64,000 bases of DNA from Halalkalicoccus subterraneus (GTDB taxonomy: Archaea > Halobacteriota > Halobacteria > Halobacteriales > Halalkalicoccaceae), in contig NZ_RDQG01000022.1 of the NCBI RefSeq assembly GCF_003697815.1, forward strand, positions 1 through 64,000, given 5' to 3'. Below are positions 1 to 64,000 of the stretch, piece by piece; within the stretch, counting starts at the first letter, position 1; each line of letters begins with the position of its first letter. The translations under genes and the position numbers were made by a program. The notes beneath the pieces were generated by a model, which was given only the letters and a program-made list of their open reading frames with translations, was not told the origin of the DNA and made no database searches.

Positions 1-167
1 GTCGCCCCGATATGTTGGGTGATCGCGCCGGCCTCGCCCTCGATCACCGCCGAGCCGCGGATCTTATCGAGCAAGCTGGTCTTCCCGTGATCGACGTGTC
101 CGAGAACCGCGACGATCGGCGTTCGAAGCCCCGACGATGAGGTCTGTGTTGTATCTGTATCCGACAT
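1..167 (-). CDS. infB: Translation initiation factor IF-2 (aIF5B), N-terminal fragment
   Basis: The gene runs off the left edge of the window, so only the first 55 residues are present. After about 14 polar residues the translated reverse strand reads [19 protein letters not shown], the G1/P-loop of the IF-2/eIF5B GTPase family. Further on comes the switch I region with [12 protein letters not shown], typical of the archaeal form. This GTPase acts in ribosomal subunit joining during translation initiation. The start at 167 fits the short N-terminus of archaeal aIF5B. It is divergent from the PRC-barrel gene, with about 120 bases of shared upstream DNA. Confidence 0.93.
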
Positions 168-258
168 CCTACCACCCGAGAAACTCTATCTTAGCCGAGC
201 GGGGCGCGGTAGTTAAGTCCATCGTAGCCGTCCGAGCACCGAAATCGGCCCCGTGGCG

Positions 259-265
259 TTTATTA
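259..265 (+). promoter_or_regulatory. TATA box of the PRC-barrel/nob1 pair
   Basis: TTTATTA lies about 26 bases upstream of the ATG at 289, the spacing expected for a leaderless haloarchaeal transcript. It is the only AT-rich patch in the surrounding GC-rich DNA. Confidence 0.5.
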
Positions 266-288
266 GCGTCCGCTCTCTTCTGTCGGGT

Positions 289-534
289 ATGTCGGAGATA
301 CTAGCGGACAACCTCTCGGGAAAGGCCGTCATGGGCGCCGATGGCGCGGAACTCGGGATGCTGTACAACATCACCATGGACGTCAAAAGCGGCGAACTGC
401 AGGACCTCGTCATCACCCCGAACGACGATATCACCGCCGCGGATTTCGGTCTCGAACTGGACGACGAACAGCGGATTCGCATGCCCGTCAACCGGGTGCA
501 GGCGGTCAAAGACTACATCGTCGTCCAGCGCTAA
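289..534 (+). CDS. PRC-barrel domain protein
   Basis: This 81-residue protein is a single PRC-barrel: LSGKAVMGADGAELG begins the first strand, followed by the DVKSGELQDLVI strand-turn-strand and a C-terminal IRMPVNRVQAVKDYI. PRC-barrels occur in RNA-processing factors such as RimM. Archaeal stand-alone versions are common and their role is not well defined. The ATG at 289 is preferred over an in-frame start at 253 because it matches the family start and the upstream TATA box. The stop is followed directly by the nob1 start at 535, so the two genes are co-transcribed and a role in ribosome maturation is plausible (inference). Confidence 0.85.
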   Translation: MSEILADNLSGKAVMGADGAELGMLYNITMDVKSGELQDLVITPNDDITAADFGLELDDEQRIRMPVNRVQAVKDYIVVQR

Positions 535-993
535 ATGTACGTTCTCGATTCATCGGCTTTTATCCACGAGTACCACACCACCGAACAGACCGCGAGCATC
601 CCGCTCGTGCGCGAGGAGCTCGAAGACGAGAGCGCCTACCGCTACGACGCGATGGAGGGCTCGGGGATGCATATCCACATCCCGACCGACCAGACGATCG
701 ACACCGTCAGGCGAGCCGCCGCGGAACTCGGCGATCTGGAGGAACTCTCGGACACCGACATCCGGCTCGTCGCGACCACGTTCGAACTCGACGGCACCCT
801 CGTGACCGACGACTACGCGATGCAGAACGTTGCCGAGAAACTGAACGTCGCCGTTGAGGTGATCGCCCGTGAGGGGATCTCCGAACAGCGCCACTGGACG
901 TTCCAGTGTCAGGGCTGTGGCCGGGAGTTCGACCAACAGCACGATCGCTGTGAGATCTGTGGCAGCCCCCTCGCGCGGAAGAACCCGAACTAG
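535..993 (+). CDS. nob1: Nob1-type rRNA maturation endonuclease (PIN domain plus zinc ribbon)
   Basis: The 152-residue protein opens with a PIN domain (YVLDSSAFI, first acidic residue at about position 5; further acidic residues in DTDIRLVATTFE and VTDDYAMQN). It closes with a zinc ribbon using CQGCG and CEICG. This two-domain order is that of archaeal Nob1, which cuts the 3' end of small-subunit rRNA at site D. It begins on the base after the upstream PRC-barrel stop. Its stop TAG shares four bases (990-993, CTAG) with a convergent small gene. Confidence 0.93.
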   Translation: MYVLDSSAFIHEYHTTEQTASIPLVREELEDESAYRYDAMEGSGMHIHIPTDQTIDTVRRAAAELGDLEELSDTDIRLVATTFELDGTLVTDDYAMQNVAEKLNVAVEVIAREGISEQRHWTFQCQGCGREFDQQHDRCEICGSPLARKNPN

Positions 994-1136
994 CGCGCGG
1001 TCATCTCGCGCTCTTCGAGCCCGATACCGACGAGCTGGTGGAGGACTTCCGATTCGGTGAGGTGGTACTCTTTCGCGAGGGCATCGATTTTCGCCGCGAG
1101 CCGGTCGTCGCAGACGAGACTGTACCGCTTTGGCAT
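990..1136 (-). CDS. Small ribbon-helix-helix-like protein
   Basis: This is a 48-residue reading frame. It starts MPKRYSLVCDDRLAAKIDAL, followed by AKEYHLTESEVLHQLV and an acidic end. A short basic strand followed by two helices separated by a turn resembles the CopG/Arc ribbon-helix-helix fold, which binds DNA as a dimer. The stop overlaps the nob1 stop in the palindrome CTAG. An AT-rich stretch with TATA-like words lies just upstream (about 1145-1190). Haloarchaea carry many such mini-regulators. The fold call rests on pattern only. Confidence 0.7.
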   Translation of the reverse strand: MPKRYSLVCDDRLAAKIDALAKEYHLTESEVLHQLVGIGLEEREMTAR

Positions 1137-1219
1137 ACGTCTCTATACGATTTCTACTAATATAAAACTATGTCAGACATATATTATTTTAGTTCAAACT
1201 CTGAGATTCTAACCGTTGC

Positions 1220-2509
1220 TTAGTCGATCACGAGTCGAGTCTTCTCCTCGACGGCTCGCGCCTCCTCGAACTCCCCGCCGCCCAGCAGGCCGCGAGCCGC
1301 GTTTTTGCCCCACTCGACGGCCGGCTGGGTGAACGTCGACACCGAGAACAGCTCGCCGGCGAGCACGCAGGCCGCCTCCATCCCGTATAGCAGCCCGCCG
1401 AGTTCGTGCGCGTCAACGCGCTCGATTTCGATCCGGAGGTTCGGCCGGCCCGCGGCCGCGAGACTCTCTTCCGTGGACTCGAACTCGGCGTCGAGCAGCT
1501 CGCCGAGCGACGAGCCGCCGAGATACGACAGCCCCTCTAGATCCGTCTCGGGGATCGTGACGTCCGCCCGCTCCCGCGGTCGCACGAGCGACACCATCGC
1601 GTTTCGTGGACCGGCGCGGTAGAGCTGGAGCTGGGAGTGCTGGTCGGTCGCGCCGAGCGCGCGCGCCGGGAGCTGGCCGACGCCGTCCTTGCCGAGGCTC
1701 TCGGCCCACAGCTGGGCGAACCACTCGGCGAACGTCTCGAGGGATTCGGCGTAGGGCATCATCGCGTTGACGCGCCAGCCCCGTTCGGCCAGCGCGTACG
1801 CGGTCGCGCCGTAGGCGTACGCGGGAGTTTCGAACAGCGAACCAGCCACCCCCTCCGCCTCCGAGCGCGCCCCCGCGAGCAGCGCTTCGACGTCGCCGCC
1901 GCCGAGCGCCGCCGCCGGCAGCGCGACGGTCGACAGAGCCGAAAACCGTCCCGGAACGCCCGCAGGAACGTCGAGAACGGGGAGGTCGTGGCGCTCGGCG
2001 AGACCTCTGAGATTGCCCTCCTCGCCCGTCGTCACGAGGGTGCGGTCGGTCCAGTCCACTCCCACAGAATCCATCGCCTCGCGGGCGACGAGGAAGTTCG
2101 CGAGCGTTTCCGCCGTGGTACCCGACCGCGAGACGACGTGCAGGGCCGTCCGCGAGAGATCCAGCGAGTCGAGCAGTTCACGGGTGTGCTCGGGGTCGAC
2201 GTTGTCGAGCGTGTAGAGGTCGATATCGAGCTCCAGTGCGTCCGCGAGCGTCGCCGCGCCGAGCGCGCTACCACCGATTCCCACGACTAGGAGGGTGTCA
2301 CAGTCGATCGGGTCAACCGCCGCTCGGATCGCGTCGGGATCGGCGGTTTCGGGGAGCGCAAGTGCAGCATACCCGTGTTCGCGCTCGTCGATTCTCGTCT
2401 CGATTCGGTCGTGGGCCTCGGCGACCCGTTCGTCGAGCCGTTCCAGCGAGTCGCGCGAGACGCCGGGTGTGGCGACCGAATCCAGCGCGTTGCCGATGTC
2501 GAGTTCCAT
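1220..2509 (-). CDS. pgi: Glucose-6-phosphate isomerase
   Basis: The 429-residue protein has the SIS-domain signatures of the family: LLVVGIGGSALG at about residues 80-90, and HVVSRSGTTAET, the phosphate-binding loop. The C-terminal part has GLLYGMEAACVLAGELFSV and QPAVEWGKNAARG, which carries the conserved lysine region. It interconverts glucose-6-phosphate and fructose-6-phosphate in gluconeogenesis and sugar breakdown. The start at 2509 is chosen over an in-frame upstream ATG at 2530 because MELDIGNAL matches the haloarchaeal family start. It is divergent from the membrane protein at 2595. Confidence 0.95.
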   Translation of the reverse strand: MELDIGNALDSVATPGVSRDSLERLDERVAEAHDRIETRIDEREHGYAALALPETADPDAIRAAVDPIDCDTLLVVGIGGSALGAATLADALELDIDLYTLDNVDPEHTRELLDSLDLSRTALHVVSRSGTTAETLANFLVAREAMDSVGVDWTDRTLVTTGEEGNLRGLAERHDLPVLDVPAGVPGRFSALSTVALPAAALGGGDVEALLAGARSEAEGVAGSLFETPAYAYGATAYALAERGWRVNAMMPYAESLETFAEWFAQLWAESLGKDGVGQLPARALGATDQHSQLQLYRAGPRNAMVSLVRPRERADVTIPETDLEGLSYLGGSSLGELLDAEFESTEESLAAAGRPNLRIEIERVDAHELGGLLYGMEAACVLAGELFSVSTFTQPAVEWGKNAARGLLGGGEFEEARAVEEKTRLVID

Positions 2510-2594
2510 ACACCGACCGCGTACGGGCATCGCAAAAGGGTTGTGACAGTCGGCTACCGGGGTGCTTATTCGGCCCCCCTCCCAAGCACCGGCG

Positions 2595-3107
2595 ATGGCC
2601 GAGGAGAAGACCTACGACGGCCTGCTCGGGTCGTTTCGCTACTCCTATGGCGCGAGCGATTCGCCCGTCTACAAGGGCTATGTGGTACTCAGTGCCCTGT
2701 TGGCGCTGGTAGTGGCGCTGTTTTTCGCCCTCGCGCTGGTCGTCCTCATCGCCGGGACGCTCGGGGCCGCCGAGACGATCACGCTCGTGCGTTCGTTTTT
2801 CGTCCTCGTCGGCCTGCTCGTCGTCGCACCGATCATCGCTCCCGTTCTGTTGGTCGCGCGCCGCCACCGCAAACGCCTCGGTACCGGGAGCTCGTACGAC
2901 ACCGCCCTCGCGCTCGGGGGTTTTCTCTTCATGGCTGCCCTCTATCTCGGGCTCGTGATCTCCGTACCGTCCGCGCTCCAGGAGTCGACCGGCGGCGCCC
3001 TCGGGGGTATCGTCGCGGTCCTCTACGGGCTCCCGTCGCTCCTGGGGTTCGTCCCCCCGGTTCTCGCGGCGGCGCTGATCGTCGTCCTTCACCGCCGGTA
3101 CCGGTAG
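2595..3107 (+). CDS. Haloarchaeal four-helix membrane protein
   Basis: This 170-residue protein has an N-terminal soluble stretch (KTYDGLLGSFRYSY) and then four hydrophobic segments at about residues 34-65, 72-97, 112-133 and 144-166. I recognise no catalytic motif. The ATG at 2595 is preferred over a start at 2562 because the earlier codons lie in intergenic-like sequence. It is divergent from pgi and followed by another haloarchaeal conserved gene. Function is unknown. Confidence 0.8.
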   Translation: MAEEKTYDGLLGSFRYSYGASDSPVYKGYVVLSALLALVVALFFALALVVLIAGTLGAAETITLVRSFFVLVGLLVVAPIIAPVLLVARRHRKRLGTGSSYDTALALGGFLFMAALYLGLVISVPSALQESTGGALGGIVAVLYGLPSLLGFVPPVLAAALIVVLHRRYR

Positions 3108-3144
3108 TCGAAATCGACAAAGGGCTTCGTGGCCTCTCGTAAGT

Positions 3145-3609
3145 ATGGACGAGAAAGAGGGGACCTTCCTCGTGACCCATGCCGACGAGGCTTCGGCCGT
3201 TCTCCGGGACGTCGAGACCGGCCAGGTCCACACGCTCTCTGCGAACCCCGACCTCGAGGGCGGCGAGGCGCTCGAAGGGACGATCGCACCCGAACCGCCC
3301 GTCGAGGCGACCTGGGAGCTGCGCGAGATCGAGGAGCGCCGCGAGCTCTCGGTCGAGCGAAGCGATGAGCCCCCGACGAGCCAGGAGCGCGAACTCGCCG
3401 ACTCCCAGGGCGTCGGCGAGATCACCCGAAAACAGCGCGCGGGGACCGGCGAGATCCACGTGCTGACGGTGCCCCCCGAGCGAACCGACTCGGCGGCCGC
3501 GGAGGTCGAAGCCGATGAGGAGACCCTCGCGCGGGCGGCGCGCTTCGGGGTCAACCGCGTCGAGATCCGTTCGGAGGAGGGGATCGTGAGCGTCCGGTAC
3601 CTGCCCTAA
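3145..3609 (+). CDS. Conserved haloarchaeal protein (DUF5812-like)
   Basis: This is a soluble, strongly acidic protein of 154 residues. The first half looks like an OB-like beta domain (GTFLVTHADEASAVLRD, then GEALEGTIAPE). A central EREL-rich charged linker follows, and the C-terminal domain has GEIHVLTVPPE and the ending RSEEGIVSVRYLP. I recall this layout for the haloarchaeal DUF5812 family, without assigned function. The stop shares CTAA (3606-3609) with the convergent gene. Confidence 0.8.
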   Translation: MDEKEGTFLVTHADEASAVLRDVETGQVHTLSANPDLEGGEALEGTIAPEPPVEATWELREIEERRELSVERSDEPPTSQERELADSQGVGEITRKQRAGTGEIHVLTVPPERTDSAAAEVEADEETLARAARFGVNRVEIRSEEGIVSVRYLP

Positions 3610-3917
3610 ACCGGCCCGCCCGCGCTCTGGACGCGCCAGCCGCCCCGGATCCCGCAGGCCTCCCGAACCGTGTACTCGATGTCGGTGTCGCGGGCCACCT
3701 CGTCGGCTCCCTCGATCGCTTCGATCCGCAAGGGAACGTCGAGGGTGTTGCCACAGCAGCCGACGCCGACGAACTCCTCCCACTCGTCGCCCTCCTCGAC
3801 GGCGTCGAGCGTTTTCGTCAGATACGCCCGGAAGGCGGGCTTTTCGACCTGGAAGCGCCCCCAGTCGCTCAGGTCCTCGGGATACGAGACGACGACCCGC
3901 GTCGCGTGTGCTTCCAT
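3606..3917 (-). CDS. Conserved haloarchaeal protein, 103 residues
   Basis: The protein starts MEAHATRVVVSYPEDLSDWG and contains a GVGCCGNTLDVPL segment with a vicinal cysteine pair, and a C-terminal ACGIRGGW. The cysteines could bind metal, but no known motif fits. The start at 3917 is chosen because the longer frame to 4031 would run into the secF promoter and coding start. It is divergent from secF. Function is unknown. Confidence 0.75.
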   Translation of the reverse strand: MEAHATRVVVSYPEDLSDWGRFQVEKPAFRAYLTKTLDAVEEGDEWEEFVGVGCCGNTLDVPLRIEAIEGADEVARDTDIEYTVREACGIRGGWRVQSAGGPV

Positions 3918-3971
3918 ACCGGCGGGAGGGCCCACAGCCCCAAAAACCCCACAGCTGATCGGATAAGAAAG

Positions 3972-3980
3972 TTTATTTTT
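3972..3980 (+). promoter_or_regulatory. TATA box of the secF-secD operon
   Basis: TTTATTTTT is centred about 26 bases upstream of the secF ATG at 4002, in an otherwise GC-rich stretch. It is consistent with a leaderless transcript. Confidence 0.6.
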
Positions 3981-4001
3981 GACCGTGTCACACCGAGAAT
4001 C

Positions 4002-4862
4002 ATGCTCGATTCGACGGTACCGGAGGTCCATTATCCCCGGTACTCGAACCGCCAGCTCGCGGCGGTCCCCCTTGCCCTCCTCGCGCTCTCCTTGCTCGTC
4101 ATCGCCGGCATGTGGGCAACGACCGGGATGCCGGTCGACCCCGGTATCGATTTCACCGGCGGCACCGAACTCCAGGTCCAGAGCGACGCCCCCGAAGGGG
4201 AGATCGCGGCGGCCTTCGCGACCGAACCCGAGTCGATCCAGCCGATCGCCGCACAGGAAGACGAGTACATCGTCACGTTCCAGTCGACCGACACCGCCGC
4301 GATCGAATCCCAGGCGACCGACGCCGGGTTCAGCGTCACCTCCATATCGAGCACCTCCGCGGCGTTCGGATCGGAGACCCAGCGCCAGGCCGTCATCGGT
4401 ATCGCCATCGCCTTTGCCGGGATGAGTACCCTCGTCGCGCTGATGTTTCGATCGCTGATCCCTTCTGCCGCGGTCGTCGTTTCGGCGTTCAGCGACATCG
4501 TCATCCCGGTCGCGCTGATGAACCTCTTCGGGATCCAGCTCTCGCTCGGTACTGTGGCCGCGCTATTGATGCTCATCGGCTACAGCGTCGACTCGGATCT
4601 CCTGCTCAACAACCACGTCCTGCGCCGGCGCGGCGACTTCTACGACAGCACGTACCGGGCGATGCGAACGGGAATCACGATGACGCTGACGTCGATCGTC
4701 GCCATGTTCGTGATGACGATCGTCGCGACGCTCTTTGCCATTCCCCTGTTGCCCGCGGTCGGGCTGGTCCTCATCTTCGGACTGCTCGCGGACCTGATGA
4801 ACACCTACCTGCTCAACGTGAGCCTGCTTCGCTGGTATAAGTTCGAGGGGATCGGGCGATGA
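4002..4862 (+). CDS. secF: Protein-export membrane protein SecF
   Basis: This is a 286-residue archaeal SecF. There is one N-terminal membrane helix (about residues 18-38), then the family motif DPGIDFTGGTELQV, an external domain of about 80 residues, and five closely packed C-terminal helices of the RND type. Conserved GYSVDSDLLLNNHV lies in the second half. SecF with SecD aids translocation through SecYEG and late release of secreted proteins. The last four bases overlap the secD start (ATGA, 4859-4862), so the two are co-translated. As in other archaea, secF precedes secD. Confidence 0.95.
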   Translation: MLDSTVPEVHYPRYSNRQLAAVPLALLALSLLVIAGMWATTGMPVDPGIDFTGGTELQVQSDAPEGEIAAAFATEPESIQPIAAQEDEYIVTFQSTDTAAIESQATDAGFSVTSISSTSAAFGSETQRQAVIGIAIAFAGMSTLVALMFRSLIPSAAVVVSAFSDIVIPVALMNLFGIQLSLGTVAALLMLIGYSVDSDLLLNNHVLRRRGDFYDSTYRAMRTGITMTLTSIVAMFVMTIVATLFAIPLLPAVGLVLIFGLLADLMNTYLLNVSLLRWYKFEGIGR

Positions 4863-6436
4863 TCGGCGCGGTCCGCAAGCACTGGCGGATCGCGCTGCTC
4901 GTCGTGATCGTCGCGATCAGCGCGGTCGTCCTCGTCGCCCCGCAGTTCGGCCCCGACGACCCTGCGGTCGAGGGCGGCGAGCAGGTCGCCGACACCGGCC
5001 CTACCAACCTCCAGTTCGGTCTCGAACTCTCCGGGGGCACCCGGGTTCGCGCGCCGCTCGCCGGCCTCACCGCCGAGGACGCGACGGTCGATCCGGGTCA
5101 GGAACCCGAGGTCGAGTCCGCGCTCGCCGACGAACTCGGGATCAACAGCCGGAACGTGAACGTCGAGGCCGGTGACGCCGACGGGGAGGGCACCATCGAG
5201 ATCACGACCGACGGCGTGAACCGGGAGGAGTTCGTTGCCGCCCTCGGGGTCGTCGACGAGGACTTCGACCTCGGAATCGACGAGAGCGACGTCCGCCAGG
5301 GCGTCACCGAGGACACCGTCGACGAGGCGGTAACGGTCATCGATGACAAGATCCAACGCTCACCGTTCGCGGCGGGCGACGTCCGGAAATCCACCTCCTC
5401 GACCGGCGAGCAGTTCGTCGTCGTCGAGGTGCCCGGTCAGGACAGGGAGACCGTGATCGACCTGATCGAGGACCGCGGGTTCGTCGAAGTCTACGCCCAC
5501 CACCCGACCGATAGCGGCTACGAGAACGCCACCGCCATCCAGCCCGATGCCATTCAGGGAGTCGGCCAGCCCGAGGACGAGCCGCCCTACGGCCCCCACG
5601 TCGACATCACGCTGAACGAGGAGGGTGCACAGGGCTTCTCCGAGACGATGCGCGAGACCGGCTTCACACAGGAGGGCTACGGTGCGGCCTGTGCGTGGGA
5701 TCAGAACCCCGACGACCCCGGCTACTGTCTGCTGACCGTCGTCGACGGCGAGGTCGTCTACGCCGCGGGCCTCAGCGAGGATCTGGCGGCCAGCGTGGAG
5801 TCGGGCGAGTACGTCGACAGCCGAACGTTCGTCATGACCGGCGAGTCGATCGACGACGTGCGCACCCTACGGGTGAACCTGCTGGCCGGCGAGACTCCCG
5901 CGCCGCTGGACATCGAATCGGGCACCCAGTACTACCTCCAGCCGAGCCTCGCCGAGAACTTCAAGCTCTACTCGGTGCTCACCGGCTTCATCTCCATGCT
6001 CGCGGTCTCGGGCGTGGTCGCCGCCCGCTACGGCCGCCCACGGGTCGCCGCCCCGATGATCCTCACCGCGAGCGCGGAGGTCTTCGTTCTCCTCGGGTTC
6101 GCCGCGGCCGTGGGCTACCCGCTGGATCTGGCGGCGATCGCGGGCTTCATCGCCGTCGTCGGGACCGGCGTGGACGACCTGATCATCATCGCCGACGAGA
6201 TCCTCCAGGAGGGCGACGTGAGTACGGGACGGGTGTTCGAGAGCCGGTTCCGGAAGGCCTTCTGGGTCATCGGGGCGGCGGCGGCGACGACCATCATCGC
6301 CATGTCGCCGCTTGCCTTCCTGAGTCTGGGCGACCTGACCGGCTTCGCGCTCTTTACCATCGTCGGCGTGCTGATCGGGGTGTTCGTCACGCGACCCGCC
6401 TACGGCGACCTCCTCCGGCTCCTCCTGACGCGGTGA
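4859..6436 (+). CDS. secD: Protein-export membrane protein SecD
   Basis: This 525-residue SecD begins with a single helix (RIALLVVIVAISAVVLV), then the P1 signature LQFGLELSGGTRVRAPL. A large, very acidic external domain of roughly 300 residues follows. The C-terminal RND half has five helices and the GTGVDDLIIIADE motif in helix 4. It forms a complex with SecF. The long acidic external domain is normal for a halophile. The stop at 6436 faces rnhB with 155 bases between. Confidence 0.95.
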   Translation: MIGAVRKHWRIALLVVIVAISAVVLVAPQFGPDDPAVEGGEQVADTGPTNLQFGLELSGGTRVRAPLAGLTAEDATVDPGQEPEVESALADELGINSRNVNVEAGDADGEGTIEITTDGVNREEFVAALGVVDEDFDLGIDESDVRQGVTEDTVDEAVTVIDDKIQRSPFAAGDVRKSTSSTGEQFVVVEVPGQDRETVIDLIEDRGFVEVYAHHPTDSGYENATAIQPDAIQGVGQPEDEPPYGPHVDITLNEEGAQGFSETMRETGFTQEGYGAACAWDQNPDDPGYCLLTVVDGEVVYAAGLSEDLAASVESGEYVDSRTFVMTGESIDDVRTLRVNLLAGETPAPLDIESGTQYYLQPSLAENFKLYSVLTGFISMLAVSGVVAARYGRPRVAAPMILTASAEVFVLLGFAAAVGYPLDLAAIAGFIAVVGTGVDDLIIIADEILQEGDVSTGRVFESRFRKAFWVIGAAAATTIIAMSPLAFLSLGDLTGFALFTIVGVLIGVFVTRPAYGDLLRLLLTR

Positions 6437-6591
6437 GTCCCGACTCACCGCCGCCGGCCGGGCGTCGAGGGTTCCGGCCGCGAAAAGCGCGAGCAGCGCG
6501 CTCGGATTCGACGCGGACGTCACCGTCGCGAGCGAACCGCCGAGCCACAGTATCGAGACCATCGCCGCCGTCGGTCTCGCCTGTCGGGGCG

Positions 6592-7236
6592 TTAAAAGTC
6601 AGCGAGCGTTCCCTGCTCGGCGGCCGCCAGCGCGTCCTCGCTGGTCTTCCAGGAGGCGCGCGCACACGCCGGCAGTTCGCCGTGTTCGGCGACGTACTCA
6701 CGGAGAAAGTCCCTCGTAAGCGGATCGCTCGGGTAGCCGCTTCCGATCTCGCCGTACTCGGCTTCGAGCGCCCGGACTCGTCGGTCGCGCTCGACCTTCG
6801 CGACGATGCTCGCCGCGCCGACGATCGGATGGGTTTCGTCCGCGCCGTGTTCGCCCGACAGGGAGACGCCCTCGGGCAGACCCTCGCTTACCCGACGGAC
6901 GAACCGCCCGGCGTCGACGTCGCCGGCGTCACAGATCCCGTCTGCACCCCGCTCGACCACCGGCTGGGCGGCTTCGGCGTGGGCCGCCACCGTCAGGGAG
7001 TTCATGTCGGTTTCGGGGGCGTCGATCCGGCTCGGGGAAACGGCGGCGATCCCGATCGCGACCCGTCCGTCCTCGCGGAGCCCCCGGGCGAGCCCCTCGC
7101 GTTTCTCGGGCGCGATCCGCTTCGAGTCGTCGATTCCCTCGGGGAGGAGCGACTCGTCGGGAACGCGGACGCAGGCGGCGATCATCGGCCCCAGGGCGGG
7201 GCCCTTACCTGCCTCATCGATCCCGAACCGATCCAT
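6592..7236 (-). CDS. rnhB: Ribonuclease HII
   Basis: The 214-residue protein starts MDRFGIDEAGKGPALGPM, containing the first acidic catalytic cluster (D-E-A-G-K-G-P). ICDAGDVDAGRF and IVGAASIVAKVERDR carry the later catalytic and substrate-contacting positions. It cleaves RNA in RNA:DNA hybrids, including single ribonucleotides in DNA. The start at 7236 is the conserved one; upstream in-frame codons to 7311 look non-coding. It lies 98 bases from the pus10 stop on the same strand. Confidence 0.94.
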   Translation of the reverse strand: MDRFGIDEAGKGPALGPMIAACVRVPDESLLPEGIDDSKRIAPEKREGLARGLREDGRVAIGIAAVSPSRIDAPETDMNSLTVAAHAEAAQPVVERGADGICDAGDVDAGRFVRRVSEGLPEGVSLSGEHGADETHPIVGAASIVAKVERDRRVRALEAEYGEIGSGYPSDPLTRDFLREYVAEHGELPACARASWKTSEDALAAAEQGTLADF

Positions 7237-7334
7237 ACCCGCCGCTGGCGCGCGCGGAGGAAATAGGTGACGGACGCAGGTCGACCCCGATTCGGGCCTC
7301 GGACGGTGCACTCGGATCGGGTTTCGCCGACGCG

Positions 7335-8657
7335 TTAGCCCCGCAGATAGTCGGGGTCGTCGAACGGCTCGTCCTCGCCACGGACGTCGATCACGTCGAG
7401 GGCGGTCACGACGCTCTCGACGCCGACCAGCCCGGCGAAGCTGGGATCGGTCCGGCCCGCGTCGCCGCTGACCAGCTCCTTGACGTAGAGCCCGCCCGCG
7501 CCGTGGATCGTGAGTTCGCCGTGTTCGGGATCGCGCAGTTCGCCGGAGATCTCGTAGACCTCACGGACCCGCGTGAGGTCCGCCCGGCGATGGGAGACGC
7601 GCTGGGGGGTGTCCTGCTCGATCGTCGCGCCGTCGAGTTCCCGTAGGGCCTTCTCGAAGTCCTCGGGTTCGACGGGCTCGGCGAACTTGACGTCCATCCT
7701 GTAGGTCTTGCTCGCCTCTAATCCTTTGACCCGCTCGACCATCTCGTGGGTCGCCAGTTCGAGCCCCTCGACCTCGACGGCGCCTCCTGCACGCTCGTTG
7801 ATCCCGGCTTCGAGCGCCGCGAGGTCGGGCTCGCGCTCGCGCGGGCGTTTGACTTCGAGGACGAACGGGCGGCCCGACTGGAGCATGCGCGCGTCGACGT
7901 CCTCGCGGCCCGCGCCGTGAAAGACGCCCTCCTCGCCGTCCATCGCCTCGACGACTGCCGGAGCGACGTAGCCCTCGACGCTGTCGTCGTAGAGATAGCC
8001 CGAGCCCCCGCAGTGTTCGCAGGGCTCTTCCCCTCCATCGGGAGCGAGCTGTTTGCCCGAGCCACCACATTCCCGACAGGGCCACTCGGTCTGGGGGATG
8101 TCGCGTTCGAGTTTTCGGTATCGGCCGTAGACGAACGCCGGGTTGACCTGTAGATCGACCGTGTGCGCGGAGATCGACTCGGGGCCGTCGCCCGCCAGGG
8201 TGCACAGCGCGAGCACGTCCGGGCGCTCGAAATCGACCTCGGTACCCGTCTCCCGCCCGACGCGTTTTCCGACCTCGCGGTTGCACTCGGATTTGAACGC
8301 CTCGCCGGCATCGACGGGGAGGTCCGCCGACTCTCTGAGGAGGCGTTCGTTCTCCTCGATTAGCGGCGGGACGCGTGTCCCGACCTGATAGGTCGCAAAG
8401 CCGACTCCATCGACCTTCTCGACAACGCGCTCGGCCAGCGCGTCGAACGCGCCGCTGTAACCCTCACAGACCCAGCAGTCCTCGACGGCGGGCGCCTCGT
8501 ATGGCTCGTCGTCCTCGAGTGCGAGCGCCGTGCGTAGGGCGGTCCCGCGCTCGTCGTTGGTCAGCCCGAAACTGCGGTCGGCGAAGACCCGCCCCAGACA
8601 CGTGTTACAGACGGGGTCCTGTTCGACGACTTCCCTCGCGCTTTCGAAGACGCTCAT
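7335..8657 (-). CDS. pus10: tRNA pseudouridine(54/55) synthase Pus10
   Basis: At 440 residues this has the usual archaeal Pus10 length. The N-terminus has CNTCLGR and CWVCEGYSG, the zinc-binding cysteine pairs. A second cysteine set, CRECGGSG and CEHCGGSG, sits in the QTEWP segment typical of archaeal Pus10. The catalytic region reads GREDVDARMLQSGRPFVLE, with the catalytic Asp in V-D-A-R. Archaeal Pus10 forms pseudouridine at tRNA positions 54 and 55. It is divergent from trmY, whose product acts on pseudouridine 54. Confidence 0.95.
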   Translation of the reverse strand: MSVFESAREVVEQDPVCNTCLGRVFADRSFGLTNDERGTALRTALALEDDEPYEAPAVEDCWVCEGYSGAFDALAERVVEKVDGVGFATYQVGTRVPPLIEENERLLRESADLPVDAGEAFKSECNREVGKRVGRETGTEVDFERPDVLALCTLAGDGPESISAHTVDLQVNPAFVYGRYRKLERDIPQTEWPCRECGGSGKQLAPDGGEEPCEHCGGSGYLYDDSVEGYVAPAVVEAMDGEEGVFHGAGREDVDARMLQSGRPFVLEVKRPREREPDLAALEAGINERAGGAVEVEGLELATHEMVERVKGLEASKTYRMDVKFAEPVEPEDFEKALRELDGATIEQDTPQRVSHRRADLTRVREVYEISGELRDPEHGELTIHGAGGLYVKELVSGDAGRTDPSFAGLVGVESVVTALDVIDVRGEDEPFDDPDYLRG

Positions 8658-8818
8658 CGCCCTGCCTCCGCGCTCGTCGGTGTCACGACACCAGTCGGAT
8701 GGAAGTGTCGCCGTTGCTCGACCGTGTACATACGAGGACTTCGAGGTGGGTATCTAAGGGCTTGGCGTTTCCGTCCACGGATCCACGACTATATCACTGC
8801 CGGGCGGCGAGGCCGGGT

Positions 8819-9415
8819 ATGCGCCAGTTCATCGTTTCCGGCCACGACGTTCCGACCACCCCCGATTTCTCGCTCGACGACCTCGCCGGCGCTGCGGGTC
8901 GCCTCGACGTGCTCTGTCGGTGCGTCTCCTCGGCCTTCTTCCTCTCGCATGCGATCCGTGAGGACGTCCGGACCCATCTGGTGCTCGCCGACGAGTTCAC
9001 GCTCCGCTTCGAGGGAAGCGAGCTTCGACGGCTGAACCCCGACGAGCGATCCACGGCGGCGCTGGTCCGAAAGGCCCTTGAGGAACGCGAGGAGGCCATC
9101 GGCCACATGGAGGTCGAGACCTCCCCTGGGGTGTACCTCTCGCGGCGCGGGTTCGAGCCGATTCTCAAGAAAGCCGCCGAGGACAGGACGGTGGTACAAC
9201 TCCACGAGGGCGGCGATCCCGTCGTGGACGTTGAACCGCCCGAGGACCCCGTGTTCGTCCTCTCGGATCATCACGATTTCGCGGAGCGCGAGGTCGATCT
9301 GCTCGACGAGTGCGCCGACGAGCGGGTTCGCCTGGGACCCCGAGCCATCCACGCGAACCACGCGATCACGGTGGCACACAACTGGCTGGACACCGGGGGC
9401 TACAGCCGGTACTGA
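8819..9415 (+). CDS. trmY: tRNA (pseudouridine(54)-N1)-methyltransferase TrmY
   Basis: The 198-residue protein starts MRQFIVSGHDVPTTPDFSLD, the TrmY family start, and has the SPOUT-fold C-terminus with FVLSDHHDF and RVRLGPRAIHANHAI. TrmY adds a methyl group to N1 of pseudouridine 54, the archaeal counterpart of ribothymidine 54. The gene is divergent from pus10, so enzymes for both steps at position 54 share one intergenic region (8658-8818). The ATG at 8819 is chosen by homology; longer in-frame codons run through pus10. Confidence 0.95.
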   Translation: MRQFIVSGHDVPTTPDFSLDDLAGAAGRLDVLCRCVSSAFFLSHAIREDVRTHLVLADEFTLRFEGSELRRLNPDERSTAALVRKALEEREEAIGHMEVETSPGVYLSRRGFEPILKKAAEDRTVVQLHEGGDPVVDVEPPEDPVFVLSDHHDFAEREVDLLDECADERVRLGPRAIHANHAITVAHNWLDTGGYSRY

Positions 9416-9464
9416 GGACCCGTTCCGGAACGCTTAACAACGCAACCGGCTTTCTTCCGAGCGC

Positions 9465-9537
9465 GGGCCGGTGGGGTAGCTTGGTATCCTTCGGCCTTCG
9501 GGTGGCCGTAACCTCAGTTCGAATCTGAGCCGGCCCA
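9465..9537 (+). tRNA. tRNA-Pro (anticodon CGG)
   Basis: A full cloverleaf can be drawn. The acceptor stem is GGGCCGG (9465-9471) with CCGGCCC (9530-9536) and discriminator A. The anticodon stem CGGCC/GGCCG closes loop TTCGGGT (9497-9503), with anticodon CGG at 9499-9501. The T arm is CTCAG-TTCGAAT-CTGAG. No CCA is encoded, so it must be added after transcription, and there is no intron. It reads CCG proline codons, which are frequent in this GC-rich DNA. A TATA-like CTTAACAA lies about 30 bases upstream. Confidence 0.96.
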
Positions 9538-9564
9538 CTTTTCCCGCAACCCTACGCGAGGAGC

Positions 9565-9639
9565 GCCAGCGACGAGTGCGCTGGCAATGCGTCGAACACT
9601 GACGCCTGTTCGGCGTCAGTGAACCGGTGTGGACACCGG
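9565..9639 (+). repeat. Three consecutive stem-loops behind tRNA-Pro
   Basis: Three perfect inverted repeats follow one another. GCCAGCG...CGCTGGC (9565-9571 with 9579-9585) has a 7-base loop. CACTGACGCC...GGCGTCAGTG (9597-9606 with 9612-9621) has a 10-pair stem and a 5-base loop. CCGGTGT...ACACCGG (9624-9630 with 9633-9639) has a 2-base loop as written. No plausible reading frame covers them. They could be tRNA transcript processing or termination structures, or a small structured RNA. Confidence 0.6.
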
Positions 9640-9688
9640 GTCTCGGCGTCCGGGGGCTTTACAACCGTCGGTCGTCTCGAACACACCG

Positions 9689-9859
9689 ATGGCAGGACTC
9701 ATCAAGCGAACGGCCCAGGCGATCGACGACATGTCACGTTCCATCTGGGACGACTCCAGTCAGACGGAGAAAGCGGTGGTCGCCGTCCTCCTCATCGTCA
9801 CCGGACTAGCGCTCCCGGTCGTCCCCATCGTGATCCTCGCGAGGATCATCGCCAACTGA
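9689..9859 (+). CDS. Small single-helix membrane protein
   Basis: This 56-residue protein has an amphipathic N-terminus (AGLIKRTAQAIDDMSRSIW) and one membrane helix near the C-terminus (AVVAVLLIVTGLALPVVPI). Short haloarchaeal proteins of this layout are common and uncharacterised. The ATG at 9689 is preferred over the in-frame start at 9629, which would include the third hairpin of the preceding repeat region. Confidence 0.65.
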   Translation: MAGLIKRTAQAIDDMSRSIWDDSSQTEKAVVAVLLIVTGLALPVVPIVILARIIAN

Positions 9860-9974
9860 CGGGCCCGCCTCGGGACGGCTGCGACCGAGACGGCCCGCGA
9901 TATTATCTAGCCCATACAGTACAAATACACCTAGAGAAAGCGTTATGTTCTCCGGATCGGTATTGGATATAATC

Positions 9975-10130
9975 ATGTCAAAAGACACCATGAAAGATAT
10001 CGACCATAGCTCCCCGTCCGCGGACGAACTCACCTCTATCTGGTACCGGGGAGACGAGGATCGCTCCGCAACGACGGAGAACGCCGCCGAACTCGACGAA
10101 CAGATCGTCCCCTCCCCCGCCGACGACTAA
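9975..10130 (+). CDS. Small acidic protein, 51 residues
   Basis: The frame starts MSKDTMKDIDHSSPSADELT and is rich in D, E, S and T, as expected for a small soluble haloarchaeal protein. An in-frame ATG at 9945 exists, but the intervening codons look like leader DNA. The upstream DNA (9900-9945) is unusually AT-rich, with TATA-like words, which supports a promoter here. No function is recognisable. Confidence 0.5.
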   Translation: MSKDTMKDIDHSSPSADELTSIWYRGDEDRSATTENAAELDEQIVPSPADD

Positions 10131-10172
10131 GGCCACCGGAGAACTGATCATCAGCCCGGATGATGGGAACGT

Positions 10173-10529
10173 ATGGTCACTCCGGCTCCCGTCCGCGGCG
10201 TCGACCTCGACCGGGAGACTCGCTGTACCCACTACGACTCGCCGCGGGACGTGATCGCGATCCGGTTTTTCTGCTGTGGGGAGTACTACGCCTGCTACGA
10301 GTGTCACGCCGCCCGCTCCGATCACGACGCCGAGCGCTGGCCCGAAGACGCCCGCCAGAAGCGGGCGGTGCTGTGTGGGGTCTGTGATACGGAACTCACG
10401 ATCGCGGAGTATCTCGACTGTGACGACGCCTGTCCCGCTTGCGGTGCGGCGTTCAATCCCGGCTGTGCGAACCATCATCACCTGTATTTCGCGGGCGTGT
10501 CGGAAGCTTCTGGACCCGGCCGACCCTAG
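10173..10529 (+). CDS. CHY zinc finger protein
   Basis: The 118-residue protein has the CHY-finger pattern: RCTHYDSPRDVIAIRF, then CCGEYYACYECH, CGVCDTEL, CDDACPACG and a final NPGCANHHH. About ten Cys and His residues could bind two or three zinc ions. Related domains in eukaryotes occur in ubiquitin ligases. Stand-alone archaeal forms have no settled role. Its end is 7 bases from the Nudix start, so it is probably co-transcribed with the genes up to 11636. Confidence 0.85.
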   Translation: MVTPAPVRGVDLDRETRCTHYDSPRDVIAIRFFCCGEYYACYECHAARSDHDAERWPEDARQKRAVLCGVCDTELTIAEYLDCDDACPACGAAFNPGCANHHHLYFAGVSEASGPGRP

Positions 10530-10536
10530 CCCGACC

Positions 10537-11076
10537 ATGACCGACCCGCTGGAATGGGAGACCCTGGACGACGAGGTCGCCTACACGTGCCCCGGATTCG
10601 ACGTGATCCACGAGGACGTCCGGCTGCCCGACGGCACCGAAACGGATTTCGACTACGCGAGCGAACCGCCCGCGGCGGTGGTCCTCCCCTTCACGCCCGA
10701 GGGCGAGGTCGTGCTCATCGAGGAGTGGCGTCAGGCGGTTAAACGAACCAACCGCGGGCTCCCCGCGGGGAGCATGGAGCCCGGCGAGGATCGAGAGGCC
10801 GCGGCCCGGCGCGAACTGGCGGAGGAGACTGGCTACGAGGCCGACGAGATGGAGTTTCTCGCAAGCGTCGAGCCCGCCAACGGCCTGCTCGATGCGGTCC
10901 ACCACTACTTCGTCGCCCACGACTGCGAGCCGACCGGCGAGCAGGAGCTCGACTTCAACGAGTCCATCCGGGTCGAAACGACCGACTGGGACGCGCTCGT
11001 TGAGGACGTCGAAAGCGGCGAGCTCCACGACGGACGGACCGTTACGGGCGTCCTCCGGTACGCGCTCTCGACATGA
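10537..11076 (+). CDS. Nudix hydrolase (ADP-ribose pyrophosphatase-like)
   Basis: The 179-residue protein has a perfect Nudix box at about residues 79-101: G-SMEPG-E-DREAAAR-REL-A-EE-T-GY, matching GX5EX7REUXEEXGU. The surrounding sequence (VVLIEEWRQAVKRT before it and ANGLLDAVHHYF after it) resembles the ADP-ribose/NDP-sugar hydrolase branch. The substrate cannot be settled from sequence. The start at 10537 is 7 bases after the CHY gene, and the stop overlaps the methyltransferase start (11073-11076). Confidence 0.9.
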   Translation: MTDPLEWETLDDEVAYTCPGFDVIHEDVRLPDGTETDFDYASEPPAAVVLPFTPEGEVVLIEEWRQAVKRTNRGLPAGSMEPGEDREAAARRELAEETGYEADEMEFLASVEPANGLLDAVHHYFVAHDCEPTGEQELDFNESIRVETTDWDALVEDVESGELHDGRTVTGVLRYALST

Positions 11077-11636
11077 CCGACGAGGAGCGCGCCCGTTGGA
11101 ACGAGCGCTACCGCGAGCGCGAGCCCCCGACCGAACCTTCGGACCTGCTTCGGGAGGTCGTCGACTCTCTACCTGTGGGCCGAGCGCTCGACGTCGCGAC
11201 CGGCGGCGGGCGCAACGCGCTCTTCCTCGCCGATCGTGGCTACGCGGTTGACGCGATCGACGTCTCCGAGGAAGGGCTGGGAATCGCCCGCGGGCGTGCG
11301 GAGGATCGGGACCTCTCCGAGCGCATCGAGTTCGTCCGAAACGACGTCGAGGAGTACGACTTCCCTGTCGAGACCTACGACGCGATCGTCGTGAGCCACT
11401 ACTACAGCCTGAACGCCCTGTCCGACCTCAAGAAGGCGCTCGCACCGGGCGGCGTTCTGCTGTACACCCATCGCCTCCGCCCGCCCGGCGACGACTCGCA
11501 CCGTTTTCGCTTCCGGCCGAACGACCTCCTCAGGGCCTGCCTCGACCTGCGGATCGTCCGCTACGAGGAGCCGATGGCGATCACGGCCGACGCGACGGAC
11601 GTCCGGCTGGTCGCCCGCAAGCCACCTTCGGGATGA
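11073..11636 (+). CDS. Class I SAM-dependent methyltransferase
   Basis: The 187-residue protein has motif I ALDVATGGGRNALFLA at about residues 37-52, an acidic end of strand 2 (VDAIDVSEEGL), and motif IV DAIVVSHYYSLN. It resembles the small TehB-like haloarchaeal methyltransferases. The substrate is unknown. It overlaps the Nudix gene by ATGA, which implies translational coupling. Confidence 0.88.
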   Translation: MTDEERARWNERYREREPPTEPSDLLREVVDSLPVGRALDVATGGGRNALFLADRGYAVDAIDVSEEGLGIARGRAEDRDLSERIEFVRNDVEEYDFPVETYDAIVVSHYYSLNALSDLKKALAPGGVLLYTHRLRPPGDDSHRFRFRPNDLLRACLDLRIVRYEEPMAITADATDVRLVARKPPSG

Positions 11637-11675
11637 CTCGCAACCCTTACCGCACGCTCGCTCGAACCCCGGCCA

Positions 11676-13130
11676 ATGAGCGAGATCTTCGAGGCCCGCG
11701 ACTGGGACGCGGCGGGGCGGATCGGTCGGCTCTCGGTCCCCCGCGCGGGCGTCACCGTCGAGACGCCGACCATCATGCCGGTGGTCAACCCTCACATCCA
11801 GACGATCCCGCCCCGCGAGCTCGCGGAACGCTTCGGCGCCGAGATCCTCATCACCAACTCCTACATCCTCCACAGCAGCGAGGACCTCCGCGAGGACGCT
11901 CTTGAGAGGGGGGTTCACGACCTGCTCGATTTTCCCGGCGCGGTCATGACCGACTCGGGCTCCTTCCAGCTCTCCGAATACGGCGAGATCGACGTCACCA
12001 GCGAGGAGATCCTCGCGTTCCAACGTGAGATCGGCTCGGACGTCGCAACGCCCGTCGACATCCCGACGGCTCCGGACACCGAGCGCGAGGCCGCCGAGAT
12101 CGAACTCGGGACCACACAGGAGCGCCTCGACCGGGCGAGCGAGTTCAGCTCGGGAGACATGCTCGTCTCGGCGCCCGTTCAGGGCTCGACCTACCCCGAT
12201 CTCCGGGAGGCGGCGGGCGAGCACGCGGTGGGGACTGGACTGGACGTCTTTCCGGTCGGCGCGGTCGTTCCGCTGATGAACGAGTACAGGTACGGGGACA
12301 TGGTCGACGTCGTGGCGGCCGCAAAACGGGGGCTCGGGCCCGCCGCCACGGTCCACCTCTTCGGCGCGGGCCACCCCATGATGTTCGCGCTGGCGGTCGC
12401 GGCGGGCTGTGACCTGTTCGATTCCGCGGCCTACGCGATCTACGCGCGCGATGGCCGGTATCTCACGGTGCGAGGCACCGAACACCTCGCTGATCTCGAC
12501 TACTTCCCGTGTTCGTGTCCGGTCTGTGTCGAACACACCCCCGAGGAGGTCGAGAGCGACGACGAGCAGGAGCGTCTGCTCTCTGAGCACAACCTCCACG
12601 TCACCTTTGGAGAGATCCGCCGGATCAAGCAAGCCATCCGGTCGGGTACCCTGCTCGAACTCGTCGAGTCGCGTGCTCGGGGACATCCCGCGATGCTCGA
12701 CGGCTATCGCGTGTTACTCGATCATTCGGAACAGCTCGAACGTACCGACCCCGCCTCGAAGTCGACGTTCTTCTACCTCTCGGGCGAGAGCGCCACCCGT
12801 CCCGAAGTGCTTCGCCACCACCGCCGGCTCGAACGGCTTTCAGTACCGGATTCGCTGTTGCTGGCCGGCGGACCGACCGATACGGCGGTCGAGGCCGGCG
12901 AGGTCTGGACCGTGCGCCCGCCGTTTGGACCCGTCCCGCCGGAGCTCTCGGAGACCTACCCGGTCAATGCTGAACTTCCCGACCGGCTCGACGACGAGGC
13001 GTACGCGGCCGCGGCGCGGGGCGTCGAGCGGCTGGCCGGAGCGAACCCCGATTGTGCGGTCGCGCTGGCGACCGCGGGCTGGCCTGATGCGGCGCTCGCG
13101 ACCCTCTCCGAGCGAATCGAACTGGTCTGA
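11676..13130 (+). CDS. tgtA: tRNA-guanine(15) transglycosylase TgtA
   Basis: The 484-residue protein has the TGT barrel signatures [15 protein letters not shown] (substrate Asp region), [10 protein letters not shown] and [25 protein letters not shown], and the zinc site [15 protein letters not shown]. It exchanges guanine 15 of archaeal tRNAs for preQ0, the first step to archaeosine. It lacks the C-terminal PUA domain found in longer archaeal TgtA proteins. In haloarchaea the PUA sits on ArcS, the next gene, 71 bases downstream. Confidence 0.96.
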
Positions 13131-13201
13131 GCCGCTCGGTCCCGCCTCTCCGGGCGCGACCGGATCGACAGTCTCATTCGCGCCTCGCCGCCAGTCAAAC
13201 C

Positions 13202-14950
13202 ATGACCGAGTATTTCGAGGTCCACGGGCGCGACGGGGCTGCACGCCTCGGCGAACTGCGTCTCGCCGATTCCCTTACCACCCCGGCGCTCGCGGACGAC
13301 CACGTCGAGGACGCCGGCAGCCTCTGGGCCGCGGATCGCGAGCTCCCTGAGGGGCGTGAGGATCGCGTAACGATCCTTCCACACAGAGCGTTTCCGAGCG
13401 GCACTGACGAGGAGGTCGAGGACGCCTTCTCCGTCTCCCAGCCCGACGTCGACTACCCGAGCGCCGCGGTCGTTTCACCTACTACCGCCGAGAACCACGG
13501 GGTCGACGCCTACGTCCTCTCGACTGCCCAGGGGAACGTCGGCCACGCCAGCGCGCTACGCGACGAGATCCTCGAAATCAGGGAAACGATCCCCGCCGAC
13601 ACCGCGCTCTATCTCTCGGGCGTCGCGACGCCGCGAAACGCCGCCCTGCTGGCCTACGCGGGCGTCGACCTCCTCGATTCCCACAAGGCGGTCGTGAAGG
13701 GCACCCAGGGGAAGTACCTCACGAGCGACGGCGAGCAGTTCCTCGAGGACCTCGAGGAGCTGCCGTGTGCCTGTCCCGCCTGTCGGCGCTCGATAAAGGA
13801 GTTCACCCGCGAGGACTGTGCCGAACACAACGAGAACGCCCTCAGGGCGGAGCTCGCGACCGTGCGCGAGCGGATCCGGGCGGGGCGACTGCGCGACTAC
13901 GTCGAGGGCCAGGCCCGCCACGCGCCGTGGCTGACCTCGCTCTTCCGGGAGTTCGACGACGAATGGAGTTACGTGGAGGAGCGCACCCCGATCCATCGCA
14001 CGAGCGAGATCAGCGCGACGAGCGACGACACCCTCCGGCGGGTGGAGATCCAGCGTTTCGCCGACCGGGTCACCTCCCGATACCGTAATCGGTTCGACAA
14101 CCCGCTCGTGCTCGTACCCTGCTCGGCCACCAAACCCTACAGCGAATCGCAGAGCCACGGCCAGTTCCACGACGCGATCCAGTACCGCGCCCACCTGGTC
14201 TCGATGACCTCGCCCATCGGCGTGGTCCCCCAGGAACTGGAGACGACCTACCCCGCCCAGCACTACGACACCGCGGTGACGGGCCGGTGGACCGAGACCG
14301 AGATCGCGTTCGTCGCGCGCGTCCTGCGGCGGTATCTCGACCGCAACGACTATCCGAGAATCATCGCCCATCTGCCCGAGGACTACCGGGAGATCATCGA
14401 GCGCGTCGAACCCCACATCGAGACGGAGATCGAGTACACGGTCGAGGACCACCCGACCACGACGGACTCGATCGCGAACCTCATGCGGACGCTCGACGGC
14501 GAGCTCAAGTACGGCAAGCGCGAGCGACAGCATAACACGGTGAAAGCGATCGCGGACTACCAGTTCGGCGAGGGCGCGGGCGAGGAACTCTTCCCCGATC
14601 TCTCTATTCAGAGCCGGTACCCGAAGTTCCGCGCCCACACCACGGAGGGCGAGCAGCTGGCGGCGATGGTACCTCAATATGGAACCCTCGCGCTCACGCT
14701 CGCGGGCGCACGGCGCTGGCTCGACAGCGACGTCCCCACCAAGCGCGTCGAAATAGACGGGTTCGTTCCCCACGGGAACGTCCTCGCGCCGGGGATTCTG
14801 GATGCCGACCCGGCGATCCGCACGGGGGACGAGGTCGTCGTCGAGGGCCCGAAGGCCTTTGCGGTCGGGCGCGCGGAGATGTTCGGCCGCGAGATGACTG
14901 AAAGCACTCGTGGGGTGGCGGTCGACGTCCGGCACGTCGAGGAGCGGTAG
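13202..14950 (+). CDS. arcS: Archaeosine synthase ArcS (alpha subunit)
   Basis: This 582-residue protein is a TgtA-like relative: DLLDSHKAVVKGTQGKYL and a zinc-type CACPACRRSI in the first third. The ArcS-specific PCSATKPYSESQSHGQF follows in the centre, and a C-terminal PUA domain is seen from about residue 510 (VEIDGFVPHGNVLAPGI). ArcS attaches lysine to preQ0 at tRNA position 15. RaSEA, encoded at 44717-45787, then completes archaeosine. It directly follows tgtA on the same strand. Confidence 0.95.
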   Translation: MTEYFEVHGRDGAARLGELRLADSLTTPALADDHVEDAGSLWAADRELPEGREDRVTILPHRAFPSGTDEEVEDAFSVSQPDVDYPSAAVVSPTTAENHGVDAYVLSTAQGNVGHASALRDEILEIRETIPADTALYLSGVATPRNAALLAYAGVDLLDSHKAVVKGTQGKYLTSDGEQFLEDLEELPCACPACRRSIKEFTREDCAEHNENALRAELATVRERIRAGRLRDYVEGQARHAPWLTSLFREFDDEWSYVEERTPIHRTSEISATSDDTLRRVEIQRFADRVTSRYRNRFDNPLVLVPCSATKPYSESQSHGQFHDAIQYRAHLVSMTSPIGVVPQELETTYPAQHYDTAVTGRWTETEIAFVARVLRRYLDRNDYPRIIAHLPEDYREIIERVEPHIETEIEYTVEDHPTTTDSIANLMRTLDGELKYGKRERQHNTVKAIADYQFGEGAGEELFPDLSIQSRYPKFRAHTTEGEQLAAMVPQYGTLALTLAGARRWLDSDVPTKRVEIDGFVPHGNVLAPGILDADPAIRTGDEVVVEGPKAFAVGRAEMFGREMTESTRGVAVDVRHVEER

Positions 14951-14984
14951 TCGGCTTTTTACCCACGGCGCTCCATGCGCCTCC

Positions 14985-15368
14985 ATGGACGAGATCACGC
15001 TGGCGGTGCCCCGAGAGCTCGGTGAAACCCTGCCCGAGGACAGCGACGAGACCCTCGTGGCGATGCAACGCGAGATCGACCAGTACGAGGGCTACATCAA
15101 CGGCGCGATCGCCGAGGGCGAAAGCGAGGCCGCGAGCGCCGCGGCGGACGTTCTCGACCGACTCGAGGAGCGCTGGGAGCAGTACGACGAATTCATCGTC
15201 GAGCTTCGGGCGTGGGGGCAGTCCTCGATCTACGCGGAGGTGTGGTGTGACTTCCAGTACGCGCTGATCCAGCAGCTCTACGACCACGAGGAACTCGGGG
15301 AGGCGCTCGACCAGGAGCGCCACGCCCGCCTCGTGGACGATGGCATCCGGTTGAGCGACGCCGTATGA
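14985..15368 (+). CDS. Conserved haloarchaeal helical protein, 127 residues
   Basis: The protein starts MDEITLAVPRELGETLPEDS and is largely helical, with a long charged stretch (VLDRLEERWEQYDEFIVELR) suggesting a coiled coil or helical bundle. I recognise no family with a known role. The ATG at 14985 is preferred over one inside arcS. A CTTTTTA box about 25-30 bases upstream may serve as its promoter. It overlaps the next gene by 4 bases. Confidence 0.78.
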   Translation: MDEITLAVPRELGETLPEDSDETLVAMQREIDQYEGYINGAIAEGESEAASAAADVLDRLEERWEQYDEFIVELRAWGQSSIYAEVWCDFQYALIQQLYDHEELGEALDQERHARLVDDGIRLSDAV

Positions 15369-15802
15369 ACGACGACGAGCCGGCCTACGCCCGGAAACTC
15401 CGCTCACGACCGGGAAAGAGCCACCCGCTCGACGGCGGGGCGATCGCCGCCGGGCTCTGTTTCGGCGTCCTCGCGATCCTCGTCTCGATCGCCGGGCCGC
15501 TCTCGGCGGCGGTTCGCCTCTCGATCACCGCGTTCTGTCTGTTCTTCGGAGGTATCACGGCGGGCTATCTCACTCGTCCGACCGCGAGCGGCGCGGTTCA
15601 GGGGATCGCGGTCGTCTGCTGTACGGCGGGACTGATGGTCGCAGTCTCGGTTTCGGTCTCGATCGGTGCCGGATCGCTCCTGCGTGTGCCCCTCGTCTTC
15701 GCCTACGATGCGCTCTCGGTTCCCGCGTTCGCGGCGCTCGGTCTGCTTTCGCTCTGTTTCGGTGTGCTCAGCGGTGCGTTCGGGGCTCGACTCCGACGAT
15801 AG
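15365..15802 (+). CDS. Four-helix membrane protein
   Basis: The 145-residue protein has a basic, Arg-rich N-terminus (RKLRSRPGKSHPLDGG) followed by four hydrophobic helices at about residues 26-46, 49-69, 78-103 and 115-140. This is the TIGR-like haloarchaeal small membrane protein layout (DUF5518-type) seen in many genomes. Function is unknown. It starts on the ATGA overlap with the preceding gene, so the two are co-translated. Confidence 0.78.
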   Translation: MNDDEPAYARKLRSRPGKSHPLDGGAIAAGLCFGVLAILVSIAGPLSAAVRLSITAFCLFFGGITAGYLTRPTASGAVQGIAVVCCTAGLMVAVSVSVSIGAGSLLRVPLVFAYDALSVPAFAALGLLSLCFGVLSGAFGARLRR

Positions 15803-15847
15803 TAGCGAGGAGCCGGCCTTTATAGCCTCGGCGTCCTTCCCCCCGAT

Positions 15848-16135
15848 ATGAACCTCGAACTGCGCTCGTTTGCGACGTTTCGGGAGGCGATGGGCCAGAA
15901 GATGATCGAGCGCGAGTACGACGACGGCGTTTCGATCGGCGAGGTGCTCGCGGACCTCGAATCCGAGTTCGACGGGCTGGAAGGACGGCTGCTCGACGGC
16001 GACGGCGCGATCCAGCCCCAGCTCTCGATCCTGAAGAACGGTCGGGACGTGACCCACGCTCAGGGCCCCGAGACGCCCCTCGAGGAGGGCGATACGCTGA
16101 GTCTGTTCCCGCCGGTTGCCGGAGGGACGGCGTGA
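15848..16135 (+). CDS. Ubiquitin-like small archaeal modifier protein (SAMP/MoaD family)
   Basis: The 95-residue beta-grasp protein has LELRSFATFREAMGQK at the start and the conserved end DTLSLFPPVAGGTA. It resembles SAMP3-like proteins of haloarchaea and MoaD of molybdopterin synthesis. These become attached to lysines or carry sulfur after E1 (UbaA) activation of a C-terminal Gly-Gly. Here two residues (TA) follow the Gly-Gly, so processing would be needed for activation. It overlaps the next gene by 4 bases and heads a three-gene operon. Confidence 0.9.
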   Translation: MNLELRSFATFREAMGQKMIEREYDDGVSIGEVLADLESEFDGLEGRLLDGDGAIQPQLSILKNGRDVTHAQGPETPLEEGDTLSLFPPVAGGTA

Positions 16136-16386
16136 GGGTCGAGCGGTCGTTCCGGGGGATCAGCCAGCGTCTCGCGCGCCACTACCTCTCGAACCTCGGC
16201 GGCGAGGAAGAGAGCGATGATCGGGTCGTCGGCGAGGGCTGGGAAGCGGAGCTGTCCTCGAAGAAGGTTTCGATCGGCCCCAGCCTCTCGCTGACCGAGG
16301 TGACGGTCGTCTTCGAGGGCGAGGAGGACACGCTGGACCCGCTGATCGACGACTTCGCCCAGAAGGCGATGCGCGCGGGCGGATGA
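16132..16386 (+). CDS. SAMP-linked small protein ending in Gly-Gly (MoaD-related C-terminal domain-like)
   Basis: The GTG start at 16132 lies in the overlap GTGA with the modifier stop. The 84-residue protein starts MRVERSFRGISQRLA, has a strand-rich middle (ELSSKKVSIGPSLSL, then EVTVVFEG) and ends KAMRAGG. It may match the domain that is fused C-terminally to some MoaD-related proteins (inference from memory). The exposed C-terminal Gly-Gly is notable next to a ubiquitin-like gene. Confidence 0.78.
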   Translation: MRVERSFRGISQRLARHYLSNLGGEEESDDRVVGEGWEAELSSKKVSIGPSLSLTEVTVVFEGEEDTLDPLIDDFAQKAMRAGG

Positions 16387-16742
16387 GCCACCCCATCGAC
16401 GGGCAGGTGGTGTTGCTCGCAGTCGCCAAGGCGAGCGTCCCCGGTAGCCGCCTCCCCGAACTCCTCGAACGGGCACAGGACGAACTGCGATCCGACCGCG
16501 AGACCTACGGGCGGCGCTACGAACTCGCCGCCGAAACCGACGACTCCTGCTGCTTTTTCGTCCCTGCCGACCACTGGGAGGAGGTCGGACGGAATCTCGG
16601 GCTGGAACGGCGTGAGTACCGCGCGATCCAGCGCGCCCACGAGGAACAGCTCCTCCGGTTTGGCAAGCACGAGGGGCGTCGCGAGGAGTTCGAGACCGCC
16701 CTCGACGTGCGCTCGGCCGTCGTCATCGGGAGGGCGAACTGA
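16383..16742 (+). CDS. Conserved haloarchaeal protein, third gene of the SAMP operon
   Basis: This is a 119-residue soluble protein. It starts MSHPIDGQVVLLAVAKASVP, has a helical centre (LLERAQDELRSDRETYG), a cysteine pair in DDSCCFFVP and the ending DVRSAVVIGRA. It overlaps the preceding gene by ATGA. I do not recognise a family with a known role. Conserved linkage to the modifier gene would hint at a part in protein modification or sulfur transfer (inference). Confidence 0.75.
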   Translation: MSHPIDGQVVLLAVAKASVPGSRLPELLERAQDELRSDRETYGRRYELAAETDDSCCFFVPADHWEEVGRNLGLERREYRAIQRAHEEQLLRFGKHEGRREEFETALDVRSAVVIGRAN

Positions 16743-16782
16743 AGTGAAAGCCGTTTAGCCCGTGCGCCCGTAGCCCTCGCCA

Positions 16783-18582
16783 GTGACTGACGACACGCTC
16801 GAGGAGTTCTACGACGCGATTCAGGAACTGGGCCGGCCCGTGCTCACCGCCGAGGAGATCGCCCGTACCCTCGACTGGACCCAGGACGAAGCCGACCGCC
16901 GGCTCTCGGCGCTCGCGGAGGCGGGCGTGGTCGGTCGACGGGACGTCGAGCGCGATCCCGTCGTCTGGTACCCCAGAGAGTGGGACCAACGGGCGAGACG
17001 CGAGCGGGTCGTCACCTTTCCGAACCGCCGCGAGCTCGTCGTTTCGAACCCCGAGCAGTTCACCCGCGCCCGGCTCTCGACGTTCGCGTACTTGGTCGAC
17101 TCGAACGGGGCCGGCTCCGCGCTGTATCGCATCCGCGAGGAGGACGTCTGGGGGGCGCCCTACGACGACCTCGCCGATCTGCTGATCGCGCTGCGGCGGG
17201 TGACCGGCGACCGATACGAGGACCTCGAAGAGTGGGTCGAACGCCAGTGGAAACGCGCCCGGCAGTTCTCCCTGCGGACCCATCCTGATGGGTACACCGT
17301 CCTCGAGGCCGACAGCGAGAGTTTGATGGGAAACGTCGCCCGGCAGATACTCGGCGAGGAGCAGCTTCACGCGCCCATCTCCGATACGGAAAGCTGGGTG
17401 CGCGAGGGAAGCGAGGGCGAGATCAAGCGTCTGCTGTACGACGAGGGCTACCCCGTGCGCGACGCCCGCGACCTCGACACGGGTGATCCCCTCGAAATAG
17501 AGCTCGCGCTCGAACTGCGCGACTACCAACGGGAGTGGGTCGACCGGTTCGTCGAGCAGAAGGCCGGCGTCCTCGTGGGGCCGCCGGGAAGCGGCAAGAC
17601 CGTCGCGGGCATGGGCGCGATGGCCGCGGTCGGCGGCGAGACGCTTGTACTAGTCCCCTCGCGCGAGCTGGCGAACCAGTGGCGCGAGTCGCTGCTCGAA
17701 TCGACCTCGCTTTCGGGGAACCAGATCGGCGAGTACCATGGCGGGGAAAAGGAGATCCGGCCCGTGACGATCGCGACCTACCAGACGGCGGGCATGGAGC
17801 GCCACCGCCGACTGTTCGACGAACGCCGGTGGGGATTGATCGTCTACGACGAGGCCCACCACATCCCGGCCCCGATCTTCCGCCAGAGCGCGGACCTCCA
17901 GTCGAAACACCGGCTGGGGCTGTCGGCGACGCCGGTACGCGAGAGCGACGACGAGGTCGAGATCTTCACGCTGATCGGCCCGCCGATCGGTACCGACTGG
18001 TCGGCGCTGTTCGAGGCGGGCTACGTCACGGAGCCGGACGTCGAGATCCGATACGTCCCGTGGGACAGCGAGGCGGCCGAGGCCGAGTACGCGAGCGCGC
18101 TGGGCCACGAGCGCCGGCAGGTCGCGGCTTCGAACCCCGCGAAGCTCGACGAGATCCGCCGCCTGCTCGCGGATCACGCCGAGGAGAATGTCCTGATCTT
18201 CGTCGACTGGCTGAATCAGGGACAGGAGTACGCCGAGGAGCTCGGGATCCCGTTTCTGAGCGGCGAGACGCGCTACGCGAAACGCGAGCGCTTGCTTTCG
18301 GAGTTCCGCCACGGCGCACGCGACGTCCTGCTCGTCTCGCGGGTCGGCGACGAGGGGATCGACCTGCCGGCGGCATCGGTCGCCATCGTCGCAAGCGGGC
18401 TGGGCGGCTCCCGGCGTCAAGGTTCCCAGCGCGCGGGTCGGACGATGCGTCCAGTGGGAGGTGCGCAGGTGTACATGCTCGCGACGCGTGGCACCGAGGA
18501 GGAGGAGTTCGTCCGCGATCAGCTCCGCCACCTCCAGGGTAAGGGCGTGAACGTACTGGAACGCGATGCCGAAACGGCCTGA
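16783..18582 (+). CDS. XPB/Rad25-like superfamily 2 helicase with N-terminal winged helix
   Basis: The 599-residue protein starts at GTG 16783. Residues 1-60 look like a winged helix (LTAEEIARTLDWTQDEADRRL). A helicase core follows: Q-like ELRDYQREWV at about 246, Walker A GPPGSGKTVAG at about 266, DEAH box VYDEAHH at about 357, SATPVRE, and motif VI GSQRAGRTMRP near 550. The pattern fits XPB-type helicases of nucleotide excision repair or transcription. The wing in front and lack of nuclease motifs suggest a DNA-remodelling role, but the substrate is not shown. Confidence 0.88.
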   Translation: MTDDTLEEFYDAIQELGRPVLTAEEIARTLDWTQDEADRRLSALAEAGVVGRRDVERDPVVWYPREWDQRARRERVVTFPNRRELVVSNPEQFTRARLSTFAYLVDSNGAGSALYRIREEDVWGAPYDDLADLLIALRRVTGDRYEDLEEWVERQWKRARQFSLRTHPDGYTVLEADSESLMGNVARQILGEEQLHAPISDTESWVREGSEGEIKRLLYDEGYPVRDARDLDTGDPLEIELALELRDYQREWVDRFVEQKAGVLVGPPGSGKTVAGMGAMAAVGGETLVLVPSRELANQWRESLLESTSLSGNQIGEYHGGEKEIRPVTIATYQTAGMERHRRLFDERRWGLIVYDEAHHIPAPIFRQSADLQSKHRLGLSATPVRESDDEVEIFTLIGPPIGTDWSALFEAGYVTEPDVEIRYVPWDSEAAEAEYASALGHERRQVAASNPAKLDEIRRLLADHAEENVLIFVDWLNQGQEYAEELGIPFLSGETRYAKRERLLSEFRHGARDVLLVSRVGDEGIDLPAASVAIVASGLGGSRRQGSQRAGRTMRPVGGAQVYMLATRGTEEEEFVRDQLRHLQGKGVNVLERDAETA

Positions 18583-18627
18583 GCCGGATCGGTCACATTT
18601 TACTCGCGTGCGTGCAACCACGAGTCA

Positions 18628-20781
18628 ATGTTCGACCCTGCAGTCTCCGTTGGCGTCCTCCATGCGGGTGCTCTCTCCGGAGAGCAGCAGGCGGCCGTGG
18701 AGTGGTGTGAGGCCGTCGCCCCGTTCGTCGAGCGGGTCGCGCTCTCGGAGGTCGCCGCCGGGACCGCCGATCTCGACCGCTACGACGTCTGCTGGTGGCA
18801 CCGCGACGCACCGCTCGACGAAATCGACGGCGCGCTCGACGAAGCCGCTCGCGCACTGCGCGCGTACGTCGAGGACGGCGGCGGACTGCTGGTGAGCCTG
18901 CGGGCGCTTTCGGCGGTCGTCGATATCGGGATCGAGCCGGTCGCCCCGGACACGACGGGTCGCGAGGAACTCTCAGAGCCGACGGGCTATCTCCTCAAAT
19001 CGATCTACGCCGACAAACCGGCGTTCGCGCCGTTCGAGGCTCTCCGGGTTCACACCTGCGAACCCGGCACGGAGGTGGCGTACGCCCGCTACGAGCACGT
19101 GTTGCCCGAACGCGGCGAGGCGCTCGCGGCGACGGTTCGCGGGGGAATGGACCACGCCCACCAACTGGCGCTGTTCTCGTGGGCCGTCGGTGCGGGGTCG
19201 GTGATCGGTGCGGGCAGCGCCCTTTCGTTTTCGGGGCCCGCCGACGGGGACTGTGCGAGCAACCGCTCGCGGCTGGTCGCCAGCCTACTTTCGGCGCTCG
19301 CCGACGGCGACCGTTTCGGAGTTTCCGACCCGCGCTCCGTACGGGGGTTGACGGCGATGCGCGATCGGCTCTCGGAGGACCCGCTTCGGCCACAGTATCA
19401 CATCACCCCGCCGGCGAACTGGCTCAACGACCCGAACGGGATCATCGAACACGACGGCCGGTATCACGTCTTCTACCAGTACAACCCGGGCGGCTCGATG
19501 CACGGTACCATCCACTGGGGTCACGCCGTCAGCGACGACTTGGTCCACTGGGCCGACGAACCGGTCGCGCTCACGCCCTCGCCCGACGGTCCCGACCGCG
19601 ATGGCTGCTGGTCGGGCTGTGCGGTCGAGAACGACGGGCGTGCGACGGTATTTTATACTGGTGGACGGGGCATGCAACAACTCCCCTGCCGGGCGGACGC
19701 GGTCGATTCCGATCTCCGAGAGTGGGAAAAGGACCCGCGAAACCCGGTGATCGAGGAAGTGCCCGAGAACGTCGTCGGCTCCGAGCACTGGGAGGCCGAG
19801 TTCCGCGACCACTGCATCTGGTTTGCAGACGGCCTGTGGCATCACCTGATCGGCTCCGGGCTCCGTGACGTCGGCGGCGCAGTCTTCTACTACACCTCCA
19901 CGGACCTCCGAGAGTGGGAGTACGTCGGTCCCCTGTTGGTCGGCGACGGCGAGACCGGCGGGATGTGGGAGTGTCCAGAGCTCCTGGAACTGGGCGAACG
20001 GGACCTGCTTCACGTCTCGAACTACGAGGACGTGCTCTACTTCCTCGGGGAGTTCACCGAGAGCGAGTTCCGCGCCGAGGAACGCGGCCTGCTGGATCAC
20101 GGCGACCTGTATGCTCCCCAGTCGCTGTTCGGTGACGACCGGTACGTGCTGTGGGGCTGGATCCCCGAACTCCGCGACGAGCGCGCCCAGTGGGACGCCG
20201 GCTGGTCGGGAACCCTCTCGCTCCCGCGGGAGCTCACCGTCGAAAACGGTCGCCTGCACCAGCGTCCCGCCCCCGAACTCGAGGCGCTCCGTCGCTCACA
20301 CGCCCGTCACATCGACCTCGCTGTCGAGAACGGCTCTCGAACCCTCGACGTCCGTGGGCGGGCGATCGAGATCGCCGCGACGGTCCATGCCGACGCGAGC
20401 GAGGCGGGTATCGGCGTCTTCGAGTCGCCCGACGGCGTCGAACGAACCCGGATCGGGATCGAGAACGACCGGGTGATCGTTCACCGCGAGAGTTCGAGCC
20501 TCGCGGCCGACTCGGTCGACCACCGCGAACTTCCCCTCACGGACATCGAACGACCCCTCGACCTCCGTGTGTTCCTCGACGGCTCGGTTCTGGAGGTGTT
20601 CGTCAACGAGCGGCGCTGTCTCTCGACGCGGGTGTATCCGACCCGACCCGACAGCGACGGGTTGTCGGTCTACGCCCACGAGGGCTCGGCGCGCGTCGAG
20701 GAACTCGATATCTGGACGCTCGGGTCGGCGTGGGAGGGGACGAACCCGGGCGAATCGACGCCCGAACACGCCGGTCAGTAG
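18628..20781 (+). CDS. Glycoside hydrolase family 32 (levanase/invertase-type) with N-terminal GATase-like domain
   Basis: Residues 1-235 form a glutamine-amidotransferase-like (ThuA/DUF4960-type) Rossmann domain (DRYDVCWWHRDAP, YVEDGGGLLVSL). Residues 250-700 are GH32: nucleophile D268 in WLNDPNG, transition-state Asp394 in FRDH, acid/base E448 in WECPE, and a C-terminal beta-sandwich with LDGSVLEVFVNE. The enzyme should release fructose from sucrose or fructans. No signal peptide is visible, so it is probably cytosolic. It converges on the GH68 gene and overlaps it by 7 bases. Confidence 0.93.
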   Translation: MFDPAVSVGVLHAGALSGEQQAAVEWCEAVAPFVERVALSEVAAGTADLDRYDVCWWHRDAPLDEIDGALDEAARALRAYVEDGGGLLVSLRALSAVVDIGIEPVAPDTTGREELSEPTGYLLKSIYADKPAFAPFEALRVHTCEPGTEVAYARYEHVLPERGEALAATVRGGMDHAHQLALFSWAVGAGSVIGAGSALSFSGPADGDCASNRSRLVASLLSALADGDRFGVSDPRSVRGLTAMRDRLSEDPLRPQYHITPPANWLNDPNGIIEHDGRYHVFYQYNPGGSMHGTIHWGHAVSDDLVHWADEPVALTPSPDGPDRDGCWSGCAVENDGRATVFYTGGRGMQQLPCRADAVDSDLREWEKDPRNPVIEEVPENVVGSEHWEAEFRDHCIWFADGLWHHLIGSGLRDVGGAVFYYTSTDLREWEYVGPLLVGDGETGGMWECPELLELGERDLLHVSNYEDVLYFLGEFTESEFRAEERGLLDHGDLYAPQSLFGDDRYVLWGWIPELRDERAQWDAGWSGTLSLPRELTVENGRLHQRPAPELEALRRSHARHIDLAVENGSRTLDVRGRAIEIAATVHADASEAGIGVFESPDGVERTRIGIENDRVIVHRESSSLAADSVDHRELPLTDIERPLDLRVFLDGSVLEVFVNERRCLSTRVYPTRPDSDGLSVYAHEGSARVEELDIWTLGSAWEGTNPGESTPEHAGQ

Positions 20782-22076
20782 CGACCGTATCCACCTCTGA
20801 TCTCCTCCCGGTGGACCAGCCGTTCTTCGGAAAGCGCGGGTAGCTCCTCGGATTCGAGCGGGATCCGTCCGTGCGAGAGCGTGCCCGTGATCCGGGTTCG
20901 GTCGCCCTTCAAGGCCACTCTGACCGTTGGCGCGAGGGTCCCGCCGAACTTTTTCGACTGTTCGTCGGGCGGAAGGGTCGCGACGTCGTCGAGTGTGAGT
21001 CCGCCCAGATCGTAGTAGTTGAAAAACCCGCTGACGAGCAGCTCCTCGCGGTGCGGGAAGGCGACCCACGAGTAGGCCTGATACGGCGCGTTCTCCGGAT
21101 TAGTGAGTACGAGCCCCGAGCCGTTGATCGGGCGGTACTTCCCTTTGAGCGAATCGGCGACGAACCCATAGAGACCGTCCGGGCCGTCGAGACCGGGTGC
21201 GAACGTGTGGTCGTGGCTCGAAACGAAGAGGTAGTACCGGCCGTCCCGAACCACGACGTGCGGGCGTTCGAGCTCCTGGTTCACGCAGATCCCTTCGAGA
21301 AGCGGATCTTCGAGGTGCCAGTCTGTCGGGTCGCCCGTCGGCGAGCGCGCGATCCCGACGCTGCCGTTGAACTCCTCCCACACCGGGTCCTCACAGACCC
21401 CTTCTCCCTCGGGGATCGGAGTGTTCGCCTCGAACAGGAGGTAGGTCTCCCCGTCGGCGGGGTCCTCGAAGAACCACGGGTCCCGGAAGGTATAGATCAT
21501 GCCGCGGTACTGCTCCTCGCGCTCGTAGCGCTCGCCATCGGGTTCGAGCAGGACCTCGTGCTCGAAGGGACCGTCGATGCGAAGTCCCGACCCGTCGGTC
21601 TCGACGGTCCCCCCGGAACCGACCGCGAGGCGCTGTTCGTAGGTGAGGTCCGCCTCGCCGGCCCGACCCGAGGCCGTATAGAAGACGTAGAGGTCGCCGT
21701 CGTCGAGCAGCGCGGAGCCGGCCCACTGGCGGGATCCGCGAACCTCGCCCTCGAAGACGGGACCGCCGTCGTGCCAGCGCTCGCCGTCCGTCGAGTAGAA
21801 ATACCGGATCTCGGCGACGTCGTGGCGCTTCCCGGGGAGGAGGTCGGCGGGCGCAGTAAGGGAAAAGATCACGCGCCAGCCGTCGATCGTGGCGACCGAG
21901 CCGTCACGGTTCCTGAGAAACCAGGTGTCCCAGCCGTTGATCTCGGGAACCGAATCTTCGCGTGGCGGGTAGATGATCGGCGCGACCGTCCCGTCGGTTC
22001 GCTCGATCCGCGCGGCCTGCTCGCGCGTCCAGCGTGGAGTGGCACGATCGCCGTTCTCGACGTGCTCGGGAGTCAT
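20775..22076 (-). CDS. Glycoside hydrolase family 68 (levansucrase/inulosucrase)
   Basis: The 433-residue protein has the GH68 triad in order: nucleophile D50 in GWDTWFL, D199 in the FRDPWF motif and acid/base E270 in QELERPH. The family transfers fructosyl units from sucrose to build fructan or hydrolyses sucrose. No Tat or Sec signal is present at the chosen start, and upstream in-frame codons run into the AOR gene, so export is not predicted. It lies 44 bases behind the AOR gene on the same strand, after a T-run. Confidence 0.93.
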   Translation of the reverse strand: MTPEHVENGDRATPRWTREQAARIERTDGTVAPIIYPPREDSVPEINGWDTWFLRNRDGSVATIDGWRVIFSLTAPADLLPGKRHDVAEIRYFYSTDGERWHDGGPVFEGEVRGSRQWAGSALLDDGDLYVFYTASGRAGEADLTYEQRLAVGSGGTVETDGSGLRIDGPFEHEVLLEPDGERYEREEQYRGMIYTFRDPWFFEDPADGETYLLFEANTPIPEGEGVCEDPVWEEFNGSVGIARSPTGDPTDWHLEDPLLEGICVNQELERPHVVVRDGRYYLFVSSHDHTFAPGLDGPDGLYGFVADSLKGKYRPINGSGLVLTNPENAPYQAYSWVAFPHREELLVSGFFNYYDLGGLTLDDVATLPPDEQSKKFGGTLAPTVRVALKGDRTRITGTLSHGRIPLESEELPALSEERLVHREEIRGGYGRY

Positions 22077-22095
22077 ACGCACAGTCCGCCTATCT

Positions 22096-22107
22096 CCGAA
22101 AAAACGG
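22096..22107 (-). terminator. T-run terminator behind the AOR gene
   Basis: On the minus strand CCGTTTTTTCGG follows the AOR stop (22121) by about 14 bases. Six T residues flanked by a short CCG/CGG inverted repeat fit archaeal T-run termination. The GH68 start lies 20 bases further on. Confidence 0.5.
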
Positions 22108-22120
22108 TTGCGTTCTGCGT

Positions 22121-24064
22121 TCAGTCGTCGGCGGGGGCCGGCGAGTCGCCCGTCGAGACGCCCGTACCGGGGCCGACGTCGATACCCAGGTCGTCGAGCT
22201 TCTCGTCGGGGACGACGCCGTCGACCCAGCCGCGGTGCTCGTAGTACTCCTCCTTCATCTCCTCGAGTTCGCAGTACTCGCCCTCGGAGGCTCCCTGACC
22301 GGGGTTGCCGCCCTCCTCGAGGAAGCGCTCGGGCAGCGAGTCGTCCGCGCCGTCGAAGCCGACGAGGTTGTTGTAGTAGCGTTCGAGGTTGTAGACGCGC
22401 TCGCCGGACTCCATGAGCTCGTCCTCGCTGACATCGAGGCCGGTCATGCCGTTGTACTGGAGCACGTACTCCTCGATGCCCTCCGCGAAGGCGTTGAACT
22501 TGCAGATGTCGAAGCTGTCCGAGATCGCGTGCAGGTCCTGGAAGGTCGCGGTGAGCTCGCCCTTGCCCTCGTACTCGTAGGGATCGACCTTCTCGGGGAT
22601 CCCGAGGATCTCGGCGGCAGGCGTGTACCCGCGGAGGTGACACGCGCCGCGGTTCGAGGTGGCGTACGCGATACCCATCCCCTTCATGCAGCGGGGGTCG
22701 TAGGCGGCGATCGACTGGCCCTTGACCGAGAGCTTACTGTCGTGCCCGTCGACGGCGTCGGCGACGCCCTCCTGGCCCTCCGCCAGCAGGTCCGCGAGGT
22801 CGTCCTCGCGGTTCGCGACCTTGGTGATCATCTCGATCATCTCCTCCTCGTCGCCCCAGTCGATGCCGTCGCCGTCGCCGATACCCTCGAGCTTGCCGCG
22901 CTCGGTCAGCTCCATCGCCATGGCCATGATGTTGCCGACTTCGATGGTGTCGATGCCGACGTCGTTACACCGGTCGATCATCACGGCGATCTTGTCGCGG
23001 TCGTCGTTCGCGGAGTTCGTCCCGAGCGCCCACGCCGACTCGTACTCGAAGGACTCCATGCGGACGTTCATCTCCTCGCCCTTGTGCATGGTCTGGACCT
23101 CGACCTCTTTCTTACAGGCGACCGGACACGAGTGACAGGTCGGCTCGTCGACGAGGATGTTCTCGCGGACGTTCTCGCCGCTGATCTTCTCGGCGTCGAG
23201 ATCGTGCGGGCGGTCCTCCTCGTGTTCGTTATACGAGACGCCCGAGGTGTACTCTCCGTTTTTGGTGGGGTGGCCGTCCATCTCCTCGGTGAGGTTCATC
23301 AGGACGTTCGTCCCGTACATCGAGAGGCCGCCCTCGTTCGGGGCCGTAACGTCGGACTCCTGGATGAGCTGCATCGCCTGCTGGTGGCCCTCCATGAACG
23401 TCTCCTGGTCGGCCGGTTTGGGCATTTTCGTGCCCGACTTGATGACGATGGCTTTCAGGTTCTTGTTGCCCATCACGCAGCCGGTACCGCCCCGGCCCGA
23501 GGCGCGGTCGTCCTCGTTCATGATGCAGGCGTACTTGACGCCGTTCTCGCCGCCCTGCCCGATGCCCATGAAGGACATGTTCTTCCCGTAGGCGCCCTCG
23601 TGTTTCTCCTCTAAGATCTCGCGGGTCTCGTGGACTCCCTTGCCCCAGAGGTCCGAGGCGTCCTCAAGCTCTATCTCGCCGTCCTCGACGACGGCGTAGA
23701 CGGGTTCGTCCGAACTCCCCTCGAACACCATGCCGTCGAAGCCCGACCACTTGAGCCGCGCACCCGACCACCCGCCGTGGTGGCTGTCGGTGACGGTACC
23801 GGTAAGGGGTGATTTCGTACAGACCGCGATCCGCCCGCTCATCACCGTCTGGGTGCCGGTTAAGGGGCCGTTCATGAACGCGAGCAGGTTCTCGTCGCTC
23901 ATCGGGTCGACGTCGGGCCCGTTGTCGAAGACGTACTTCACGCCCAGTCCGCGCGCGCCGATGTACTTCTTCGCGTCCTCGTCGTCGATACTCTCGTAGT
24001 TGACGTCGCCGGAGGAGAGGTCCACCCGTGCGACGTGGTCTTGGAATCCGCCTAAGTCTGTCAT
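22121..24064 (-). CDS. Tungsten-containing aldehyde ferredoxin oxidoreductase
   Basis: At 647 residues this is a full-length AOR-family enzyme. Three cluster cysteines lie at C310, C313 and C317 (CHSCPVAC), and the fourth is C521 in DICKF. Tungstopterin-contact segments RASGRGGTGCVMGNKN and GACHLRGYTP are present, and E341 or a neighbour lies in the MESFEYES region. Such enzymes oxidise aldehydes to acids with ferredoxin as acceptor. A 2Fe-2S ferredoxin gene 1.2 kb away is a possible partner. A paralogue lies at 33769-35409. The substrate is unknown. Confidence 0.94.
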   Translation of the reverse strand: MTDLGGFQDHVARVDLSSGDVNYESIDDEDAKKYIGARGLGVKYVFDNGPDVDPMSDENLLAFMNGPLTGTQTVMSGRIAVCTKSPLTGTVTDSHHGGWSGARLKWSGFDGMVFEGSSDEPVYAVVEDGEIELEDASDLWGKGVHETREILEEKHEGAYGKNMSFMGIGQGGENGVKYACIMNEDDRASGRGGTGCVMGNKNLKAIVIKSGTKMPKPADQETFMEGHQQAMQLIQESDVTAPNEGGLSMYGTNVLMNLTEEMDGHPTKNGEYTSGVSYNEHEEDRPHDLDAEKISGENVRENILVDEPTCHSCPVACKKEVEVQTMHKGEEMNVRMESFEYESAWALGTNSANDDRDKIAVMIDRCNDVGIDTIEVGNIMAMAMELTERGKLEGIGDGDGIDWGDEEEMIEMITKVANREDDLADLLAEGQEGVADAVDGHDSKLSVKGQSIAAYDPRCMKGMGIAYATSNRGACHLRGYTPAAEILGIPEKVDPYEYEGKGELTATFQDLHAISDSFDICKFNAFAEGIEEYVLQYNGMTGLDVSEDELMESGERVYNLERYYNNLVGFDGADDSLPERFLEEGGNPGQGASEGEYCELEEMKEEYYEHRGWVDGVVPDEKLDDLGIDVGPGTGVSTGDSPAPADD

Positions 24065-24142
24065 GGTAATCTACGATTGTTACGTTGGGTTCGGAACGTG
24101 TTAGGTCTTCTCACCACCGTGTAACTGAAATGGGTTATATCC

Positions 24143-24176
24143 TCGTAAACGAGGGTTTCGGGGTCGATAGACCCGT
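24143..24176. promoter_or_regulatory. Two tandem inverted repeats between the AOR gene and its divergent neighbour
   Basis: The 280-base gap 24065-24344 holds no convincing gene. It contains CCTCGT-AA-ACGAGG (24143-24156) and GGGTC-GATA-GACCC (24163-24176), 6 bases apart, just behind a TTATAT word at about 24137. The position suggests operator sites for divergent control, or a small RNA structure. No regulator gene is directly adjacent. Confidence 0.4.
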
Positions 24177-24344
24177 CACACCGCGTGTTGTGGTCGTCGA
24201 GGCGGCAGATTTACCCTTCGGGAATCCGTCCTCGATGGATATGCGATACGATAGCAATCATCGGTACACCGAGCGACAGACCCGCTCCGCGATGGCAGTT
24301 CCGGCCGTCAAACCAACCGATCTTCACCGAGGACCGGTGAGTCG

Positions 24345-25175
24345 ATGGGTGTAACCGAAATCGCTGCCGACGCACGACGACCCGAGTACACCGGTGAGAA
24401 CCGCTGTCTCCCGTGTACCGTCCTCAACGTCCTGCTCGCGACCGCGATCGCCGTCCCGGTCGGCATCGTTTCGCTTCCGGCCGGTCTCGCGCTGTTTCTC
24501 GCCTGCCTGCTCGCCGTCTACCTCCGTGGCTATCTCGTCCCGGGGACACCCGAACTCACGAAACGATATCTCCCACCTTCGGTTCTCCGACTGTTCGGCA
24601 AGGAGGTCCCACGAGGGACCTTGAGCGACCTCGACGAGGGACTCTGGGATGGTCTCGAGGACGCCGGCGTCGTCGATCGCGCCGGGTCGTCCATCGGCCT
24701 CTCCGACGCGTTCCGGGAGCACTGGTACGCGCGGATCCACACCGATCGGGAACGCGACCTCGGCGAGGCGGACGTCGCCCGAATGTTGGACGCTGAGACC
24801 GTCGCACAGCGTGGCGATCGGGCCTTTTCGATCGACGGCAACCAGCTCGTTCGGTGGGACTCTCGGGCCGCGTTTCTCGCGGACGTCGCGGCAGCGACGG
24901 TGTTCGAGGACGGATTCGAGGACTGGTCCGACCTCGACCGGTCGACGCGACGGGACCTCCTCACCCGCCTGCGACTGCTGCTCGATCGGTGCCCCGACTG
25001 TGGTGGCCCCGTCGATCGGGGCGGTGAACACCTCGATCCGTGCTGTCAGAAGTCCTATACCGTGATCTGGTCCGAGTGTGCGGACTGTGACTCGCTGCTC
25101 GCGGAGCGTTCGATGACCGCCACCAGGACCGACGGCGAACTCCTCGCCCTCGTCGACGCCGAACCCCCGGCGTGA
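24345..25175 (+). CDS. Membrane-anchored haloarchaeal protein with C-terminal zinc finger
   Basis: This 276-residue protein has ENRCLPCTVLN near residue 20, two membrane helices at about residues 28-65, and a soluble body (KEVPRGTLSDLDEGLWDGLE). It ends in a zinc-ribbon-like domain with CPDCGG, CCQKS and CADCD. I do not recognise an assigned family. The body faces the cytosol if the basic loop rule holds. The N-terminus is read from ATG 24345, in line with the membrane helices. Confidence 0.75.
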   Translation: MGVTEIAADARRPEYTGENRCLPCTVLNVLLATAIAVPVGIVSLPAGLALFLACLLAVYLRGYLVPGTPELTKRYLPPSVLRLFGKEVPRGTLSDLDEGLWDGLEDAGVVDRAGSSIGLSDAFREHWYARIHTDRERDLGEADVARMLDAETVAQRGDRAFSIDGNQLVRWDSRAAFLADVAAATVFEDGFEDWSDLDRSTRRDLLTRLRLLLDRCPDCGGPVDRGGEHLDPCCQKSYTVIWSECADCDSLLAERSMTATRTDGELLALVDAEPPA

Positions 25176-25299
25176 TCGGCGTCCCCGCGCCTTCCCCCTC
25201 CGAGGCGTGCTTGATCCATGTGGTATGTCTTCACGAAACTGCCGGTCCCTGGTATCAGCCTGCATGGCAGTTAAGTACGTGTATCACTATCGTCCGTGT

Positions 25300-25776
25300 A
25301 TGTCAAGTAGCCTTCCGAACATCAAGGTCGGACGCGACGCCGAGGCGGACATGGACCCTGAGGACCTCCCCGTCCACGAGATCGAGTACTTGAACTACCA
25401 GGCGATCCCCGAACAGGGCTGGGATATCGACGACGAGGACCTCTTCGAGAAGGCCGCCGAGGCGGATCTCGACGAGAAGGACCACGGCACCTTCGAGATC
25501 CGCGGGACACGCTACATCCTCGACGGTGCGGAGGACGAGGGCAAGAAGTGGCCTTTCGAGTGTCGTGCGGCCTCGTGTGCGTACTGTACGATGATCGTCG
25601 TCGAAGGGGAGGTGAAGATGGACATGGACCTGATCCTCACTGACGAGGAGGTGGAGGATCGGAACATCTACCTGAGCTGTCAGTCGATCCCGAAGAGCGA
25701 CGAGGTCAAGATCGTCTACAACGCGATGCACCAGGACTACCTTCAGGAGAACATCGTCGGCGTCCGCGAGGTCTGA
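25300..25776 (+). CDS. 2Fe-2S ferredoxin, halophilic plant type
   Basis: The 158-residue protein has the cluster loop CRAASCAYC (C-x4-C-x2-C) followed by the distant fourth cysteine in YLSCQSIP. It also has the acidic N-terminal extension typical of haloarchaeal ferredoxins. It carries electrons for 2-oxoacid and aldehyde oxidoreductases. The start at 25300 is chosen because MSSSLPNIKVG fits a soluble protein. Upstream in-frame codons contain a TATA-like region. The nearby AOR could pass electrons to it (inference). Confidence 0.9.
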   Translation: MSSSLPNIKVGRDAEADMDPEDLPVHEIEYLNYQAIPEQGWDIDDEDLFEKAAEADLDEKDHGTFEIRGTRYILDGAEDEGKKWPFECRAASCAYCTMIVVEGEVKMDMDLILTDEEVEDRNIYLSCQSIPKSDEVKIVYNAMHQDYLQENIVGVREV

Positions 25777-25778
25777 GC

Positions 25779-26219
25779 CTAACTCGCCTCGTCGATCGCT
25801 TCCTTGAGGCGGTCTTCGGGCGAGGCGCTCACCACCAACTGTTCCTCGCCGTATTTTTCGACCTCCGAGAGGTCCATCTCGATGTCGTCGGTATCGGCGA
25901 GCGCCTCGACGACTGCCGCGAGCAACAGCGTCTGTGCGTCCAGACGGCTCTCGATCGCGTTCAGTTTGGAGAAGGTCCGTTCGGCGAAGCTGGTCAGCGA
26001 GTTCGAGAACTCAGCGAGGTTCGCCTCGTTCCCTTTGACCCGCCGCTCGGCCAGACTGATCCGCGCGAAGTTGTCGAGGTCCTCCAGTTCGCCTTCGAGC
26101 TCCTCGATCTCCTCGGCGAGCGCCCGTGTGCGCCGCTCGATCAGTTCCTCGATCTGGTAGTCGACCGTCGTTCCGTCCTCGTTGTTCGTCTCCGCCGTGA
26201 CACTGTCACCCGTAGACAT
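25779..26219 (-). CDS. Coiled-coil protein of 146 residues
   Basis: The protein is almost entirely helical, with heptad-like IEELIERRTRALAEEIEEL near residue 25 and NFARISLAERRVKGNEANL after it. It has no cysteine and no membrane segment. It may oligomerise or act as a small scaffold. Function is not recognisable. A TATA element lies 24-35 bases upstream of ATG 26219; an earlier in-frame start at 26246 would lie inside that element. Confidence 0.75.
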   Translation of the reverse strand: MSTGDSVTAETNNEDGTTVDYQIEELIERRTRALAEEIEELEGELEDLDNFARISLAERRVKGNEANLAEFSNSLTSFAERTFSKLNAIESRLDAQTLLLAAVVEALADTDDIEMDLSEVEKYGEEQLVVSASPEDRLKEAIDEAS

Positions 26220-26242
26220 ATGCACACAATCAGCATGATTTG

Positions 26243-26254
26243 CCATATACTTTT
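26243..26254 (-). promoter_or_regulatory. TATA element of the coiled-coil gene
   Basis: On the minus strand AAAAGTATATGG lies 24-35 bases upstream of the ATG at 26219, consistent with a leaderless start. It sits just behind the stop of the ArsR-like gene. Confidence 0.5.
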
Positions 26255-26269
26255 GGCCCGACGGGTCGG

Positions 26270-26587
26270 TCAGTCCTGTGCAGGGGCGTCCTGGCGCTCG
26301 GTCGCCTGCAGGATGAACGTCCGTTCGGGGGGCGGGGCGATCCGGAGTTCGATCTTCCGGATGAGTCGGTAGTACTTGCGATTTCCCCGTCGGTAGTGTT
26401 CGACGATTCCGCTCTCCTCGAGCGTCGAGAGGTGGTGGGCTGCCGTCTTCCCGTCCATCCCGACGGCCTCCGTGAGTTCGGAGACGTATCGTGGCCCGTG
26501 GGAGAGTTCGCGGATGATCCTCAACCGCGGCGTGCTCCCCAGCACGTCGATCAGTGACACGCCTCCTCGTTTGTGAGGTTTCATCAT
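26270..26587 (-). CDS. ArsR-family winged-helix regulator
   Basis: The 105-residue protein is a single winged helix: LIDVLGSTPRLRIIRELS, then RYVSELTEAVGMDGKTAAHHL as recognition helix, STLEESGIVEHYRRGN as wing turn, and KYYRLIRKIELRI. No metal-binding cysteines are visible, so metal sensing in the classic way is unlikely. It is divergent from the amphi-Trp gene and may control it or the coiled-coil gene behind it. Confidence 0.88.
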   Translation of the reverse strand: MMKPHKRGGVSLIDVLGSTPRLRIIRELSHGPRYVSELTEAVGMDGKTAAHHLSTLEESGIVEHYRRGNRKYYRLIRKIELRIAPPPERTFILQATERQDAPAQD

Positions 26588-26655
26588 AGTCGTTGCTACT
26601 TCCCGTTCCCCCCTCGAGCGCCCGGAGTTAAGTGGGTAGAACGGTAGCTATCCAC

Positions 26656-26964
26656 ATGGCCAACGACATCGAGTTTCCGGACAAGAGCGATCACGGCCGA
26701 AAGACGATCACGAGCGGGTTTTTCGAGCGCGAGATCCGCCTCTCGGGCGACGAGACCGCGGCGTTTCTCCACAACCTCGCCGACGCCATCGAGAGCGACA
26801 CCTCGATTACGGTGTCGGGCAGCGACTGGGAGATCCCCTTCGAGTACCGCGAACCCATCGAGGTGGAAGTCGAGTTCTCGAAGAAGCGCGAGGGCGAACT
26901 CGAGATCGAAGTCGAGTTCGCCGAGGCCCACGGAAGCGAGGGGAGCGGCCTCAGCGTCGAGTAG
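26656..26964 (+). CDS. Amphi-Trp domain protein
   Basis: The 102-residue protein has the domain's features: ITSGFFEREIRLSGDETAAFLHNLADAI and a central SGSDWEIPFEYREPIEVEVEF with the single conserved tryptophan. Domain proteins of this type are small, acidic and widespread in haloarchaea, without assigned function. The start MANDIEFP at 26656 follows a GTTAAGT box about 27 bases upstream. The stop overlaps the GTG of the next gene by one base. Confidence 0.88.
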   Translation: MANDIEFPDKSDHGRKTITSGFFEREIRLSGDETAAFLHNLADAIESDTSITVSGSDWEIPFEYREPIEVEVEFSKKREGELEIEVEFAEAHGSEGSGLSVE

Positions 26965-27710
26965 TGTACTACTTCGGACTGTACCACTGGCGTAGCCGGC
27001 TCTGGAGGCTCGTGGTTGGCGTCGGCGCGCTCCTCGCCGTCGGCGTGGTACGGCGAACAACGTCCTCCGGACCGGTTCGCGCACTCACCGCCGTACTGGT
27101 GCTCCCACTCCTCACCCGCGCGGGCCGGGCGGGGGCCAAACTGCTGCGCCCGCCGCCGTGGGCACTCGAACGCTATAAATACGACGCGCTGGCGGCCGAA
27201 CTCCCCCTCGAGGGAGCGAGCAGGGTTCTCGACGTCGGCTGCGGGACCGGCCGGTCGCTCGTCGGACTCGCGCCCCACCTTCCCGAGAACGCTTCGGTCG
27301 TCGGCCTCGACGTCTTCGACAGTCGAGTCATCCTCGGTAACGCTCCGCTACTGGCGCGACGGAACGCCAGAGAGGCCGGTATCGACGTGACTCCCATCAG
27401 GGGTGACGCCGCGCGCCTGCCGCTGGCGACGGGATCACAGGAGGTCGTCACCGCCTGCCGCGTCCTGCATGATTTACCTGCAGAGGACCACGGGTGCGCA
27501 CTGAGCGAGATCCGCCGGGTCTGTGCGTCGGACGGTGTTTTCGGGGTCCTTGAACTGCCGATCACACCCGACGGAGTCGATTCGGATTCCGAGACGTACT
27601 GGTGCGAACGGGTCGACGAGGCGGGCTTTACGGTAGAAACGGTAAGACGAGTCGAGCGGAGGCGGGGCGGCGAGCCGTACATCGTCATCGTAGGGAGATC
27701 CGCCGACTGA
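26964..27710 (+). CDS. Class I SAM-dependent methyltransferase with N-terminal membrane helix
   Basis: The GTG start at 26964 shares its first G with the last base of the amphi-Trp stop. Residues 10-50 contain hydrophobic segments that may anchor the protein. The catalytic part follows: motif I VLDVGCGTGRSLVGLA near residue 90, acidic VVGLDVFDSR, and DAARLPLATGSQEVVTACRVLHDL as motifs II-IV. It is a UbiE-like architecture. The substrate could be a lipid given the membrane segment (inference). Confidence 0.85.
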   Translation: MYYFGLYHWRSRLWRLVVGVGALLAVGVVRRTTSSGPVRALTAVLVLPLLTRAGRAGAKLLRPPPWALERYKYDALAAELPLEGASRVLDVGCGTGRSLVGLAPHLPENASVVGLDVFDSRVILGNAPLLARRNAREAGIDVTPIRGDAARLPLATGSQEVVTACRVLHDLPAEDHGCALSEIRRVCASDGVFGVLELPITPDGVDSDSETYWCERVDEAGFTVETVRRVERRRGGEPYIVIVGRSAD

Positions 27711-27762
27711 GATGGTGTGATCCGGCGAACTCCCGGAACGGTAGATCTATGAAATGATGAGC

Positions 27763-27775
27763 TATACTTATTTTA
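27763..27775 (+). promoter_or_regulatory. TATA box of the LysE-type exporter gene
   Basis: TATACTTATTTTA is centred about 26 bases upstream of ATG 27796. It is one of the strongest AT-rich elements in the window and fits a leaderless mRNA. Confidence 0.6.
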
Positions 27776-27795
27776 CTGTATAGAGGACCCGGTGT

Positions 27796-28425
27796 ATGCT
27801 AGATGGTGGTACGATTTTCGCGTTCATCCCAGTCGCGATTGCTCTCGTCATATCCCCAGGCCCGGATAGTATATACACGCTGACTCGAAGCGTTAGTGAT
27901 GGCCGATGTGCCGGCGTGATGGCTGCGCTGGGGTCGTCAACTGGGAGCATTGTCCATACAACGGGAGCCGTATTGGGCCTCTCGGCCATTTTTCGAACAT
28001 CGGCGTTGGCGTTCACCATCGTCAAGGTAATCGGTGCTGCATACCTCCTGTATCTCGGCATTCAGATGTTCCGTACGCCGGATGAGTTCGAAATTTCACC
28101 TGAGAGTGCTAGCTATACGCCGATGGAGTCGTTTCGAAGTGCGCTCCTGATCAACGTATTAAACCCAAAAGTAGCGGTGTTCTTCCTTGCTTTTCTTCCT
28201 CCATTCGTCCAGTCGGACGGTAATGTCTCGCTCCAAATATTCGCCCTCGGCGCCTTGTTCGCTACGCTCGGGTTCGTCTACCAGGGTTTGATTGCAGTGT
28301 TCTCTGCACGCGCGCGGCGAGCGATTTCCGAACGCGAACTCGTCCGAACACTCCTCCGGATGGCAAGCGGAAGCGTTCTCATCGGATTCGGTGTAAGACT
28401 CGCCCTTGAGGAACGAACCTCCTGA
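27796..28425 (+). CDS. LysE/RhtB family amino-acid exporter
   Basis: The 209-residue protein has six hydrophobic segments and the family motif ISPGPDSIYTLTRSVSDGRCAG at about residues 18-40. A GAAYLLYLGIQMFR helix and LLINVLNPKVAVFFLAFLP follow. It should export amino acids or related small molecules. Base use differs from its neighbours: more A and T, and codons such as ATA, AGT and GTA that are rare nearby. This points to recent acquisition. It stands alone, with its own promoter. Confidence 0.92.
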   Translation: MLDGGTIFAFIPVAIALVISPGPDSIYTLTRSVSDGRCAGVMAALGSSTGSIVHTTGAVLGLSAIFRTSALAFTIVKVIGAAYLLYLGIQMFRTPDEFEISPESASYTPMESFRSALLINVLNPKVAVFFLAFLPPFVQSDGNVSLQIFALGALFATLGFVYQGLIAVFSARARRAISERELVRTLLRMASGSVLIGFGVRLALEERTS

Positions 28426-28622
28426 GAGGGGATGCGGACGATTCTTTCGAACGATTGCGCACAGGTGATCTGAAGACGAGTGGTCCTTTCCTCCAACGGT
28501 CGTGATCGTGCTGTCGGCTTCCTCCGGTCATCACGCAGAACACACGGGAATTCGATTCCCTGCCGAACGTTTCCGTCGAGACGTACTAACTGCAAGCGAG
28601 CGGTTCACTGATCTTCGCCTCG

Positions 28623-28628
28623 AAAAAA
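28623..28628 (-). terminator. T-run behind the quinoprotein operon
   Basis: Six T residues on the minus strand lie about 20 bases past the stop at 28648, in the context GGCTTTTTTCGAGG. The 222-base gap 28426-28647 otherwise holds no gene that I can support. Confidence 0.45.
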
Positions 28629-28647
28629 GCCGTGATCGCGGTGTCGT

Positions 28648-30354
28648 TTACTCCTCCATCGAGAAGACGAGCAGCCTGTCGTCGCGCTTGCCCCGTCGGA
28701 GCCAGCCGCTGCCGCCGACCTGGATCGCGACGTACTGCTTTTCGGTGCCCGGATCGTACCAGCTGATCGGGTCGCCCGAGATCGGGGTCTCGCCGGCGTC
28801 GTACTCCCAGAGGCGCTCGCCGGACTCGCCGTCGTAGCCGACCATCTCGCCGTTCTGGTTGCCCGCGAACATCAGGCCGGTCTTGGTCGACATCGTGCCG
28901 CCCCAGAGGTAGACGTCGCTGTCGATCCAGTCCTGCCAGACGATCTCGCCCGTCAGCGGTTTCACCGCCGAGATCACGCCGATGTGGCCGTTGTAGCCGT
29001 CCGGGTGTGACTCGATCTCGTCCTCGAGGATGCCGCCCCAGTACTTCTTTCCGGCCTCGAACTCCTCGAAGCGCCACCACGCTTCTTGGGGCGAGTTGTG
29101 GAGCTTGTGATAGGAGATTCCCAGTTCGGGGTTGTAGGTGCCGGGCTGCCAGTCGTTGCCGCCCATCCCGCCGGGCATGAACGGCATCCGGCGTCCCTCG
29201 TCGATGTGCGGGATCATCCGGAACATGTTGAGCTGCTGGCACAGCGGCTCGCTCCGGACGAGCAGCTCGCCGGTCTCGGCGTCCGTCGTGTAGAGCCAGC
29301 CGGTCTTCCCCACCGAAACGGTGACGTCGCGTTCCTTTCCTCGTACTTCGACGTCCCGAATGACGATGCGGGGCATCGCCGAGTCGTAGTCCCAGACGTC
29401 GTGGGCCGATTCCTGGTGGAACCACTCGTGCTCGCCCGTTTCGAGGTCGAGACAGAGCGTCCCGATGCTGTTGCGGTTGGGGCCCGGCCGGACCGAGCCG
29501 TCGAAGTCCGGTCCGGGGTTGCCCATCGGCAAGTAGAGCTTGCCGCGTTCCTCGTCGACGGTCGCACCCATCCAGTTGGTGGTGGCCGACTGGTTGATGC
29601 TGTCGCCGACCCACTCGGTCTCGGGCGAGAGCAGCGTCGACCACTTCTCGTCGCCGGTCCCGGTGTCGATGGCAGTGTGGAAGCCACGTACCCCGTACTC
29701 GCCGCCGGCGCTGCCCGTAAAGAGGGTGCCCTCGTAGACCTGTGGGGCCCACGTCGCCGAATATCCGCGTTCGTGGTCGGCGGTGCTGTGATACCACTGC
29801 TCCTCGCCGGAGTAGCGATCCAGCGCGACGACGCCCGAGTCGAGGGTGGTCATGAAGACCTTGTCCTCGTAGACGGCGGGCCCGCGGTTGTTGTCGTCAC
29901 AACACAGTACCACGTCGTTTGGCACCGCGTAGGTGTAACTCCAGAGGACGTCGCCCTCGCGCGGGTCGATCGCCTTGATGTGGTTGGGCCCGTTCGACTG
30001 GTACATGATCGGCGGATCGCCCGGCACGATCAGGGGAGTGCCCTCCATGCTCGAACCCGATCCGACCGACAGCTCGTATTCGAGTTCGAGCTCCCCGACG
30101 TTCTCGGGAGTGATGATCTCACACGTCGTGTAACGGTGCTGTTCGTAGTTCCCGCCGTAGACGAGCCACGCTTCGGGGTTCTCCCCGCTCCCGCTGAGCA
30201 TCTCCTGCGTGACGTCCTTTTCGGGAATGCGGTCGATATCGTGTTGATGTGTGACGGATTTCTCCGGTGCACCAAGCACCCGATAGCCGTTGTCCGTCTC
30301 CCGTACGACTGTATCCTGTGCGGCCTTGACGGCCCTGTCTTCGTCTATTGACAT
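28648..30354 (-). CDS. PQQ-dependent (quinoprotein) dehydrogenase
   Basis: The 568-residue beta-propeller has the quinoprotein marks: vicinal disulfide C151-C152 in VVLCCDDNNRG, E104 in SMEGTPLIV, N279 in PMGNPGPDF, and catalytic-base candidate D322 in HDVWDYD. W-motif repeats such as GDVLWSY, GEEQWYH and GEHEWFH are present. It should oxidise an alcohol or sugar with PQQ. D324, two residues after the base, is the position that binds lanthanides in XoxF-type enzymes, but it also occurs in Ca-dependent glucose dehydrogenases. There is no signal peptide. PQQ synthesis genes are not in the window. Confidence 0.92.
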   Translation of the reverse strand: MSIDEDRAVKAAQDTVVRETDNGYRVLGAPEKSVTHQHDIDRIPEKDVTQEMLSGSGENPEAWLVYGGNYEQHRYTTCEIITPENVGELELEYELSVGSGSSMEGTPLIVPGDPPIMYQSNGPNHIKAIDPREGDVLWSYTYAVPNDVVLCCDDNNRGPAVYEDKVFMTTLDSGVVALDRYSGEEQWYHSTADHERGYSATWAPQVYEGTLFTGSAGGEYGVRGFHTAIDTGTGDEKWSTLLSPETEWVGDSINQSATTNWMGATVDEERGKLYLPMGNPGPDFDGSVRPGPNRNSIGTLCLDLETGEHEWFHQESAHDVWDYDSAMPRIVIRDVEVRGKERDVTVSVGKTGWLYTTDAETGELLVRSEPLCQQLNMFRMIPHIDEGRRMPFMPGGMGGNDWQPGTYNPELGISYHKLHNSPQEAWWRFEEFEAGKKYWGGILEDEIESHPDGYNGHIGVISAVKPLTGEIVWQDWIDSDVYLWGGTMSTKTGLMFAGNQNGEMVGYDGESGERLWEYDAGETPISGDPISWYDPGTEKQYVAIQVGGSGWLRRGKRDDRLLVFSMEE

Positions 30355-30368
30355 TGGTATGTGTTGTG

Positions 30369-31277
30369 TTATCGCAGTGTACTCGGTTTTCGCATCTCCT
30401 CAGTGATCCAGAACATGTCCTTGACGATCTCCTCCTGGTTGGTGATCATGATCGCGGTGCTCGCCGAGAGCGCCGCGGCCAGTTGGGAGTCGCTCAATGA
30501 CCCGCCCTCGGCGATCTCGTGGGCGGCCGTCGCCATGACGTACAGGCCACCGAGCATCGCTTTGACGTCCCAGTAGCCGTCGTCGAGGATCTCGTCGGTG
30601 ATGAGGAACTTCTTCTGCCAGAGATGGATGTCGAGGTTCTTGACCCAGAGCAGCGACCCGCCCATCGCGCGCTGCTGAAGCGGCGGGACGTCCTCGACGT
30701 TGAACTCCACCTCGTCGGGGATGTCCTTCGTGGGCGTCCACCGCGCGAGGCGATCGTTGTTGTTGACGACGTTCATCACCAGAACGGTCTGTTCGCGCTC
30801 GTCGAACCCGCACTCCTCGAGCGCGGCGGCGAGCGGCTCGGCCTGGATCAGCTCGTTGGCCGTTCCCTCGATGTGTTCGGGCGTAAAGCGCGGGAGGTTC
30901 GCCTCGACGCTGTCGAAAAAGCCCGTCTCGACCAGGTGATCGTAGATCGCCCAGCCGGGCTCGACGAGTTCGCGGTACAGCGCCTCCGGTTCGGTCTCCC
31001 CCCCGGGAATCCCCGCCTCGCGGACCTCCGAGAGGCGGTTGATCTGTGTCGACAGCTCCGCGAGCGCGTGCTCGAGGAGCTCGTTGTCGAGTTTACCCGT
31101 GAGGTCGTCCCGGATCGCCTCGCCCATCGAAGCGAACTCCGGGTCGGCGGTTACATCGATCGTCCCGCGTAGTTCCTCTATCGTCAACTCCTCGTTCGAT
31201 TCGCGACTGATTCCAAGATTCCTCGCTAACGCCTCTTGGTCCGCGACCGATACTTGAGGCCTGTTTACGTTTGCCAT
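30369..31277 (-). CDS. Unrecognised 302-residue protein paired with the quinoprotein
   Basis: I do not recognise this family. The protein is mostly helical and acidic, has no membrane segment or signal peptide and contains only one cysteine. Notable stretches are RFTPEHIEGTANELIQ, VLVMNVVNNNDRLARW, a basic-aromatic KNLDIHLWQKKFLITDE and MATAAHEIAEGG. It lies 14 bases upstream of the quinoprotein gene on the same strand, so they form an operon. A chaperone, cofactor-loading or electron-transfer adaptor role is possible, but this is inference. The start MANVNRP at 31277 is preferred over 31325. Confidence 0.8.
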   Translation of the reverse strand: MANVNRPQVSVADQEALARNLGISRESNEELTIEELRGTIDVTADPEFASMGEAIRDDLTGKLDNELLEHALAELSTQINRLSEVREAGIPGGETEPEALYRELVEPGWAIYDHLVETGFFDSVEANLPRFTPEHIEGTANELIQAEPLAAALEECGFDEREQTVLVMNVVNNNDRLARWTPTKDIPDEVEFNVEDVPPLQQRAMGGSLLWVKNLDIHLWQKKFLITDEILDDGYWDVKAMLGGLYVMATAAHEIAEGGSLSDSQLAAALSASTAIMITNQEEIVKDMFWITEEMRKPSTLR

Positions 31278-31340
31278 GGACCATCCGAGCCTTAGCAGGG
31301 ATCCTTCATAGTTCTTGGTGTACATTCTTCGTGAACATCA

Positions 31341-31366
31341 CTATTAAATAATTTTTAGATATATCT
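31341..31366 (-). promoter_or_regulatory. Promoter region of the quinoprotein operon
   Basis: Minus-strand TTATTTAATAG (31341-31351) lies about 65-75 bases upstream of ATG 31277. Just upstream is the perfect palindrome AGATATATCT (31357-31366), a possible operator or part of the factor-B element. The whole gap 31278-31541 (264 bases) holds no gene that I can support. It must also contain the promoter of the divergent ATPase gene, perhaps CATATAG at about 31496. Confidence 0.45.
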
Positions 31367-31541
31367 GGAACGATTATGGGAATAGACGTCTATCGAGTAG
31401 TTCCTGCTGCCGTCGGCGTCTCGAAGGACCGGAGAACGTATCGTCTGGCGGATAGTTCGGTTCCGGGGTGGACTTCGGGGACCGAACCCGTGTGTTCATA
31501 TAGCCGACGACAATATCGTGGTATGAACTCACAGTACACCC

Positions 31542-33722
31542 ATGGACGAAACGACGCTGGTCGTCAAGCCGATGGAGAAGCGCGCCGTTGGCGAACGTTT
31601 GGCGATGATAGCGAGTCCGACCCTCGAAGAGCTCGGTCTCGACCGGGGCGATTACGTCGCCATCGAGGGTTATGATGGGGGTCGGGCGGTCGCGAAAGTC
31701 CGTCCGAGTTTCAACGACACGCCCCCGGGGGCGATCCGCCTCGACGAGGACCTTCGTGGCGCGCTCGGCGTTTCGACCGACGACTCGGTGGTCGTCGAGG
31801 GGGCCACGGTTCGGCCGGCGGATCGGGTGACCGTCGCGCTGCCCGAGGACCTCCCGCTCGAAAAACACCCCCACGTTCGGATCCGGGCCGCGCTGGTCGA
31901 TCGTGTCGTCACGAGCGGGCAGACGGTCGTCGCCGCCGTCGAGGGGCCGGCCGCGAGCGAAGCCGAGTCCGTCCCCGTGCGGCTGGTCGCGACCGACCCC
32001 GCCGGATCCGTGCTCGTCGAGGATTGGACTCGGGTAACGGTCTCGGATACGTCCGCGAGCGACCTGTCGGTGGGTGGATCCGCCGGCCGTGATCCCGATG
32101 CGATCACCTACGACGACGTGGGCGGGCTCGAACGCGAGGTGACGCAGCTCCGGGAGATGACCGAACTCCCGCTTCGTCATCCCGACCTGTTCGACGCGCT
32201 CGGGATCGACCCGCCGCGGGGAGTACTCCTCCATGGCCCGCCCGGAACGGGAAAGACCCTGCTCGGGCGGGCTATCGCGACCGAGACCGAGGGCTACGTC
32301 CGGATCCTCTCGGCCTCGGAGCTGCTCGCGAGCCCCGCCGGCGAGACCGAGGGCCACCTTCGGGAGGTCTTTGAGGAGGCAGAGGAGAACGCCCCCGCGA
32401 TCCTCTTCGTCGACGAGCTCGACGCGATCGCCCCGAACCGCGAACGTGGCGAGGCCGACCGCCGCGGGGCCGCCCGACTGGCCTCGCTGCTCGACGGTCT
32501 CAGTGCCACGGAGCGCGTCGTCGTGATCGGGACGACCAACCGACTCGCGGACGTCGACCCCGCCCTGCGGCGACCGGGCCGCTTCGACCGCGAGATCGAG
32601 ATCGGCGTCCCCGACCGGGCGGGTCGCGAGGAGATCTTCGGGATCCACACCCGCGGGGTGGCCCTGGCCGAGGACGTCGATATCGGGGCGTACGCCGAGA
32701 GCACCCACGGCTTCGTCGGCGGCGACATCGAGAACCTGATCCGCGAGAGCGCGATGGCCGCGCTGCGGCGGGTCCGTCCCGACGTGGACCTCGATTCGGC
32801 CACGCTCGACCCTGCCGTGCTCGATTCGTTACGGATCAGGGACGACGACCTCAGGCGGGCGCTTCGGGGTATCGAGCCCTCGGCGCTGCGGGAGGTGTTC
32901 GTCGAACTGCCGGACGTGAGCTGGGACGACGTCGGCGGGCTGGAGGGGACGAAAGCCCGTCTTCAGGAGACCGTTCAGTGGCCGCTGGCCTATCCCGAGG
33001 CCTTCGAGCGGGTTCGACTCAGTCCCGCGACGGGTGTGTTGCTCTACGGGCCGCCCGGCACCGGTAAGACCCTGCTCGCGAAGGCCGTCGCCAACGAGGC
33101 CGACTCGAACTTCATCTCGATCAAGGGTCCCGAGCTGCTCGATAAGTACGTCGGCGAGAGCGAGCGCGGGGTCAGGGAGATCTTCGCAAAGGCAAGGGAA
33201 AACGCGCCCACGGTGGTGTTTTTCGACGAGCTCGACGCGCTGGCCGCCGAGCGTGGCGGCGGGCCCGGCGGCTCGAACGTCGGCGAGCGCGTGGTTTCTC
33301 AGCTTTTGACCGAACTGGACGGGTTGGAGGAACTGGAGAACGTGGTCGTGATCGCGACCACCAATCGTCCTGACCTGATCGACGACGCCCTGCTCAGGTC
33401 GGGGCGGCTCGACCGCCATATCCACGTTTCGGCCCCCGACGAGGAGGCGAGGCGGGAGATCTTCGCGGTTCACACGCGCGGGAAACCGCTCGCCGACGAC
33501 GTGGATCTCGACTGGCTCGCCGCCGAGACCGAGGGCTACGTCGGCGCGGACGTCGAGGCGGTCTGTCGGGAGGCCGCGACGGCCGCGGTTCGCGGATACG
33601 TGAACGACGGCGGATCCGTCGAAGGGATCTTCCTGACCTGCGCGGGCTTCGAGCACGCCCTCTCGGCGGTCGATCCGAGCGCGACCGACGGTCCCGGTCG
33701 GTTCGCCGACCGGTTCGAATAG
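31542..33722 (+). CDS. CDC48/VAT-type AAA ATPase, divergent paralogue
   Basis: The 726-residue protein has a CDC48 N domain (1-185) and two AAA modules. D1 has Walker A GPPGTGKT (232-239), Walker [12 protein letters not shown] (288-298) and RRPGRFDRE. Where canonical CDC48 has KYYGESE after SEL, D1 reads ASPAGETE. D2 has Walker A GPPGTGKT near 505, the usual [11 protein letters not shown] pore loop, and FFDELDALA. It should unfold or extract proteins. The altered D1 loop marks it as a non-canonical copy of the main archaeal CDC48. Confidence 0.92.
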
Positions 33723-33768
33723 GCGATCGCGGCGAACCGTTTAGTGTCGAGCCACAGTATCACACACC

Positions 33769-35409
33769 ATGCGAAGCGCCACGGGTCCCCTGCTGTCGAT
33801 CGACCTCGACGAGCAAACCGCCGAGACGGAGTCGATCGATGACGTTCTCGACGCCTTCGTCGGCGGACGGGGCGTCGGGACGAAACTCGCCTACGACAGA
33901 GTACCGTTCGACGCCGATCCTCTCGGGTCCGAGAACCGTCTCACGTTCGCGGCCGGGCCGCTCCAGACCGCACGGACGAGCTTCACGGGACGGATGAACT
34001 GCACCGGTCTCTCGCCGCTTACCGATGGGATACTCTCCTCGAACGCGGGTGGTTTCCTCTCGCGGAACGCCGTCGCGACGGGCTACAGCGCCGTCGAGAT
34101 CGCGGGGGAAAGCGACGAGCTCCTGATCGTTCACGTCTCCGATACCGGCGTCGGGTTCGAACCCGTCCCCGAACTCGCGGGCGCGGCCGTCTCGGCGGTG
34201 AGCGAACACGTCGTTGGACGGGGCCTCGACGCCTCACACGTCGCCTGCATCGGTCCCGCCGGCGAGAATTTAGTGAGGTTCGCCTCGATCATGACCAGCG
34301 AAAGTCGGACCTTCGGCCGCGGCGGGCTCGGCGCGGTGCTGGGATCGAAGAACGTGAAAGCGATCACCTTCTCGGGCGACTCGGCACCCGAAACCGAGTT
34401 CCCCGCGGTCGCAAGCGATATCCACCGCGATGCCGCCGAGAGCGACCACGTGATGAAGCGCCAGGGTACCGCGAGCCTGACCGAATTCGCGAGCCAGGTC
34501 GGGGCACTGCCCACGCACTACTACTCGGAACTGGAGTTCGAGGGAAGCGACGGAATCTCCGGCGACCGGGTCGAGGAGAAGAAGTTCAGGAAGGGGACCT
34601 GCTCTGCGTGTGCCTTCGCCTGCAAACTCCCGACGCGCGACGAGGCAAGTGGGTTAGAAACCGAAGGACCGGAGTTCGAGACGGTGATGGCCTTCGGCTC
34701 GAACTGCGGGATCGATGAGATCACCTCGGTGATGAAATCGAACGACCTGTGCGACGAACTCGGCATGGACACCATCTCGTGTGGCGCGACGGTCGCGGCG
34801 TACCTCGAAAGCGAGGACGCCTTCGGCGACGCCGAACTGGTCCACGCCCTCGTCGAGAAAATCGCCCGCAGGGAAGGCATGGGCGACGTTCTCGCCGAGG
34901 GGATCGACCGAATCCACGACGAGCTGGGCGTCGAGAACTGGAGTTCGAAGGGGATGCCCTTCGCCGCCCACGACGGCCGGGCCCTCAACGGGCAAGGGCT
35001 GGCCTTCGCCACGTCGAACCGGGGTGCCGACCATCTCTACGGGGGGCTCTACACCTACGAATACCCGCTGGTCGAGAAGAGCGAGGCGCTCGACCCCGAG
35101 GGGATGGCGGGCAAACCCGAGAAATTGGTCGCATCCGAGAACCACAACGCGCTGCTTGACAGTGCCATCTGCTGTAAGTTCTCGCGGACCGTCCTGACCG
35201 ACAAGCGCCTCGCGACCCTGCTCGACGCCGAGTACGAACGGCTGCTGGAAACGGGCGCGCGCATCGTCGCCCTCGAACGACGGTTCAACAACGAACGCGG
35301 GTTCGACCGGAGCGACGACGACCTCCCCTACGAGCTTCCGGGATTCGAGGACGCACTCGACGAGTACTATCGGCTTCGCGACTGGAACCCGGACGGTACC
35401 GTCCCGTAG
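33769..35409 (+). CDS. AOR-family tungsten oxidoreductase, shorter paralogue
   Basis: The 546-residue protein has the cluster cysteines C278, C281 and C285 (CSACAFAC), and a fourth in ICCKF (C468 or C469). It also has TFGRGGLGAVLGSKN and FATSNRGADHLYGGL for pterin contacts. It is about 100 residues shorter than the AOR at 22121-24064, mainly in the middle and C-terminal part. The N-terminus has FVGGRGVGTKLAYD. The substrate is unknown. It sits beside a cupin gene and a three-gene operon of binding-protein-like genes. Confidence 0.92.
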   Translation: MRSATGPLLSIDLDEQTAETESIDDVLDAFVGGRGVGTKLAYDRVPFDADPLGSENRLTFAAGPLQTARTSFTGRMNCTGLSPLTDGILSSNAGGFLSRNAVATGYSAVEIAGESDELLIVHVSDTGVGFEPVPELAGAAVSAVSEHVVGRGLDASHVACIGPAGENLVRFASIMTSESRTFGRGGLGAVLGSKNVKAITFSGDSAPETEFPAVASDIHRDAAESDHVMKRQGTASLTEFASQVGALPTHYYSELEFEGSDGISGDRVEEKKFRKGTCSACAFACKLPTRDEASGLETEGPEFETVMAFGSNCGIDEITSVMKSNDLCDELGMDTISCGATVAAYLESEDAFGDAELVHALVEKIARREGMGDVLAEGIDRIHDELGVENWSSKGMPFAAHDGRALNGQGLAFATSNRGADHLYGGLYTYEYPLVEKSEALDPEGMAGKPEKLVASENHNALLDSAICCKFSRTVLTDKRLATLLDAEYERLLETGARIVALERRFNNERGFDRSDDDLPYELPGFEDALDEYYRLRDWNPDGTVP

Positions 35410-35412
35410 CCC

Positions 35413-35781
35413 CTATCGAGAGGTGTTCGCCTCCGCCGTCCGCGAGTCGCCCCAGGCCGGCTTTCCCCGCGGCGGGGCGAGGATTCCGACGCCGACGGCG
35501 GGCTCCTCGCCCCTGTTCTCCGCACCGTGGTGCTCGTGGCTCGAAAAGCGATAGGAGTCTCCCGGCTCCAAGAGCACCTCCTCGCCCTCGACGACGGCCA
35601 CCAGCCGTCCGCTGATCATATAGCCGATCTGTTCGTTGTCGTGGCGGTGGGCCGGGAGCGTCGCACCGGGTTCGACGCGCCAGTACTTCATCCCCGCGCG
35701 CTCGCCCGTCGCGAGGTCACCCAAAAACACGCCCTCGGCGACCTCCTCCGTGCCCGCTCCCTCGGTACTGATGCGTTCCAT
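35413..35781 (-). CDS. Cupin domain protein
   Basis: The 122-residue single-domain cupin has the first motif region PGATLPAHRHDNEQIGYMISG with two His and a Glu, and a second motif ending PGDSYRFSSHEHHGAENRG. The His/Glu set could bind one metal ion. Such proteins serve as sensors, isomerases or dioxygenases. It is divergent from the binding-protein operon and convergent with the AOR gene, leaving 3 bases between stops. Confidence 0.9.
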   Translation of the reverse strand: MERISTEGAGTEEVAEGVFLGDLATGERAGMKYWRVEPGATLPAHRHDNEQIGYMISGRLVAVVEGEEVLLEPGDSYRFSSHEHHGAENRGEEPAVGVGILAPPRGKPAWGDSRTAEANTSR

Positions 35782-35815
35782 GATACGAGTTCTCCTGAGT
35801 CGTGGGCCGAGTTCC

Positions 35816-35843
35816 TAATAAACATTCTGGAGGAATTTTTAAG
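35816..35843. promoter_or_regulatory. Back-to-back promoters of the cupin gene and the binding-protein operon
   Basis: Minus-strand TTTATTA (35816-35822) lies 35-41 bases ahead of the cupin start. Plus-strand TTTTTAAG (35836-35843) lies about 31 bases ahead of ATG 35871. The two boxes are only 13 bases apart, so one bound regulator could control both directions. Confidence 0.5.
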
Positions 35844-35870
35844 TGCGAAACCCACCATCGGTCTAGAGAC

Positions 35871-36761
35871 ATGGCAACTGGTGACAGGGTACGGCTGTTC
35901 CACCTCCCGTTTTCGTTCATGCTGCCCCAGCGGGTGGCCCACGAGCGGGGGTACTTCGAGGAGGCGGGGCTAGCGGTAGAGCTGATCGAGCGCGACCGGG
36001 AGTCGGTCGACGTGAAATACATCCCGAGCGAGTCGAGCCTGACGGAGGATCACGGGATCGACCTCTACCCGATCTGCAAGTGGGAATCGATCAAACGCAC
36101 CTGGGAGATGGGTGACGGACGGATCGTCGCGAAGGGCACGTTTGCCGACCTCCCCTACACCGTCTTCGTCCGGCCCGATTCCGACGTCACGGGGCCGAAG
36201 GACCTGGCGGGCGTCCCGGTTGCGGTCAACCGCCGAACCGGTCAGGAGTACACCGCGATGAGGGCCTTAGAGGAGCACATGGCACCCGAGGACGTGATCC
36301 TGAAGGGCTTCGGGATGCCGACCGAGCGCCTGCGCGCGCTCCGGGACGGCGAGGTCGAGGCCGCGATCCTACTCGACCCCCAGAGTACGCTTGCGGAACA
36401 CATGGGTTTTCGGGAAGTCCTCTCGTTCGACAACCACATGGGGATCGTCGGCGGCGAGGGTATCGATAGCGAGGTCCTCGACGCCTTCATGGCCGCCTAC
36501 GACCGGGCGGCCATGGAGATCAACGCGAACCCCGAGGTGTTCAGGGAAGACTACCTCGACATGCTCGAGAAGGACTCGCGGGTCGCACCGGGTCTCTTCG
36601 AGGACATCGACATGGGCGCGGTGCGCGCGGACCTCTCGGTGCCGCGCTACGAGGTGCCCGAACCTGCCGACCGGGCGGAGCTGGACGAACACTTGGAGTG
36701 GATGAAGGAGCGGGAACTGGTCGAGGAGAGCGCCGACATCGACCGGATCGTCGCCAATTAA
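35871..36761 (+). CDS. NMT1/THI5-like binding-protein-fold protein, first of three
   Basis: The 296-residue protein starts MATGDRVRLFHLPFSFMLPQ and has the type-II periplasmic-binding-protein pattern: VAHERGYFEEAGLAVELIE, the hinge GPKDLAGVPVAVN, and LRDGEVEAAILLDPQ. There is no signal peptide or lipobox, and no permease or ATPase gene nearby. It lacks the CCCFC motif of yeast Thi5. Cytosolic proteins of this fold include MqnA and MqnD and 4,5-dihydroxyphthalate decarboxylase, so an enzymatic role is possible. It is one base from the next gene. Confidence 0.85.
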   Translation: MATGDRVRLFHLPFSFMLPQRVAHERGYFEEAGLAVELIERDRESVDVKYIPSESSLTEDHGIDLYPICKWESIKRTWEMGDGRIVAKGTFADLPYTVFVRPDSDVTGPKDLAGVPVAVNRRTGQEYTAMRALEEHMAPEDVILKGFGMPTERLRALRDGEVEAAILLDPQSTLAEHMGFREVLSFDNHMGIVGGEGIDSEVLDAFMAAYDRAAMEINANPEVFREDYLDMLEKDSRVAPGLFEDIDMGAVRADLSVPRYEVPEPADRAELDEHLEWMKERELVEESADIDRIVAN

Positions 36762-36762
36762 C

Positions 36763-37752
36763 ATGGACGTCGAAACCCAACAGGCGGCGCTCGACGCCCT
36801 CCACGACGATCCGGGCGACTTGCCGGTGTTCCGGGCGCGCTTCGAGCACAACGGCAGCCCGCGGTACATGCTCTATACGATCAAGAAGTTCGGCTTCGAC
36901 CACGACCACGGCTTCCACCTCGACGTGCAACTGGTCTCGGACGAGTTGGAGGGCGGCGTCGAAACCGTCGAGGCGAAACTCCAAGATGGCGACGCCGACC
37001 TGATCGACATCGACTACATCTCGACTGCGCGCGAGCGCGCGGAGGGCGCGCCCATCGTCGCTTTCCACCCTTACGGCCGCACGGTCGGTGGGCTCGTCGT
37101 TCCCGAGGACAGCCCGATAGAAGGGTTGGAAGACCTGCGCGGAAAGCGCCTCGGGGTCGTCCGCCGGCTCGACAAGAACTGGATCCTCACGCGGGCGGCT
37201 TGTCGGGAGTTCCATGACTTTGACCCCGACGAGGAGGCGACGCCCGTCGAGGCGGGCTCGAAGGTCGGGCTCACCGAGATGCTTCAGGAGGGGGAAGTCG
37301 ATGGGATCTTTCAATTCTGGCCGATCGTCCCCGAGATAACGGAGACGGGTCCCTATCGCGAGGCGTTTCCCGTTTCGGACCTCGTTCAGCGCCTCTCGGG
37401 CACCGAGAACAAGCTCCCCATCTCGACGTTCCTCACGAGCGAGGAGTACTTCGAGGGGAACCCGCAGGCGATCCGGGGGTTCAAACGCGCCTACGGCGAG
37501 GCGGTCGACCAGCTGAGAAGCGACGACGAGCTCTGGGAGACCATCGGCGACGAACTGATGTACGAGAACGACCCCGCGGTGATCCGTGCCGTGCGGGACG
37601 GCTGGCGCGACATGGTCGTCGCCGACTGGGACGAGGAAACAGTGGAAGGAATGGGCCGACTGTTCGATCATCTCCTGGAAGTGGCGGGCGAGGAGGCCAT
37701 CGGCGTCGACCACCTTCCGGAGGGATTGTTCCGGCTGGAGGCCCCCGAATGA
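36763..37752 (+). CDS. NMT1/THI5-like binding-protein-fold protein, second of three
   Basis: This 329-residue protein has the same fold pattern: VETVEAKLQDGDADLIDIDYI, EGLEDLRGKRLGVVRRLDK, LTEMLQEGEVDGIFQFWP. Its N-terminus, MDVETQQAALDALHDDP, is hydrophilic and not a signal peptide. It starts one base after the first paralogue and overlaps the third by ATGA. The three proteins are only distantly related to each other, which suggests different ligands or subunits rather than recent duplication. Confidence 0.83.
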   Translation: MDVETQQAALDALHDDPGDLPVFRARFEHNGSPRYMLYTIKKFGFDHDHGFHLDVQLVSDELEGGVETVEAKLQDGDADLIDIDYISTARERAEGAPIVAFHPYGRTVGGLVVPEDSPIEGLEDLRGKRLGVVRRLDKNWILTRAACREFHDFDPDEEATPVEAGSKVGLTEMLQEGEVDGIFQFWPIVPEITETGPYREAFPVSDLVQRLSGTENKLPISTFLTSEEYFEGNPQAIRGFKRAYGEAVDQLRSDDELWETIGDELMYENDPAVIRAVRDGWRDMVVADWDEETVEGMGRLFDHLLEVAGEEAIGVDHLPEGLFRLEAPE

Positions 37753-38714
37753 GTTCCATTAGTTTCCAGCTCAACTGGGAGCCGAACGGTTTCCAGGCGC
37801 CCTATTTCCTCGCCCGGGAGCAGGGGTTCTACGAGGAGGAAGGGCTGGAGGTGGAGTTCGTCGAGGGCCACGGCTCGCCCTTCGCCGCCGAGGAGGCCGC
37901 CCGCGGCCGGGCCGATTTCGCGCTCGCGGGCGCGAGCGCGGTGCTCTCGGTGCAGAGCCAGGGCCACGAGCCGCTGGCGGTCGCCGCCGTCACCCAGAAG
38001 ACGCCCGCAGCAGTCTACACGCTTCGGGACGTCTTCGGCGAACCCTTGGAGGACCCGAAACAGCTCGCGGGCCGGACCGTCGCGCCCTCGGCGACCAAAA
38101 CACGAATCCTCGCCGCCCAGCTCCTCGAAGACGCGGGAATACGGGACGAAGTCAACCTCCTCGATGTGGATCCCCACACCCACCACCGCGTCGAACACCA
38201 GCTGCTCGACGGGTCGGTCGACGCCGCCGTCGGCGTCGTCACCAATGGTGTGGAACTCGAACGCGAACACGACCGAAAAGCCGACGAGCTACCCATCGGC
38301 GATTACCTCCCGATCTACGGGATGACGCTCGTGACGAACCCGGAGTTCGCCGAGTCGAACCCGGAGGTAGTCGAAGGATTCCTGCGCGCGACCGCCCGCG
38401 GATGGGCGGAGGCGACCGCCGACCCTGAGGCGGCGATCGACGCACTGGTCGCGCGAAACGCCACACTCGAACGCGACCGGGAGATCGAGCGGATCAAGTT
38501 CGAGACCGCCGCCGAGGACCTGCAGTTCACCGAGCACGTCCGCAGGGCGGGCTGGGGCAACCACGACGCCGCGCGGTGGGACCGCCTGGGTGAGACGCTC
38601 GCCGAGACGGATCTGCTGGAAGGGGCGGCCGATCCCGATGCAGTGTGGACGAACGAGTACCTCGACAGCGAGGCCCCGTCGATCGCCGAGTACGCAGACC
38701 GGATCGGTCGGTAG
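37749..38714 (+). CDS. NMT1/THI5-like binding-protein-fold protein, third of three
   Basis: The 321-residue protein starts directly with the fold (SSISFQLNWEPNGFQAPYF), then REQGFYEEEGLEVEF, LADF-type RADFALAGASAVL, VYTLRDVFGEPLEDP and LPIYGMTLVTNPEF. No signal peptide precedes it, so it is likely cytosolic. The regulator at 42620-43885 carries the same domain with matching blocks at the same spacing (LNWRPNG, FGEPL, TRIL, FPIYG, GWG). That suggests a common ligand. Confidence 0.87.
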   Translation: MSSISFQLNWEPNGFQAPYFLAREQGFYEEEGLEVEFVEGHGSPFAAEEAARGRADFALAGASAVLSVQSQGHEPLAVAAVTQKTPAAVYTLRDVFGEPLEDPKQLAGRTVAPSATKTRILAAQLLEDAGIRDEVNLLDVDPHTHHRVEHQLLDGSVDAAVGVVTNGVELEREHDRKADELPIGDYLPIYGMTLVTNPEFAESNPEVVEGFLRATARGWAEATADPEAAIDALVARNATLERDREIERIKFETAAEDLQFTEHVRRAGWGNHDAARWDRLGETLAETDLLEGAADPDAVWTNEYLDSEAPSIAEYADRIGR

Positions 38715-38783
38715 CGCCCGTCGAGTCGCGTCGGTTCTCCCGAGGACCCCCACTTATGCCCCGCCGCCGCGTCGGTGCCGAGC

Positions 38784-39797
38784 ATGCCGTTCGGTCTCCC
38801 GACGGAGCTGATCGCGCTCATCGCCTTTCTCGCCGGCGTCGTGCTGGTGATCGCGAGCGTCGAGACGTTCATCGAGGCGGTCGCTGAGAGCGCTCTCTCG
38901 ATCGGTCTCTCGGGGTTCTTTCTCACGGTCGTCCTCGCCGGAACCGATCTCGAGAACGCGATCCTCGGACTGGCGGCCGTCGCGGACGGACTCCCCGACC
39001 TCGCGATGGGCACCGTCTTCGGGGAGGCGCTGTTCGTGCTGGGTGCGGCCGTCGGGCTCGCGGGCGTGCTCACCCCCTTCGAGACCTCGGTGCCGCGGTC
39101 GTACCTCCTGCTCACCCTGCTCGCCCCGTCGCTCCTGTTCGCGCTCGCGCTCGACGGGACGCTCTCGCGGCTCGACGGGGCGATCCTCACGGGCTCGTTT
39201 CTCCCGCTTTTGGGGATCGTCTACGCCCTCGAACGCAATCGAGGGACGCGATACCTCTCGGCCGAGGAGGTCGAGGAGGTCCTCGAAGAGGAATCGAAAG
39301 AGGTGGACGACGAGGACGACCCCATAGAAGGCGACTCGCTTCGAGAGCGCTACGAGGGATGGTATCAGGTCGGGATCGCGCTCGTCGCCACCCTCGGCAT
39401 GACCGTCGGCTCGGAGCTCGCGGTGACGGGCGCGCGCGACCTGCTGTCGGTGTTGGGGATCTCCGGACTGGTCTTCGGCGCGACGGTCATGAGCTTCGTC
39501 GCCTCGCTGGAGGAACTGTTCCTGACCGTCGAGCCCGCCCGGCAGGGTCGTCCGCATCTGGGGGTGGGAAACGTCGTCGGAAGCGTCCTGTTCTTCGTGA
39601 CCGCGAACGCCGGCGTCCTCGCGCTCGTCGGCCCGATAGACACGAGCGGGACGGTCCTCACCGTCCACTGGCCCTTCTTCCTCGTGGCGCTCCTCTCGGT
39701 CGGGTTCGTTTTCCTTCGGGGTCGGGTCGGTCGTCCGGAGGGGTTCGCCCTGTTGGGGCTGTACGCGGCCTACTGGGGCGCGAACTACCTGCTGTGA
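38784..39797 (+). CDS. CaCA-type cation antiporter, first of a convergent pair
   Basis: The 337-residue membrane protein has about ten helices in two halves with an acidic loop between (VEEVLEEESKEVDDEDD). The repeats read VLAGTDLENAILGL and FGATVMSFVASLEELFLTVEPARQG, followed by GVGNVVGSVLF. These align with the alpha repeats of Na/Ca exchangers, but the GTSLPE core is altered to GTDLEN and ASLEEL. The transported ion is uncertain. ATG 38784 is taken; a GTG three codons earlier is possible. Confidence 0.85.
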   Translation: MPFGLPTELIALIAFLAGVVLVIASVETFIEAVAESALSIGLSGFFLTVVLAGTDLENAILGLAAVADGLPDLAMGTVFGEALFVLGAAVGLAGVLTPFETSVPRSYLLLTLLAPSLLFALALDGTLSRLDGAILTGSFLPLLGIVYALERNRGTRYLSAEEVEEVLEEESKEVDDEDDPIEGDSLRERYEGWYQVGIALVATLGMTVGSELAVTGARDLLSVLGISGLVFGATVMSFVASLEELFLTVEPARQGRPHLGVGNVVGSVLFFVTANAGVLALVGPIDTSGTVLTVHWPFFLVALLSVGFVFLRGRVGRPEGFALLGLYAAYWGANYLL

Positions 39798-39798
39798 G

Positions 39799-40992
39799 TC
39801 ACTCGCCGATGGGTACCCCGCCGAAGACGCTCAGCGCGATGACCCAGTAGGCGACGTACAGCCCGAGGAGTAACACGCCGTGCCAGCGTTTCACCTCGCC
39901 GCGGTACATGAAGTACGCCGACAGCGCGGTCACGATGACGATCGCCGGGAGGTGGAAGGTCAGGACCGACGGCGCGATGGTGACCGTGCTGACCAGTGTG
40001 AGCACGCCGATGTTGCCCGTCATCGAGAAGAGCACGCTCCCGATGACGTTGCCGACGCCGATCTCCGGCAGGCCACGGCGAACCGGCTCGATCGTCAGCA
40101 TGACGTCCTCGAAGGTGAGGATCAGCGTCAGGATCGTGGCACCGAAGACGGTCTCCTCGATGCCGAATCCCTCGATGACGACCTCCGAGCCCCCCTCCAA
40201 CAGTATCGCCGCGAAGACGACCCCCACGAGCGCGAAGACGGAGAGACCGATCCAGATCCAGCCGGATCGATTTCCGACCAGCCGGTCCTCGGGGATCTCG
40301 GAAAGCGGTTCGGGAAACGCCGCGCCGCCGTCGGGACGGACCTCCGTGCCGCCGTCCGGCTCGATCGCCGCCCCGAGTTCGGTGCTTCGGAAGACCGGTA
40401 CGTCGCGCCCGCGCTCGCGGACGATGAAGTAGGTGAAGCTCAGGACGAAAAATCCGAGCAACACGAGGCCGGGCACGAGCGTCAGCGTCCCCAGCATGAC
40501 GAAGGGGATCAAAAGCACTGGCGCCAGTGCGAACAGAACGATGTAGTCGTTCGGCAGGTCGACCGGGAACGGCCGGACGATCGCCGCGATCGCGAGCGTG
40601 AGGCCGATGATCGCCAGCCCGGTCCCGAGCGCGGTGCCGAGGGCGGCCCCTTCGAGTCCGCCCGAGGCGAGCACGAGTCCGAGGATCGTGTCGTCGAACT
40701 CGAAGCCGGTGAAGACGATCGCGAGTGCGAACAGTGACATCTTCATCCCGATCGCCGCGCGGGCGAGATAGCTGATCAGCTTCTCGACACAAACCGTCAG
40801 TAGCACTACCCCAAAGGCCAGAACGAGCACGGCACCGAGCAGCCCTTGCCCCTCGATGAACCCCTCGATCGCGCCCTCAATCCCACCCTCCTCACCCTCT
40901 TCGCCTTCCTCTTGGGCCGCCACGGGGACGGCGATCACCGAGGTCGCGAGCAGTACGACGAGCACCAACGTGACGAACCGTCGAGGTGACAT
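39799..40992 (-). CDS. CaCA-type cation antiporter with signal peptide, second of the pair
   Basis: The 397-residue protein starts with a Sec-type signal (SPRRFVTLVLVVLLATSVIAVPVAAQ) and a Glu/Gly-rich acidic stretch. Two helix sets follow with FTGFEFDDTILGLVLA and FGATILTLILTFEDVMLTIEPVRRG, then GVGNVIGSVLF. It is a paralogue of the opposing antiporter gene, whose stop is one base away, and is similarly altered in the ion-binding core. Co-location tail to tail suggests an old duplication with inversion. A TATA element lies just ahead. Confidence 0.84.
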   Translation of the reverse strand: MSPRRFVTLVLVVLLATSVIAVPVAAQEEGEEGEEGGIEGAIEGFIEGQGLLGAVLVLAFGVVLLTVCVEKLISYLARAAIGMKMSLFALAIVFTGFEFDDTILGLVLASGGLEGAALGTALGTGLAIIGLTLAIAAIVRPFPVDLPNDYIVLFALAPVLLIPFVMLGTLTLVPGLVLLGFFVLSFTYFIVRERGRDVPVFRSTELGAAIEPDGGTEVRPDGGAAFPEPLSEIPEDRLVGNRSGWIWIGLSVFALVGVVFAAILLEGGSEVVIEGFGIEETVFGATILTLILTFEDVMLTIEPVRRGLPEIGVGNVIGSVLFSMTGNIGVLTLVSTVTIAPSVLTFHLPAIVIVTALSAYFMYRGEVKRWHGVLLLGLYVAYWVIALSVFGGVPIGE

Positions 40993-41014
40993 CGAACTCG
41001 GATATGGTTGTAGT

Positions 41015-41026
41015 TATCATATAACC
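41015..41026 (-). promoter_or_regulatory. TATA element of the second antiporter gene
   Basis: Minus-strand GGTTATATGATA is centred about 28 bases upstream of ATG 40992, the leaderless spacing. Confidence 0.5.
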
Positions 41027-41154
41027 CACGCATCGTGTACGAATGTTCATGGGAAATCTGTATACGGTACCGGCGATGTCTGAGCAGACGGATCCGCCCG
41101 AACCGGACCCGTCGCGGCGGCGGTCTATTTGTGGGTTCGGCGTCGATAGCGGGT

Positions 41155-41583
41155 ATGAACGCTGTCGATCACATCAACGTCGACGTGAACGATCTGGCGA
41201 ACTGCTACGAGTTCTACCGCGAAACCCTTGATTTGGAACTGCTGCGCCCGCCCGAGGACTTCCAGGGGGATCACGCCATGTTCCGGGTCGGCAGTACGGT
41301 GGTAACGCTCGCCGAGACGGGCCGTGCCGACGCGTGGGGCGAGGTCGGTCTCGACCATCCGTTGGACAAGGCGCACATCGCCTTCGACGCGTCCCGCGAG
41401 GAGTACGACGCGCTTTCGAAGGAACTCGATGGGCAGTTCCCCAAACAGGGCCCCTACGACTGGGGGGAGTTCGAGGGGTTTTACTTCCTCGACCCGGACG
41501 GCAATCTGCTCGAGGTCATCACCTACGACCCGCCTGCGGGCGAGCGCGAACGACCACTGTTGACCCACGACGACGTCGAGTGA
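41155..41583 (+). CDS. VOC-fold (glyoxalase/dioxygenase superfamily) protein
   Basis: The 142-residue protein has the paired beta-alpha-beta-beta-beta units: MNAVDHINVDVNDLANCYEFY with the first metal-ligand-type His, then HIAFDASREEYDAL, and FEGFYFLDPDGNLLEVITYDP with the final Glu. It could be a lyase, dioxygenase or isomerase. No substrate can be named. It starts at 41155, since upstream in-frame codons are not protein-like. The stop is one base from the convergent RCK gene. Confidence 0.88.
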   Translation: MNAVDHINVDVNDLANCYEFYRETLDLELLRPPEDFQGDHAMFRVGSTVVTLAETGRADAWGEVGLDHPLDKAHIAFDASREEYDALSKELDGQFPKQGPYDWGEFEGFYFLDPDGNLLEVITYDPPAGERERPLLTHDDVE

Positions 41584-41584
41584 G

Positions 41585-42334
41585 CTACAGCGACTCGGTG
41601 ACCTGCTCGCCGCTGACGACCTCCGGGATGATCACCTCGTCGGCGCCGGCCCGCCGGGCTAGCGGTTCGTACATCGCGTCGCCGACCCGGACGACGAGGC
41701 GCACGGTCGGCGCGATCTGGCCGGCGGTGATCGCCGTCTGGATGTTCGCGTTCGAGTCGTCGACGGCGGTCACGAGCGTGCGCGCCCGCTCGATGCCCGC
41801 CTCTCGGAGCGTTTCCTCGCGCCGGGCGTCACCCTGAAGCGCCAGGACGCCCGCCCCCAGCGCCCGCTCGAACTCCGTCTCGTCGAGTTCGATCACGACC
41901 ACGCCGTCGCCGTTGCCGTCGACTCGCTCGGCGATCGTCTGGCCGAACATGCCGTATCCGCAGATGATCACGTGATCCTCCAACTCGTCGATCGATCGGT
42001 TCGTTTGCATGTATCTGAGTTCCTCCTGCATCCGCCCGCCGAACGCCGCCGAAAGCGCCGTCTCGCCGACCCAAAGGCCGGTGACGACGAGTCCAACGGT
42101 CACCAGAACGGCGTATGCCTTCGTCGCGGTTTCCGGTCCGTCGGCTCCCTCGAAGTGCAACTCGACGCTCGTGAGGTCGACGAGCCAGAACGCCGCCTCG
42201 ACGACGCCGACGCCGCCGAGAAGCACGAAACCGGCGACTCCGGCGACCACGACGCCCGCGAACGCCGCGAGCGGGACCACGGCCCGCCGGAGCAGCGGCC
42301 GGCTCGCGACGACGGCGATGATCGAACATGTCAC
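41585..42334 (-). CDS. Channel-like membrane protein with RCK/TrkA-N domain and unusual pore
   Basis: Taking the GTG at 42334, the protein has 249 residues: two membrane helices flanking a pore-like loop, then an RCK domain with DHVIICGYGMFGQTIAERV (dinucleotide fold) and VIELDETEFE. In Kch-type channels the loop reads T-x-T-T-x-GYGD. Here FWLVDLTSVELHFEG has no GYG. Either the pore is degenerate or the ion differs. An ATG at 42412 is an alternative start. The 285 bases from 42335 to 42619 hold no other gene, only AT-rich TTATTTAAC and TATAG words. Confidence 0.78.
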   Translation of the reverse strand: MTCSIIAVVASRPLLRRAVVPLAAFAGVVVAGVAGFVLLGGVGVVEAAFWLVDLTSVELHFEGADGPETATKAYAVLVTVGLVVTGLWVGETALSAAFGGRMQEELRYMQTNRSIDELEDHVIICGYGMFGQTIAERVDGNGDGVVVIELDETEFERALGAGVLALQGDARREETLREAGIERARTLVTAVDDSNANIQTAITAGQIAPTVRLVVRVGDAMYEPLARRAGADEVIIPEVVSGEQVTESL

Positions 42335-42619
42335 AAGTTCACACTCCACACGAAGACATACAAATCTGTCCGTTCCGTCAGAGTTTGCTTCGGGCCGAAT
42401 ACCCCGTTTCACGGTGTCGATTTCGCCCGGCGAGAGCGCCTGAGTGGAATGGCCGTTATTTAACCTATTCTTTCGTATAGTTCATATGGGACCTCTGATT
42501 GCTGAGTGGCAGTTACGGGGTTCATACACTCTCTTCGGGAGGTCGCCCACTGATCTCATCAGTGGCTGGCTCGCAGTCGTTCGTACCAACGTCTCTTCGC
42601 GCGATCTAATCGACGCTGA

Positions 42620-43885
42620 TCACGCGACGTCGCCCTCTGCAAGCAGACCACCCTGTTCGAGCGCCGTCCGCAGGCGCTCCCACGTTTCGGCGTCCTGTCG
42701 GCCCCAACCGTGTTCCGCGACCGCCTCACTTCCGCCGAACTCGCTGTTGGCTTCCGTAAACGTCCGGACGATCCGGTCGGGTGAACACCCTGCTCGCTCC
42801 GCGATCCCTGCGGCCGCGGCGCTCGACTCGGGGGCCGCCGCCCAGCCGGCGATCGTTCCGGTGAGAAACGCCTCGAGAGCGTCCCCGCGATCGGCGAGCG
42901 TCCCCTCGTGGACGACGAGCGTCGGCCCGTAGATCGGGAAGTGGTCGGCGACCGCGAGCGTATCGACGGTCATTCCTCGTTGCTCCAGTTGGCGGGGATC
43001 GGAAAACGATCCCGTGACGACATCGACCTCGCCTGCGAGCAGGGCGTCCTGCTCCTCGCCGGCCGTATCCACGATCCGAACCGACCCGTCGAGGGTGACC
43101 TGGTTCACGAACAGCCGTCCGAGGATCCGCGTCTCGGAACGTGCGGGCATGCCGATCCGCCGCTCGCGTAGTTGGCCGACGCCGGTCAGGGGCTCGCCGA
43201 ACGTTTCGCGCACGGTGTAGAGGACGGCCATCGCGCGCTGGTAGGCGACCGCGATCGGAACCACCGGCGCGCCGCCCGCCCGCGCCCGACTCACCGTTGC
43301 CGCACCGACCAGCCCCACATCCGCCTCGCGTGCCCGGACGGCTTCGAGCGCCCGGCGGGACCCCTCGTAGTGCTCGAATCGAACGTCGGATCCCGATTCG
43401 CCGTACCGTTCGTCGCGGCGGGCGGCATAAAAGGGCAGGTGCAGCCCGTTCGGCCGCCAGTTCAACCCGAGGACGAGGCCGTCATTCGACTCGTCGGCAG
43501 CTCTACTGCTTCGTGCGACGCCCCATCCCTCGCGCGCTCGCTCCAGCAGTCCCCTCGCTCGCTGTCGATAGACCGTCCGCACCGCGGCGTCGAGATCCGT
43601 AGAGACGTCCCACGCGGTCGGCGGTCGTCCCGGGCCCTCACCGCGGACCGTGGTTCGATCGACCAGATCAGCCGATTCGAGGTGTCCGACCGCCGTCGTC
43701 AGCGCGCCGCGGCTCAGTCCGGTCCCGATTCGGAGCGTGAGCTCCGTCGCCGGCTCTTCCGTGAACTCCGTCCGGAGGTGAAGAAAGGTGAGCACGCGGG
43801 CGGGCTCCTCGCCGAGTCCGAGCGCCAGCCGGCTGATCACCGCCTCGTCGTTCCCGTCGAGCGCTCGGAACTCTCGCGTGCGCAT
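42620..43885 (-). CDS. Helix-turn-helix regulator fused to an NMT1/THI5-like binding domain
   Basis: Residues 14-96 form a winged helix (LTFLHLRTEFTEEPATEL, GLSRGALTTAVGHLESADLVDR). After a helical linker (97-135), residues 137-421 are a binding-protein domain: LGLNWRPNGLHLPFYAARR, READVGLVGAATVS, VRETFGEPLTGVGQL, HFPIYGPTLVV and HGWGRQDAETWERL. Each block matches the third gene of the 35871-38714 operon. This is a one-component regulator that probably binds the same ligand in the cytosol and controls that operon (inference). Confidence 0.88.
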   Translation of the reverse strand: MRTREFRALDGNDEAVISRLALGLGEEPARVLTFLHLRTEFTEEPATELTLRIGTGLSRGALTTAVGHLESADLVDRTTVRGEGPGRPPTAWDVSTDLDAAVRTVYRQRARGLLERAREGWGVARSSRAADESNDGLVLGLNWRPNGLHLPFYAARRDERYGESGSDVRFEHYEGSRRALEAVRAREADVGLVGAATVSRARAGGAPVVPIAVAYQRAMAVLYTVRETFGEPLTGVGQLRERRIGMPARSETRILGRLFVNQVTLDGSVRIVDTAGEEQDALLAGEVDVVTGSFSDPRQLEQRGMTVDTLAVADHFPIYGPTLVVHEGTLADRGDALEAFLTGTIAGWAAAPESSAAAAGIAERAGCSPDRIVRTFTEANSEFGGSEAVAEHGWGRQDAETWERLRTALEQGGLLAEGDVA

Positions 43886-43924
43886 CGGTATCAGTTATCC
43901 CTTCTCCGATAAAACGGCTCCGCC

Positions 43925-44209
43925 CTACTCCCCTTCCAAGGGCGTGCCCCGCCGCGCGATCGTCGTCGCCGGGAGGCCCGCGCGCTCTGCGTGTTCCTCG
44001 ACGGCGTCCTCGCTTTCGGCCTCGTACTGACAGAAGGTCCCGATCACGTCGTCCTCGTCGTTGGTGAGCACCTCCGATTCGTTCCACTGGATGTCCGTTC
44101 CCTCCTCGCGCATCTCCTCGAGGACGCGCCCCGATTCCGACGCGGCGTCGTCGAGGTCGCCCTGACTGATCGGCGCGTCGAGCTCGCGATAGATCTGAAA
44201 CTCTACCAT
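43925..44209 (-). CDS. DUF4242-type small protein
   Basis: The 94-residue protein starts MVEFQIYRELDAPISQGDL and has the family pattern WNESEVLTNDEDDVIGTFCQYEAESEDAVEEHAERAGLPA spread over two beta-alpha units, with one cysteine in TFCQYEA. Related bacterial proteins have been described as nickel-binding. Metal binding here is not shown. It lies 39 bases downstream of the regulator start on the opposite side, so it is transcribed toward that gene's start and may be its operon partner. Confidence 0.78.
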   Translation of the reverse strand: MVEFQIYRELDAPISQGDLDDAASESGRVLEEMREEGTDIQWNESEVLTNDEDDVIGTFCQYEAESEDAVEEHAERAGLPATTIARRGTPLEGE

Positions 44210-44278
44210 ACCCCACACTCTCCGTCATGGTTTGTAAGGGTTTCTCATGTTTAAACGACCGGCATGTCCCGTGGCACG

Positions 44279-44286
44279 CTTTATCC
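44279..44286 (+). promoter_or_regulatory. TATA box of the gene at 44312
   Basis: CTTTATCC is centred about 30 bases ahead of ATG 44312. The divergent DUF4242 gene starts about 70 bases to the left. Confidence 0.45.
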
Positions 44287-44311
44287 GTCGAGTCGACGAA
44301 CCCTTATAGGT

Positions 44312-44668
44312 ATGCTCGTACATCTCCACCAGTACAAACACGAGGAAGTCGAGTTCGACGACAACCGGACGACCGGCGAGTCCCAGACGGAGGACTCGGT
44401 GAACAAGGACAGCGAGGAGTACTTCGGCGCGAACATCGAGGACTTCGACGTCGAGACGTGGGAGACCGTCGAATACGAGGGTGATCCGATCCAGCGACGA
44501 ACCCTGACGGTCGGCGGAGTCGCCGCCGTCTCCGTGCCCCAAGACGACGCCGAGGGCGACGACCCGGACCTGCCGGGGCGGACGATTCAACTCCGGATGG
44601 GCGGGGACCAGGAGTTCGTCGAGCAGGCCGTGTTCGTCGAGGCCCAGGACGAGAACCCCGAGCAGTAA
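44312..44668 (+). CDS. Conserved acidic haloarchaeal protein, 118 residues
   Basis: The protein starts MLVHLHQYKHEEVEFDDNRT. A strongly acidic middle follows (EDFDVETWETVEYEGDPI) and a strand-rich end with TVGGVAAVSVPQDDAEG and RTIQLRMGGD. It is soluble, without cysteines. I do not recognise a family with a known role. It is 48 bases upstream of the RaSEA gene on the same strand, so co-expression is possible. Confidence 0.75.
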   Translation: MLVHLHQYKHEEVEFDDNRTTGESQTEDSVNKDSEEYFGANIEDFDVETWETVEYEGDPIQRRTLTVGGVAAVSVPQDDAEGDDPDLPGRTIQLRMGGDQEFVEQAVFVEAQDENPEQ

Positions 44669-44716
44669 GACACAGGAGACGAAGCCGCTTTAGGCCGCGG
44701 GCGGCTATCGCGTTCA

Positions 44717-45787
44717 ATGAGCAAGCCGAGTCCCGAGGTCTACGAACAGGGGCGCGGGATGGACGCGCACAACCAGGTGATGCGCGGAATCCGCGCCGAG
44801 AAGGAGAAACACTACGATCCCCACGAGCCCACTCGGGTCTGGCTCGACGAGGACAACACGCCCGACGGAATCCGTCAGTCGCTGACGATCATCCTCAACA
44901 CCGGCGGCTGTCGCTGGGCGCGCGCGGGCGGCTGTACGATGTGTGGCTACGTCGCCGAGTCGGTCGAGGGGGGGTCGGTCTCCCACGAGGCACTGATGGA
45001 TCAGATCGAGGCCTGTCTCAAACACGAACGGGAAAACGCGGACGAAAAGAGCCCGTTGATCAAAATCTACACCTCCGGGAGCTTTCTCGACGAGCGGGAG
45101 GTCGGGGCGCACTCGCGAGCCGCGATCGCAGAGACGTTCGGCGACCGCGAGCGGATAGTAGTGGAAAGCCTGCCCGATTTCGTCGAGGCAGAACGGGTCG
45201 GCGATTTCACCGAGCAGGGGCTCGCGACGGACGTGGCCGTGGGACTGGAAACGGCGACGGACAGGGTACGTCGGGACTGCGTGAACAAGTACTTCGACTT
45301 CGCCGACTTCGTCGAGGCCAGCGAGGCCGCCGAGGCGGCGGGTGCGGGGATCAAGGCCTACCTGCTGCTCAAGCCCCCCTTCCTCTCGGAGTCAGAGGCC
45401 GTCGATGACATGAAGCGCTCGATCCGCCGGTGTGCGGAGTACGCCCACACCGTCTCGATGAACCCGACGAACGTCCAGCGCTACACGATGGTCGACGAGC
45501 TCTATTTCAGGGGCGGTTATCGACCGCCGTGGCTCTGGTCGGTCGCCGACGTACTCGAATCGACCGCCGACGCCGACGCGATCGTCGTTTCGGACCCGGT
45601 CGGTCACGGCTCGGATCGGGGCCCGCACAACTGCGGGGAGTGTGACGACCGCGTCCAGCGCGCGATCAAGGACTTCGATCTGCGTCAGGATCCCTCGGTG
45701 TTCGAGCAGGTCTCCTGTGAGTGTGAGGCGACGTGGGGGGCAGTGATGGAGCGAGAGAAGGGCTACAACATGCCGCTTGCCCGGTGA
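44717..45787 (+). CDS. Archaeosine synthase radical SAM subunit RaSEA
   Basis: The 356-residue protein has the radical-SAM cysteines in the unusual spacing GCRWARAGGCTMCGY (C-x7-C-x2-C). ESLPDFVEAERVGDF, VGLETATDRVRRDC and KAYLLLKPPFLSE follow as barrel strands, and a C-terminal CGECDDRVQRAI and CECEATW cysteine set. RaSEA converts the lysine-preQ0 adduct made by ArcS into archaeosine at tRNA position 15. Its partners ArcS and TgtA are encoded about 30 kb to the left on the same strand. Confidence 0.93.
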   Translation: MSKPSPEVYEQGRGMDAHNQVMRGIRAEKEKHYDPHEPTRVWLDEDNTPDGIRQSLTIILNTGGCRWARAGGCTMCGYVAESVEGGSVSHEALMDQIEACLKHERENADEKSPLIKIYTSGSFLDEREVGAHSRAAIAETFGDRERIVVESLPDFVEAERVGDFTEQGLATDVAVGLETATDRVRRDCVNKYFDFADFVEASEAAEAAGAGIKAYLLLKPPFLSESEAVDDMKRSIRRCAEYAHTVSMNPTNVQRYTMVDELYFRGGYRPPWLWSVADVLESTADADAIVVSDPVGHGSDRGPHNCGECDDRVQRAIKDFDLRQDPSVFEQVSCECEATWGAVMEREKGYNMPLAR

Positions 45788-45878
45788 ATTAACCCGCTCC
45801 TAATCCGGATACGGCGGTCAGTAACGAAGTACTGCCGGACGAATCGAGTCGGTACCGTCGGCGACGGCGGCGACACAG

Positions 45879-45995
45879 ATGGCCCATGAGACAGACGAGG
45901 CGGTCGTCCACGCGGACGGCTGGTTCATCATCAGAAACACTGACGATCCCACCCAGTGGCTCGCGAGCGACTCGCCGGTCGATATCCGGCGTTAG
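45879..45995 (+). CDS. Very small conserved haloarchaeal protein, 38 residues
   Basis: The frame starts MAHETDEAVVHADGWFIIRN and ends ASDSPVDIRR. The pattern of a DGW turn, strand, N-T-D-D-P, W and a short acidic end is one I have seen in small haloarchaeal proteins. Its stop TAG overlaps the purQ stop in TTAG (45992-45995), the same architecture as other convergent pairs here. That supports it as a real gene. Confidence 0.65.
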   Translation: MAHETDEAVVHADGWFIIRNTDDPTQWLASDSPVDIRR

Positions 45996-46663
45996 GCGAA
46001 CGCCGCGAGGATCTCCCGGCCGTCGGTCCCACCGATATGGGCCAGCACCGCGCGCTCGGGATGGGGCATGAGCACCGCGGTCGTTCCGCGCTCACCCACC
46101 ACCCCGGCGACATTGCCGGTCGACCCGTTGGGATTGGCCGTCTCGGTCACCCGCCCATCGGCATCGCAGTACCGGAACAGCACCCGATCCTCGCTCTCGA
46201 TCCGTTTTAGGTCCTTCTTACCGATCTCGAAACGACCCTCGCCGTGGGCGATCGGCAGTTCGATCACCTCGCCTTCCTCGTATCCCTCGGTCCATGGCGT
46301 GTCGGCGCTCTCGACGCGCAGGTGGACGTGTTCGCACTGAAAGCGCGCGCTCGCGTTCGTCGTGAACGCGCCCGGCGTGAGTCCAGATTCACTGCCGATC
46401 TGGGCGCCGTTACAGACCCCGAGGACGGGGACTCCCTCGGCGGCAGCGTTTCGGATTTCACGGAGGATCGGCGAGCGGGCGGCCATCGCACCCGCACGGA
46501 GGTAATCGCCGTAGGAAAAACCGCCCGGCAGGACGATACCGGTCGTGACCTCGGGCAGTCCGTCCTCATGCCAGACGATCTCGTTTTCGATCCCCATGGA
46601 ATCGAGCGCTCGCTTCGCGTCCCGATCGCAGTTCGACCCGCCGAAGCGGACGATCGCGATCAT
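45992..46663 (-). CDS. purQ: Phosphoribosylformylglycinamidine synthase, glutaminase subunit PurQ
   Basis: The 223-residue class I amidotransferase has the nucleophile cysteine in PVLGVCNGAQIG, the glycine loop LPGGFSYGDYLRAG, and the C-terminal His-Glu pair in MPHPERAVL. It supplies ammonia for step four of purine synthesis, working with PurS and PurL. The start overlaps the purS stop (46660-46663), so the genes are co-translated. PurL is not in the window. Confidence 0.96.
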   Translation of the reverse strand: MIAIVRFGGSNCDRDAKRALDSMGIENEIVWHEDGLPEVTTGIVLPGGFSYGDYLRAGAMAARSPILREIRNAAAEGVPVLGVCNGAQIGSESGLTPGAFTTNASARFQCEHVHLRVESADTPWTEGYEEGEVIELPIAHGEGRFEIGKKDLKRIESEDRVLFRYCDADGRVTETANPNGSTGNVAGVVGERGTTAVLMPHPERAVLAHIGGTDGREILAAFA

Positions 46664-46914
46664 TCTCGTGCCTCGACCGCTACCTCGTAGTCGTGGATCG
46701 TCGGGTTCGCGAGCAGCCGGTCGGCCATCTCGGTCGCCCGGCGCTCGACCGCTTGCTCCGAATCGGCATTCATATCGATCTCGAAGCGATCTGCCGAACG
46801 CAGCTCCTCGAGGTCGAATTCGAGGCGTTCGAGCGCCCGTTTCGTCGTCTCGGCCTCGGGATCGAGCACGCCGCGTTTCAGGCGCACGGTCACGATCGCG
46901 GTGTAGGCGGCCAT
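46660..46914 (-). CDS. purS: Phosphoribosylformylglycinamidine synthase subunit PurS
   Basis: The 84-residue protein starts MAAYTAIVTVRLKRGVLDPEAE and ends ATEMADRLLANPTIHDYEV, the standard PurS pattern. It bridges PurQ and PurL and helps ammonia transfer. It precedes purQ with a 4-base overlap and is divergent from purU. Confidence 0.94.
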   Translation of the reverse strand: MAAYTAIVTVRLKRGVLDPEAETTKRALERLEFDLEELRSADRFEIDMNADSEQAVERRATEMADRLLANPTIHDYEVAVEARE

Positions 46915-47081
46915 ACCCGAAAGAGCGCAGTCGTGCTCAAAAGCTCTTTCTACTCCGCGATGTGATGCACGAACGTGCGGGCGGTCGTGGACGATCGTTT
47001 CGTCTGGATTCGCCGGACGGACACGCTTTTGACGCCGACCGGCCGAGGGACGCCAATGAGTCCGACCACGGGGTGGCGACG

Positions 47082-48023
47082 ATGACGCCGCCGCTGACTG
47101 AGATCACGGTCGTCGGCGACGACAAGACGGGCCTGATCGCTCGCGTGACGACGCTGCTGTTCGAGCGCGACATCAACATCGAGGACCTCGATCAGGCGGT
47201 CCGGGAGGGGCTGTTCCGGATGACGATGCACGTCGACGCGAGCGGGATGACGTGCTCGGAGGACGAACTGCGGGCGGCGCTCGCCGATCTGGGCGAGGAC
47301 CTCGGGGTCGACGTCCAGGTCCGATTCCCGGCCGACCGCGAGACCCAGGGGATCGCCGTGCTCGTCACCACGGAGAGCCACCCGCTCGAAGCGCTGTTCG
47401 AGGCGTGGGCCAACGACGAGCTGGGCGCGGACATCTCGGTCGTGATCGGGAACCACCCGGACCTGGAACCGCTGGCCGAACACTACGGCGTGCCGTTTCA
47501 CGACATCGGCACTGAAAGCGGGAGCGCGAGCGAGGAGCGCCTGCTTGAACTCCTCGATCAGTACGAGGTCGATCTGATCGTCCTCGCCCGGTACATGCGC
47601 ATCCTCTCGCCGAACGTCGTCTTCCGTTACGAGGACCGCATCATCAACGTCCATCCGAGCCTGCTGCCCGCCTTCCCCGGCGCGGAGGCCTATCGCCAAG
47701 CCATCGAGGAAGGGGTTCGGATCGCCGGCGTGACCGCCCACTACGTCACGACCGACCTCGATCAGGGACCGATCATCACCCAACGGGCGTTCAATTTGCC
47801 CGATGACGCCGGTATGGAGGAGATCAAACGCCGCGGCCAGCCCCTCGAAGCCGAGGCGTTACTGGAGGCGGTTCGTCTCCATCTCGACAAGGCGGTCGCC
47901 GTCCACCGCGGACGGACCGAACTCCGGGGTGGCGAGGAGTACCAGCTCGGCATGGATCGCGCGGTCGACGAGATAAACCCGGACAGACCGATCGACGGCA
48001 TCGGGGAGGTTCTGACCGACTAG
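47082..48023 (+). CDS. purU: Formyltetrahydrofolate deformylase-like protein (PurU)
   Basis: The 313-residue protein has a tandem ACT-like N-terminal part (ITVVGDDKTGLIARVTTLLF, then GIAVLVTTESHPLEALFE) and a formyltransferase domain. Catalytic-type residues are in VVIGNHPDL (Asn), NVHPSLLPAFPG (His) and VTTDLDQGPIITQ (Asp). It releases formate from 10-formyl-tetrahydrofolate, feeding formate-dependent purine steps. ATG 47082 is preferred over far upstream in-frame starts that lie in purS. Its stop shares CTAG with purC. Confidence 0.92.
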   Translation: MTPPLTEITVVGDDKTGLIARVTTLLFERDINIEDLDQAVREGLFRMTMHVDASGMTCSEDELRAALADLGEDLGVDVQVRFPADRETQGIAVLVTTESHPLEALFEAWANDELGADISVVIGNHPDLEPLAEHYGVPFHDIGTESGSASEERLLELLDQYEVDLIVLARYMRILSPNVVFRYEDRIINVHPSLLPAFPGAEAYRQAIEEGVRIAGVTAHYVTTDLDQGPIITQRAFNLPDDAGMEEIKRRGQPLEAEALLEAVRLHLDKAVAVHRGRTELRGGEEYQLGMDRAVDEINPDRPIDGIGEVLTD

Positions 48024-49033
48024 AGCTCTCGGACCCGCTCGACGACCGATTCGAGCGGCGGGGCGGCGAACCACTCCTCGCCAGTGTAGGCGTTCGTGCC
48101 CGACGCGTACATCTCGGAGGCGAGATCGAGCACGTCCGTTGAGAGGGGCTCCGGATCGCGCTCGCAGAGCGTGCGCCAGTCGGCGATGTCCTGGGACTCC
48201 GCCTCCGCCTTCGCCGCCCGGAGCGCCTCGACCCACTCGGGCTGGGTGCGTTTGTGATAGCCCCGAATAACCTCCTTCGAGAGCTGCTGGCCGTCGTAGG
48301 AAAACCGGTTCTCGTCGAAGGTGCCGACCACGTCCGCGACGCGGATCTCCCCGTCGACGTAACAACACTCGATCTTGCCGTCCTCGTGGAGGAAGCCGTT
48401 CGAGCGCGCTTGCTCGCTCACGACGCGGTTGACCTCGCGGGCGACGGTTTCGAGTCCCGGGAGATCCGCTTTTCCAGCGATCGCGTCGGCCTCCTCGGGA
48501 TCGAGATATCGGTCACTCTCCTCGTACTTCGTCGAGAACTCGACGATCGGTTCGTCGAGTTCGACCGCCTCGTCGGGCCACGCCTCGAACGCCAGCCCGT
48601 GCTCTGCGGGTTCGCTTCGCCGTCGCAGGCTCGATCCCTCCGGTACTCGGTTCCGAAAGACGATCTCCAAGGGAATCAGGTAGTTCTCGCCGGCGTCCGT
48701 GTGATAGGCGTCGTAATCGTAGGTACGCCCCTTGTGGGGCAGCTCGGGCACCTGTACGAGGTCGATCGCCATCCGGACGGGCGGGTTCTCGATTTCCGCG
48801 AGCGCTCGCACGTCCTCGCCGACGCCCCGGTAGTGGGTCGCGATTCCCTCGCGTTCGAGCAGTTCGAAGTTGAACGCCCCCATCGTACAGAGGCTCGCGC
48901 CCTTCCGGGGGATCGTATCGGGCATCCGCCCCCAGTCGAACACCGAGTAGGCGTCCGTGAAGACGAACGCCCCCGCTCCCGGCGAGGCGGCGGTCGGTTC
49001 GCGCTCGATATGGAACTCCTTAACGCTCGTCAT
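48020..49033 (-). CDS. purC: Phosphoribosylaminoimidazole-succinocarboxamide synthase
   Basis: The 337-residue protein has the SAICAR synthetase marks: FVFTDAYSVFDWGRMPDTIP near the N-terminus, IPLEIVFRNRVPEGSSLRRR, and GEIRVADVVGTFDENRF in place of the usual LAD-x-K-xEFG segment. It joins aspartate to CAIR. It is longer than the bacterial form (about 240 residues), with a C-terminal helical extension as in haloarchaeal relatives. It converges on purU with a 4-base overlap. Confidence 0.93.
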   Translation of the reverse strand: MTSVKEFHIEREPTAASPGAGAFVFTDAYSVFDWGRMPDTIPRKGASLCTMGAFNFELLEREGIATHYRGVGEDVRALAEIENPPVRMAIDLVQVPELPHKGRTYDYDAYHTDAGENYLIPLEIVFRNRVPEGSSLRRRSEPAEHGLAFEAWPDEAVELDEPIVEFSTKYEESDRYLDPEEADAIAGKADLPGLETVAREVNRVVSEQARSNGFLHEDGKIECCYVDGEIRVADVVGTFDENRFSYDGQQLSKEVIRGYHKRTQPEWVEALRAAKAEAESQDIADWRTLCERDPEPLSTDVLDLASEMYASGTNAYTGEEWFAAPPLESVVERVREL

Positions 49034-49160
49034 GGTCGTCCCCGTTCATGGGGCGAGTCGTTTCGGCCCCGGCATGAACGTTTCCCGTTCATCGCGTTAG
49101 CCGGTGGCTAACGAGACTTCACATCAAATTAACTATGATTATTCGTCCGATCGCGGGCGT

Positions 49161-49394
49161 ATGAACCTCCGATTCTGTCCCGAGTGTGTCTCGCGCGGCG
49201 TCGACTCCCCGTTGATGGTCTCGGGGGAGTGTACCTACTGCGGTCACCGGTATGCACCGATCACCCACCGAATCGCCGACTACGAGTACCGCCTCCGGTT
49301 CGCCGTCGACTCCCTTCGCTTCCGACTCGGCGCGACGACCGGAGGTGCCCGCTCGAGAGCGGCCATCGGGGGCCTCATCGCCCGTCTACACTGA
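49161..49394 (+). CDS. Small zinc-ribbon protein, 77 residues
   Basis: The protein starts MNLRFCPECVSRGVDSPLMV and has a second pair ECTYCGHRY, a four-cysteine zinc ribbon. A basic, Arg-rich helix follows (DYEYRLRFAVDSLRFRLG), which could bind nucleic acid. An in-frame ATG at 49104 exists, but the earlier region contains AT-rich promoter-like sequence (AACTATGATTATT). Function is unknown. Confidence 0.65.
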   Translation: MNLRFCPECVSRGVDSPLMVSGECTYCGHRYAPITHRIADYEYRLRFAVDSLRFRLGATTGGARSRAAIGGLIARLH

Positions 49395-49431
49395 TCCCGT
49401 TCGTTATATCTCGGAGGGATCTACGGGACGT

Positions 49432-50180
49432 ATGGACGAGCGACTGGACCGGCTCGCGAACGCGATCGAGGCGGGCGACTCGACGGTCGCGCTGACCGGC
49501 GCGGGCGTCAGCACCGCCTCGGGGATTCCCGACTTCCGGGGCGAGGACGGCATCTGGAACGCGGAGTTCGACCCCGGCGACTTCCGGATCGAACGGTTTC
49601 TCTCCGATCCGGCCGGCTTCTGGGAGGACAGGGTAAAACTCCACGAGGCGATGTTCGGTACCGAAATCGAACCCAACGCCGCCCACGACGCGCTCGCCGA
49701 ACTGGAATCACGGGACTGGCTCGACGCCGTGATCACCCAGAACACCGACGGGCTGCACGGGGCGGCGGGCTCGAAGGAACTGTTCGAACTCCACGGCAAC
49801 TCTCACCGGGTCGTCTGCATGGACTGCGGGCGAAAACGGGACGCCAAAGCCGTCCGCGAGCGGGTTCGTGCCGGCGAGTCGCCGCCACGCTGTGACTGTG
49901 GCGGCCTTCTCAAACCCGACGTGGTGCTGTTCGGCGAGTCGCTGCCCGGGGCGATCATGGCCGAGGCACAGCGCCGCGCCCGAGAGAGCGACGTCTTCCT
50001 CGCCATCGGCTCCTCGCTCACCGTCGACCCGCCGCTTCGCTTCCGAAAGCCGGCGCACGCGACGGGTTTCTCGCGATCTGTAACTTCGACCCGACGCCCC
50101 ACGACGGCCGGGCGGACGTCCTCGTCCGCGAGGACGTGACCGAGGTCCTGCCCGCGCTTGCAGCGCGGTTGGGCGCCTAA
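49432..50180 (+). pseudogene. Sir2-family NAD-dependent deacylase, broken by a frameshift
   Basis: The first frame encodes a normal sirtuin: ALTGAGVSTASGIPDFRG, VITQNTDGLH, ELHGNSHRVVCMDCG and RCDCGGLLKPDVVLFGE, up to GSSLTVDP near base 50030. There it changes to an Arg/Ser-rich tail ending at 50139. From base 50031 another frame continues the family exactly (ASLPKAG, FLAICNFDPTPHDGRADV) to a stop at 50180. One missing base at about 50029-50031 explains this. It is either an inactive allele or a sequencing error. The restored stop overlaps the next gene's stop in CTAA. Confidence 0.85.
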
Positions 50181-50980
50181 CGAAGCCCGCCTTCGAGGCG
50201 CGAGAGTGAATCGGGATCGTGGCCGAAAAACAGCGTCGCGCCCTCCCGGCGCTCCATCTCCCGTAACATCCGCAGGCTGTCGTACCAGTCCCGTTTGCTC
50301 CATAGGAGAGTCGGCCCGAGCGGGAGTCCATCGGTGTAGTTCTCGGCGACGTAGGCCTGATCGCCCGCGACGATCACGGTCCCGGTCTCGGGGAGTGCCA
50401 AACGAAGCCCCATCAACCCGGGGGTATGGCCCGGAAGGTGGAGGAACTCGACCCCCTCGAAGCGGGTTTCGTGCTCACCGTAAACTACCCGCCAGTTCAG
50501 GTCGTGATCGAAATCCTTCGCGAGGTAGGCGGGGTCGCCCGCGTCGGTCTTCGCGCTGTAGTAGGCGTGTTTCAGCTCCTTTTCGTGGACGTAGACCGGG
50601 ACGTCGGTGCCCGCGAAGTTGTGTAAACCGCCGGCGTGATCGAGGTGCAGGTGGCTCTGGATCACCGCGTCGATCTCCGAGAGGGCGTAGCCCGCCGCCT
50701 CGAGATCCTCGTCGAGGGGGTGCTCGCGTGCGTCGTAGTGCTCGAAGGCGTCGTACAGTGGCTCGGGCCAGTACCCTTCGCCGGCCTCGGGATGCGAGCC
50801 GGTATCCCAGAGGATCGTCGCCTCGGGGTGCTCGATCACGAGGTCGTAGACGGGCGTCTCGACGATCTCGGCGTCGGGGTTCGGGTCGCTCGCGCCCGCG
50901 AGCTTGTAACCTTCGACCATGTAGTTCTTGTCGGCGCGGACTCGCCCGCGGTCTATCGGCGTGATCGTCGCGTCGATCAT
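50177..50980 (-). CDS. MBL-fold hydrolase of the N-acyl homoserine lactonase type
   Basis: The 267-residue protein has the metal motif SHLHLDHAGG (HxHxDH), the later His in HLPGHTPGL, an Asp in VIVAGDQAYVAEN, and FFGHDPDSL. The N-terminal ILWDTGSHPEAGEGYWP segment is typical of AiiA/AttM-like lactonases. It may open lactones, including acyl-homoserine lactones, but archaeal members are little studied. It is divergent from the LLM gene. Confidence 0.88.
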   Translation of the reverse strand: MIDATITPIDRGRVRADKNYMVEGYKLAGASDPNPDAEIVETPVYDLVIEHPEATILWDTGSHPEAGEGYWPEPLYDAFEHYDAREHPLDEDLEAAGYALSEIDAVIQSHLHLDHAGGLHNFAGTDVPVYVHEKELKHAYYSAKTDAGDPAYLAKDFDHDLNWRVVYGEHETRFEGVEFLHLPGHTPGLMGLRLALPETGTVIVAGDQAYVAENYTDGLPLGPTLLWSKRDWYDSLRMLREMERREGATLFFGHDPDSLSRLEGGLR

Positions 50981-51050
50981 ACCGTCCGTTGGGACGATGC
51001 AGGCTTATACCCACCTTAGGGTTCATGGTTCCCACCGTCGAACGACCGGT

Positions 51051-52010
51051 ATGTCACGCGGTGTCCTGCTCCCCGACGTCGACCCGACCCCCGAGTTCGC
51101 CCGCTGGATCGGTTCTCTCGGCTATGACTCGATCTGGGCCAACGAACTCTGGGGACGCGACGCGTTCGTCACGCTCGCGGCGGTCGCACCCCACACCGAC
51201 GCGGCGCTCGGAACGGCCATCGTCAACGTCTTCTCGCGCTCCCCGGCGGTGCTGGCGGGTGCGGCTTCGTCCCTCTCGGCGCTCGCTTCGGGCCCGATCC
51301 GACTGGGAATCGGCCCGAGCACACCCAAGGCGATCGAGGACCTCCATGGCGTCCCGTACGAGCGGCCCGTCCGCCGGATCCACGAGACGGCCGAACTCGT
51401 CCGCGCGTTCACCGCCGGCGAGGGCCGCGTCGAGTACGACGGCGAGGTCTTCTCGGTCCGGGACTTCCCGGCGCTCGACGGCGAGGTGTCGGTCTACGCC
51501 GCCGCGCTCGGCGAGACGAGCCGACGGGCCACCGGGCGCACCGCCGACGGCTGGTTGCCACACATGATCCCCTTCGACGATCTGGAGGGGGCCTTCGAGA
51601 CGGTCCGGCGGACCGCCCGGGAGGCGGGCCGCGATTCCGACTTCGCCGTCTCGCCCTACGTTCCGTCGGCGGTCGCCGACGATCCCGACGAGGCCCGTGA
51701 GACGATCCGCGGCCATATCGCGTACTACGTCGGCAGCGGCGAGGGGTATCGCCGGGCGGTCGCCGGCCGGTTCCCGGAGGAAGCGGAACGGATCGCCGAG
51801 GCGTGGGCCGCGGGCGAGCGCAGCGACGCCCGCGAGGCGGTCACGGAAGCGATGGTCGACGCGTTGGGCGTCGCGGGAACCCCTGAGGGGGCACGCGAGC
51901 GGTTCGCGGCGGTCGCCGAAACCGACCCGGTCACCGAACCGATCGTCGTGGTCCCCTCGAACGCGGGCGAGGAAACGGCCGAGCGGACGATCGAGGCACT
52001 CGCGCCCTAG
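51051..52010 (+). CDS. LLM-class oxidoreductase, probably F420-dependent
   Basis: The 319-residue TIM-barrel protein starts MSRGVLLPDVDPTPEFARWI. It has DSIWANELWGRDAFVTLAAVA, the RLGIGPSTPKAI strand that corresponds to the cofactor site, and SRRATGRTADGWLPHMIP. The luciferase-like family uses F420 in most haloarchaea. F420 synthesis genes cofH, cofG and cofC follow within 5 kb. The substrate is unknown. Its stop shares CTAG with the HAD gene. Confidence 0.87.
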   Translation: MSRGVLLPDVDPTPEFARWIGSLGYDSIWANELWGRDAFVTLAAVAPHTDAALGTAIVNVFSRSPAVLAGAASSLSALASGPIRLGIGPSTPKAIEDLHGVPYERPVRRIHETAELVRAFTAGEGRVEYDGEVFSVRDFPALDGEVSVYAAALGETSRRATGRTADGWLPHMIPFDDLEGAFETVRRTAREAGRDSDFAVSPYVPSAVADDPDEARETIRGHIAYYVGSGEGYRRAVAGRFPEEAERIAEAWAAGERSDAREAVTEAMVDALGVAGTPEGARERFAAVAETDPVTEPIVVVPSNAGEETAERTIEALAP

Positions 52011-52654
52011 ACGAGATCGAGGACCTCTCGGAGGTCAGCGAGTCGGTGGTCGACCGCCGGACCGTCGTCGGCACCGTAGGCCGCGGTCCGCATTCCTGCC
52101 TCCTTCGCGCCCTCGATGTCGTGGTGATACCGATCCCCGACCATCAGCGAGCGCTCCGGGACGGTTCCCGACTTTGCCAAAGCCGCCTGAAACATCGCCG
52201 GATCAGGTTTCGTTCGTCTGACTTCCTCGGAGGTCGTGATCGAGTCGAACCGTTCCAAGACATCGAACGTTTCGAGGATCCGCCGGCCCTCCGCGGCGTC
52301 GACGTCACTGATCACGCCTAGGTAGCTCCCGCGTTCGGCGAGCGTCTCGACGACTTCGACCGCGCCGGGGTTCGGTTCGATCGTCTCGGCGAGTGCGCTC
52401 TCGAACAGCGGCTCCCACTCCCCGTCGATTCCAAGCGCGGCGATCGCCCGCTCGTAGCCCGCCCGCGCCGAGCGGAACTCCGTGCCCTCGCGCTCGCGGA
52501 AGTGTGCGCCCAACTCCTCGCGCCACGTTTCGAGTGCCGCATCGGAATCGAGGCCAGCCTCCTCGCTCAGGTCTGCGACGAACCGCTCGTGGGCGCGCCG
52601 GACGGACGCCGAATCGAGAAGCACACCGCCGATGTCGAAGAAGATCGCGTCCAT
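52007..52654 (-). CDS. HAD-family hydrolase
   Basis: The 215-residue protein has motif I FFDIGGVLLDS with the nucleophile Asp, motif II LGVISDVDAAEG, the lysine in RRTKPDPAMF, and motif IV MVGDRYHHDIEGAKEAGM. It is a phosphatase or haloacid-dehalogenase-like enzyme with a helical cap between residues 15 and 85. The start MDAIFFD at 52654 is preferred over an in-frame ATG at 52741. Divergent from cofH. Confidence 0.9.
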   Translation of the reverse strand: MDAIFFDIGGVLLDSASVRRAHERFVADLSEEAGLDSDAALETWREELGAHFREREGTEFRSARAGYERAIAALGIDGEWEPLFESALAETIEPNPGAVEVVETLAERGSYLGVISDVDAAEGRRILETFDVLERFDSITTSEEVRRTKPDPAMFQAALAKSGTVPERSLMVGDRYHHDIEGAKEAGMRTAAYGADDGPAVDHRLADLREVLDLV

Positions 52655-52771
52655 CGAATCGGTGGGAGGTACCGACCAGCACGGTTTATCGCTATCGGTG
52701 GGCGCGTCGCCTCGCCGACCGAAACCTCCGCTATCGGCCAAGCTTTTGTTCCTGGGGGTCGGTCACACGCT

Positions 52772-54118
52772 ATGGCCGTCACGCCCGAGGCCGAACGCGA
52801 GTTCGCGTTCGACCACCGACCGGAGACCGACCAGTCCTTCGAGAACGCGCTCGCGAAGGCACGCACGGGCGAGCGCCTCTCGGTCGCCGACGGGATCGAA
52901 CTCATGACGACCGGCTCCGAGAGGGCGGGTATCGACCCCGACCGAAAGGAACTCGTTCTGGAGGCCGCCGACACCCGGCGCGCGGAGATGGTCGGCGAGG
53001 AGGTCACCTTCGTCGCGAACCTCAACAACAACGTTACGACGGCGTGTAACACCGGGTGTTTGTTCTGTAACTTCAAGGACACCGCGAGCAACTTCGAGGT
53101 AGGTTCGGAGGTCGAACACCCCGGCTTCACGAAGACGCCCGAGGAATCCCGACAAATCGTCTCCGACGGGCTCGATCTGGGGATCTACGAGGTCTGTTCG
53201 GTCTCGGGGCTCCATCCGGCGTTCGCGCTCGACTCCGAGCACCTCGAGGTCCTCCGAGCCGCGGACGAGGACCCCGAACTGAACTTCAAGCCACCCGAAC
53301 GTTACGAGGTCGATCCGAGTACCTACGTCGAGCAGATCGAGGCGATGAGCGTCGGGGGCGTCCACGTCCACTCGATGACCCCCGAGGAGGCCTATCACGC
53401 CCGCCGGGGCACCGACTGGGACTACGAGGACGTCTACGGCCGGCTGAAGGAGGCGGGACTGGATAGCGTTCCTGGGACGGCCGCCGAGATCCTCGTCGAC
53501 GAAGTCCGGGACGTGATCTGTCCGGGCAAGATCGGCTCCGAGGAGTGGGAACGGGCCATCGAGGCCGCCGCCGCCGTCGGGCTGGACACCACCGCGACGA
53601 TCATGTACGGCCACGTCGAGAACGAAGCCCACCGCGTCGAACACTTAAAACGGGTCCGGGATCTGCAGGACCGCACCGGCGTCATCACCGAGTTCGTGCC
53701 CCTCTCCTTTATCCATCAGTCGACGCCGCTGTTCGAACGCGGCGTGGTCACGGGCGGGGCGACGGTGGATGAAGACGAACTGATGATCGCGGTCTCACGG
53801 CTCTTCTTGGACAACGTCGAGAACATCCAGTCGAGCTGGGTGAAGTACGGCGACCAGCAGGGCCTGAAGATGCTCTCGTGTGGCGCGAACGACTTCATGG
53901 GGACGATCCTCTCCGAGGAGATCACCAAGCGCGCGGGCGGGGAACACGGCGAGTTCCGCGACGTCGGGGAGTTGGTGGAGATGATCGAATCGGTCGGACG
54001 CGTGCCCGTCGAACGCTCGACGGACTACCGGCAGCGACGGCGGGTCGACCCCAACGACGGCCCGTACGGCCCACGGCTGGGCCCGCGGGCCGACGGCTCG
54101 CCGATGGTCGTCGAGTGA
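52772..54118 (+). CDS. cofH: FO synthase subunit 2 (5-amino-6-(D-ribitylamino)uracil-L-tyrosine 4-hydroxyphenyl transferase)
   Basis: The 448-residue radical SAM enzyme has the cysteine triad in CNTGCLFCNF (C-x3-C-x2-C), followed by GLHPAFALDS, SVGGVHVHSMTPEEAYHARRG and the C-terminal QSSWVKYGDQQGLKMLSCGANDFMGT spread over conserved strands. With CofG it builds the deazaflavin FO of coenzyme F420. The start is fixed by MAVTPEAERE at 52772. Confidence 0.95.
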   Translation: MAVTPEAEREFAFDHRPETDQSFENALAKARTGERLSVADGIELMTTGSERAGIDPDRKELVLEAADTRRAEMVGEEVTFVANLNNNVTTACNTGCLFCNFKDTASNFEVGSEVEHPGFTKTPEESRQIVSDGLDLGIYEVCSVSGLHPAFALDSEHLEVLRAADEDPELNFKPPERYEVDPSTYVEQIEAMSVGGVHVHSMTPEEAYHARRGTDWDYEDVYGRLKEAGLDSVPGTAAEILVDEVRDVICPGKIGSEEWERAIEAAAAVGLDTTATIMYGHVENEAHRVEHLKRVRDLQDRTGVITEFVPLSFIHQSTPLFERGVVTGGATVDEDELMIAVSRLFLDNVENIQSSWVKYGDQQGLKMLSCGANDFMGTILSEEITKRAGGEHGEFRDVGELVEMIESVGRVPVERSTDYRQRRRVDPNDGPYGPRLGPRADGSPMVVE

Positions 54119-54179
54119 TCCACGCTACCTGATCACATGGTTCGGAACGCCTATCGTTTCTCCGACGTAGCCTAGAGGG

Positions 54180-54737
54180 ATGATGAACACCACACACGGC
54201 GCCATCGGCGTCGCGTTGGCCTCCGTGACGGTCCTCCTCGCCCCGGAGTTCGCCGCCGTCGCCGCCGTCGCCGCCCTCCTCGGGAGCGTTTTCCCTGATC
54301 TCGACCTCTTCGTCGGCACCCACAGAAAAACCCTCCATTTCCCGGTCATCGGCTGGGCTCTCGCCCTGCCCGCGACCGCCTGGGCCGCCCTCGTACCCTC
54401 GACTGCGAGCGTCGGTACTGCCTTCTTCGCGCTCGGGGCGACCGTCCACGCCGTGACCGACGCCGCGGGTGCGGGCCACGAACTCCGCCCGTGGGAGCGC
54501 ACGTCCCAGCAGGCGGTCTACGCCCACTTTCCCGGGCGGTGGATCGCTCCTCGGAGATGGATCCGCTACGACGGCGCGCCTGAGGACCTCGCGCTGATGG
54601 GAGTCGTCAGCCTTCCTGTACTGATCCTCTACGACGGGTTCGTCAGGAACGTCATGCTCGTGGCACTGGGGATTTCGGTGTTCTACACCACCATCAGAAA
54701 GCGCATGCCCGACCTCACGCCCGAGTGGCTGAAGTGA
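54180..54737 (+). CDS. YdjM-like membrane-bound metal-dependent hydrolase family protein
   Basis: The 185-residue protein starts MMNTTHGAIGVALASV, with an early His, then FPDLDLFVGTHRKTLHFP with Asp and His residues grouped at a membrane face, and four to five hydrophobic helices. This is the YdjM/DUF457 pattern, with a presumed metal site and no clear substrate. It overlaps the convergent cofG gene by 23 bases (54715-54737), which is long for this region. Confidence 0.82.
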   Translation: MMNTTHGAIGVALASVTVLLAPEFAAVAAVAALLGSVFPDLDLFVGTHRKTLHFPVIGWALALPATAWAALVPSTASVGTAFFALGATVHAVTDAAGAGHELRPWERTSQQAVYAHFPGRWIAPRRWIRYDGAPEDLALMGVVSLPVLILYDGFVRNVMLVALGISVFYTTIRKRMPDLTPEWLK

Positions 54738-55809
54738 GCGCCCGATAGCGCTCTCCCGAACTCGTCTCGGCGTCGAGTTCCCGGCGGATCCGCTCCGAGA
54801 GCCATCCCTCGTTGATGAACCGGTCGTAGACGGGGAGGCGCTCGTCGAGCGGGACGTCCGCCTCGCTTGCGATGTCCTCCAGTTCCCGGAGCGCGGGCCA
54901 CGCATACGCCGGGTTGATGTGATCGTCGGTGACCGGCGACACGCCCCCGAGATCGTCGACCCCGCAGTCGAGCAGTTCTCTGACGGGCGCGAGGTTCGGC
55001 GGCACCTGCACCGAGACCTCCTCCGGGAGGACCCCTCGGGCCATCGAGACGGTCCGGCGCATGGTTTCGAGATCGGGCGATCCCTCGCGCCACCGCTCGT
55101 TGTTCGAGACGGGCTGGACGATCACCTCCTGGATGTGGCCGTAGCGCTCGTGGAGTTCACCGATCGCGAGCAGACTCTCCGCCCTGTCCTGCCAGTTCTC
55201 ACCGATGCCGACGAGGATACCGGTGGTAAAGGGGACGCCGAGTTCGCCCGCGGTTCGGAGCGTGTCGAGCCGCTGGCCCGGCGACTTCGCTCGGGGGCCA
55301 CCGTGGGCCTGCACGTCTGCGGTCGTTTCCAGCATCACGCCCATGCTCGCGTTGGCGTCGGCGACCTCGGCCATTTGTTCGCGCGTCTGGTCGCCGGGGT
55401 TCGAGTGGGGCAGGATTCCGATGTCGAGCGCGAGTTCACAGAGTTCGCGCAGGTAAGTGTGGATCGAGTCGTGGCCCCACTCTGCGAGCTGGCCGTGGAC
55501 CTCAGTGTATCGGTCGTCGGGGTCGTCGCCGAAGGTAAATAGTGCCTCCGTACAGCCGGCCTCGACGCCGGTTTCGAGGATCTCGCGCACTTCCTCGCGC
55601 GACAGGAGGCTCGCCTGCCCCGGCGGGTCGTAGTACGTACAGTAGGTACAGGTGTAGCGGCAGGCCGTCGTCAGGGGCACGAAGACGTTTCGCGCGAAGG
55701 TGAGCCTCGGCGCGGGGGAGACGTCCGCGGGCCCGACCGAGAGCGCCCGCTCGATCTCGCCGTCGCCGATCTCGATGTCGATGCCGTACTCCTCGGCCCC
55801 CGGAATCAT
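54715..55809 (-). CDS. cofG: FO synthase subunit 1 (7,8-didemethyl-8-hydroxy-5-deazariboflavin synthase)
   Basis: The 364-residue radical SAM protein has CRYTCTYCTYYDPPGQAS (C-x3-C-x2-C), TGVEAGCTEALFTFGDDPD, and the conserved FTTGILVGIGENWQDRAESL region. With CofH it forms FO, the chromophore of F420. A GGGTTTTTG stretch lies about 27-35 bases ahead of its start. It is preceded on the same strand by cofC (53 bases away). Confidence 0.95.
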   Translation of the reverse strand: MIPGAEEYGIDIEIGDGEIERALSVGPADVSPAPRLTFARNVFVPLTTACRYTCTYCTYYDPPGQASLLSREEVREILETGVEAGCTEALFTFGDDPDDRYTEVHGQLAEWGHDSIHTYLRELCELALDIGILPHSNPGDQTREQMAEVADANASMGVMLETTADVQAHGGPRAKSPGQRLDTLRTAGELGVPFTTGILVGIGENWQDRAESLLAIGELHERYGHIQEVIVQPVSNNERWREGSPDLETMRRTVSMARGVLPEEVSVQVPPNLAPVRELLDCGVDDLGGVSPVTDDHINPAYAWPALRELEDIASEADVPLDERLPVYDRFINEGWLSERIRRELDAETSSGERYRALTSATRA

Positions 55810-55862
55810 CGTTTTCCACTACTCGCCCAGCGACAAAAACCCATGGTACCGGTCGCACGGAT

Positions 55863-56474
55863 TTATGTTCGCGTTCGCCTAACGGCGAGCCGGCTTTCCC
55901 GTCGAACGAGTTCGAACCCCACATCCCGGAGCCAGTCGGCCGCCCGCCCCTCCCCATGGAGCAACACCTCGACTAAATCGTCGGGTTCGTCGACGTCGGT
56001 CGCCAATCTGTAAGAGTCGACGACTTCGACCGAACCGAGTCCGGCGGCCGCCGCCCGGTGTTTGAGGAACGAACCGCCGTGGTAATCGACCCGGAAGTCG
56101 GGATGGCGGGCGACGATCGCGTTCGTCCCGCCGCCGCGCCCCGGAGCGAGCACGACGTCGCCGGAGACCTCGAAGAGCGCTCGAAGAGCCTCGGGCGTGG
56201 CGAGGGGCAGGTCGGCCATCACGACCGCCGTCTCGGTTTCAGGGCCGAACGCCCCGTTGACCGCTTCGGTGAGTGCCCGATCGTCGACGGTCACGGGACC
56301 GTCCGCGTCGAGGGGGGCGGTCGCGAGCACCTCGGGATCGCCGCCGGCCGCCCGGATCGCCGCCAGCGTGTCCCCGAGCATCGCCCGGGCGAACTGGCGG
56401 CGCTCTTCGCGATCGAGAACGCCCGAGAGGCGGCTCTTGGGATCGGTCGCGTCGAAGGGGACGACGACGCGCAT
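55863..56474 (-). CDS. cofC: 2-phospho-L-lactate guanylyltransferase
   Basis: The 203-residue nucleotidyltransferase starts [21 protein letters not shown] with the guanine-nucleotide loop and lysine, followed by [28 protein letters not shown] and [13 protein letters not shown]. It activates 2-phospholactate for the side chain of F420. It is upstream of cofG in the same direction, so the pair can be transcribed together. Confidence 0.94.
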
Positions 56475-56527
56475 CGCTCGCCGGTCGGCGGCGGGCGTTA
56501 ATAAGAGCGGGGGTTCCCGAGCGGGAG

Positions 56528-57445
56528 CTATCCGCGCAGGTACTCCCGTAGCGTCAGGAGGTCGCCCTCGCTCACGCCGAAGGCACCGATGTCGTTGTCC
56601 CGCGTGGTGTTGTCGAACTCGAGCGAGCGGACCTGATCGGCACCGAAGGGGACGAACGGGATCGGGTCGATCACCGCGGATCCGATCTTGGCGAACGCCA
56701 TCGGTAGGGGAACGATCGTCACGTTGCCGCCGCGCGTGAGTTTCGCGACCTCCGCCATCGTCAACACGTCCGGCCCGCCGATCTCGTAGATCTCGCCGAC
56801 GTGGCGCTCGTCGGCGACGGCGTCACCGGAATCCGACGGGTTCGGGTCGCCAGTCGACGTCCCTTCGACGGCGTCCGCGAGCATCGAGGCGACGTCCTCG
56901 ACCCAAATGGGCTGAAAGCGGGTCCGTCCCCCGCCGGGAAGCGGCGCGATGACGGGCGGCGTGAGCTTCCTCGTAAAGGGGACGAACTCCCCACCGTCGC
57001 CGAAGACGACCGAGGGGCGAAAGATCACCCAATCGAGCGTCGAGTCGCGTACTACCGCTTCGGCCTTTCCCTTCGCGCGGATGTACGCCGTCGGCCCGTC
57101 GGGGTCGGCTCCCAGCGCGCTCATCTGTATCAGTCGGGAGACGCCGGCGTCTTCGGCGGCGTCGACGACGTTTCTCGTCCCGCCGAGATGCACCGATTCA
57201 TGGGTCTTCCCACCCTTCGGTTCGAACAGCGGCGAGAGCGCGACGAGGTTCACAACGACGTCCTGACCCGAGAGATCGAGCGACCCCCGGTCGGTGACGT
57301 CGCCCTGCTCGACCGACACGCCCGCGGGCAGGTCGCTCGCGTCGGGCGAGCGCGCGAGCGCGGTCACGTCGTGGCCCCGGTCGTCGAGCTCCGCACACAG
57401 ATGCCGTCCGATAAAGCCCGTTCCGCCGGTCACCAGAACCTTCAT
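56528..57445 (-). CDS. NAD(P)-binding sugar-epimerase-like protein (NDUFA9-type SDR)
   Basis: The 305-residue atypical short-chain dehydrogenase has the N-terminal [15 protein letters not shown] Rossmann loop, [32 protein letters not shown] with a Tyr-x3-Lys-like YIRAK, and [10 protein letters not shown]. It matches the complex I NDUFA9-like family, which is often not catalytic. In archaea it is unattached to complex I genes. The role is uncertain. Confidence 0.9.
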
Positions 57446-57543
57446 ACTCGGTACAGGGATCGATCCGCCGTAAAGCTACCTCCCTCGGCGGGAACCCGCG
57501 ATGGATTCGAAGGAGTGTAATGGGTCCTGAGCGAACCGCCGAT

Positions 57544-58122
57544 ATGCTCGTTACGTTGGAGGGCCTCGACGGCAGCGGCAAGACCACCGTCCACGAGGCG
57601 CTCCGGGACACCTATCCGGACGCGGTCTTCACCCGCGAACCGACCGGCTCGTGGTACGGCGAGGCGGTCTCGCGCTCGATCGCCGACGACGACGCCGACC
57701 CGCTCGCCGAACTCTTCCTCTACACTGCGGATCACGCCGACCACCTCTCTCGAACGGTGCGTCCCGCCCTCGACGCCGGCGAGTTGGTGATCTCGGATCG
57801 ATACTCCGATTCGCGCTACGCCTATCAGGGCGCCGCGCTCGACGGGATTATCGACCGCCCGATGGAGTACGTCCGCGGGGTCCACTCGCCGTTCACCCGC
57901 CCGCCCGATCTCACGCTCTACCTCGACGTCGACCCCGAGACGGGTGCGAAACGCAGCGGTGCGACGAACAAGTTCGAGCAATCGGACTACCTCGAACGGG
58001 TGCAAGGGAACTACGAACGCCTCGTGAAGGCGGAGCCGGGGCGGTTCGTCAGGATCGACGCGCATCGCTCGCCAGAGGCGGTCCTCGACGGGGTCGAACG
58101 GGTGCTTTCGGGGGCGCTCTAA
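57544..58122 (+). CDS. tmk: Thymidylate kinase
   Basis: The 192-residue protein has the P-loop [31 protein letters not shown], the DR motif in [17 protein letters not shown], and [13 protein letters not shown]. It phosphorylates dTMP. The start at 57544 ([10 protein letters not shown]) fits the family; the ATG at 57520 adds eight unconserved residues. The stop shares CTAA with the convergent membrane gene. Confidence 0.95.
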
Positions 58123-58439
58123 CCTTCGCGAGCCAGATCGACCTCCTCGGGCGTGGGCATCCAGAACAGGTCGATTGCGAAGCCGAGCAACAGCGGCATG
58201 AGGATCGTCACCAGAACGACGGTCTGCCGGTCGATAGCCCCGAAGATCGGCAGCTGGCCGAAGAACAGAAGCGAGAGGGCCAGTACGATGGGAACGAGAA
58301 ACAGCGAGAACGCGATCGTCCCGCCGCGGGTATCGAGGCGCAGCCGGAAAAACCGGATCAGTACCGACGCGACCACCGTGTGAACGCCGACGACGACCGC
58401 GAGGCCGACGAGCGTCCCGAGGCTGAGCATGGAGGCCAT
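58119..58439 (-). CDS. Three-helix membrane protein of 106 residues
   Basis: The protein has three hydrophobic segments at about residues 5-29, 43-63 and 73-92, and a short acidic tail ([11 protein letters not shown]). Between the first two is a basic [14 protein letters not shown] loop. Haloarchaeal relatives are uncharacterised. It is divergent from the E1-alpha gene with 62 bases between. Confidence 0.78.
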
Positions 58440-58501
58440 AGGGGAGCCGAACCCTTTTCGGTATCGGAATCGCTTTCGTCCCCCCGAGAGTCCGACCGGC
58501 C

Positions 58502-59539
58502 ATGTACCGCGTCATCGACGACCACTCCCTCTCGGAAACGGACATCGGCGAGGACGTCGCCCGGGCGCTCTACCGGGACATGGTGCGCGCGCGACGCTTC
58601 GACGAGCGGGCGATTTCCCTCCAACGCCGGGGCTGGATGAGCGGCTACCCGCCATTCGTCGGTCAGGAGGCCTCACAGGTCGGCGCGGCCCACGCGCTCG
58701 CCGAGGAGGACTGGCTCGTCCCGACCTACCGACAGAACGCCGCCCAGATAGCTAGAGGGGTCCCGATGCGCGACCTCCTCGGATTTCGCCGGGGTCACCC
58801 CGAATACGCCTCGGATCACGACGTCCCCATCCTCCCGCAGGCGGTGCCGATCGGCTCCCAGCTCCCTCACGCCGCGGGACTCGGAATGGCCATCGGGTAT
58901 CGGGGGGACGACGCGGCCGTTCTCTGTTGTTTCGGCGATGGCGCAACCAGCGAGGGCGACTTCCACGAGGCGCTGAACTTCGCGGGCGTCTTCGAGACGC
59001 CGACGGTCTTCTTCTGTGAGAACAACGGGTGGGCGATCTCGATGCCCCGCGAGCGCCAGACCGCAAGCGAGTCCATCGCGATCAAGGCCGACGCCTACGG
59101 CATCACGGGCACGCAAGTCGACGGCAACGACCCGCTCGCAGTGTATGCCGTGGTTCGTAAAGCGCTCTCGAAAGCCCGTGAGGGCGAGCCCGTGCTGGTC
59201 GAGAGTCTGACCTACCGCCGGGGTGCCCACACCACGAGCGACGACCCCTCGCGCTATCGCGACGAGGAGGACCTCCCCGAGTGGCGCACCGCGGACCCGA
59301 TCGAGCGCTACGAGACGTACCTGCTCGAGGGGGACCTCATCGACGGGGAGCTGATCGAGCGGATCGAGTCCGAGGTCGAAACGGAGCTAACGGAGGCGGT
59401 CGAGCGCGCCGAATCCGGGTCCGAGGCGCGTCCGGAGGCGGTGTTCGACTCGGTCTACGACGGGCTCACACCGGAGTTGGAAGAACAGAGAGCGTGGATC
59501 GCAGGGTTCGTCGAGCGGGGATTCGAACCGGAGAGCTGA
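58502..59539 (+). CDS. Thiamine-diphosphate dehydrogenase E1 component, alpha subunit
   Basis: The 345-residue protein has the thiamine-diphosphate signature CCFGDGATSEGDFHEAL through to FFCENN, and the E1-alpha start MVRARRFDERAISLQ. YRRGAHTTSDDPSRYRD is the loop near the lipoyl site. It belongs to the pyruvate/branched-chain 2-oxoacid dehydrogenase E1-alpha group. No E1-beta, E2 or E3 gene lies beside it, so its partner is elsewhere or it is a lone paralogue. Confidence 0.93.
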   Translation: MYRVIDDHSLSETDIGEDVARALYRDMVRARRFDERAISLQRRGWMSGYPPFVGQEASQVGAAHALAEEDWLVPTYRQNAAQIARGVPMRDLLGFRRGHPEYASDHDVPILPQAVPIGSQLPHAAGLGMAIGYRGDDAAVLCCFGDGATSEGDFHEALNFAGVFETPTVFFCENNGWAISMPRERQTASESIAIKADAYGITGTQVDGNDPLAVYAVVRKALSKAREGEPVLVESLTYRRGAHTTSDDPSRYRDEEDLPEWRTADPIERYETYLLEGDLIDGELIERIESEVETELTEAVERAESGSEARPEAVFDSVYDGLTPELEEQRAWIAGFVERGFEPES

Positions 59540-59549
59540 GCACTGAGCG

Positions 59550-59780
59550 CTAGTCGAGCGAGATGTACGTCTTCGTGTTCTCGATCCCGTCGAGCCCCTG
59601 CAGCTCCGTCGAAGCCGTATGGAGGACCTCGTAGACCTCGTCGGTTTCGATCTCGACGACGAGGTCGTAGTCCCCGGCGACGATGTGTGCCTCCGCGATC
59701 GCGTCGACCCCGCGAGCGGCCTCGACCATCGCTTCCGACTGTCCCGGCCCCGTCTTCACCATGACGAACGCGTGTACCAT
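59550..59780 (-). CDS. Stand-alone Lrp/AsnC effector (RAM) domain protein
   Basis: The 76-residue protein starts MVHAFVMVKTGPGQSEAMVE and has AEAHIVAGDYDLVVEIE and a C-terminal IENTKTYISLD. This is the ligand-binding half of Lrp/AsnC regulators without a DNA-binding domain. It may bind amino acids and regulate by pairing with other Lrp proteins. The GTG before the ATG is not needed. A close relative lies at 63062-63292. Confidence 0.9.
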   Translation of the reverse strand: MVHAFVMVKTGPGQSEAMVEAARGVDAIAEAHIVAGDYDLVVEIETDEVYEVLHTASTELQGLDGIENTKTYISLD

Positions 59781-59852
59781 CACCCATGATATTAGTTATC
59801 ATGAATCAAAAACCTTTGCCTGATAGCGTCCGGTATGGCCCGTCGAGTCGCC

Positions 59853-61340
59853 TTACAGCCCGCTCTCCGCGAGGATCCGTCGGCCGGACTCCACGAGCCG
59901 GTCCTGCTTGTCGCGGGCGGTCGCGTTACAGAGATCACCGTCGCGCTTGACCACGCGGCCGTCGACGAGCACGGTGTCGACGTTCTCGATCCCCGTCTGG
60001 AAGACGACCGTCTCGATCGGGTCGTGGACGGGCGTCGTGTTGACGTCGTCGGCCCCGATCAGGGTCATGTCGGCGCGCTTGCCCGGCGTCAGCGAGCCGA
60101 TCTCGTCGTCGAGCCCGAGCGCCCGGGCGCCCTCGATGGTCGCGAGCTCGAGGGCGTCGCGGGCGCTGAGCGAGAGCTCCTCGACCTGCCCGCCGGCGTC
60201 GATCGTCGGCTGGTTGTCGAGCGCGCGCTGGGTCTGGAGGCCCACGCGCGTCTGGGTGAACATATCGCCGCTCACGCCGGAGACGATGTCGACGCCGATC
60301 GAGGGTATCCCCCCGCCGTCGATGGTCTCCCGGAGCGCCGGCATTCCCATCCCCATCTGCATCTCGACCTCGGGGGTAATCGACACCGATCCGCCGGAAT
60401 CGCCGATCAGGCCGAACTCCTCGTCGGTGAGGCGGTTGGCGTGGACGTAGTTCAGGTCGTCGCCGAGCAGATCGAGCTCATCGAGCGTCTCGACGCCGCC
60501 CGGTCCGAGCGAGCCGATATGCATCGACGCGGGGATCCCGAGCTCGCGGGCGAGCTCGATGTCCTGGGTGACGACCTCGTCGGTCGAGTAGTCGGGGCCG
60601 CGGATCCCCATCGCCAGCGTGAGCAGCCCGTCGTTCGCGGGGAACCGCTCGTCGTGGAGCCGCCGGATATCGTCGGGGTGGGGTTTCGTACTCTCCTCCC
60701 ACCACGTGGCGCTGTCGTCGCCGGGCTGGCCGTGGGCGAACACCGCCCGGATTCCGGCCTCCTCCAGCCCGTCGATCGCCCGGTCGGTGTGGTCGGGCGA
60801 GTTCGCGATGTGGAACCAGTCGAGGATCGTCGTCGTCCCGGCGTTGAGCTGCTCGATCCCGCCGAAGAGGTTGCCGAGATAGGCGTCCTCCGGTGTGTAG
60901 TGGCTACTGATCTCCCCGAGCATCGTATCGAGGTACTCCGTGAACGACCAGTCGCCGGCGACGCCCCGAACGCCGGCCTGCCACGCGTGGAGATGCGTGT
61001 TGACGAAGCCCGGCACGACGATCGAGTCGCCGGCGTCGATGACCTCGTCCGCCGAAGCGTCGATGTCGTGGTCGATCCGGGCGATCCGACCGCCCTCGAC
61101 GAGCACGTCGGCGTCGTGGAGCACGCCGAGGTCGGGATCGACCGTCACGACCGTCCCGTTCTCGATCAGTGTTCGGCCCCCCACGGAGCCCTCCGAGGAC
61201 GCGGAACCCGCCGCGTCGTGGCCCTCCGCGGCGGCCGCGCCCGCGGGAACGAACGACAGCGCCGCCAGCGCGGAGCCCGTCCCTTTGAGGTAGTTGCGTC
61301 GTGATACGTCCGTCTCGGTCCCGTCGTCGTCTTTCATCAT
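59853..61340 (-). CDS. Tat-exported amidohydrolase (cytosine-deaminase/chlorohydrolase superfamily)
   Basis: The protein starts at the paired ATG codons at 61335-61340 and has a twin-arginine signal (VSRRNYLKGTGSALAALSF) followed by an Ala-rich cleavage region. The mature part has VVPGFVNTHLHAWQAG with the HxH metal ligands, MHIGSLG, NYVHANRLTD and IGVDIVSGVSGD. The composition fits deaminases or chlorohydrolases of the ATZ/TRZ/SAH-deaminase type. Such enzymes are usually cytosolic, so export is unusual. The substrate is unknown. Confidence 0.9.
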   Translation of the reverse strand: MMKDDDGTETDVSRRNYLKGTGSALAALSFVPAGAAAAEGHDAAGSASSEGSVGGRTLIENGTVVTVDPDLGVLHDADVLVEGGRIARIDHDIDASADEVIDAGDSIVVPGFVNTHLHAWQAGVRGVAGDWSFTEYLDTMLGEISSHYTPEDAYLGNLFGGIEQLNAGTTTILDWFHIANSPDHTDRAIDGLEEAGIRAVFAHGQPGDDSATWWEESTKPHPDDIRRLHDERFPANDGLLTLAMGIRGPDYSTDEVVTQDIELARELGIPASMHIGSLGPGGVETLDELDLLGDDLNYVHANRLTDEEFGLIGDSGGSVSITPEVEMQMGMGMPALRETIDGGGIPSIGVDIVSGVSGDMFTQTRVGLQTQRALDNQPTIDAGGQVEELSLSARDALELATIEGARALGLDDEIGSLTPGKRADMTLIGADDVNTTPVHDPIETVVFQTGIENVDTVLVDGRVVKRDGDLCNATARDKQDRLVESGRRILAESGL

Positions 61341-61488
61341 GCGATTCGAGGTTCGGGCCGAGCGAGAATGGGAGTTCGTTCGGTACATACCAACACCGGT
61401 ACGGCCGCCGAACCATCCCGTTATACGGATGTTAACGTGGGTGAAGAATCAGGTGGGGTCGAAGGACTGCGGTCCGCTCGGGTCGGTA

Positions 61489-62247
61489 TCAGTCGTCGCC
61501 GACCGCGGCGGTCGGGGGGACCGATTCGCCGTTCTCCGTGCCGGCGAACGTCGTGGCGAGCCACGCCTCGGCCCGGGTGAGGCGGTACTGGAGCGTCGAG
61601 GTCGCGATCCCCTCGGTTGCCGCGATCTCTTGGATCGAGGCGCGCCGCGGGGTCTCGTAGTAGCCGTGTTCGACGGCCAGCTCCACGGCTTCCCGTTGTT
61701 CGTAGGGCAGGTCGGTACGTGTCATTCGGTCGTCGGGCCACTCGGGCGAGTGGCTCAGACGCTCGAACTCCAGTTCGATCCCCGCGCGGAGGTTCCCGTC
61801 GAGGTCGTCGTGGATCGCGCTCATGGCCGCGTCGTCCTCGGCGAGGATCCGCCAGCGGTACTCCTCGCCGTGCTGTTCGGCCCGACAGAGGACGCCGTCC
61901 CCGAGGTGTTTCGCCGCGAGATAGGGGACCGAGCGACAGCCCTCGCCCTCCGACTGCCGGGAGTAGATACGCCGCCTCGTCGGGCGTTCTTCGAGGACCT
62001 CGTGGTGCCAGTCGATCGGGCAGCCCCCCATCCCTCGGAGGCTCGAGCAGCGGGTGATCCCCGCGAGCTGTTCGTCGTAGTCCGCGAGCGCCTCTTCCGG
62101 GCCAGTAACCTCGTCGACGCGCCACATCGTCTCGGTCGTCGCGTGACACGATGTCGTCCGCGCGTACAGCCCGGGATGGTCGATGAAGACGTCCATCAGG
62201 TGGTCAGCACCGTCGTCGTAGCTCACCGTGAACGCGAACTCTCGCAT
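61489..62247 (-). CDS. Bat/HTH-10 family transcriptional regulator
   Basis: The 252-residue protein ends with the HTH-10 domain: LPYEQREAVELAVEHGYYETPR, IQEIAATEGIATSTLQYRLTRAE. The N-terminal part carries the haloarchaeal GAF-like/Bat-associated region with two close Cys-containing stretches (TTSCHAT, RCSSLRGMGGCP). The start MREFAFTVSY at 62247 is taken; 62271 is possible. It is divergent from trkA-like 62376 and next to the Tat amidohydrolase gene. Confidence 0.88.
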   Translation of the reverse strand: MREFAFTVSYDDGADHLMDVFIDHPGLYARTTSCHATTETMWRVDEVTGPEEALADYDEQLAGITRCSSLRGMGGCPIDWHHEVLEERPTRRRIYSRQSEGEGCRSVPYLAAKHLGDGVLCRAEQHGEEYRWRILAEDDAAMSAIHDDLDGNLRAGIELEFERLSHSPEWPDDRMTRTDLPYEQREAVELAVEHGYYETPRRASIQEIAATEGIATSTLQYRLTRAEAWLATTFAGTENGESVPPTAAVGDD

Positions 62248-62375
62248 ACCTTCGGTTAGAGAAGCGATCATATGAACGCACGGTCGTCCCGTCGACGGAC
62301 CCCGCCGCCGCCCGAACGGATACGACCACGACAGGTGGGGTAACATTATTCACACCCCCCGGCGTATGGTGGCCC

Positions 62376-63059
62376 ATGCGATTCGTTATTATCGGTGCCG
62401 GTCGGGTCGGGTTGCGCACGGCGCGCGTGCTCTCGGCGGAGGGCCACGAGGTCACGCTCGTCGAACGGGACGCGGACATGGCGGATCGCGCCAGATCGGA
62501 GGGGTATGACGTCGTCGAGGGCGACGGCGGCCGCGAGTCGATCCTCGAGGAGGCGGGCGTCGACACTGCGGATGCGGTAGGGGCACTCACGAGCGACCTC
62601 AACACCAACTTCGCGGCCTGTATGATCGCGAAACACTACGGCTGTCGGACGATCCTCCGGATCGACGAGGACTACCGCGAGGAGATCTACAGGAGATACG
62701 CCGACGAGGTCGACGAGATCGTCTACCCCGAACGGCTGGGCGCCATCGGCGCGAAAAACGCGCTGCTGGGCGGGGACATCCGGGCGATCGCCGACATCGC
62801 ACAGAACCTCCAAGTGGTCGAACTCACCGTTCGGTCCGACTCCCCGACGAAGGGCTATACGATCAGCGAGCTCTCCCTGCCGGCCGACGCCACGCTGCTC
62901 GCGTTCGGAAAAAAAGAGGGGGTGCTCTCGATCCCCACGCCGGACGAATCGCTCGAAGAGGGCGACCGCCTCGCGGTACTTGCCGACTTCGCCGTGCTCG
63001 ACGACGTCCGACAGCTCATCGTCGGCACCGCGGAACGTGCCCCAGCAGGAGGTATCTGA
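62376..63059 (+). CDS. TrkA-type potassium uptake regulatory protein
   Basis: The 227-residue protein has the Rossmann NAD-binding start MRFVIIGAGRVGLRTARVL, VTLVERDADMADRA, and LTSDLNTNFAACMIAKHYG. A C-terminal TrkA-C domain follows (SPTKGYTISELSLPADATLL and EEGDRLAVLADFAVLDDV). It gates potassium uptake through TrkH-like channels. TrkH itself is not in the window. The stop is 2 bases before the RAM-domain gene, which makes an operon. Confidence 0.93.
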   Translation: MRFVIIGAGRVGLRTARVLSAEGHEVTLVERDADMADRARSEGYDVVEGDGGRESILEEAGVDTADAVGALTSDLNTNFAACMIAKHYGCRTILRIDEDYREEIYRRYADEVDEIVYPERLGAIGAKNALLGGDIRAIADIAQNLQVVELTVRSDSPTKGYTISELSLPADATLLAFGKKEGVLSIPTPDESLEEGDRLAVLADFAVLDDVRQLIVGTAERAPAGGI

Positions 63060-63061
63060 AC

Positions 63062-63292
63062 ATGGTTACAGCATACGTCATGGTGAAAGCGAACACGGGA
63101 GAGGCGGACCGGCTCAAGACTGCCATCGAGGAGATCGACGGCGTCGGCGAGGCCCACATCGTCGCCGGCGACGTCGACATCATCGCCAAACTGGACGTGG
63201 ACTCTCCCGGCCGGGTGAAGGAGATCTCCGCAAATGCGATTCAGGGGATCTCCGGCGTCGAGGACACGCGGACGTACATCGCGATGGACTAA
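63062..63292 (+). CDS. Stand-alone Lrp/AsnC effector (RAM) domain protein, TrkA-linked
   Basis: The 76-residue protein starts MVTAYVMVKANTGEADRLKT and has GEAHIVAGDVDIIAKLDVD and VEDTRTYIAMD. It is clearly related to the 59550-59780 protein. It follows trkA by 2 bases, so the two are co-expressed. Tight linkage to a potassium regulator suggests that the domain senses a solute or amino acid and works with TrkA (inference). Confidence 0.9.
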   Translation: MVTAYVMVKANTGEADRLKTAIEEIDGVGEAHIVAGDVDIIAKLDVDSPGRVKEISANAIQGISGVEDTRTYIAMD

Positions 63293-63771
63293 GCGCCGCC
63301 CTCGTCGTAGTTCTGTGTCGCCCGCTCCATCAGCGACGCCGCCGGCTCGTCGTACTCGTAGCCCGGGACCAGTCCCTGCATCCAAGTCCCCTCGACGAAC
63401 TCGGCGAGCGCCTTCGCGTTCTCGGCGGCGCGCTCGGGGTTCGCACTCGAAAACGTCATCTCGACGCGGACCTCGCGCCCCGTTTTCGTCACCTCGACGT
63501 CGACGTTCGTCTGCCCGCTCGTGACCTGCGTCGGGTCCTCGAGCCGGAGCGCCAGGGTGTCGAGCCAGCCGTCCTCGACCACTCCGGCGACCGTCTCGCC
63601 CTCGACGACGGCGTCGAGCGTCGGCGCGTGGACGACGACGCGGTAGGTCGCCTCTCCGTCCTCGTCGATCGTCTCGACGCGCGTCTCGAAGGGCATCGTC
63701 GTCAGTTCGTGTCCCGTCTCGTCTCGTTCGAACGCCGCGTGGTTCGACAGGACGTCCTCTGGGTCAGTCAT
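63289..63771 (-). CDS. Conserved haloarchaeal protein (DUF5813-like)
   Basis: The 160-residue protein starts MTDPEDVLSNHAAFERDETG and has YRVVVHAPTLDAVVEGETVAG and NVDVEVTKTGREVRVEMTFSS spread over two beta-rich segments, then a helical end NPERAAENAKALAEFVEGTW. It is soluble and acidic. I recall the DUF5813 layout; function is not assigned. It converges on the RAM gene, sharing CTAA. Confidence 0.82.
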   Translation of the reverse strand: MTDPEDVLSNHAAFERDETGHELTTMPFETRVETIDEDGEATYRVVVHAPTLDAVVEGETVAGVVEDGWLDTLALRLEDPTQVTSGQTNVDVEVTKTGREVRVEMTFSSANPERAAENAKALAEFVEGTWMQGLVPGYEYDEPAASLMERATQNYDEGGA

Positions 63772-63810
63772 TGGCGGCTGGAGGGTATCGGCGAGTAAGG
63801 GGGTTACGGC

Positions 63811-64000
63811 TTAGGCGTTCTCGTCGTCGGGGTTCCGGGCCGCCCCCATCGCGTCGACGTCGTAGCTGTTGCGCTCCTCGATCGCCCGGAGGTGCTGGTC
63901 GATCTCGGTTTCGAGCGCGTCGGCCCGTTCGGCGTCGACGTCGCCCGACTCGCGGAGATCGGAGAGCTCGTCGCGGGCGGATTCCAGTCGGTCGTGGGCG
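63811..64000 (-). CDS. C-terminal part of an acidic coiled-coil protein
   Basis: The gene enters from the right edge; the stop TAA lies at 63811-63813. The last 63 residues are helical and highly charged: LESARDELSDLRESGDVDAE, then ALETEIDQHLRAIEERN and the tail DVDAMGAARNPDDENA. This looks like a coiled-coil end. I cannot identify the protein from this fragment. Confidence 0.6.
   Translation of the reverse strand, partial: AHDRLESARDELSDLRESGDVDAERADALETEIDQHLRAIEERNSYDVDAMGAARNPDDENA

Follow-up and report, generated by a model that had tools for sequence, protein, structure and literature searches.

A cupin gene (CUP), three adjacent PF09084 paralogs (A, B and C) and a gene for a VOC protein form a conserved haloarchaeal module. 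We read it, with a probability of roughly 0.58, as the cytosolic part of a system that supplies a haloarchaeal PQQ-dependent alcohol dehydrogenase (ADH) with its cofactor. The module probably supplies or handles PQQ, because the set travels with this dehydrogenase and gene B, which has no leader, is related in sequence to PqqT, the protein that binds PQQ in the bacterial periplasm.

The window, the whole stretch of DNA analysed, covered 64,000 nt of Halalkalicoccus subterraneus (assembly GCF_003697815.1, NZ_RDQG01000022.1, positions 1-64,000, forward strand). The preliminary description had placed NMT1/THI5-like genes at 35871-38714, together with an AOR-family gene, a cupin and a regulator, and had their coordinates and anatomy right (Table 1).

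Table 1. Positions of the module and associated features in the window
Feature	Position	Strand	Remarks
Gene A	35871-36761	+	296 aa, PF09084 E 2e-9
Gene B	36763-37752	+	329 aa, PF09084 E 3.5e-10
Gene C	37749-38714	+	PF09084 E 1e-36
Cupin (CUP)	35413-35781	-	PF07883 E 5e-19; divergent from A
Bidirectional CUP/A promoter	35782-35870	.	back-to-back TATA elements
VOC protein	41155-41583	+	PF00903
Regulator REG	42620-43885	-	N-terminal HTH-type region and PF09084 sensor domain, residues 149-353, E 1e-20
TrkA-REG interval	42413-42619	.	empty here; SBP, PERM1, PERM2 and ATPase there in close relatives
AOR-family aldehyde oxidoreductase	33769-35409	+	PF02730 and PF01314 (AFOR_N, AFOR_C); optional module neighbour
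PQQ-dependent alcohol dehydrogenase (ADH)	28648-30354	-	PF01011 E 3e-49; leader-less
ADHp	30369-31277	-	all-helical partner encoded beside ADH; matches no known family

The conserved neighbourhood to be looked for in relatives was found. A, B and C directly followed one another in 34/36 loci, which came from about a dozen genera; this linkage is far above chance, and the divergent cupin and the VOC protein were each present in 33/36. The AOR gene, which adjoins the module here and had been counted as a member, occurred in only 7/36 loci and was ruled out as a core partner; an NAD-type aldehyde dehydrogenase occupied its position in some others. It is the VOC protein that belongs to the core instead. 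Alignments showed a conserved metal site in the cupin (H45, H47, E50 and H85; 43 sequences) and conserved H6, H74 and E120 in the VOC protein. The whole island was contiguous in Natronolimnohabitans, and in Natribaculum it was contiguous with one extra gene.

The compact bidirectional promoter proposed between CUP and A was borne out. One TATA element (35818-35822) serves the cupin and the other (35836-35842) serves A, and the back-to-back arrangement, with a spacing of 14-16 bp, was conserved in 44/48 CUP/A intergenic regions. The mRNA of A is probably leaderless, because its start codon (35871) lies about 30 bp past the second element. A palindrome in this promoter was considered as an operator for REG. 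It equals the two core promoters, and therefore no operator is claimed.

No leader or lipobox was found on A, B or C in the 15 A, 15 B and 45 C orthologs checked, as had been said of the three genes here; each sequence opens with the fold's first strand. Gene A has one cysteine, C69, which was invariant in the 15 orthologs. Its AlphaFold model (pLDDT 86) showed a type II periplasmic-binding-protein fold, with Thi5, the FAMP-binding protein and SsuA as the nearest structures and PqqT at rank 32. The closest solved structures to C were the FAMP-binding protein and Thi5. A Thi5-type function for C was rejected in view of its synteny with PQQ genes and its lack of any cysteine; C thus lacks the Cys-rich metal motif of Thi5. 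That C and SBP, the binding protein of the importer described below, are nearest to thiamin-precursor binders and not to PqqT speaks against the cofactor-supply reading.

Gene B gave a different result. The structures of PqqT with PQQ (9b1u, 9b1v and 9ooz) were matched at E 1e-28 with the single sequence and 1.5e-30 with a profile, over almost the full length. PqqT was the sole strong relative of solved structure, the next solved match being at 1e-4 or worse. Residues D137-K138-N139-W140 and F185-W186 of B were invariant. The D-K-x-W and F/Y-W motifs were retained, and DK-W was invariant in archaeal and bacterial homologs alike. In the alignment, which does not read contacts from a structure, Y161 and W162 of PqqT fall on F185 and W186. 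The four bacterial homologs inspected all had a signal peptide, in contrast to the haloarchaeal orthologs, and all adjoined genes for a PQQ-dependent methanol/ethanol dehydrogenase and ABC genes.

The preliminary description had suggested an enzymatic or ligand-relay set with a regulator sensing the same compound. The conserved cytosolic paralogs with their cupin, and a regulator sensor paralogous to C, agree with this; the ADH gene, 5.5 kb upstream of A, had not been connected with the set, and it points to the likely ligand. The best PDB match of this ADH was the quinoprotein ethanol dehydrogenase 6zcv (E 1e-58). It keeps the beta-propeller, the vicinal CC pair, E, N and the lanthanide-type W-D-Y-D motif, the last being present in all ADHs checked. 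No export leader was found on it. The adjacent ADHp matched no solved fold; its Tat-like start, seen in some lineages only, is degenerate here. A cytosolic dehydrogenase was considered as the general reason for the module and rejected, because A-B-C also accompany Tat-like ADH partners in several lineages (G101, G135, G071 and Haloplanus).

Among 392 genomes, ADH was present in 48/51 with B and in 25/341 without it (p 3e-39), and at the genus level in 14/15 against 7/80 (p 8e-11), neither value being tree-corrected for kinship. Genomes with B and no ADH at the threshold included G051 and G225. In 12/36 loci, ADH and B were no more than about 10 kb apart.

In relatives from three genera, two ABC permeases, an ATPase and a Tat-lipoprotein binding protein (SBP) were encoded beside REG in the same island; in close relatives they fill the TrkA-REG interval (L050 16642-19998; L137). 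ADH was found in 47/49 genomes with this SBP, within 16 kb in 40/47. An SBP of this type was absent from the present assembly, and no ABC genes lay beside A-B-C in the window. Since relatives carry the ABC set beside REG in the same island, gene order indicates that the importer missing from this genome is a loss. Another binding-protein cluster of the genome (C16) was rejected as the missing importer, having its own ABC genes and being only 24% identical to C. The ABC genes near Natrialba loci appeared from their sequences to be phosphate-transporter-like and were left out of the importer count.

C was 33-39% identical to SBP and 34-37% identical to the sensor domain of REG, and the three make up one subfamily (30-39%). 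The regulator thus carries the same ligand fold, as had been noticed, as a close paralog of C; its N-terminus gave a weak, below-cut-off match to an MreA regulator model. The three genes had been called orphan and cytosolic. The first term fails, as the relatives' ABC set shares the island with the same regulator, whereas the second stands, since the importer has its own exported SBP and A-B-C beside it are leader-less. Public annotation does name these genes ABC transporter substrate-binding proteins, and they might be ordinary exported proteins of the importer with overlooked leaders. This is very improbable, given that the orthologs examined were leader-less while the island SBP has a Tat/lipobox leader and the bacterial homologs of B have signal peptides.

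The 73 ADH genomes comprised 26 with B and the importer, 23 with B only, 21 with the importer only and three with neither; B, the importer or both were thus present in 70/73. The 23, this genome included, carry A-B-C with no recognised importer, a point against the cofactor-supply reading, because A-B-C do not merely follow on from the importer. PqqC was not found in any of 40 ADH/B genomes, while the positive control, Sinorhizobium pSymB, was recovered at E 5e-129. The PqqE models gave only sub-threshold radical-SAM matches, with which a divergent pathway would be compatible. The cells thus seem, from their gene content, unable to make PQQ by the known route.

In the complete form of the proposed system, the Tat-lipoprotein SBP and the ABC importer would deliver PQQ, alone or complexed with a metal, to the cytosol. 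There B would hold PQQ and pass it to the dehydrogenase, and C would bind the imported compound inside the cell. REG may sense the compound through the third copy of the C/SBP-type domain. The cupin and VOC protein, with their metal sites intact, might process the ligand or its adducts, and we infer a part for A as well. AOR, or the aldehyde dehydrogenase elsewhere, would oxidise the aldehyde produced by ADH.

The failure to find PqqC would also be expected if A-B-C, the cupin and the VOC protein were enzymes of an alternative or unknown archaeal route that makes or remodels the quinone cofactor, the importer being the other supply. The same general fold is enzymatic in Thi5 and in MqnA/MqnD; the two core partners are metal-site proteins of oxygenase-type families; and A and B each have a single cysteine, which is invariant. 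B and the importer replace each other among the 73 ADH genomes (p 0.004), but this was not significant in the main ADH clade (p 0.29) and tracks lineage. With a carrier and no enzyme as the closest relative of B, we consider such a route unlikely; nor is any enzyme known to us that uses such proteins to turn a free precursor into PQQ. About as improbable is a metal ligand, in which case the importer, C and REG would handle a lanthanide or lanthanide chelate and A-B-C would be metal-chelate carriers for a lanthanide-type ADH. The W-D-Y-D motif, the Na/Ca exchangers recurring near ADH and REG, and the crystallisation of PqqT with PQQ and Gd3+ would fit. Pseudomonas putida depends on PedA1A2BC, an ABC transporter of the ped cluster, to grow at low La3+, and the conclusion drawn was that this transporter brings lanthanide into the cytoplasm (PMC6839425). 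On the other hand, B is homologous to a PQQ binder, and free lanthanide would call for acidic pockets. PF09084 proteins, to our knowledge, bind small organic molecules.

Still less probable is that the ligand is a thiamin precursor, or an organic compound consumed or formed in the alcohol oxidation, with the ADH linkage reflecting a shared catabolic pathway. The resemblance of C, SBP and REG to FAMP-/thiamin-binding proteins and Thi5 would suit it, as would an AOR or aldehyde dehydrogenase adjoining the module in 11/36 loci. However, B is PqqT-like, and ADHs from very different clades (33-96% identity) occur together with this one importer. This makes one common substrate unlikely, while the cofactor is common to them.

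In the literature searched, no description was found of cofactor acquisition by haloarchaea with PQQ-type dehydrogenases. Under the cofactor-supply reading, specific candidates can be named: an importer, carriers in the cytosol that resemble PqqT, and a regulator bearing the same binding domain as the importer. The three paralogs, outside the cell, inside it and on the regulator, probably share one ligand, whose identity is directly testable. The findings also suggest that archaea have alcohol dehydrogenases of the lanthanide type, which in some lineages may be cytosolic.

MqnA and MqnD are cytosolic proteins of similar fold that act in cofactor synthesis. The suggested likeness to them did not hold: no family model matched in the Pfam and NCBIfam scans, and membership was ruled out. 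Thi5 and the FAMP-binding protein ThiY are the nearest solved structures for C, SBP and the model of A, but C is cysteine-free, and the genes it is syntenic with relate to PQQ rather than to thiamin. PqqT of Methylorubrum extorquens AM1 (cited as Ho and Cotruvo 2019 in PMC12124388) resembles B in near-full-length sequence, in both motifs and in the PQQ-dehydrogenase genes beside bacterial homologs. B, a predicted PQQ binder, differs in having no signal peptide and in its setting, between two paralogs that likewise have no leader and in the company of a cupin and a VOC protein. ADH shares the beta-propeller, CC pair and W-D-Y-D with XoxF and PedH, but is leader-less here and has the all-helical partner, whereas the lanthanide enzymes known as of 2019 were periplasmic (PMC6839425). 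As in ped/xoxF clusters of the PedA1A2BC type (PMC6839425), a PQQ alcohol dehydrogenase stands beside an ABC permease, ATPase, binding proteins and a regulator. The archaeal version lacks the cytochrome PedF and pqq genes, and has instead a PF09084 Tat-lipoprotein in the importer, a regulator with the same binding domain and the cytosolic A-B-C.

Gene calls and domain scans confirmed the positions and families of all six genes in the preliminary description. These were three adjacent PF09084 genes (A, B and C), a divergent cupin gene (CUP), an AOR-family gene and a regulator gene (REG). The lack of a leader in A, B and C was borne out in every ortholog examined. The compact promoter proposed between CUP and A was also conserved, with 44 of 48 intergenic regions having back-to-back TATA elements at a spacing of 14–16 bp.

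An alignment scan with B of 84,980 species genomes gave 36 loci, all haloarchaeal, although its patterns favored close relatives and the restriction is no argument against bacterial homologs. With genes in relatives taken from our own codon-score calls, and with metagenome-assembled genomes in the sample that may miss genes, A, B and C were consecutive at 34 of the 36 loci, and the divergent cupin and a VOC protein were each found at 33. Likely metal-site residues were retained in both of the latter. The predicted linkage to the cupin was thus upheld, but that to AOR was not: AOR was near the module at just 7/36 loci, as was the regulator, and an NAD-type aldehyde dehydrogenase was near it at some. 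The core thus consists of CUP, A-B-C and VOC, and the aldehyde oxidoreductase is interchangeable. Homologs of a second AOR-family gene of the window also lay near the module at L055, L058 and L061. In Haloplanus (L169 and L171), B was tandemly duplicated (A-B-B-C).

Among solved structures, B strongly matched 9b1u, 9b1v and 9ooz (E 1e-28; profile 1.5e-30), and the next match was 1e-4 or worse. Their PDB titles are PqqT with PQQ, PqqT with PQQ and Gd3+, and PqqT Y161W with PQQ; 9B1V is also named as PqqT in PMC12828617. PqqT Tyr161 aligned to Phe185 of B, and a D-K-x-W segment was common to both. Its lysine in PqqT is chain residue 115; allowing for a 27-residue leader, this would be K142, at which metal binding was engineered (PMC12828617). 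Plasmid-borne bacterial homologs (~26–35% identical) had signal peptides where examined. At each of the four loci inspected, from Phaeobacter, Shinella, Tateyamaria and Sinorhizobium, a PQQ-dependent methanol/ethanol dehydrogenase adjoined the homolog or lay within ~6 kb, and ABC genes were also present; in Shinella, pqqABCDE was close by. The matches, shared residues and bacterial contexts indicated that B is, by sequence, a PqqT relative without the leader.

Structure prediction covered two proteins. A is modeled as having the general fold common to B, and was assigned no ligand. C is nearest to SBP, the binding protein of an ABC importer; SBP, C and the REG domain were mutually 30–39% identical. 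Leader-less A-like proteins (28–30% identity to A) were encoded at three loci within complete ABC operons. These operons also encode a dedicated binding protein (from PF13379 in L066), and are a second instance of a cytosolic binding-protein paralog next to an importer.

Features of the window and of related loci
Feature	Location	Strand
Second AOR-family gene	22121-24064	-
Small ArsR-like HTH gene	26270-26587	-
Amphi-Trp-domain gene	26656-26964	+
ADH	28648-30354	-
ADHp	30369-31277	-
CDC48-type AAA ATPase	31542-33722	+
AOR	33769-35409	+
CUP	35413-35781	-
A	35871-36761	+
B	36763-37752	+
C	37749-38714	+
Na/Ca exchanger	38775-39797	+
Na/Ca exchanger	39799-40992	-
VOC	41155-41583	+
REG	42620-43885	-
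A-like protein	L066:9719-10627	
A-like protein	L067:9595-10560	
A-like protein	L069:9268-10221	
Cupredoxin-ADH fusion	L127:11107-13203	
Tat-exported cupredoxin	L151:3246-4367	
Cupredoxin-PF07995 fusion	L126:15557-17611	

No ABC genes lay beside A-B-C in the window, as had been described, but the term orphan did not hold, since relatives have an importer beside the regulator (the Tat-lipoprotein SBP, permeases PERM1 and PERM2, and an ATPase). The island ADH-ADHp-CUP-A-B-C-VOC-SBP-PERM1-PERM2-ATPase-REG was contiguous in Natronolimnohabitans, and likewise in Natribaculum apart from an inserted CDC48-type gene. In the window genome, TrkA and the regulator flank the exact site from which the importer is missing, and the rest of the assembly (95% complete) yielded no further copy.

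ADH, upstream of the module, is a PQQ alcohol dehydrogenase with a vicinal cysteine pair, active-site motifs and a lanthanide-type signature (W-D-Y-D). Its all-helical partner ADHp (~300 aa), which matched no Pfam family or solved fold, adjoined it at almost all of the haloarchaeal ADH loci inspected. Some lineages had an ADHp with a Tat-like start (RRxFLK); in others, including that of the window, this start was degenerate. The location thus probably differs between lineages; ADHp is possibly a Tat hitch-hiking partner. In one haloarchaeal clade a cupredoxin domain was fused N-terminally to the dehydrogenase, and a Tat-exported cupredoxin adjoined others, a plausible electron acceptor. At L126, a Tat-exported cupredoxin fused to a glucose/sorbosone dehydrogenase (PF07995), likely a further PQQ enzyme of the island, lay between the importer and the PQQ-ADH. 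The two Na/Ca-exchanger genes between C and VOC, which may supply metal to the dehydrogenase, had counterparts beside PQQ-ADH and REG at loci of other genera (L122, L124, L162 and L172). The divergent ArsR-like/Amphi-Trp pair recurred near PQQ-ADH or REG at many loci, and the CDC48-type gene close to ADH/ADHp recurred in Natribaculum and Halomarina (L146 and L159).

In a sample of 392 order-level genomes (E <= 1e-60 for both proteins), B was found in 51 and the dehydrogenase in 73. The dehydrogenase was present in 48/51 genomes with B versus 25/341 without (p 3e-39), and in 14/15 versus 7/80 genera (p 8e-11), by a statistic that ignores kinship. SBP was found in 49 genomes; 47 had the dehydrogenase, at <=16 kb in 40 of them. 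The 73 dehydrogenase genomes comprised 26 with B and importer, 23 with B only, 21 with importer only and three with neither, one of these incomplete. 'B or importer' was a near-perfect predictor of the dehydrogenase (70/75 versus 3/317). Mutual replacement of B and importer gave p 0.004 overall and 0.29 within the main dehydrogenase clade, and therefore counts as a lead rather than as a finding.

PqqC was found in 0/40 of these genomes by a search that detected the positive control, Sinorhizobium pSymB; the PqqE model gave sub-threshold radical-SAM matches only. In the open-licence papers searched, no description was found of how haloarchaea handle PQQ. The best-supported reading of the module is PQQ supply and sensing. 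The importer would take up PQQ on the outside, C and B would act inside the cell, and the regulator would sense through the domain shared with SBP and C. The main difficulty is the 23 genomes that have A-B-C and no recognized importer. These would either use a different importer, or form or remodel the cofactor by means of A-B-C. The main alternative is that the ligand is a lanthanide, for which PedA1A2BC provides a precedent (PMC6839425).

Follow-up and report, generated by a model that had tools for sequence, protein, structure and literature searches.

The window examined here, a 64,000-nucleotide stretch of DNA from the haloarchaeon Halalkalicoccus subterraneus, carries on its minus strand a gene (42620..43885, ATG start) for a 421-residue protein, which we call REG and which, from its open reading frame and homology, is a candidate one-component regulator. 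A SCO4226-like/DUF4242 gene (43925..44218, minus strand), recurrent in the island described below, lies just upstream of it, and a TrkA gene abuts it. On the plus strand is an operon of three putative solute-binding protein genes without signal peptides: SBP1 (35871..36761; NMT1 family, assigned by Pfam and a signal-peptide check, with a probable ATG start), SBP2 (36763..37752; NMT1 family) and the ThiY-like SBP3 (37749..38714). An in-frame GTG at 35802 lies upstream of SBP1, and its use as the start would put the candidate operator discussed below inside the gene. A small cupin gene (35413..35781, minus strand), a conserved neighbor, is divergent from SBP1, and an aldehyde ferredoxin oxidoreductase (AOR) gene (33769..35409, plus strand) is a frequent neighbor of the operon. 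Almost every locus examined shows this divergence of the cupin from SBP1-SBP2-SBP3, and a VOC protein and an AOR are often alongside. Two genes for Na+/Ca2+ exchanger-family proteins (38775..39797, plus strand; 39799..40992, minus strand) follow. Further to the left on the minus strand are a PQQ dehydrogenase-like quinoprotein (28648..30354), a 318-residue protein that is always paired with it (30369..31325), and a small ArsR-type winged helix protein (26270..26557) whose 5′ end is provisional.

The first-pass annotation had proposed that REG joins a winged helix to a sensor homologous to the product of the third operon gene, citing short blocks shared with SBP3. All five of these blocks are present, in order and in register, and BLASTP aligned residues 137–415 of REG with residues 4–290 of SBP3 at 33% identity (128 bits, E = 2e-38). 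The shared region had been drawn as residues 137–421; homology does begin at 137, but similarity stops near residue 415, and the C-terminal ‘TNEYL’ segment of SBP3 is missing from REG. The NMT1/ThiY-type solute-binding domain of REG is thus placed at residues 137–415 (42641..43477, minus strand) by BLASTP, Pfam and fold search. Both proteins exceed the gathering cut-off of the Pfam NMT1/THI5 family (PF09084; 20.5 bits), REG with 74.9 bits and SBP3 with 127. The similarity is specific and well above that to a generic binding protein. Over all orthologues the REG sensor gave a median of 124 bits with SBP3, compared to 36 with ThiY, 27 with SBP2 and 25 with SBP1, and a secreted relative found in other genomes, SBP3b, is about as close as SBP3 (117 bits).

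The N-terminal portion of REG (residues ~11–94; 43604..43855, minus strand) was assigned to a winged helix of the MarR/Lrs14/MreA-like kind, with a conserved GRPP..W wing, on the basis of family profile matches and a structure model. The profile matches are weak singly and consistent together: the NCBIfam MreA model matched 10 of 10 members, Pfam MarR_2 7 of 10, and Lrs14 5 of 10. With the MreA family (NF053756), the cut-off of which is 100 bits, REG of the window scores just 19–20 bits. The predicted order is H-H-H-H-E-E, that is four helices and a two-stranded wing, followed by a long linker helix that may serve in dimerization (residues ~96–119; 43529..43600, minus strand) and the binding-protein fold. 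Since the model was built from three sequences and is of low confidence (pLDDT 58.5), it was used for domain order and fold class only. Its best matches in the PDB were ThiY, a thiamin-bound transporter protein and Thi5; PqqT ranked 34th and a LysR protein 35th. A DNA-binding-type domain and a sensor domain thus lie on one chain, and both the homology and the domain matches support the proposal that REG is a one-component regulator in which a winged helix is joined to a sensor of the NMT1/ThiY type.

One-component regulators with binding-protein sensors are already known, of the LysR and LacI types. LysR-type regulators resemble REG in combining a helix-turn-helix with a type II periplasmic-binding-protein sensor. 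REG, in contrast, pairs a MarR/Lrs14-like DNA-binding domain with a ThiY-type binding protein of full length as its sensor; in the fold search, numerous transport proteins ranked above LysR. Assignment of REG to the LysR type was rejected, as the sensor is of the ThiY type and the LysR helix (PF00126) was found neither in REG nor in the ten N-terminal domains scanned. The archaeal winged helix regulators MreA, Lrs14 and Sta1, which the N-terminus of REG resembles weakly but consistently, are modelled as small proteins without a solute-binding domain. ThiY and THI5 (NMT1; PDB 3ix1, 4nmy, 4h65) share with REG and SBP3 the sensor fold and an LNW/LDW-x-PN motif, and they are the best matches of both proteins in sequence and fold, but REG has a fused winged helix and no signal peptide. 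SBP3 itself may be either a binding protein or, like THI5, an enzyme. The cyanobacterial importer components CmpC and NrtC, which were among the fold matches, also use a copy of a binding protein as a regulatory domain. There it is fused to an ATPase and acts on the transporter, whereas in REG it would act on DNA. CmpC and NrtC are a precedent for a regulatory role of a cytosolic copy of an importer’s binding protein. In the open-access literature no publication was found on an HTH-NMT1 regulator or on a PQQ-sensing regulator, and a protein in which a complete ThiY-type domain follows a MarR/Lrs14-like winged helix was not described there either.

The REG family consists of 34 orthologues in one clade. 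It is present in 9 of 10 genomes of the window’s family, in 8 of a phylum-wide set of 392 genomes and in 11 of 12 genomes of genus g43, and is intact in 11 of 29 genomes of genus g6 (Natrinema-like). Most annotated plasmid orthologues are named ‘ABC transporter substrate-binding protein’ in RefSeq, a label under which REG has been hidden in the databases. Such a function is contradicted by the absence of a secretion signal or lipobox from all 34 orthologues, compared to 19 of 21 SBP3b proteins that have a twin-arginine lipobox; REG is taken to be cytoplasmic for the same reason.

In many relatives REG lies just before, and often overlaps, ABC ATPase and permease genes on the same strand. It overlaps or abuts them in genomes G001, G003, G005, G008, G009 and G278, in genus g43, and on plasmids of Natrinema, Natronococcus and Halomarina. 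Facing this group are a second permease and the gene for SBP3b, a secreted lipoprotein. Phylogenetic analysis placed the REG sensors in one strongly supported clade, and likewise SBP3, SBP3b and SBP3c (a third importer group) in one each. The order of these clades is not settled by the tree, and the whole radiation stands apart from ThiY. Since the clades are single and well supported, the fusion of winged helix and sensor most likely arose once; since they fall within one radiation, the REG sensor and the importer’s own binding protein share that radiation. These comparisons demonstrate, as far as sequence goes, an ancestry of the sensor common to SBP3b and the cytosolic SBP3.

The window genome has lost the REG-linked ABC importer: no such permease or ATPase gene is present in the window, and SBP3b was not found in G000. 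With its importer gone, REG might here be no more than a decayed or fused relic that regulates nothing, a reading to which the fragmented REG gene of Natrinema sp. SYSU A 869 might also point. We consider it very improbable, as REG of the window is full length, is 64–66% identical to its closest orthologues and has kept the invariant wing motif and sensor residues, and the putative operator has the same sequence as in relatives that still have the importer. In the Natrinema strain (G429) both REG and the ATPase gene are split into several pieces (locus L154, 12167–13382).

The interval 35782–35870, which the first-pass annotation had suspected to be a promoter under REG control, indeed contains a conserved dyad. 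This candidate operator, ATAAACATTCTGGAGGAATTTTTA (35818..35841, plus strand), overlaps the TATA-like region of the SBP1 operon. A consensus, ATAAANNNTYNNNNRGAAYTTTTA, was written from promoters of genera g1 and g43 and then searched in 16 whole genomes. With one exception its zero-mismatch matches lay in the promoters of SBP1, of SBP3b and of a second SBP2 gene (G410). G406 and G410 have two further sites, weaker and unlinked, that precede extra SBP3-like ABC operons. The reversed pattern, used as a control, mostly gave 0–1 matches per genome, with 5 in G405. The sole exception, a perfect match in G405 ahead of a gene for an FrsA-like alpha/beta hydrolase (L161, 4904–4927), may mark an additional member of the regulon.

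In the window there is one site for the consensus, at 35818–35841 and with 0 mismatches, where 0.01 were expected at up to 3 mismatches; with up to 1 mismatch allowed, the genome has no second copy of the dyad. In the two g43 genomes tested the SBP1 and SBP3b promoters agree at 18–19 of 24 bases, a level never reached in 300 shuffles. In five out-of-sample plasmid loci of 37–41 kb (Halomarina, Halococcus, Natrinema and Natronococcus), the SBP1 and SBP3b promoters were the best or near-best matches. In the window’s genus, the SBP3b promoter has no match to the SBP1 element, and direct comparison of the two did no better than shuffles. No operator was found in the promoter of REG itself or in that of the PQQ dehydrogenase. 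Autoregulation through the same operator was dropped, REG promoters having no site.

The main counter-evidence to control of these promoters by REG is that some genomes lacking REG retain an operator-like element. In genus g6 the SBP1 promoter has a similarly arranged element, ATAAACGTATCATGAAAACGTTTTA, which is kept in genomes with and without REG, the latter at least six in number, and plasmid pHTUR02, without REG, also bears an operator-like element. Another protein may therefore bind there, for example the small ArsR-type winged helix protein of the island, which accompanies REG on 7 of 7 plasmids and in most loci; REG would then control something else, or the importer operon only. We regard this as rather unlikely, because the sites precede binding-protein genes homologous to the REG sensor, not neighbors of the small winged helix gene, and REG shares an operon with the importer genes. 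No operator site was found in G408, the only member of g43 that lacks REG, but its target genes are absent too, and it is thus not independent evidence. With the REG-less elements, the ArsR-type rival and the SBP3b mismatch in the window’s genus taken into account, we put binding of the dyad at 35818–35841 by REG at somewhat over one half.

The ligand has been approached through the neighbors of REG. The best solved relatives of SBP2 are structures of PqqT (E = 1e-28), deposited as ‘PqqT with PQQ bound’ (9b1u), ‘with PQQ and Gd3+’ (9b1v) and a variant (9ooz) (PMC12828617). PqqT is a periplasmic protein that binds PQQ with a Kd of 50 nM (PMC12124388). Its motifs LDKNWIL.RA and PY..T.G are kept in SBP2, and PqqT has the same residue at 50 of the 119 positions that are invariant among SBP2 proteins. 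By relationship and motifs SBP2 is of the PqqT type, and binding of PQQ is predicted for it. REG and SBP1-3 belong to the same superfamily as PqqT. Unlike PqqT, SBP1-3 have no signal peptide, and REG and SBP3 come from another branch of the family.

The distribution of REG also points to PQQ. The PQQ dehydrogenase gene is present in 7 of the 392 genomes, all 7 of which have REG, and in 7 of the 8 genomes with REG (Fisher p = 3e-14; 1.7e-8 counting genera). It is also found on 7 of 7 plasmids with full-length REG matches. The protein encoded at 28648–30354 matches the Pfam PQQ family with E = 3e-49 (168.8 bits; cut-off 26.7). It misses the cut-off of the PQQ-dependent alcohol dehydrogenase model TIGR03075 (352 vs. 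480 bits) and also matches an ‘empty quinoprotein’ model, and its occupancy by PQQ is a prediction. Its best relatives in the PDB are quinoprotein ethanol dehydrogenases and XoxF. It has the vicinal cysteine pair, and W-D-Y-D at the catalytic loop, where Asp-x-Asp is a hallmark of the lanthanide type. It has no recognizable signal peptide. To our knowledge, the PQQ enzymes of Gram-negative bacteria are periplasmic, and a cytosolic quinoprotein, as suggested by the gene pair at 28648–31325, would be unusual. On pSymB of S. meliloti (L186), a homologue of SBP2 and an ABC transporter lie ~5 kb from a PQQ dehydrogenase of the methanol/ethanol family.

PQQ is the leading candidate because of the kinship of SBP2 with PqqT, the co-occurrence of REG with the dehydrogenase and the S. 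meliloti cluster; the ligand of REG would be an imported heterocycle, probably PQQ. A regulator of the same architecture might instead respond to a precursor of thiamin or to some other heterocycle (HMP/FAMP-like, a deazaflavin or a purine derivative), the PQQ dehydrogenase being a mere neighbor. The nearest solved relatives of REG and SBP3 bind pyrimidines or thiamin, not PQQ, the best matches in sequence and fold being ThiY, the thiamin-bound 4nmy and Thi5, and bacterial relatives of SBP3 adjoin genes for F420 biosynthesis or for ring-amidohydrolases. Set against these relationships are the resemblance of SBP2 to PqqT and the near-perfect co-occurrence of REG with the dehydrogenase, and no thiamin gene was found among the island genes scanned. 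Control by a TPP riboswitch or as a thiamin operon was dropped, since there was no Rfam match, TPP riboswitch included, in the window and four further loci. We judge a ligand other than PQQ to be possible, if rather unlikely. On a plasmid of the alphaproteobacterium Paracoccus alcaliphilus (L187), an SBP3-like ABC importer lies by an F420 biosynthesis cluster and a formate dehydrogenase.

The reading that we prefer, and to which we give an even chance as a whole, is that cytoplasmic REG senses a ligand through a ThiY-type sensor that shares its ancestry with an importer's binding protein, and tunes the promoters bearing the dyad. REG would be a one-component transcription factor made of a MarR/Lrs14-like winged helix, a linker helix and a ThiY-type sensor, reading the intracellular level of a compound imported by SBP3b and bound by SBP3. 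It would bind the dyad as a dimer and alter transcription from the core promoters that the dyad overlaps, those of the SBP1-SBP2-SBP3 operon and of SBP3b and its permease. Repression tuned by the ligand is probably favored over activation; it is the simpler guess because the dyad overlaps a TATA-like, T-rich stretch. Less certainly, the ligand would be PQQ or a PQQ-metal complex and would serve the island's cytosolic PQQ dehydrogenase. In the window genome, with the importer lost, the SBP1-3 operon would be the only recognizable target left.

In REG, archaea have turned a transporter binding protein into a transcriptional sensor by a route separate from LysR, and its candidate operator and regulon are defined and open to immediate testing. 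Were PQQ the ligand, the system would reveal PQQ uptake and its regulation in archaea, as well as a cytosolic quinoprotein, and REG may be the first known PQQ-sensing regulator. More tentatively, at something short of an even chance, REG would be the first PQQ-sensing transcription factor; its source would be a binding protein belonging to the first dedicated PQQ importer of archaea, and it would control a mobile island that brings PQQ into the cytosol for a cytosolic, possibly lanthanide-type, quinoprotein dehydrogenase.

That island comprises REG, the importer, two Na/Ca exchangers, a ferredoxin, the PQQ dehydrogenase, a CDC48 AAA protein, AOR, the cupin and SBP1-3, and it occupies ~25–35 kb on haloarchaeal plasmids (L181, a plasmid of Halomarina sp. 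BND7, L182, L183, L184 and L185). It looks built for the import, carriage and use of PQQ. Two aldehyde ferredoxin oxidoreductases are found in the neighborhood in the window, at 22121–24064 and 33769–35409. In several relatives the AOR on the operon side is inverted and ~60% identical to that of the window, and may be a swapped paralogue.
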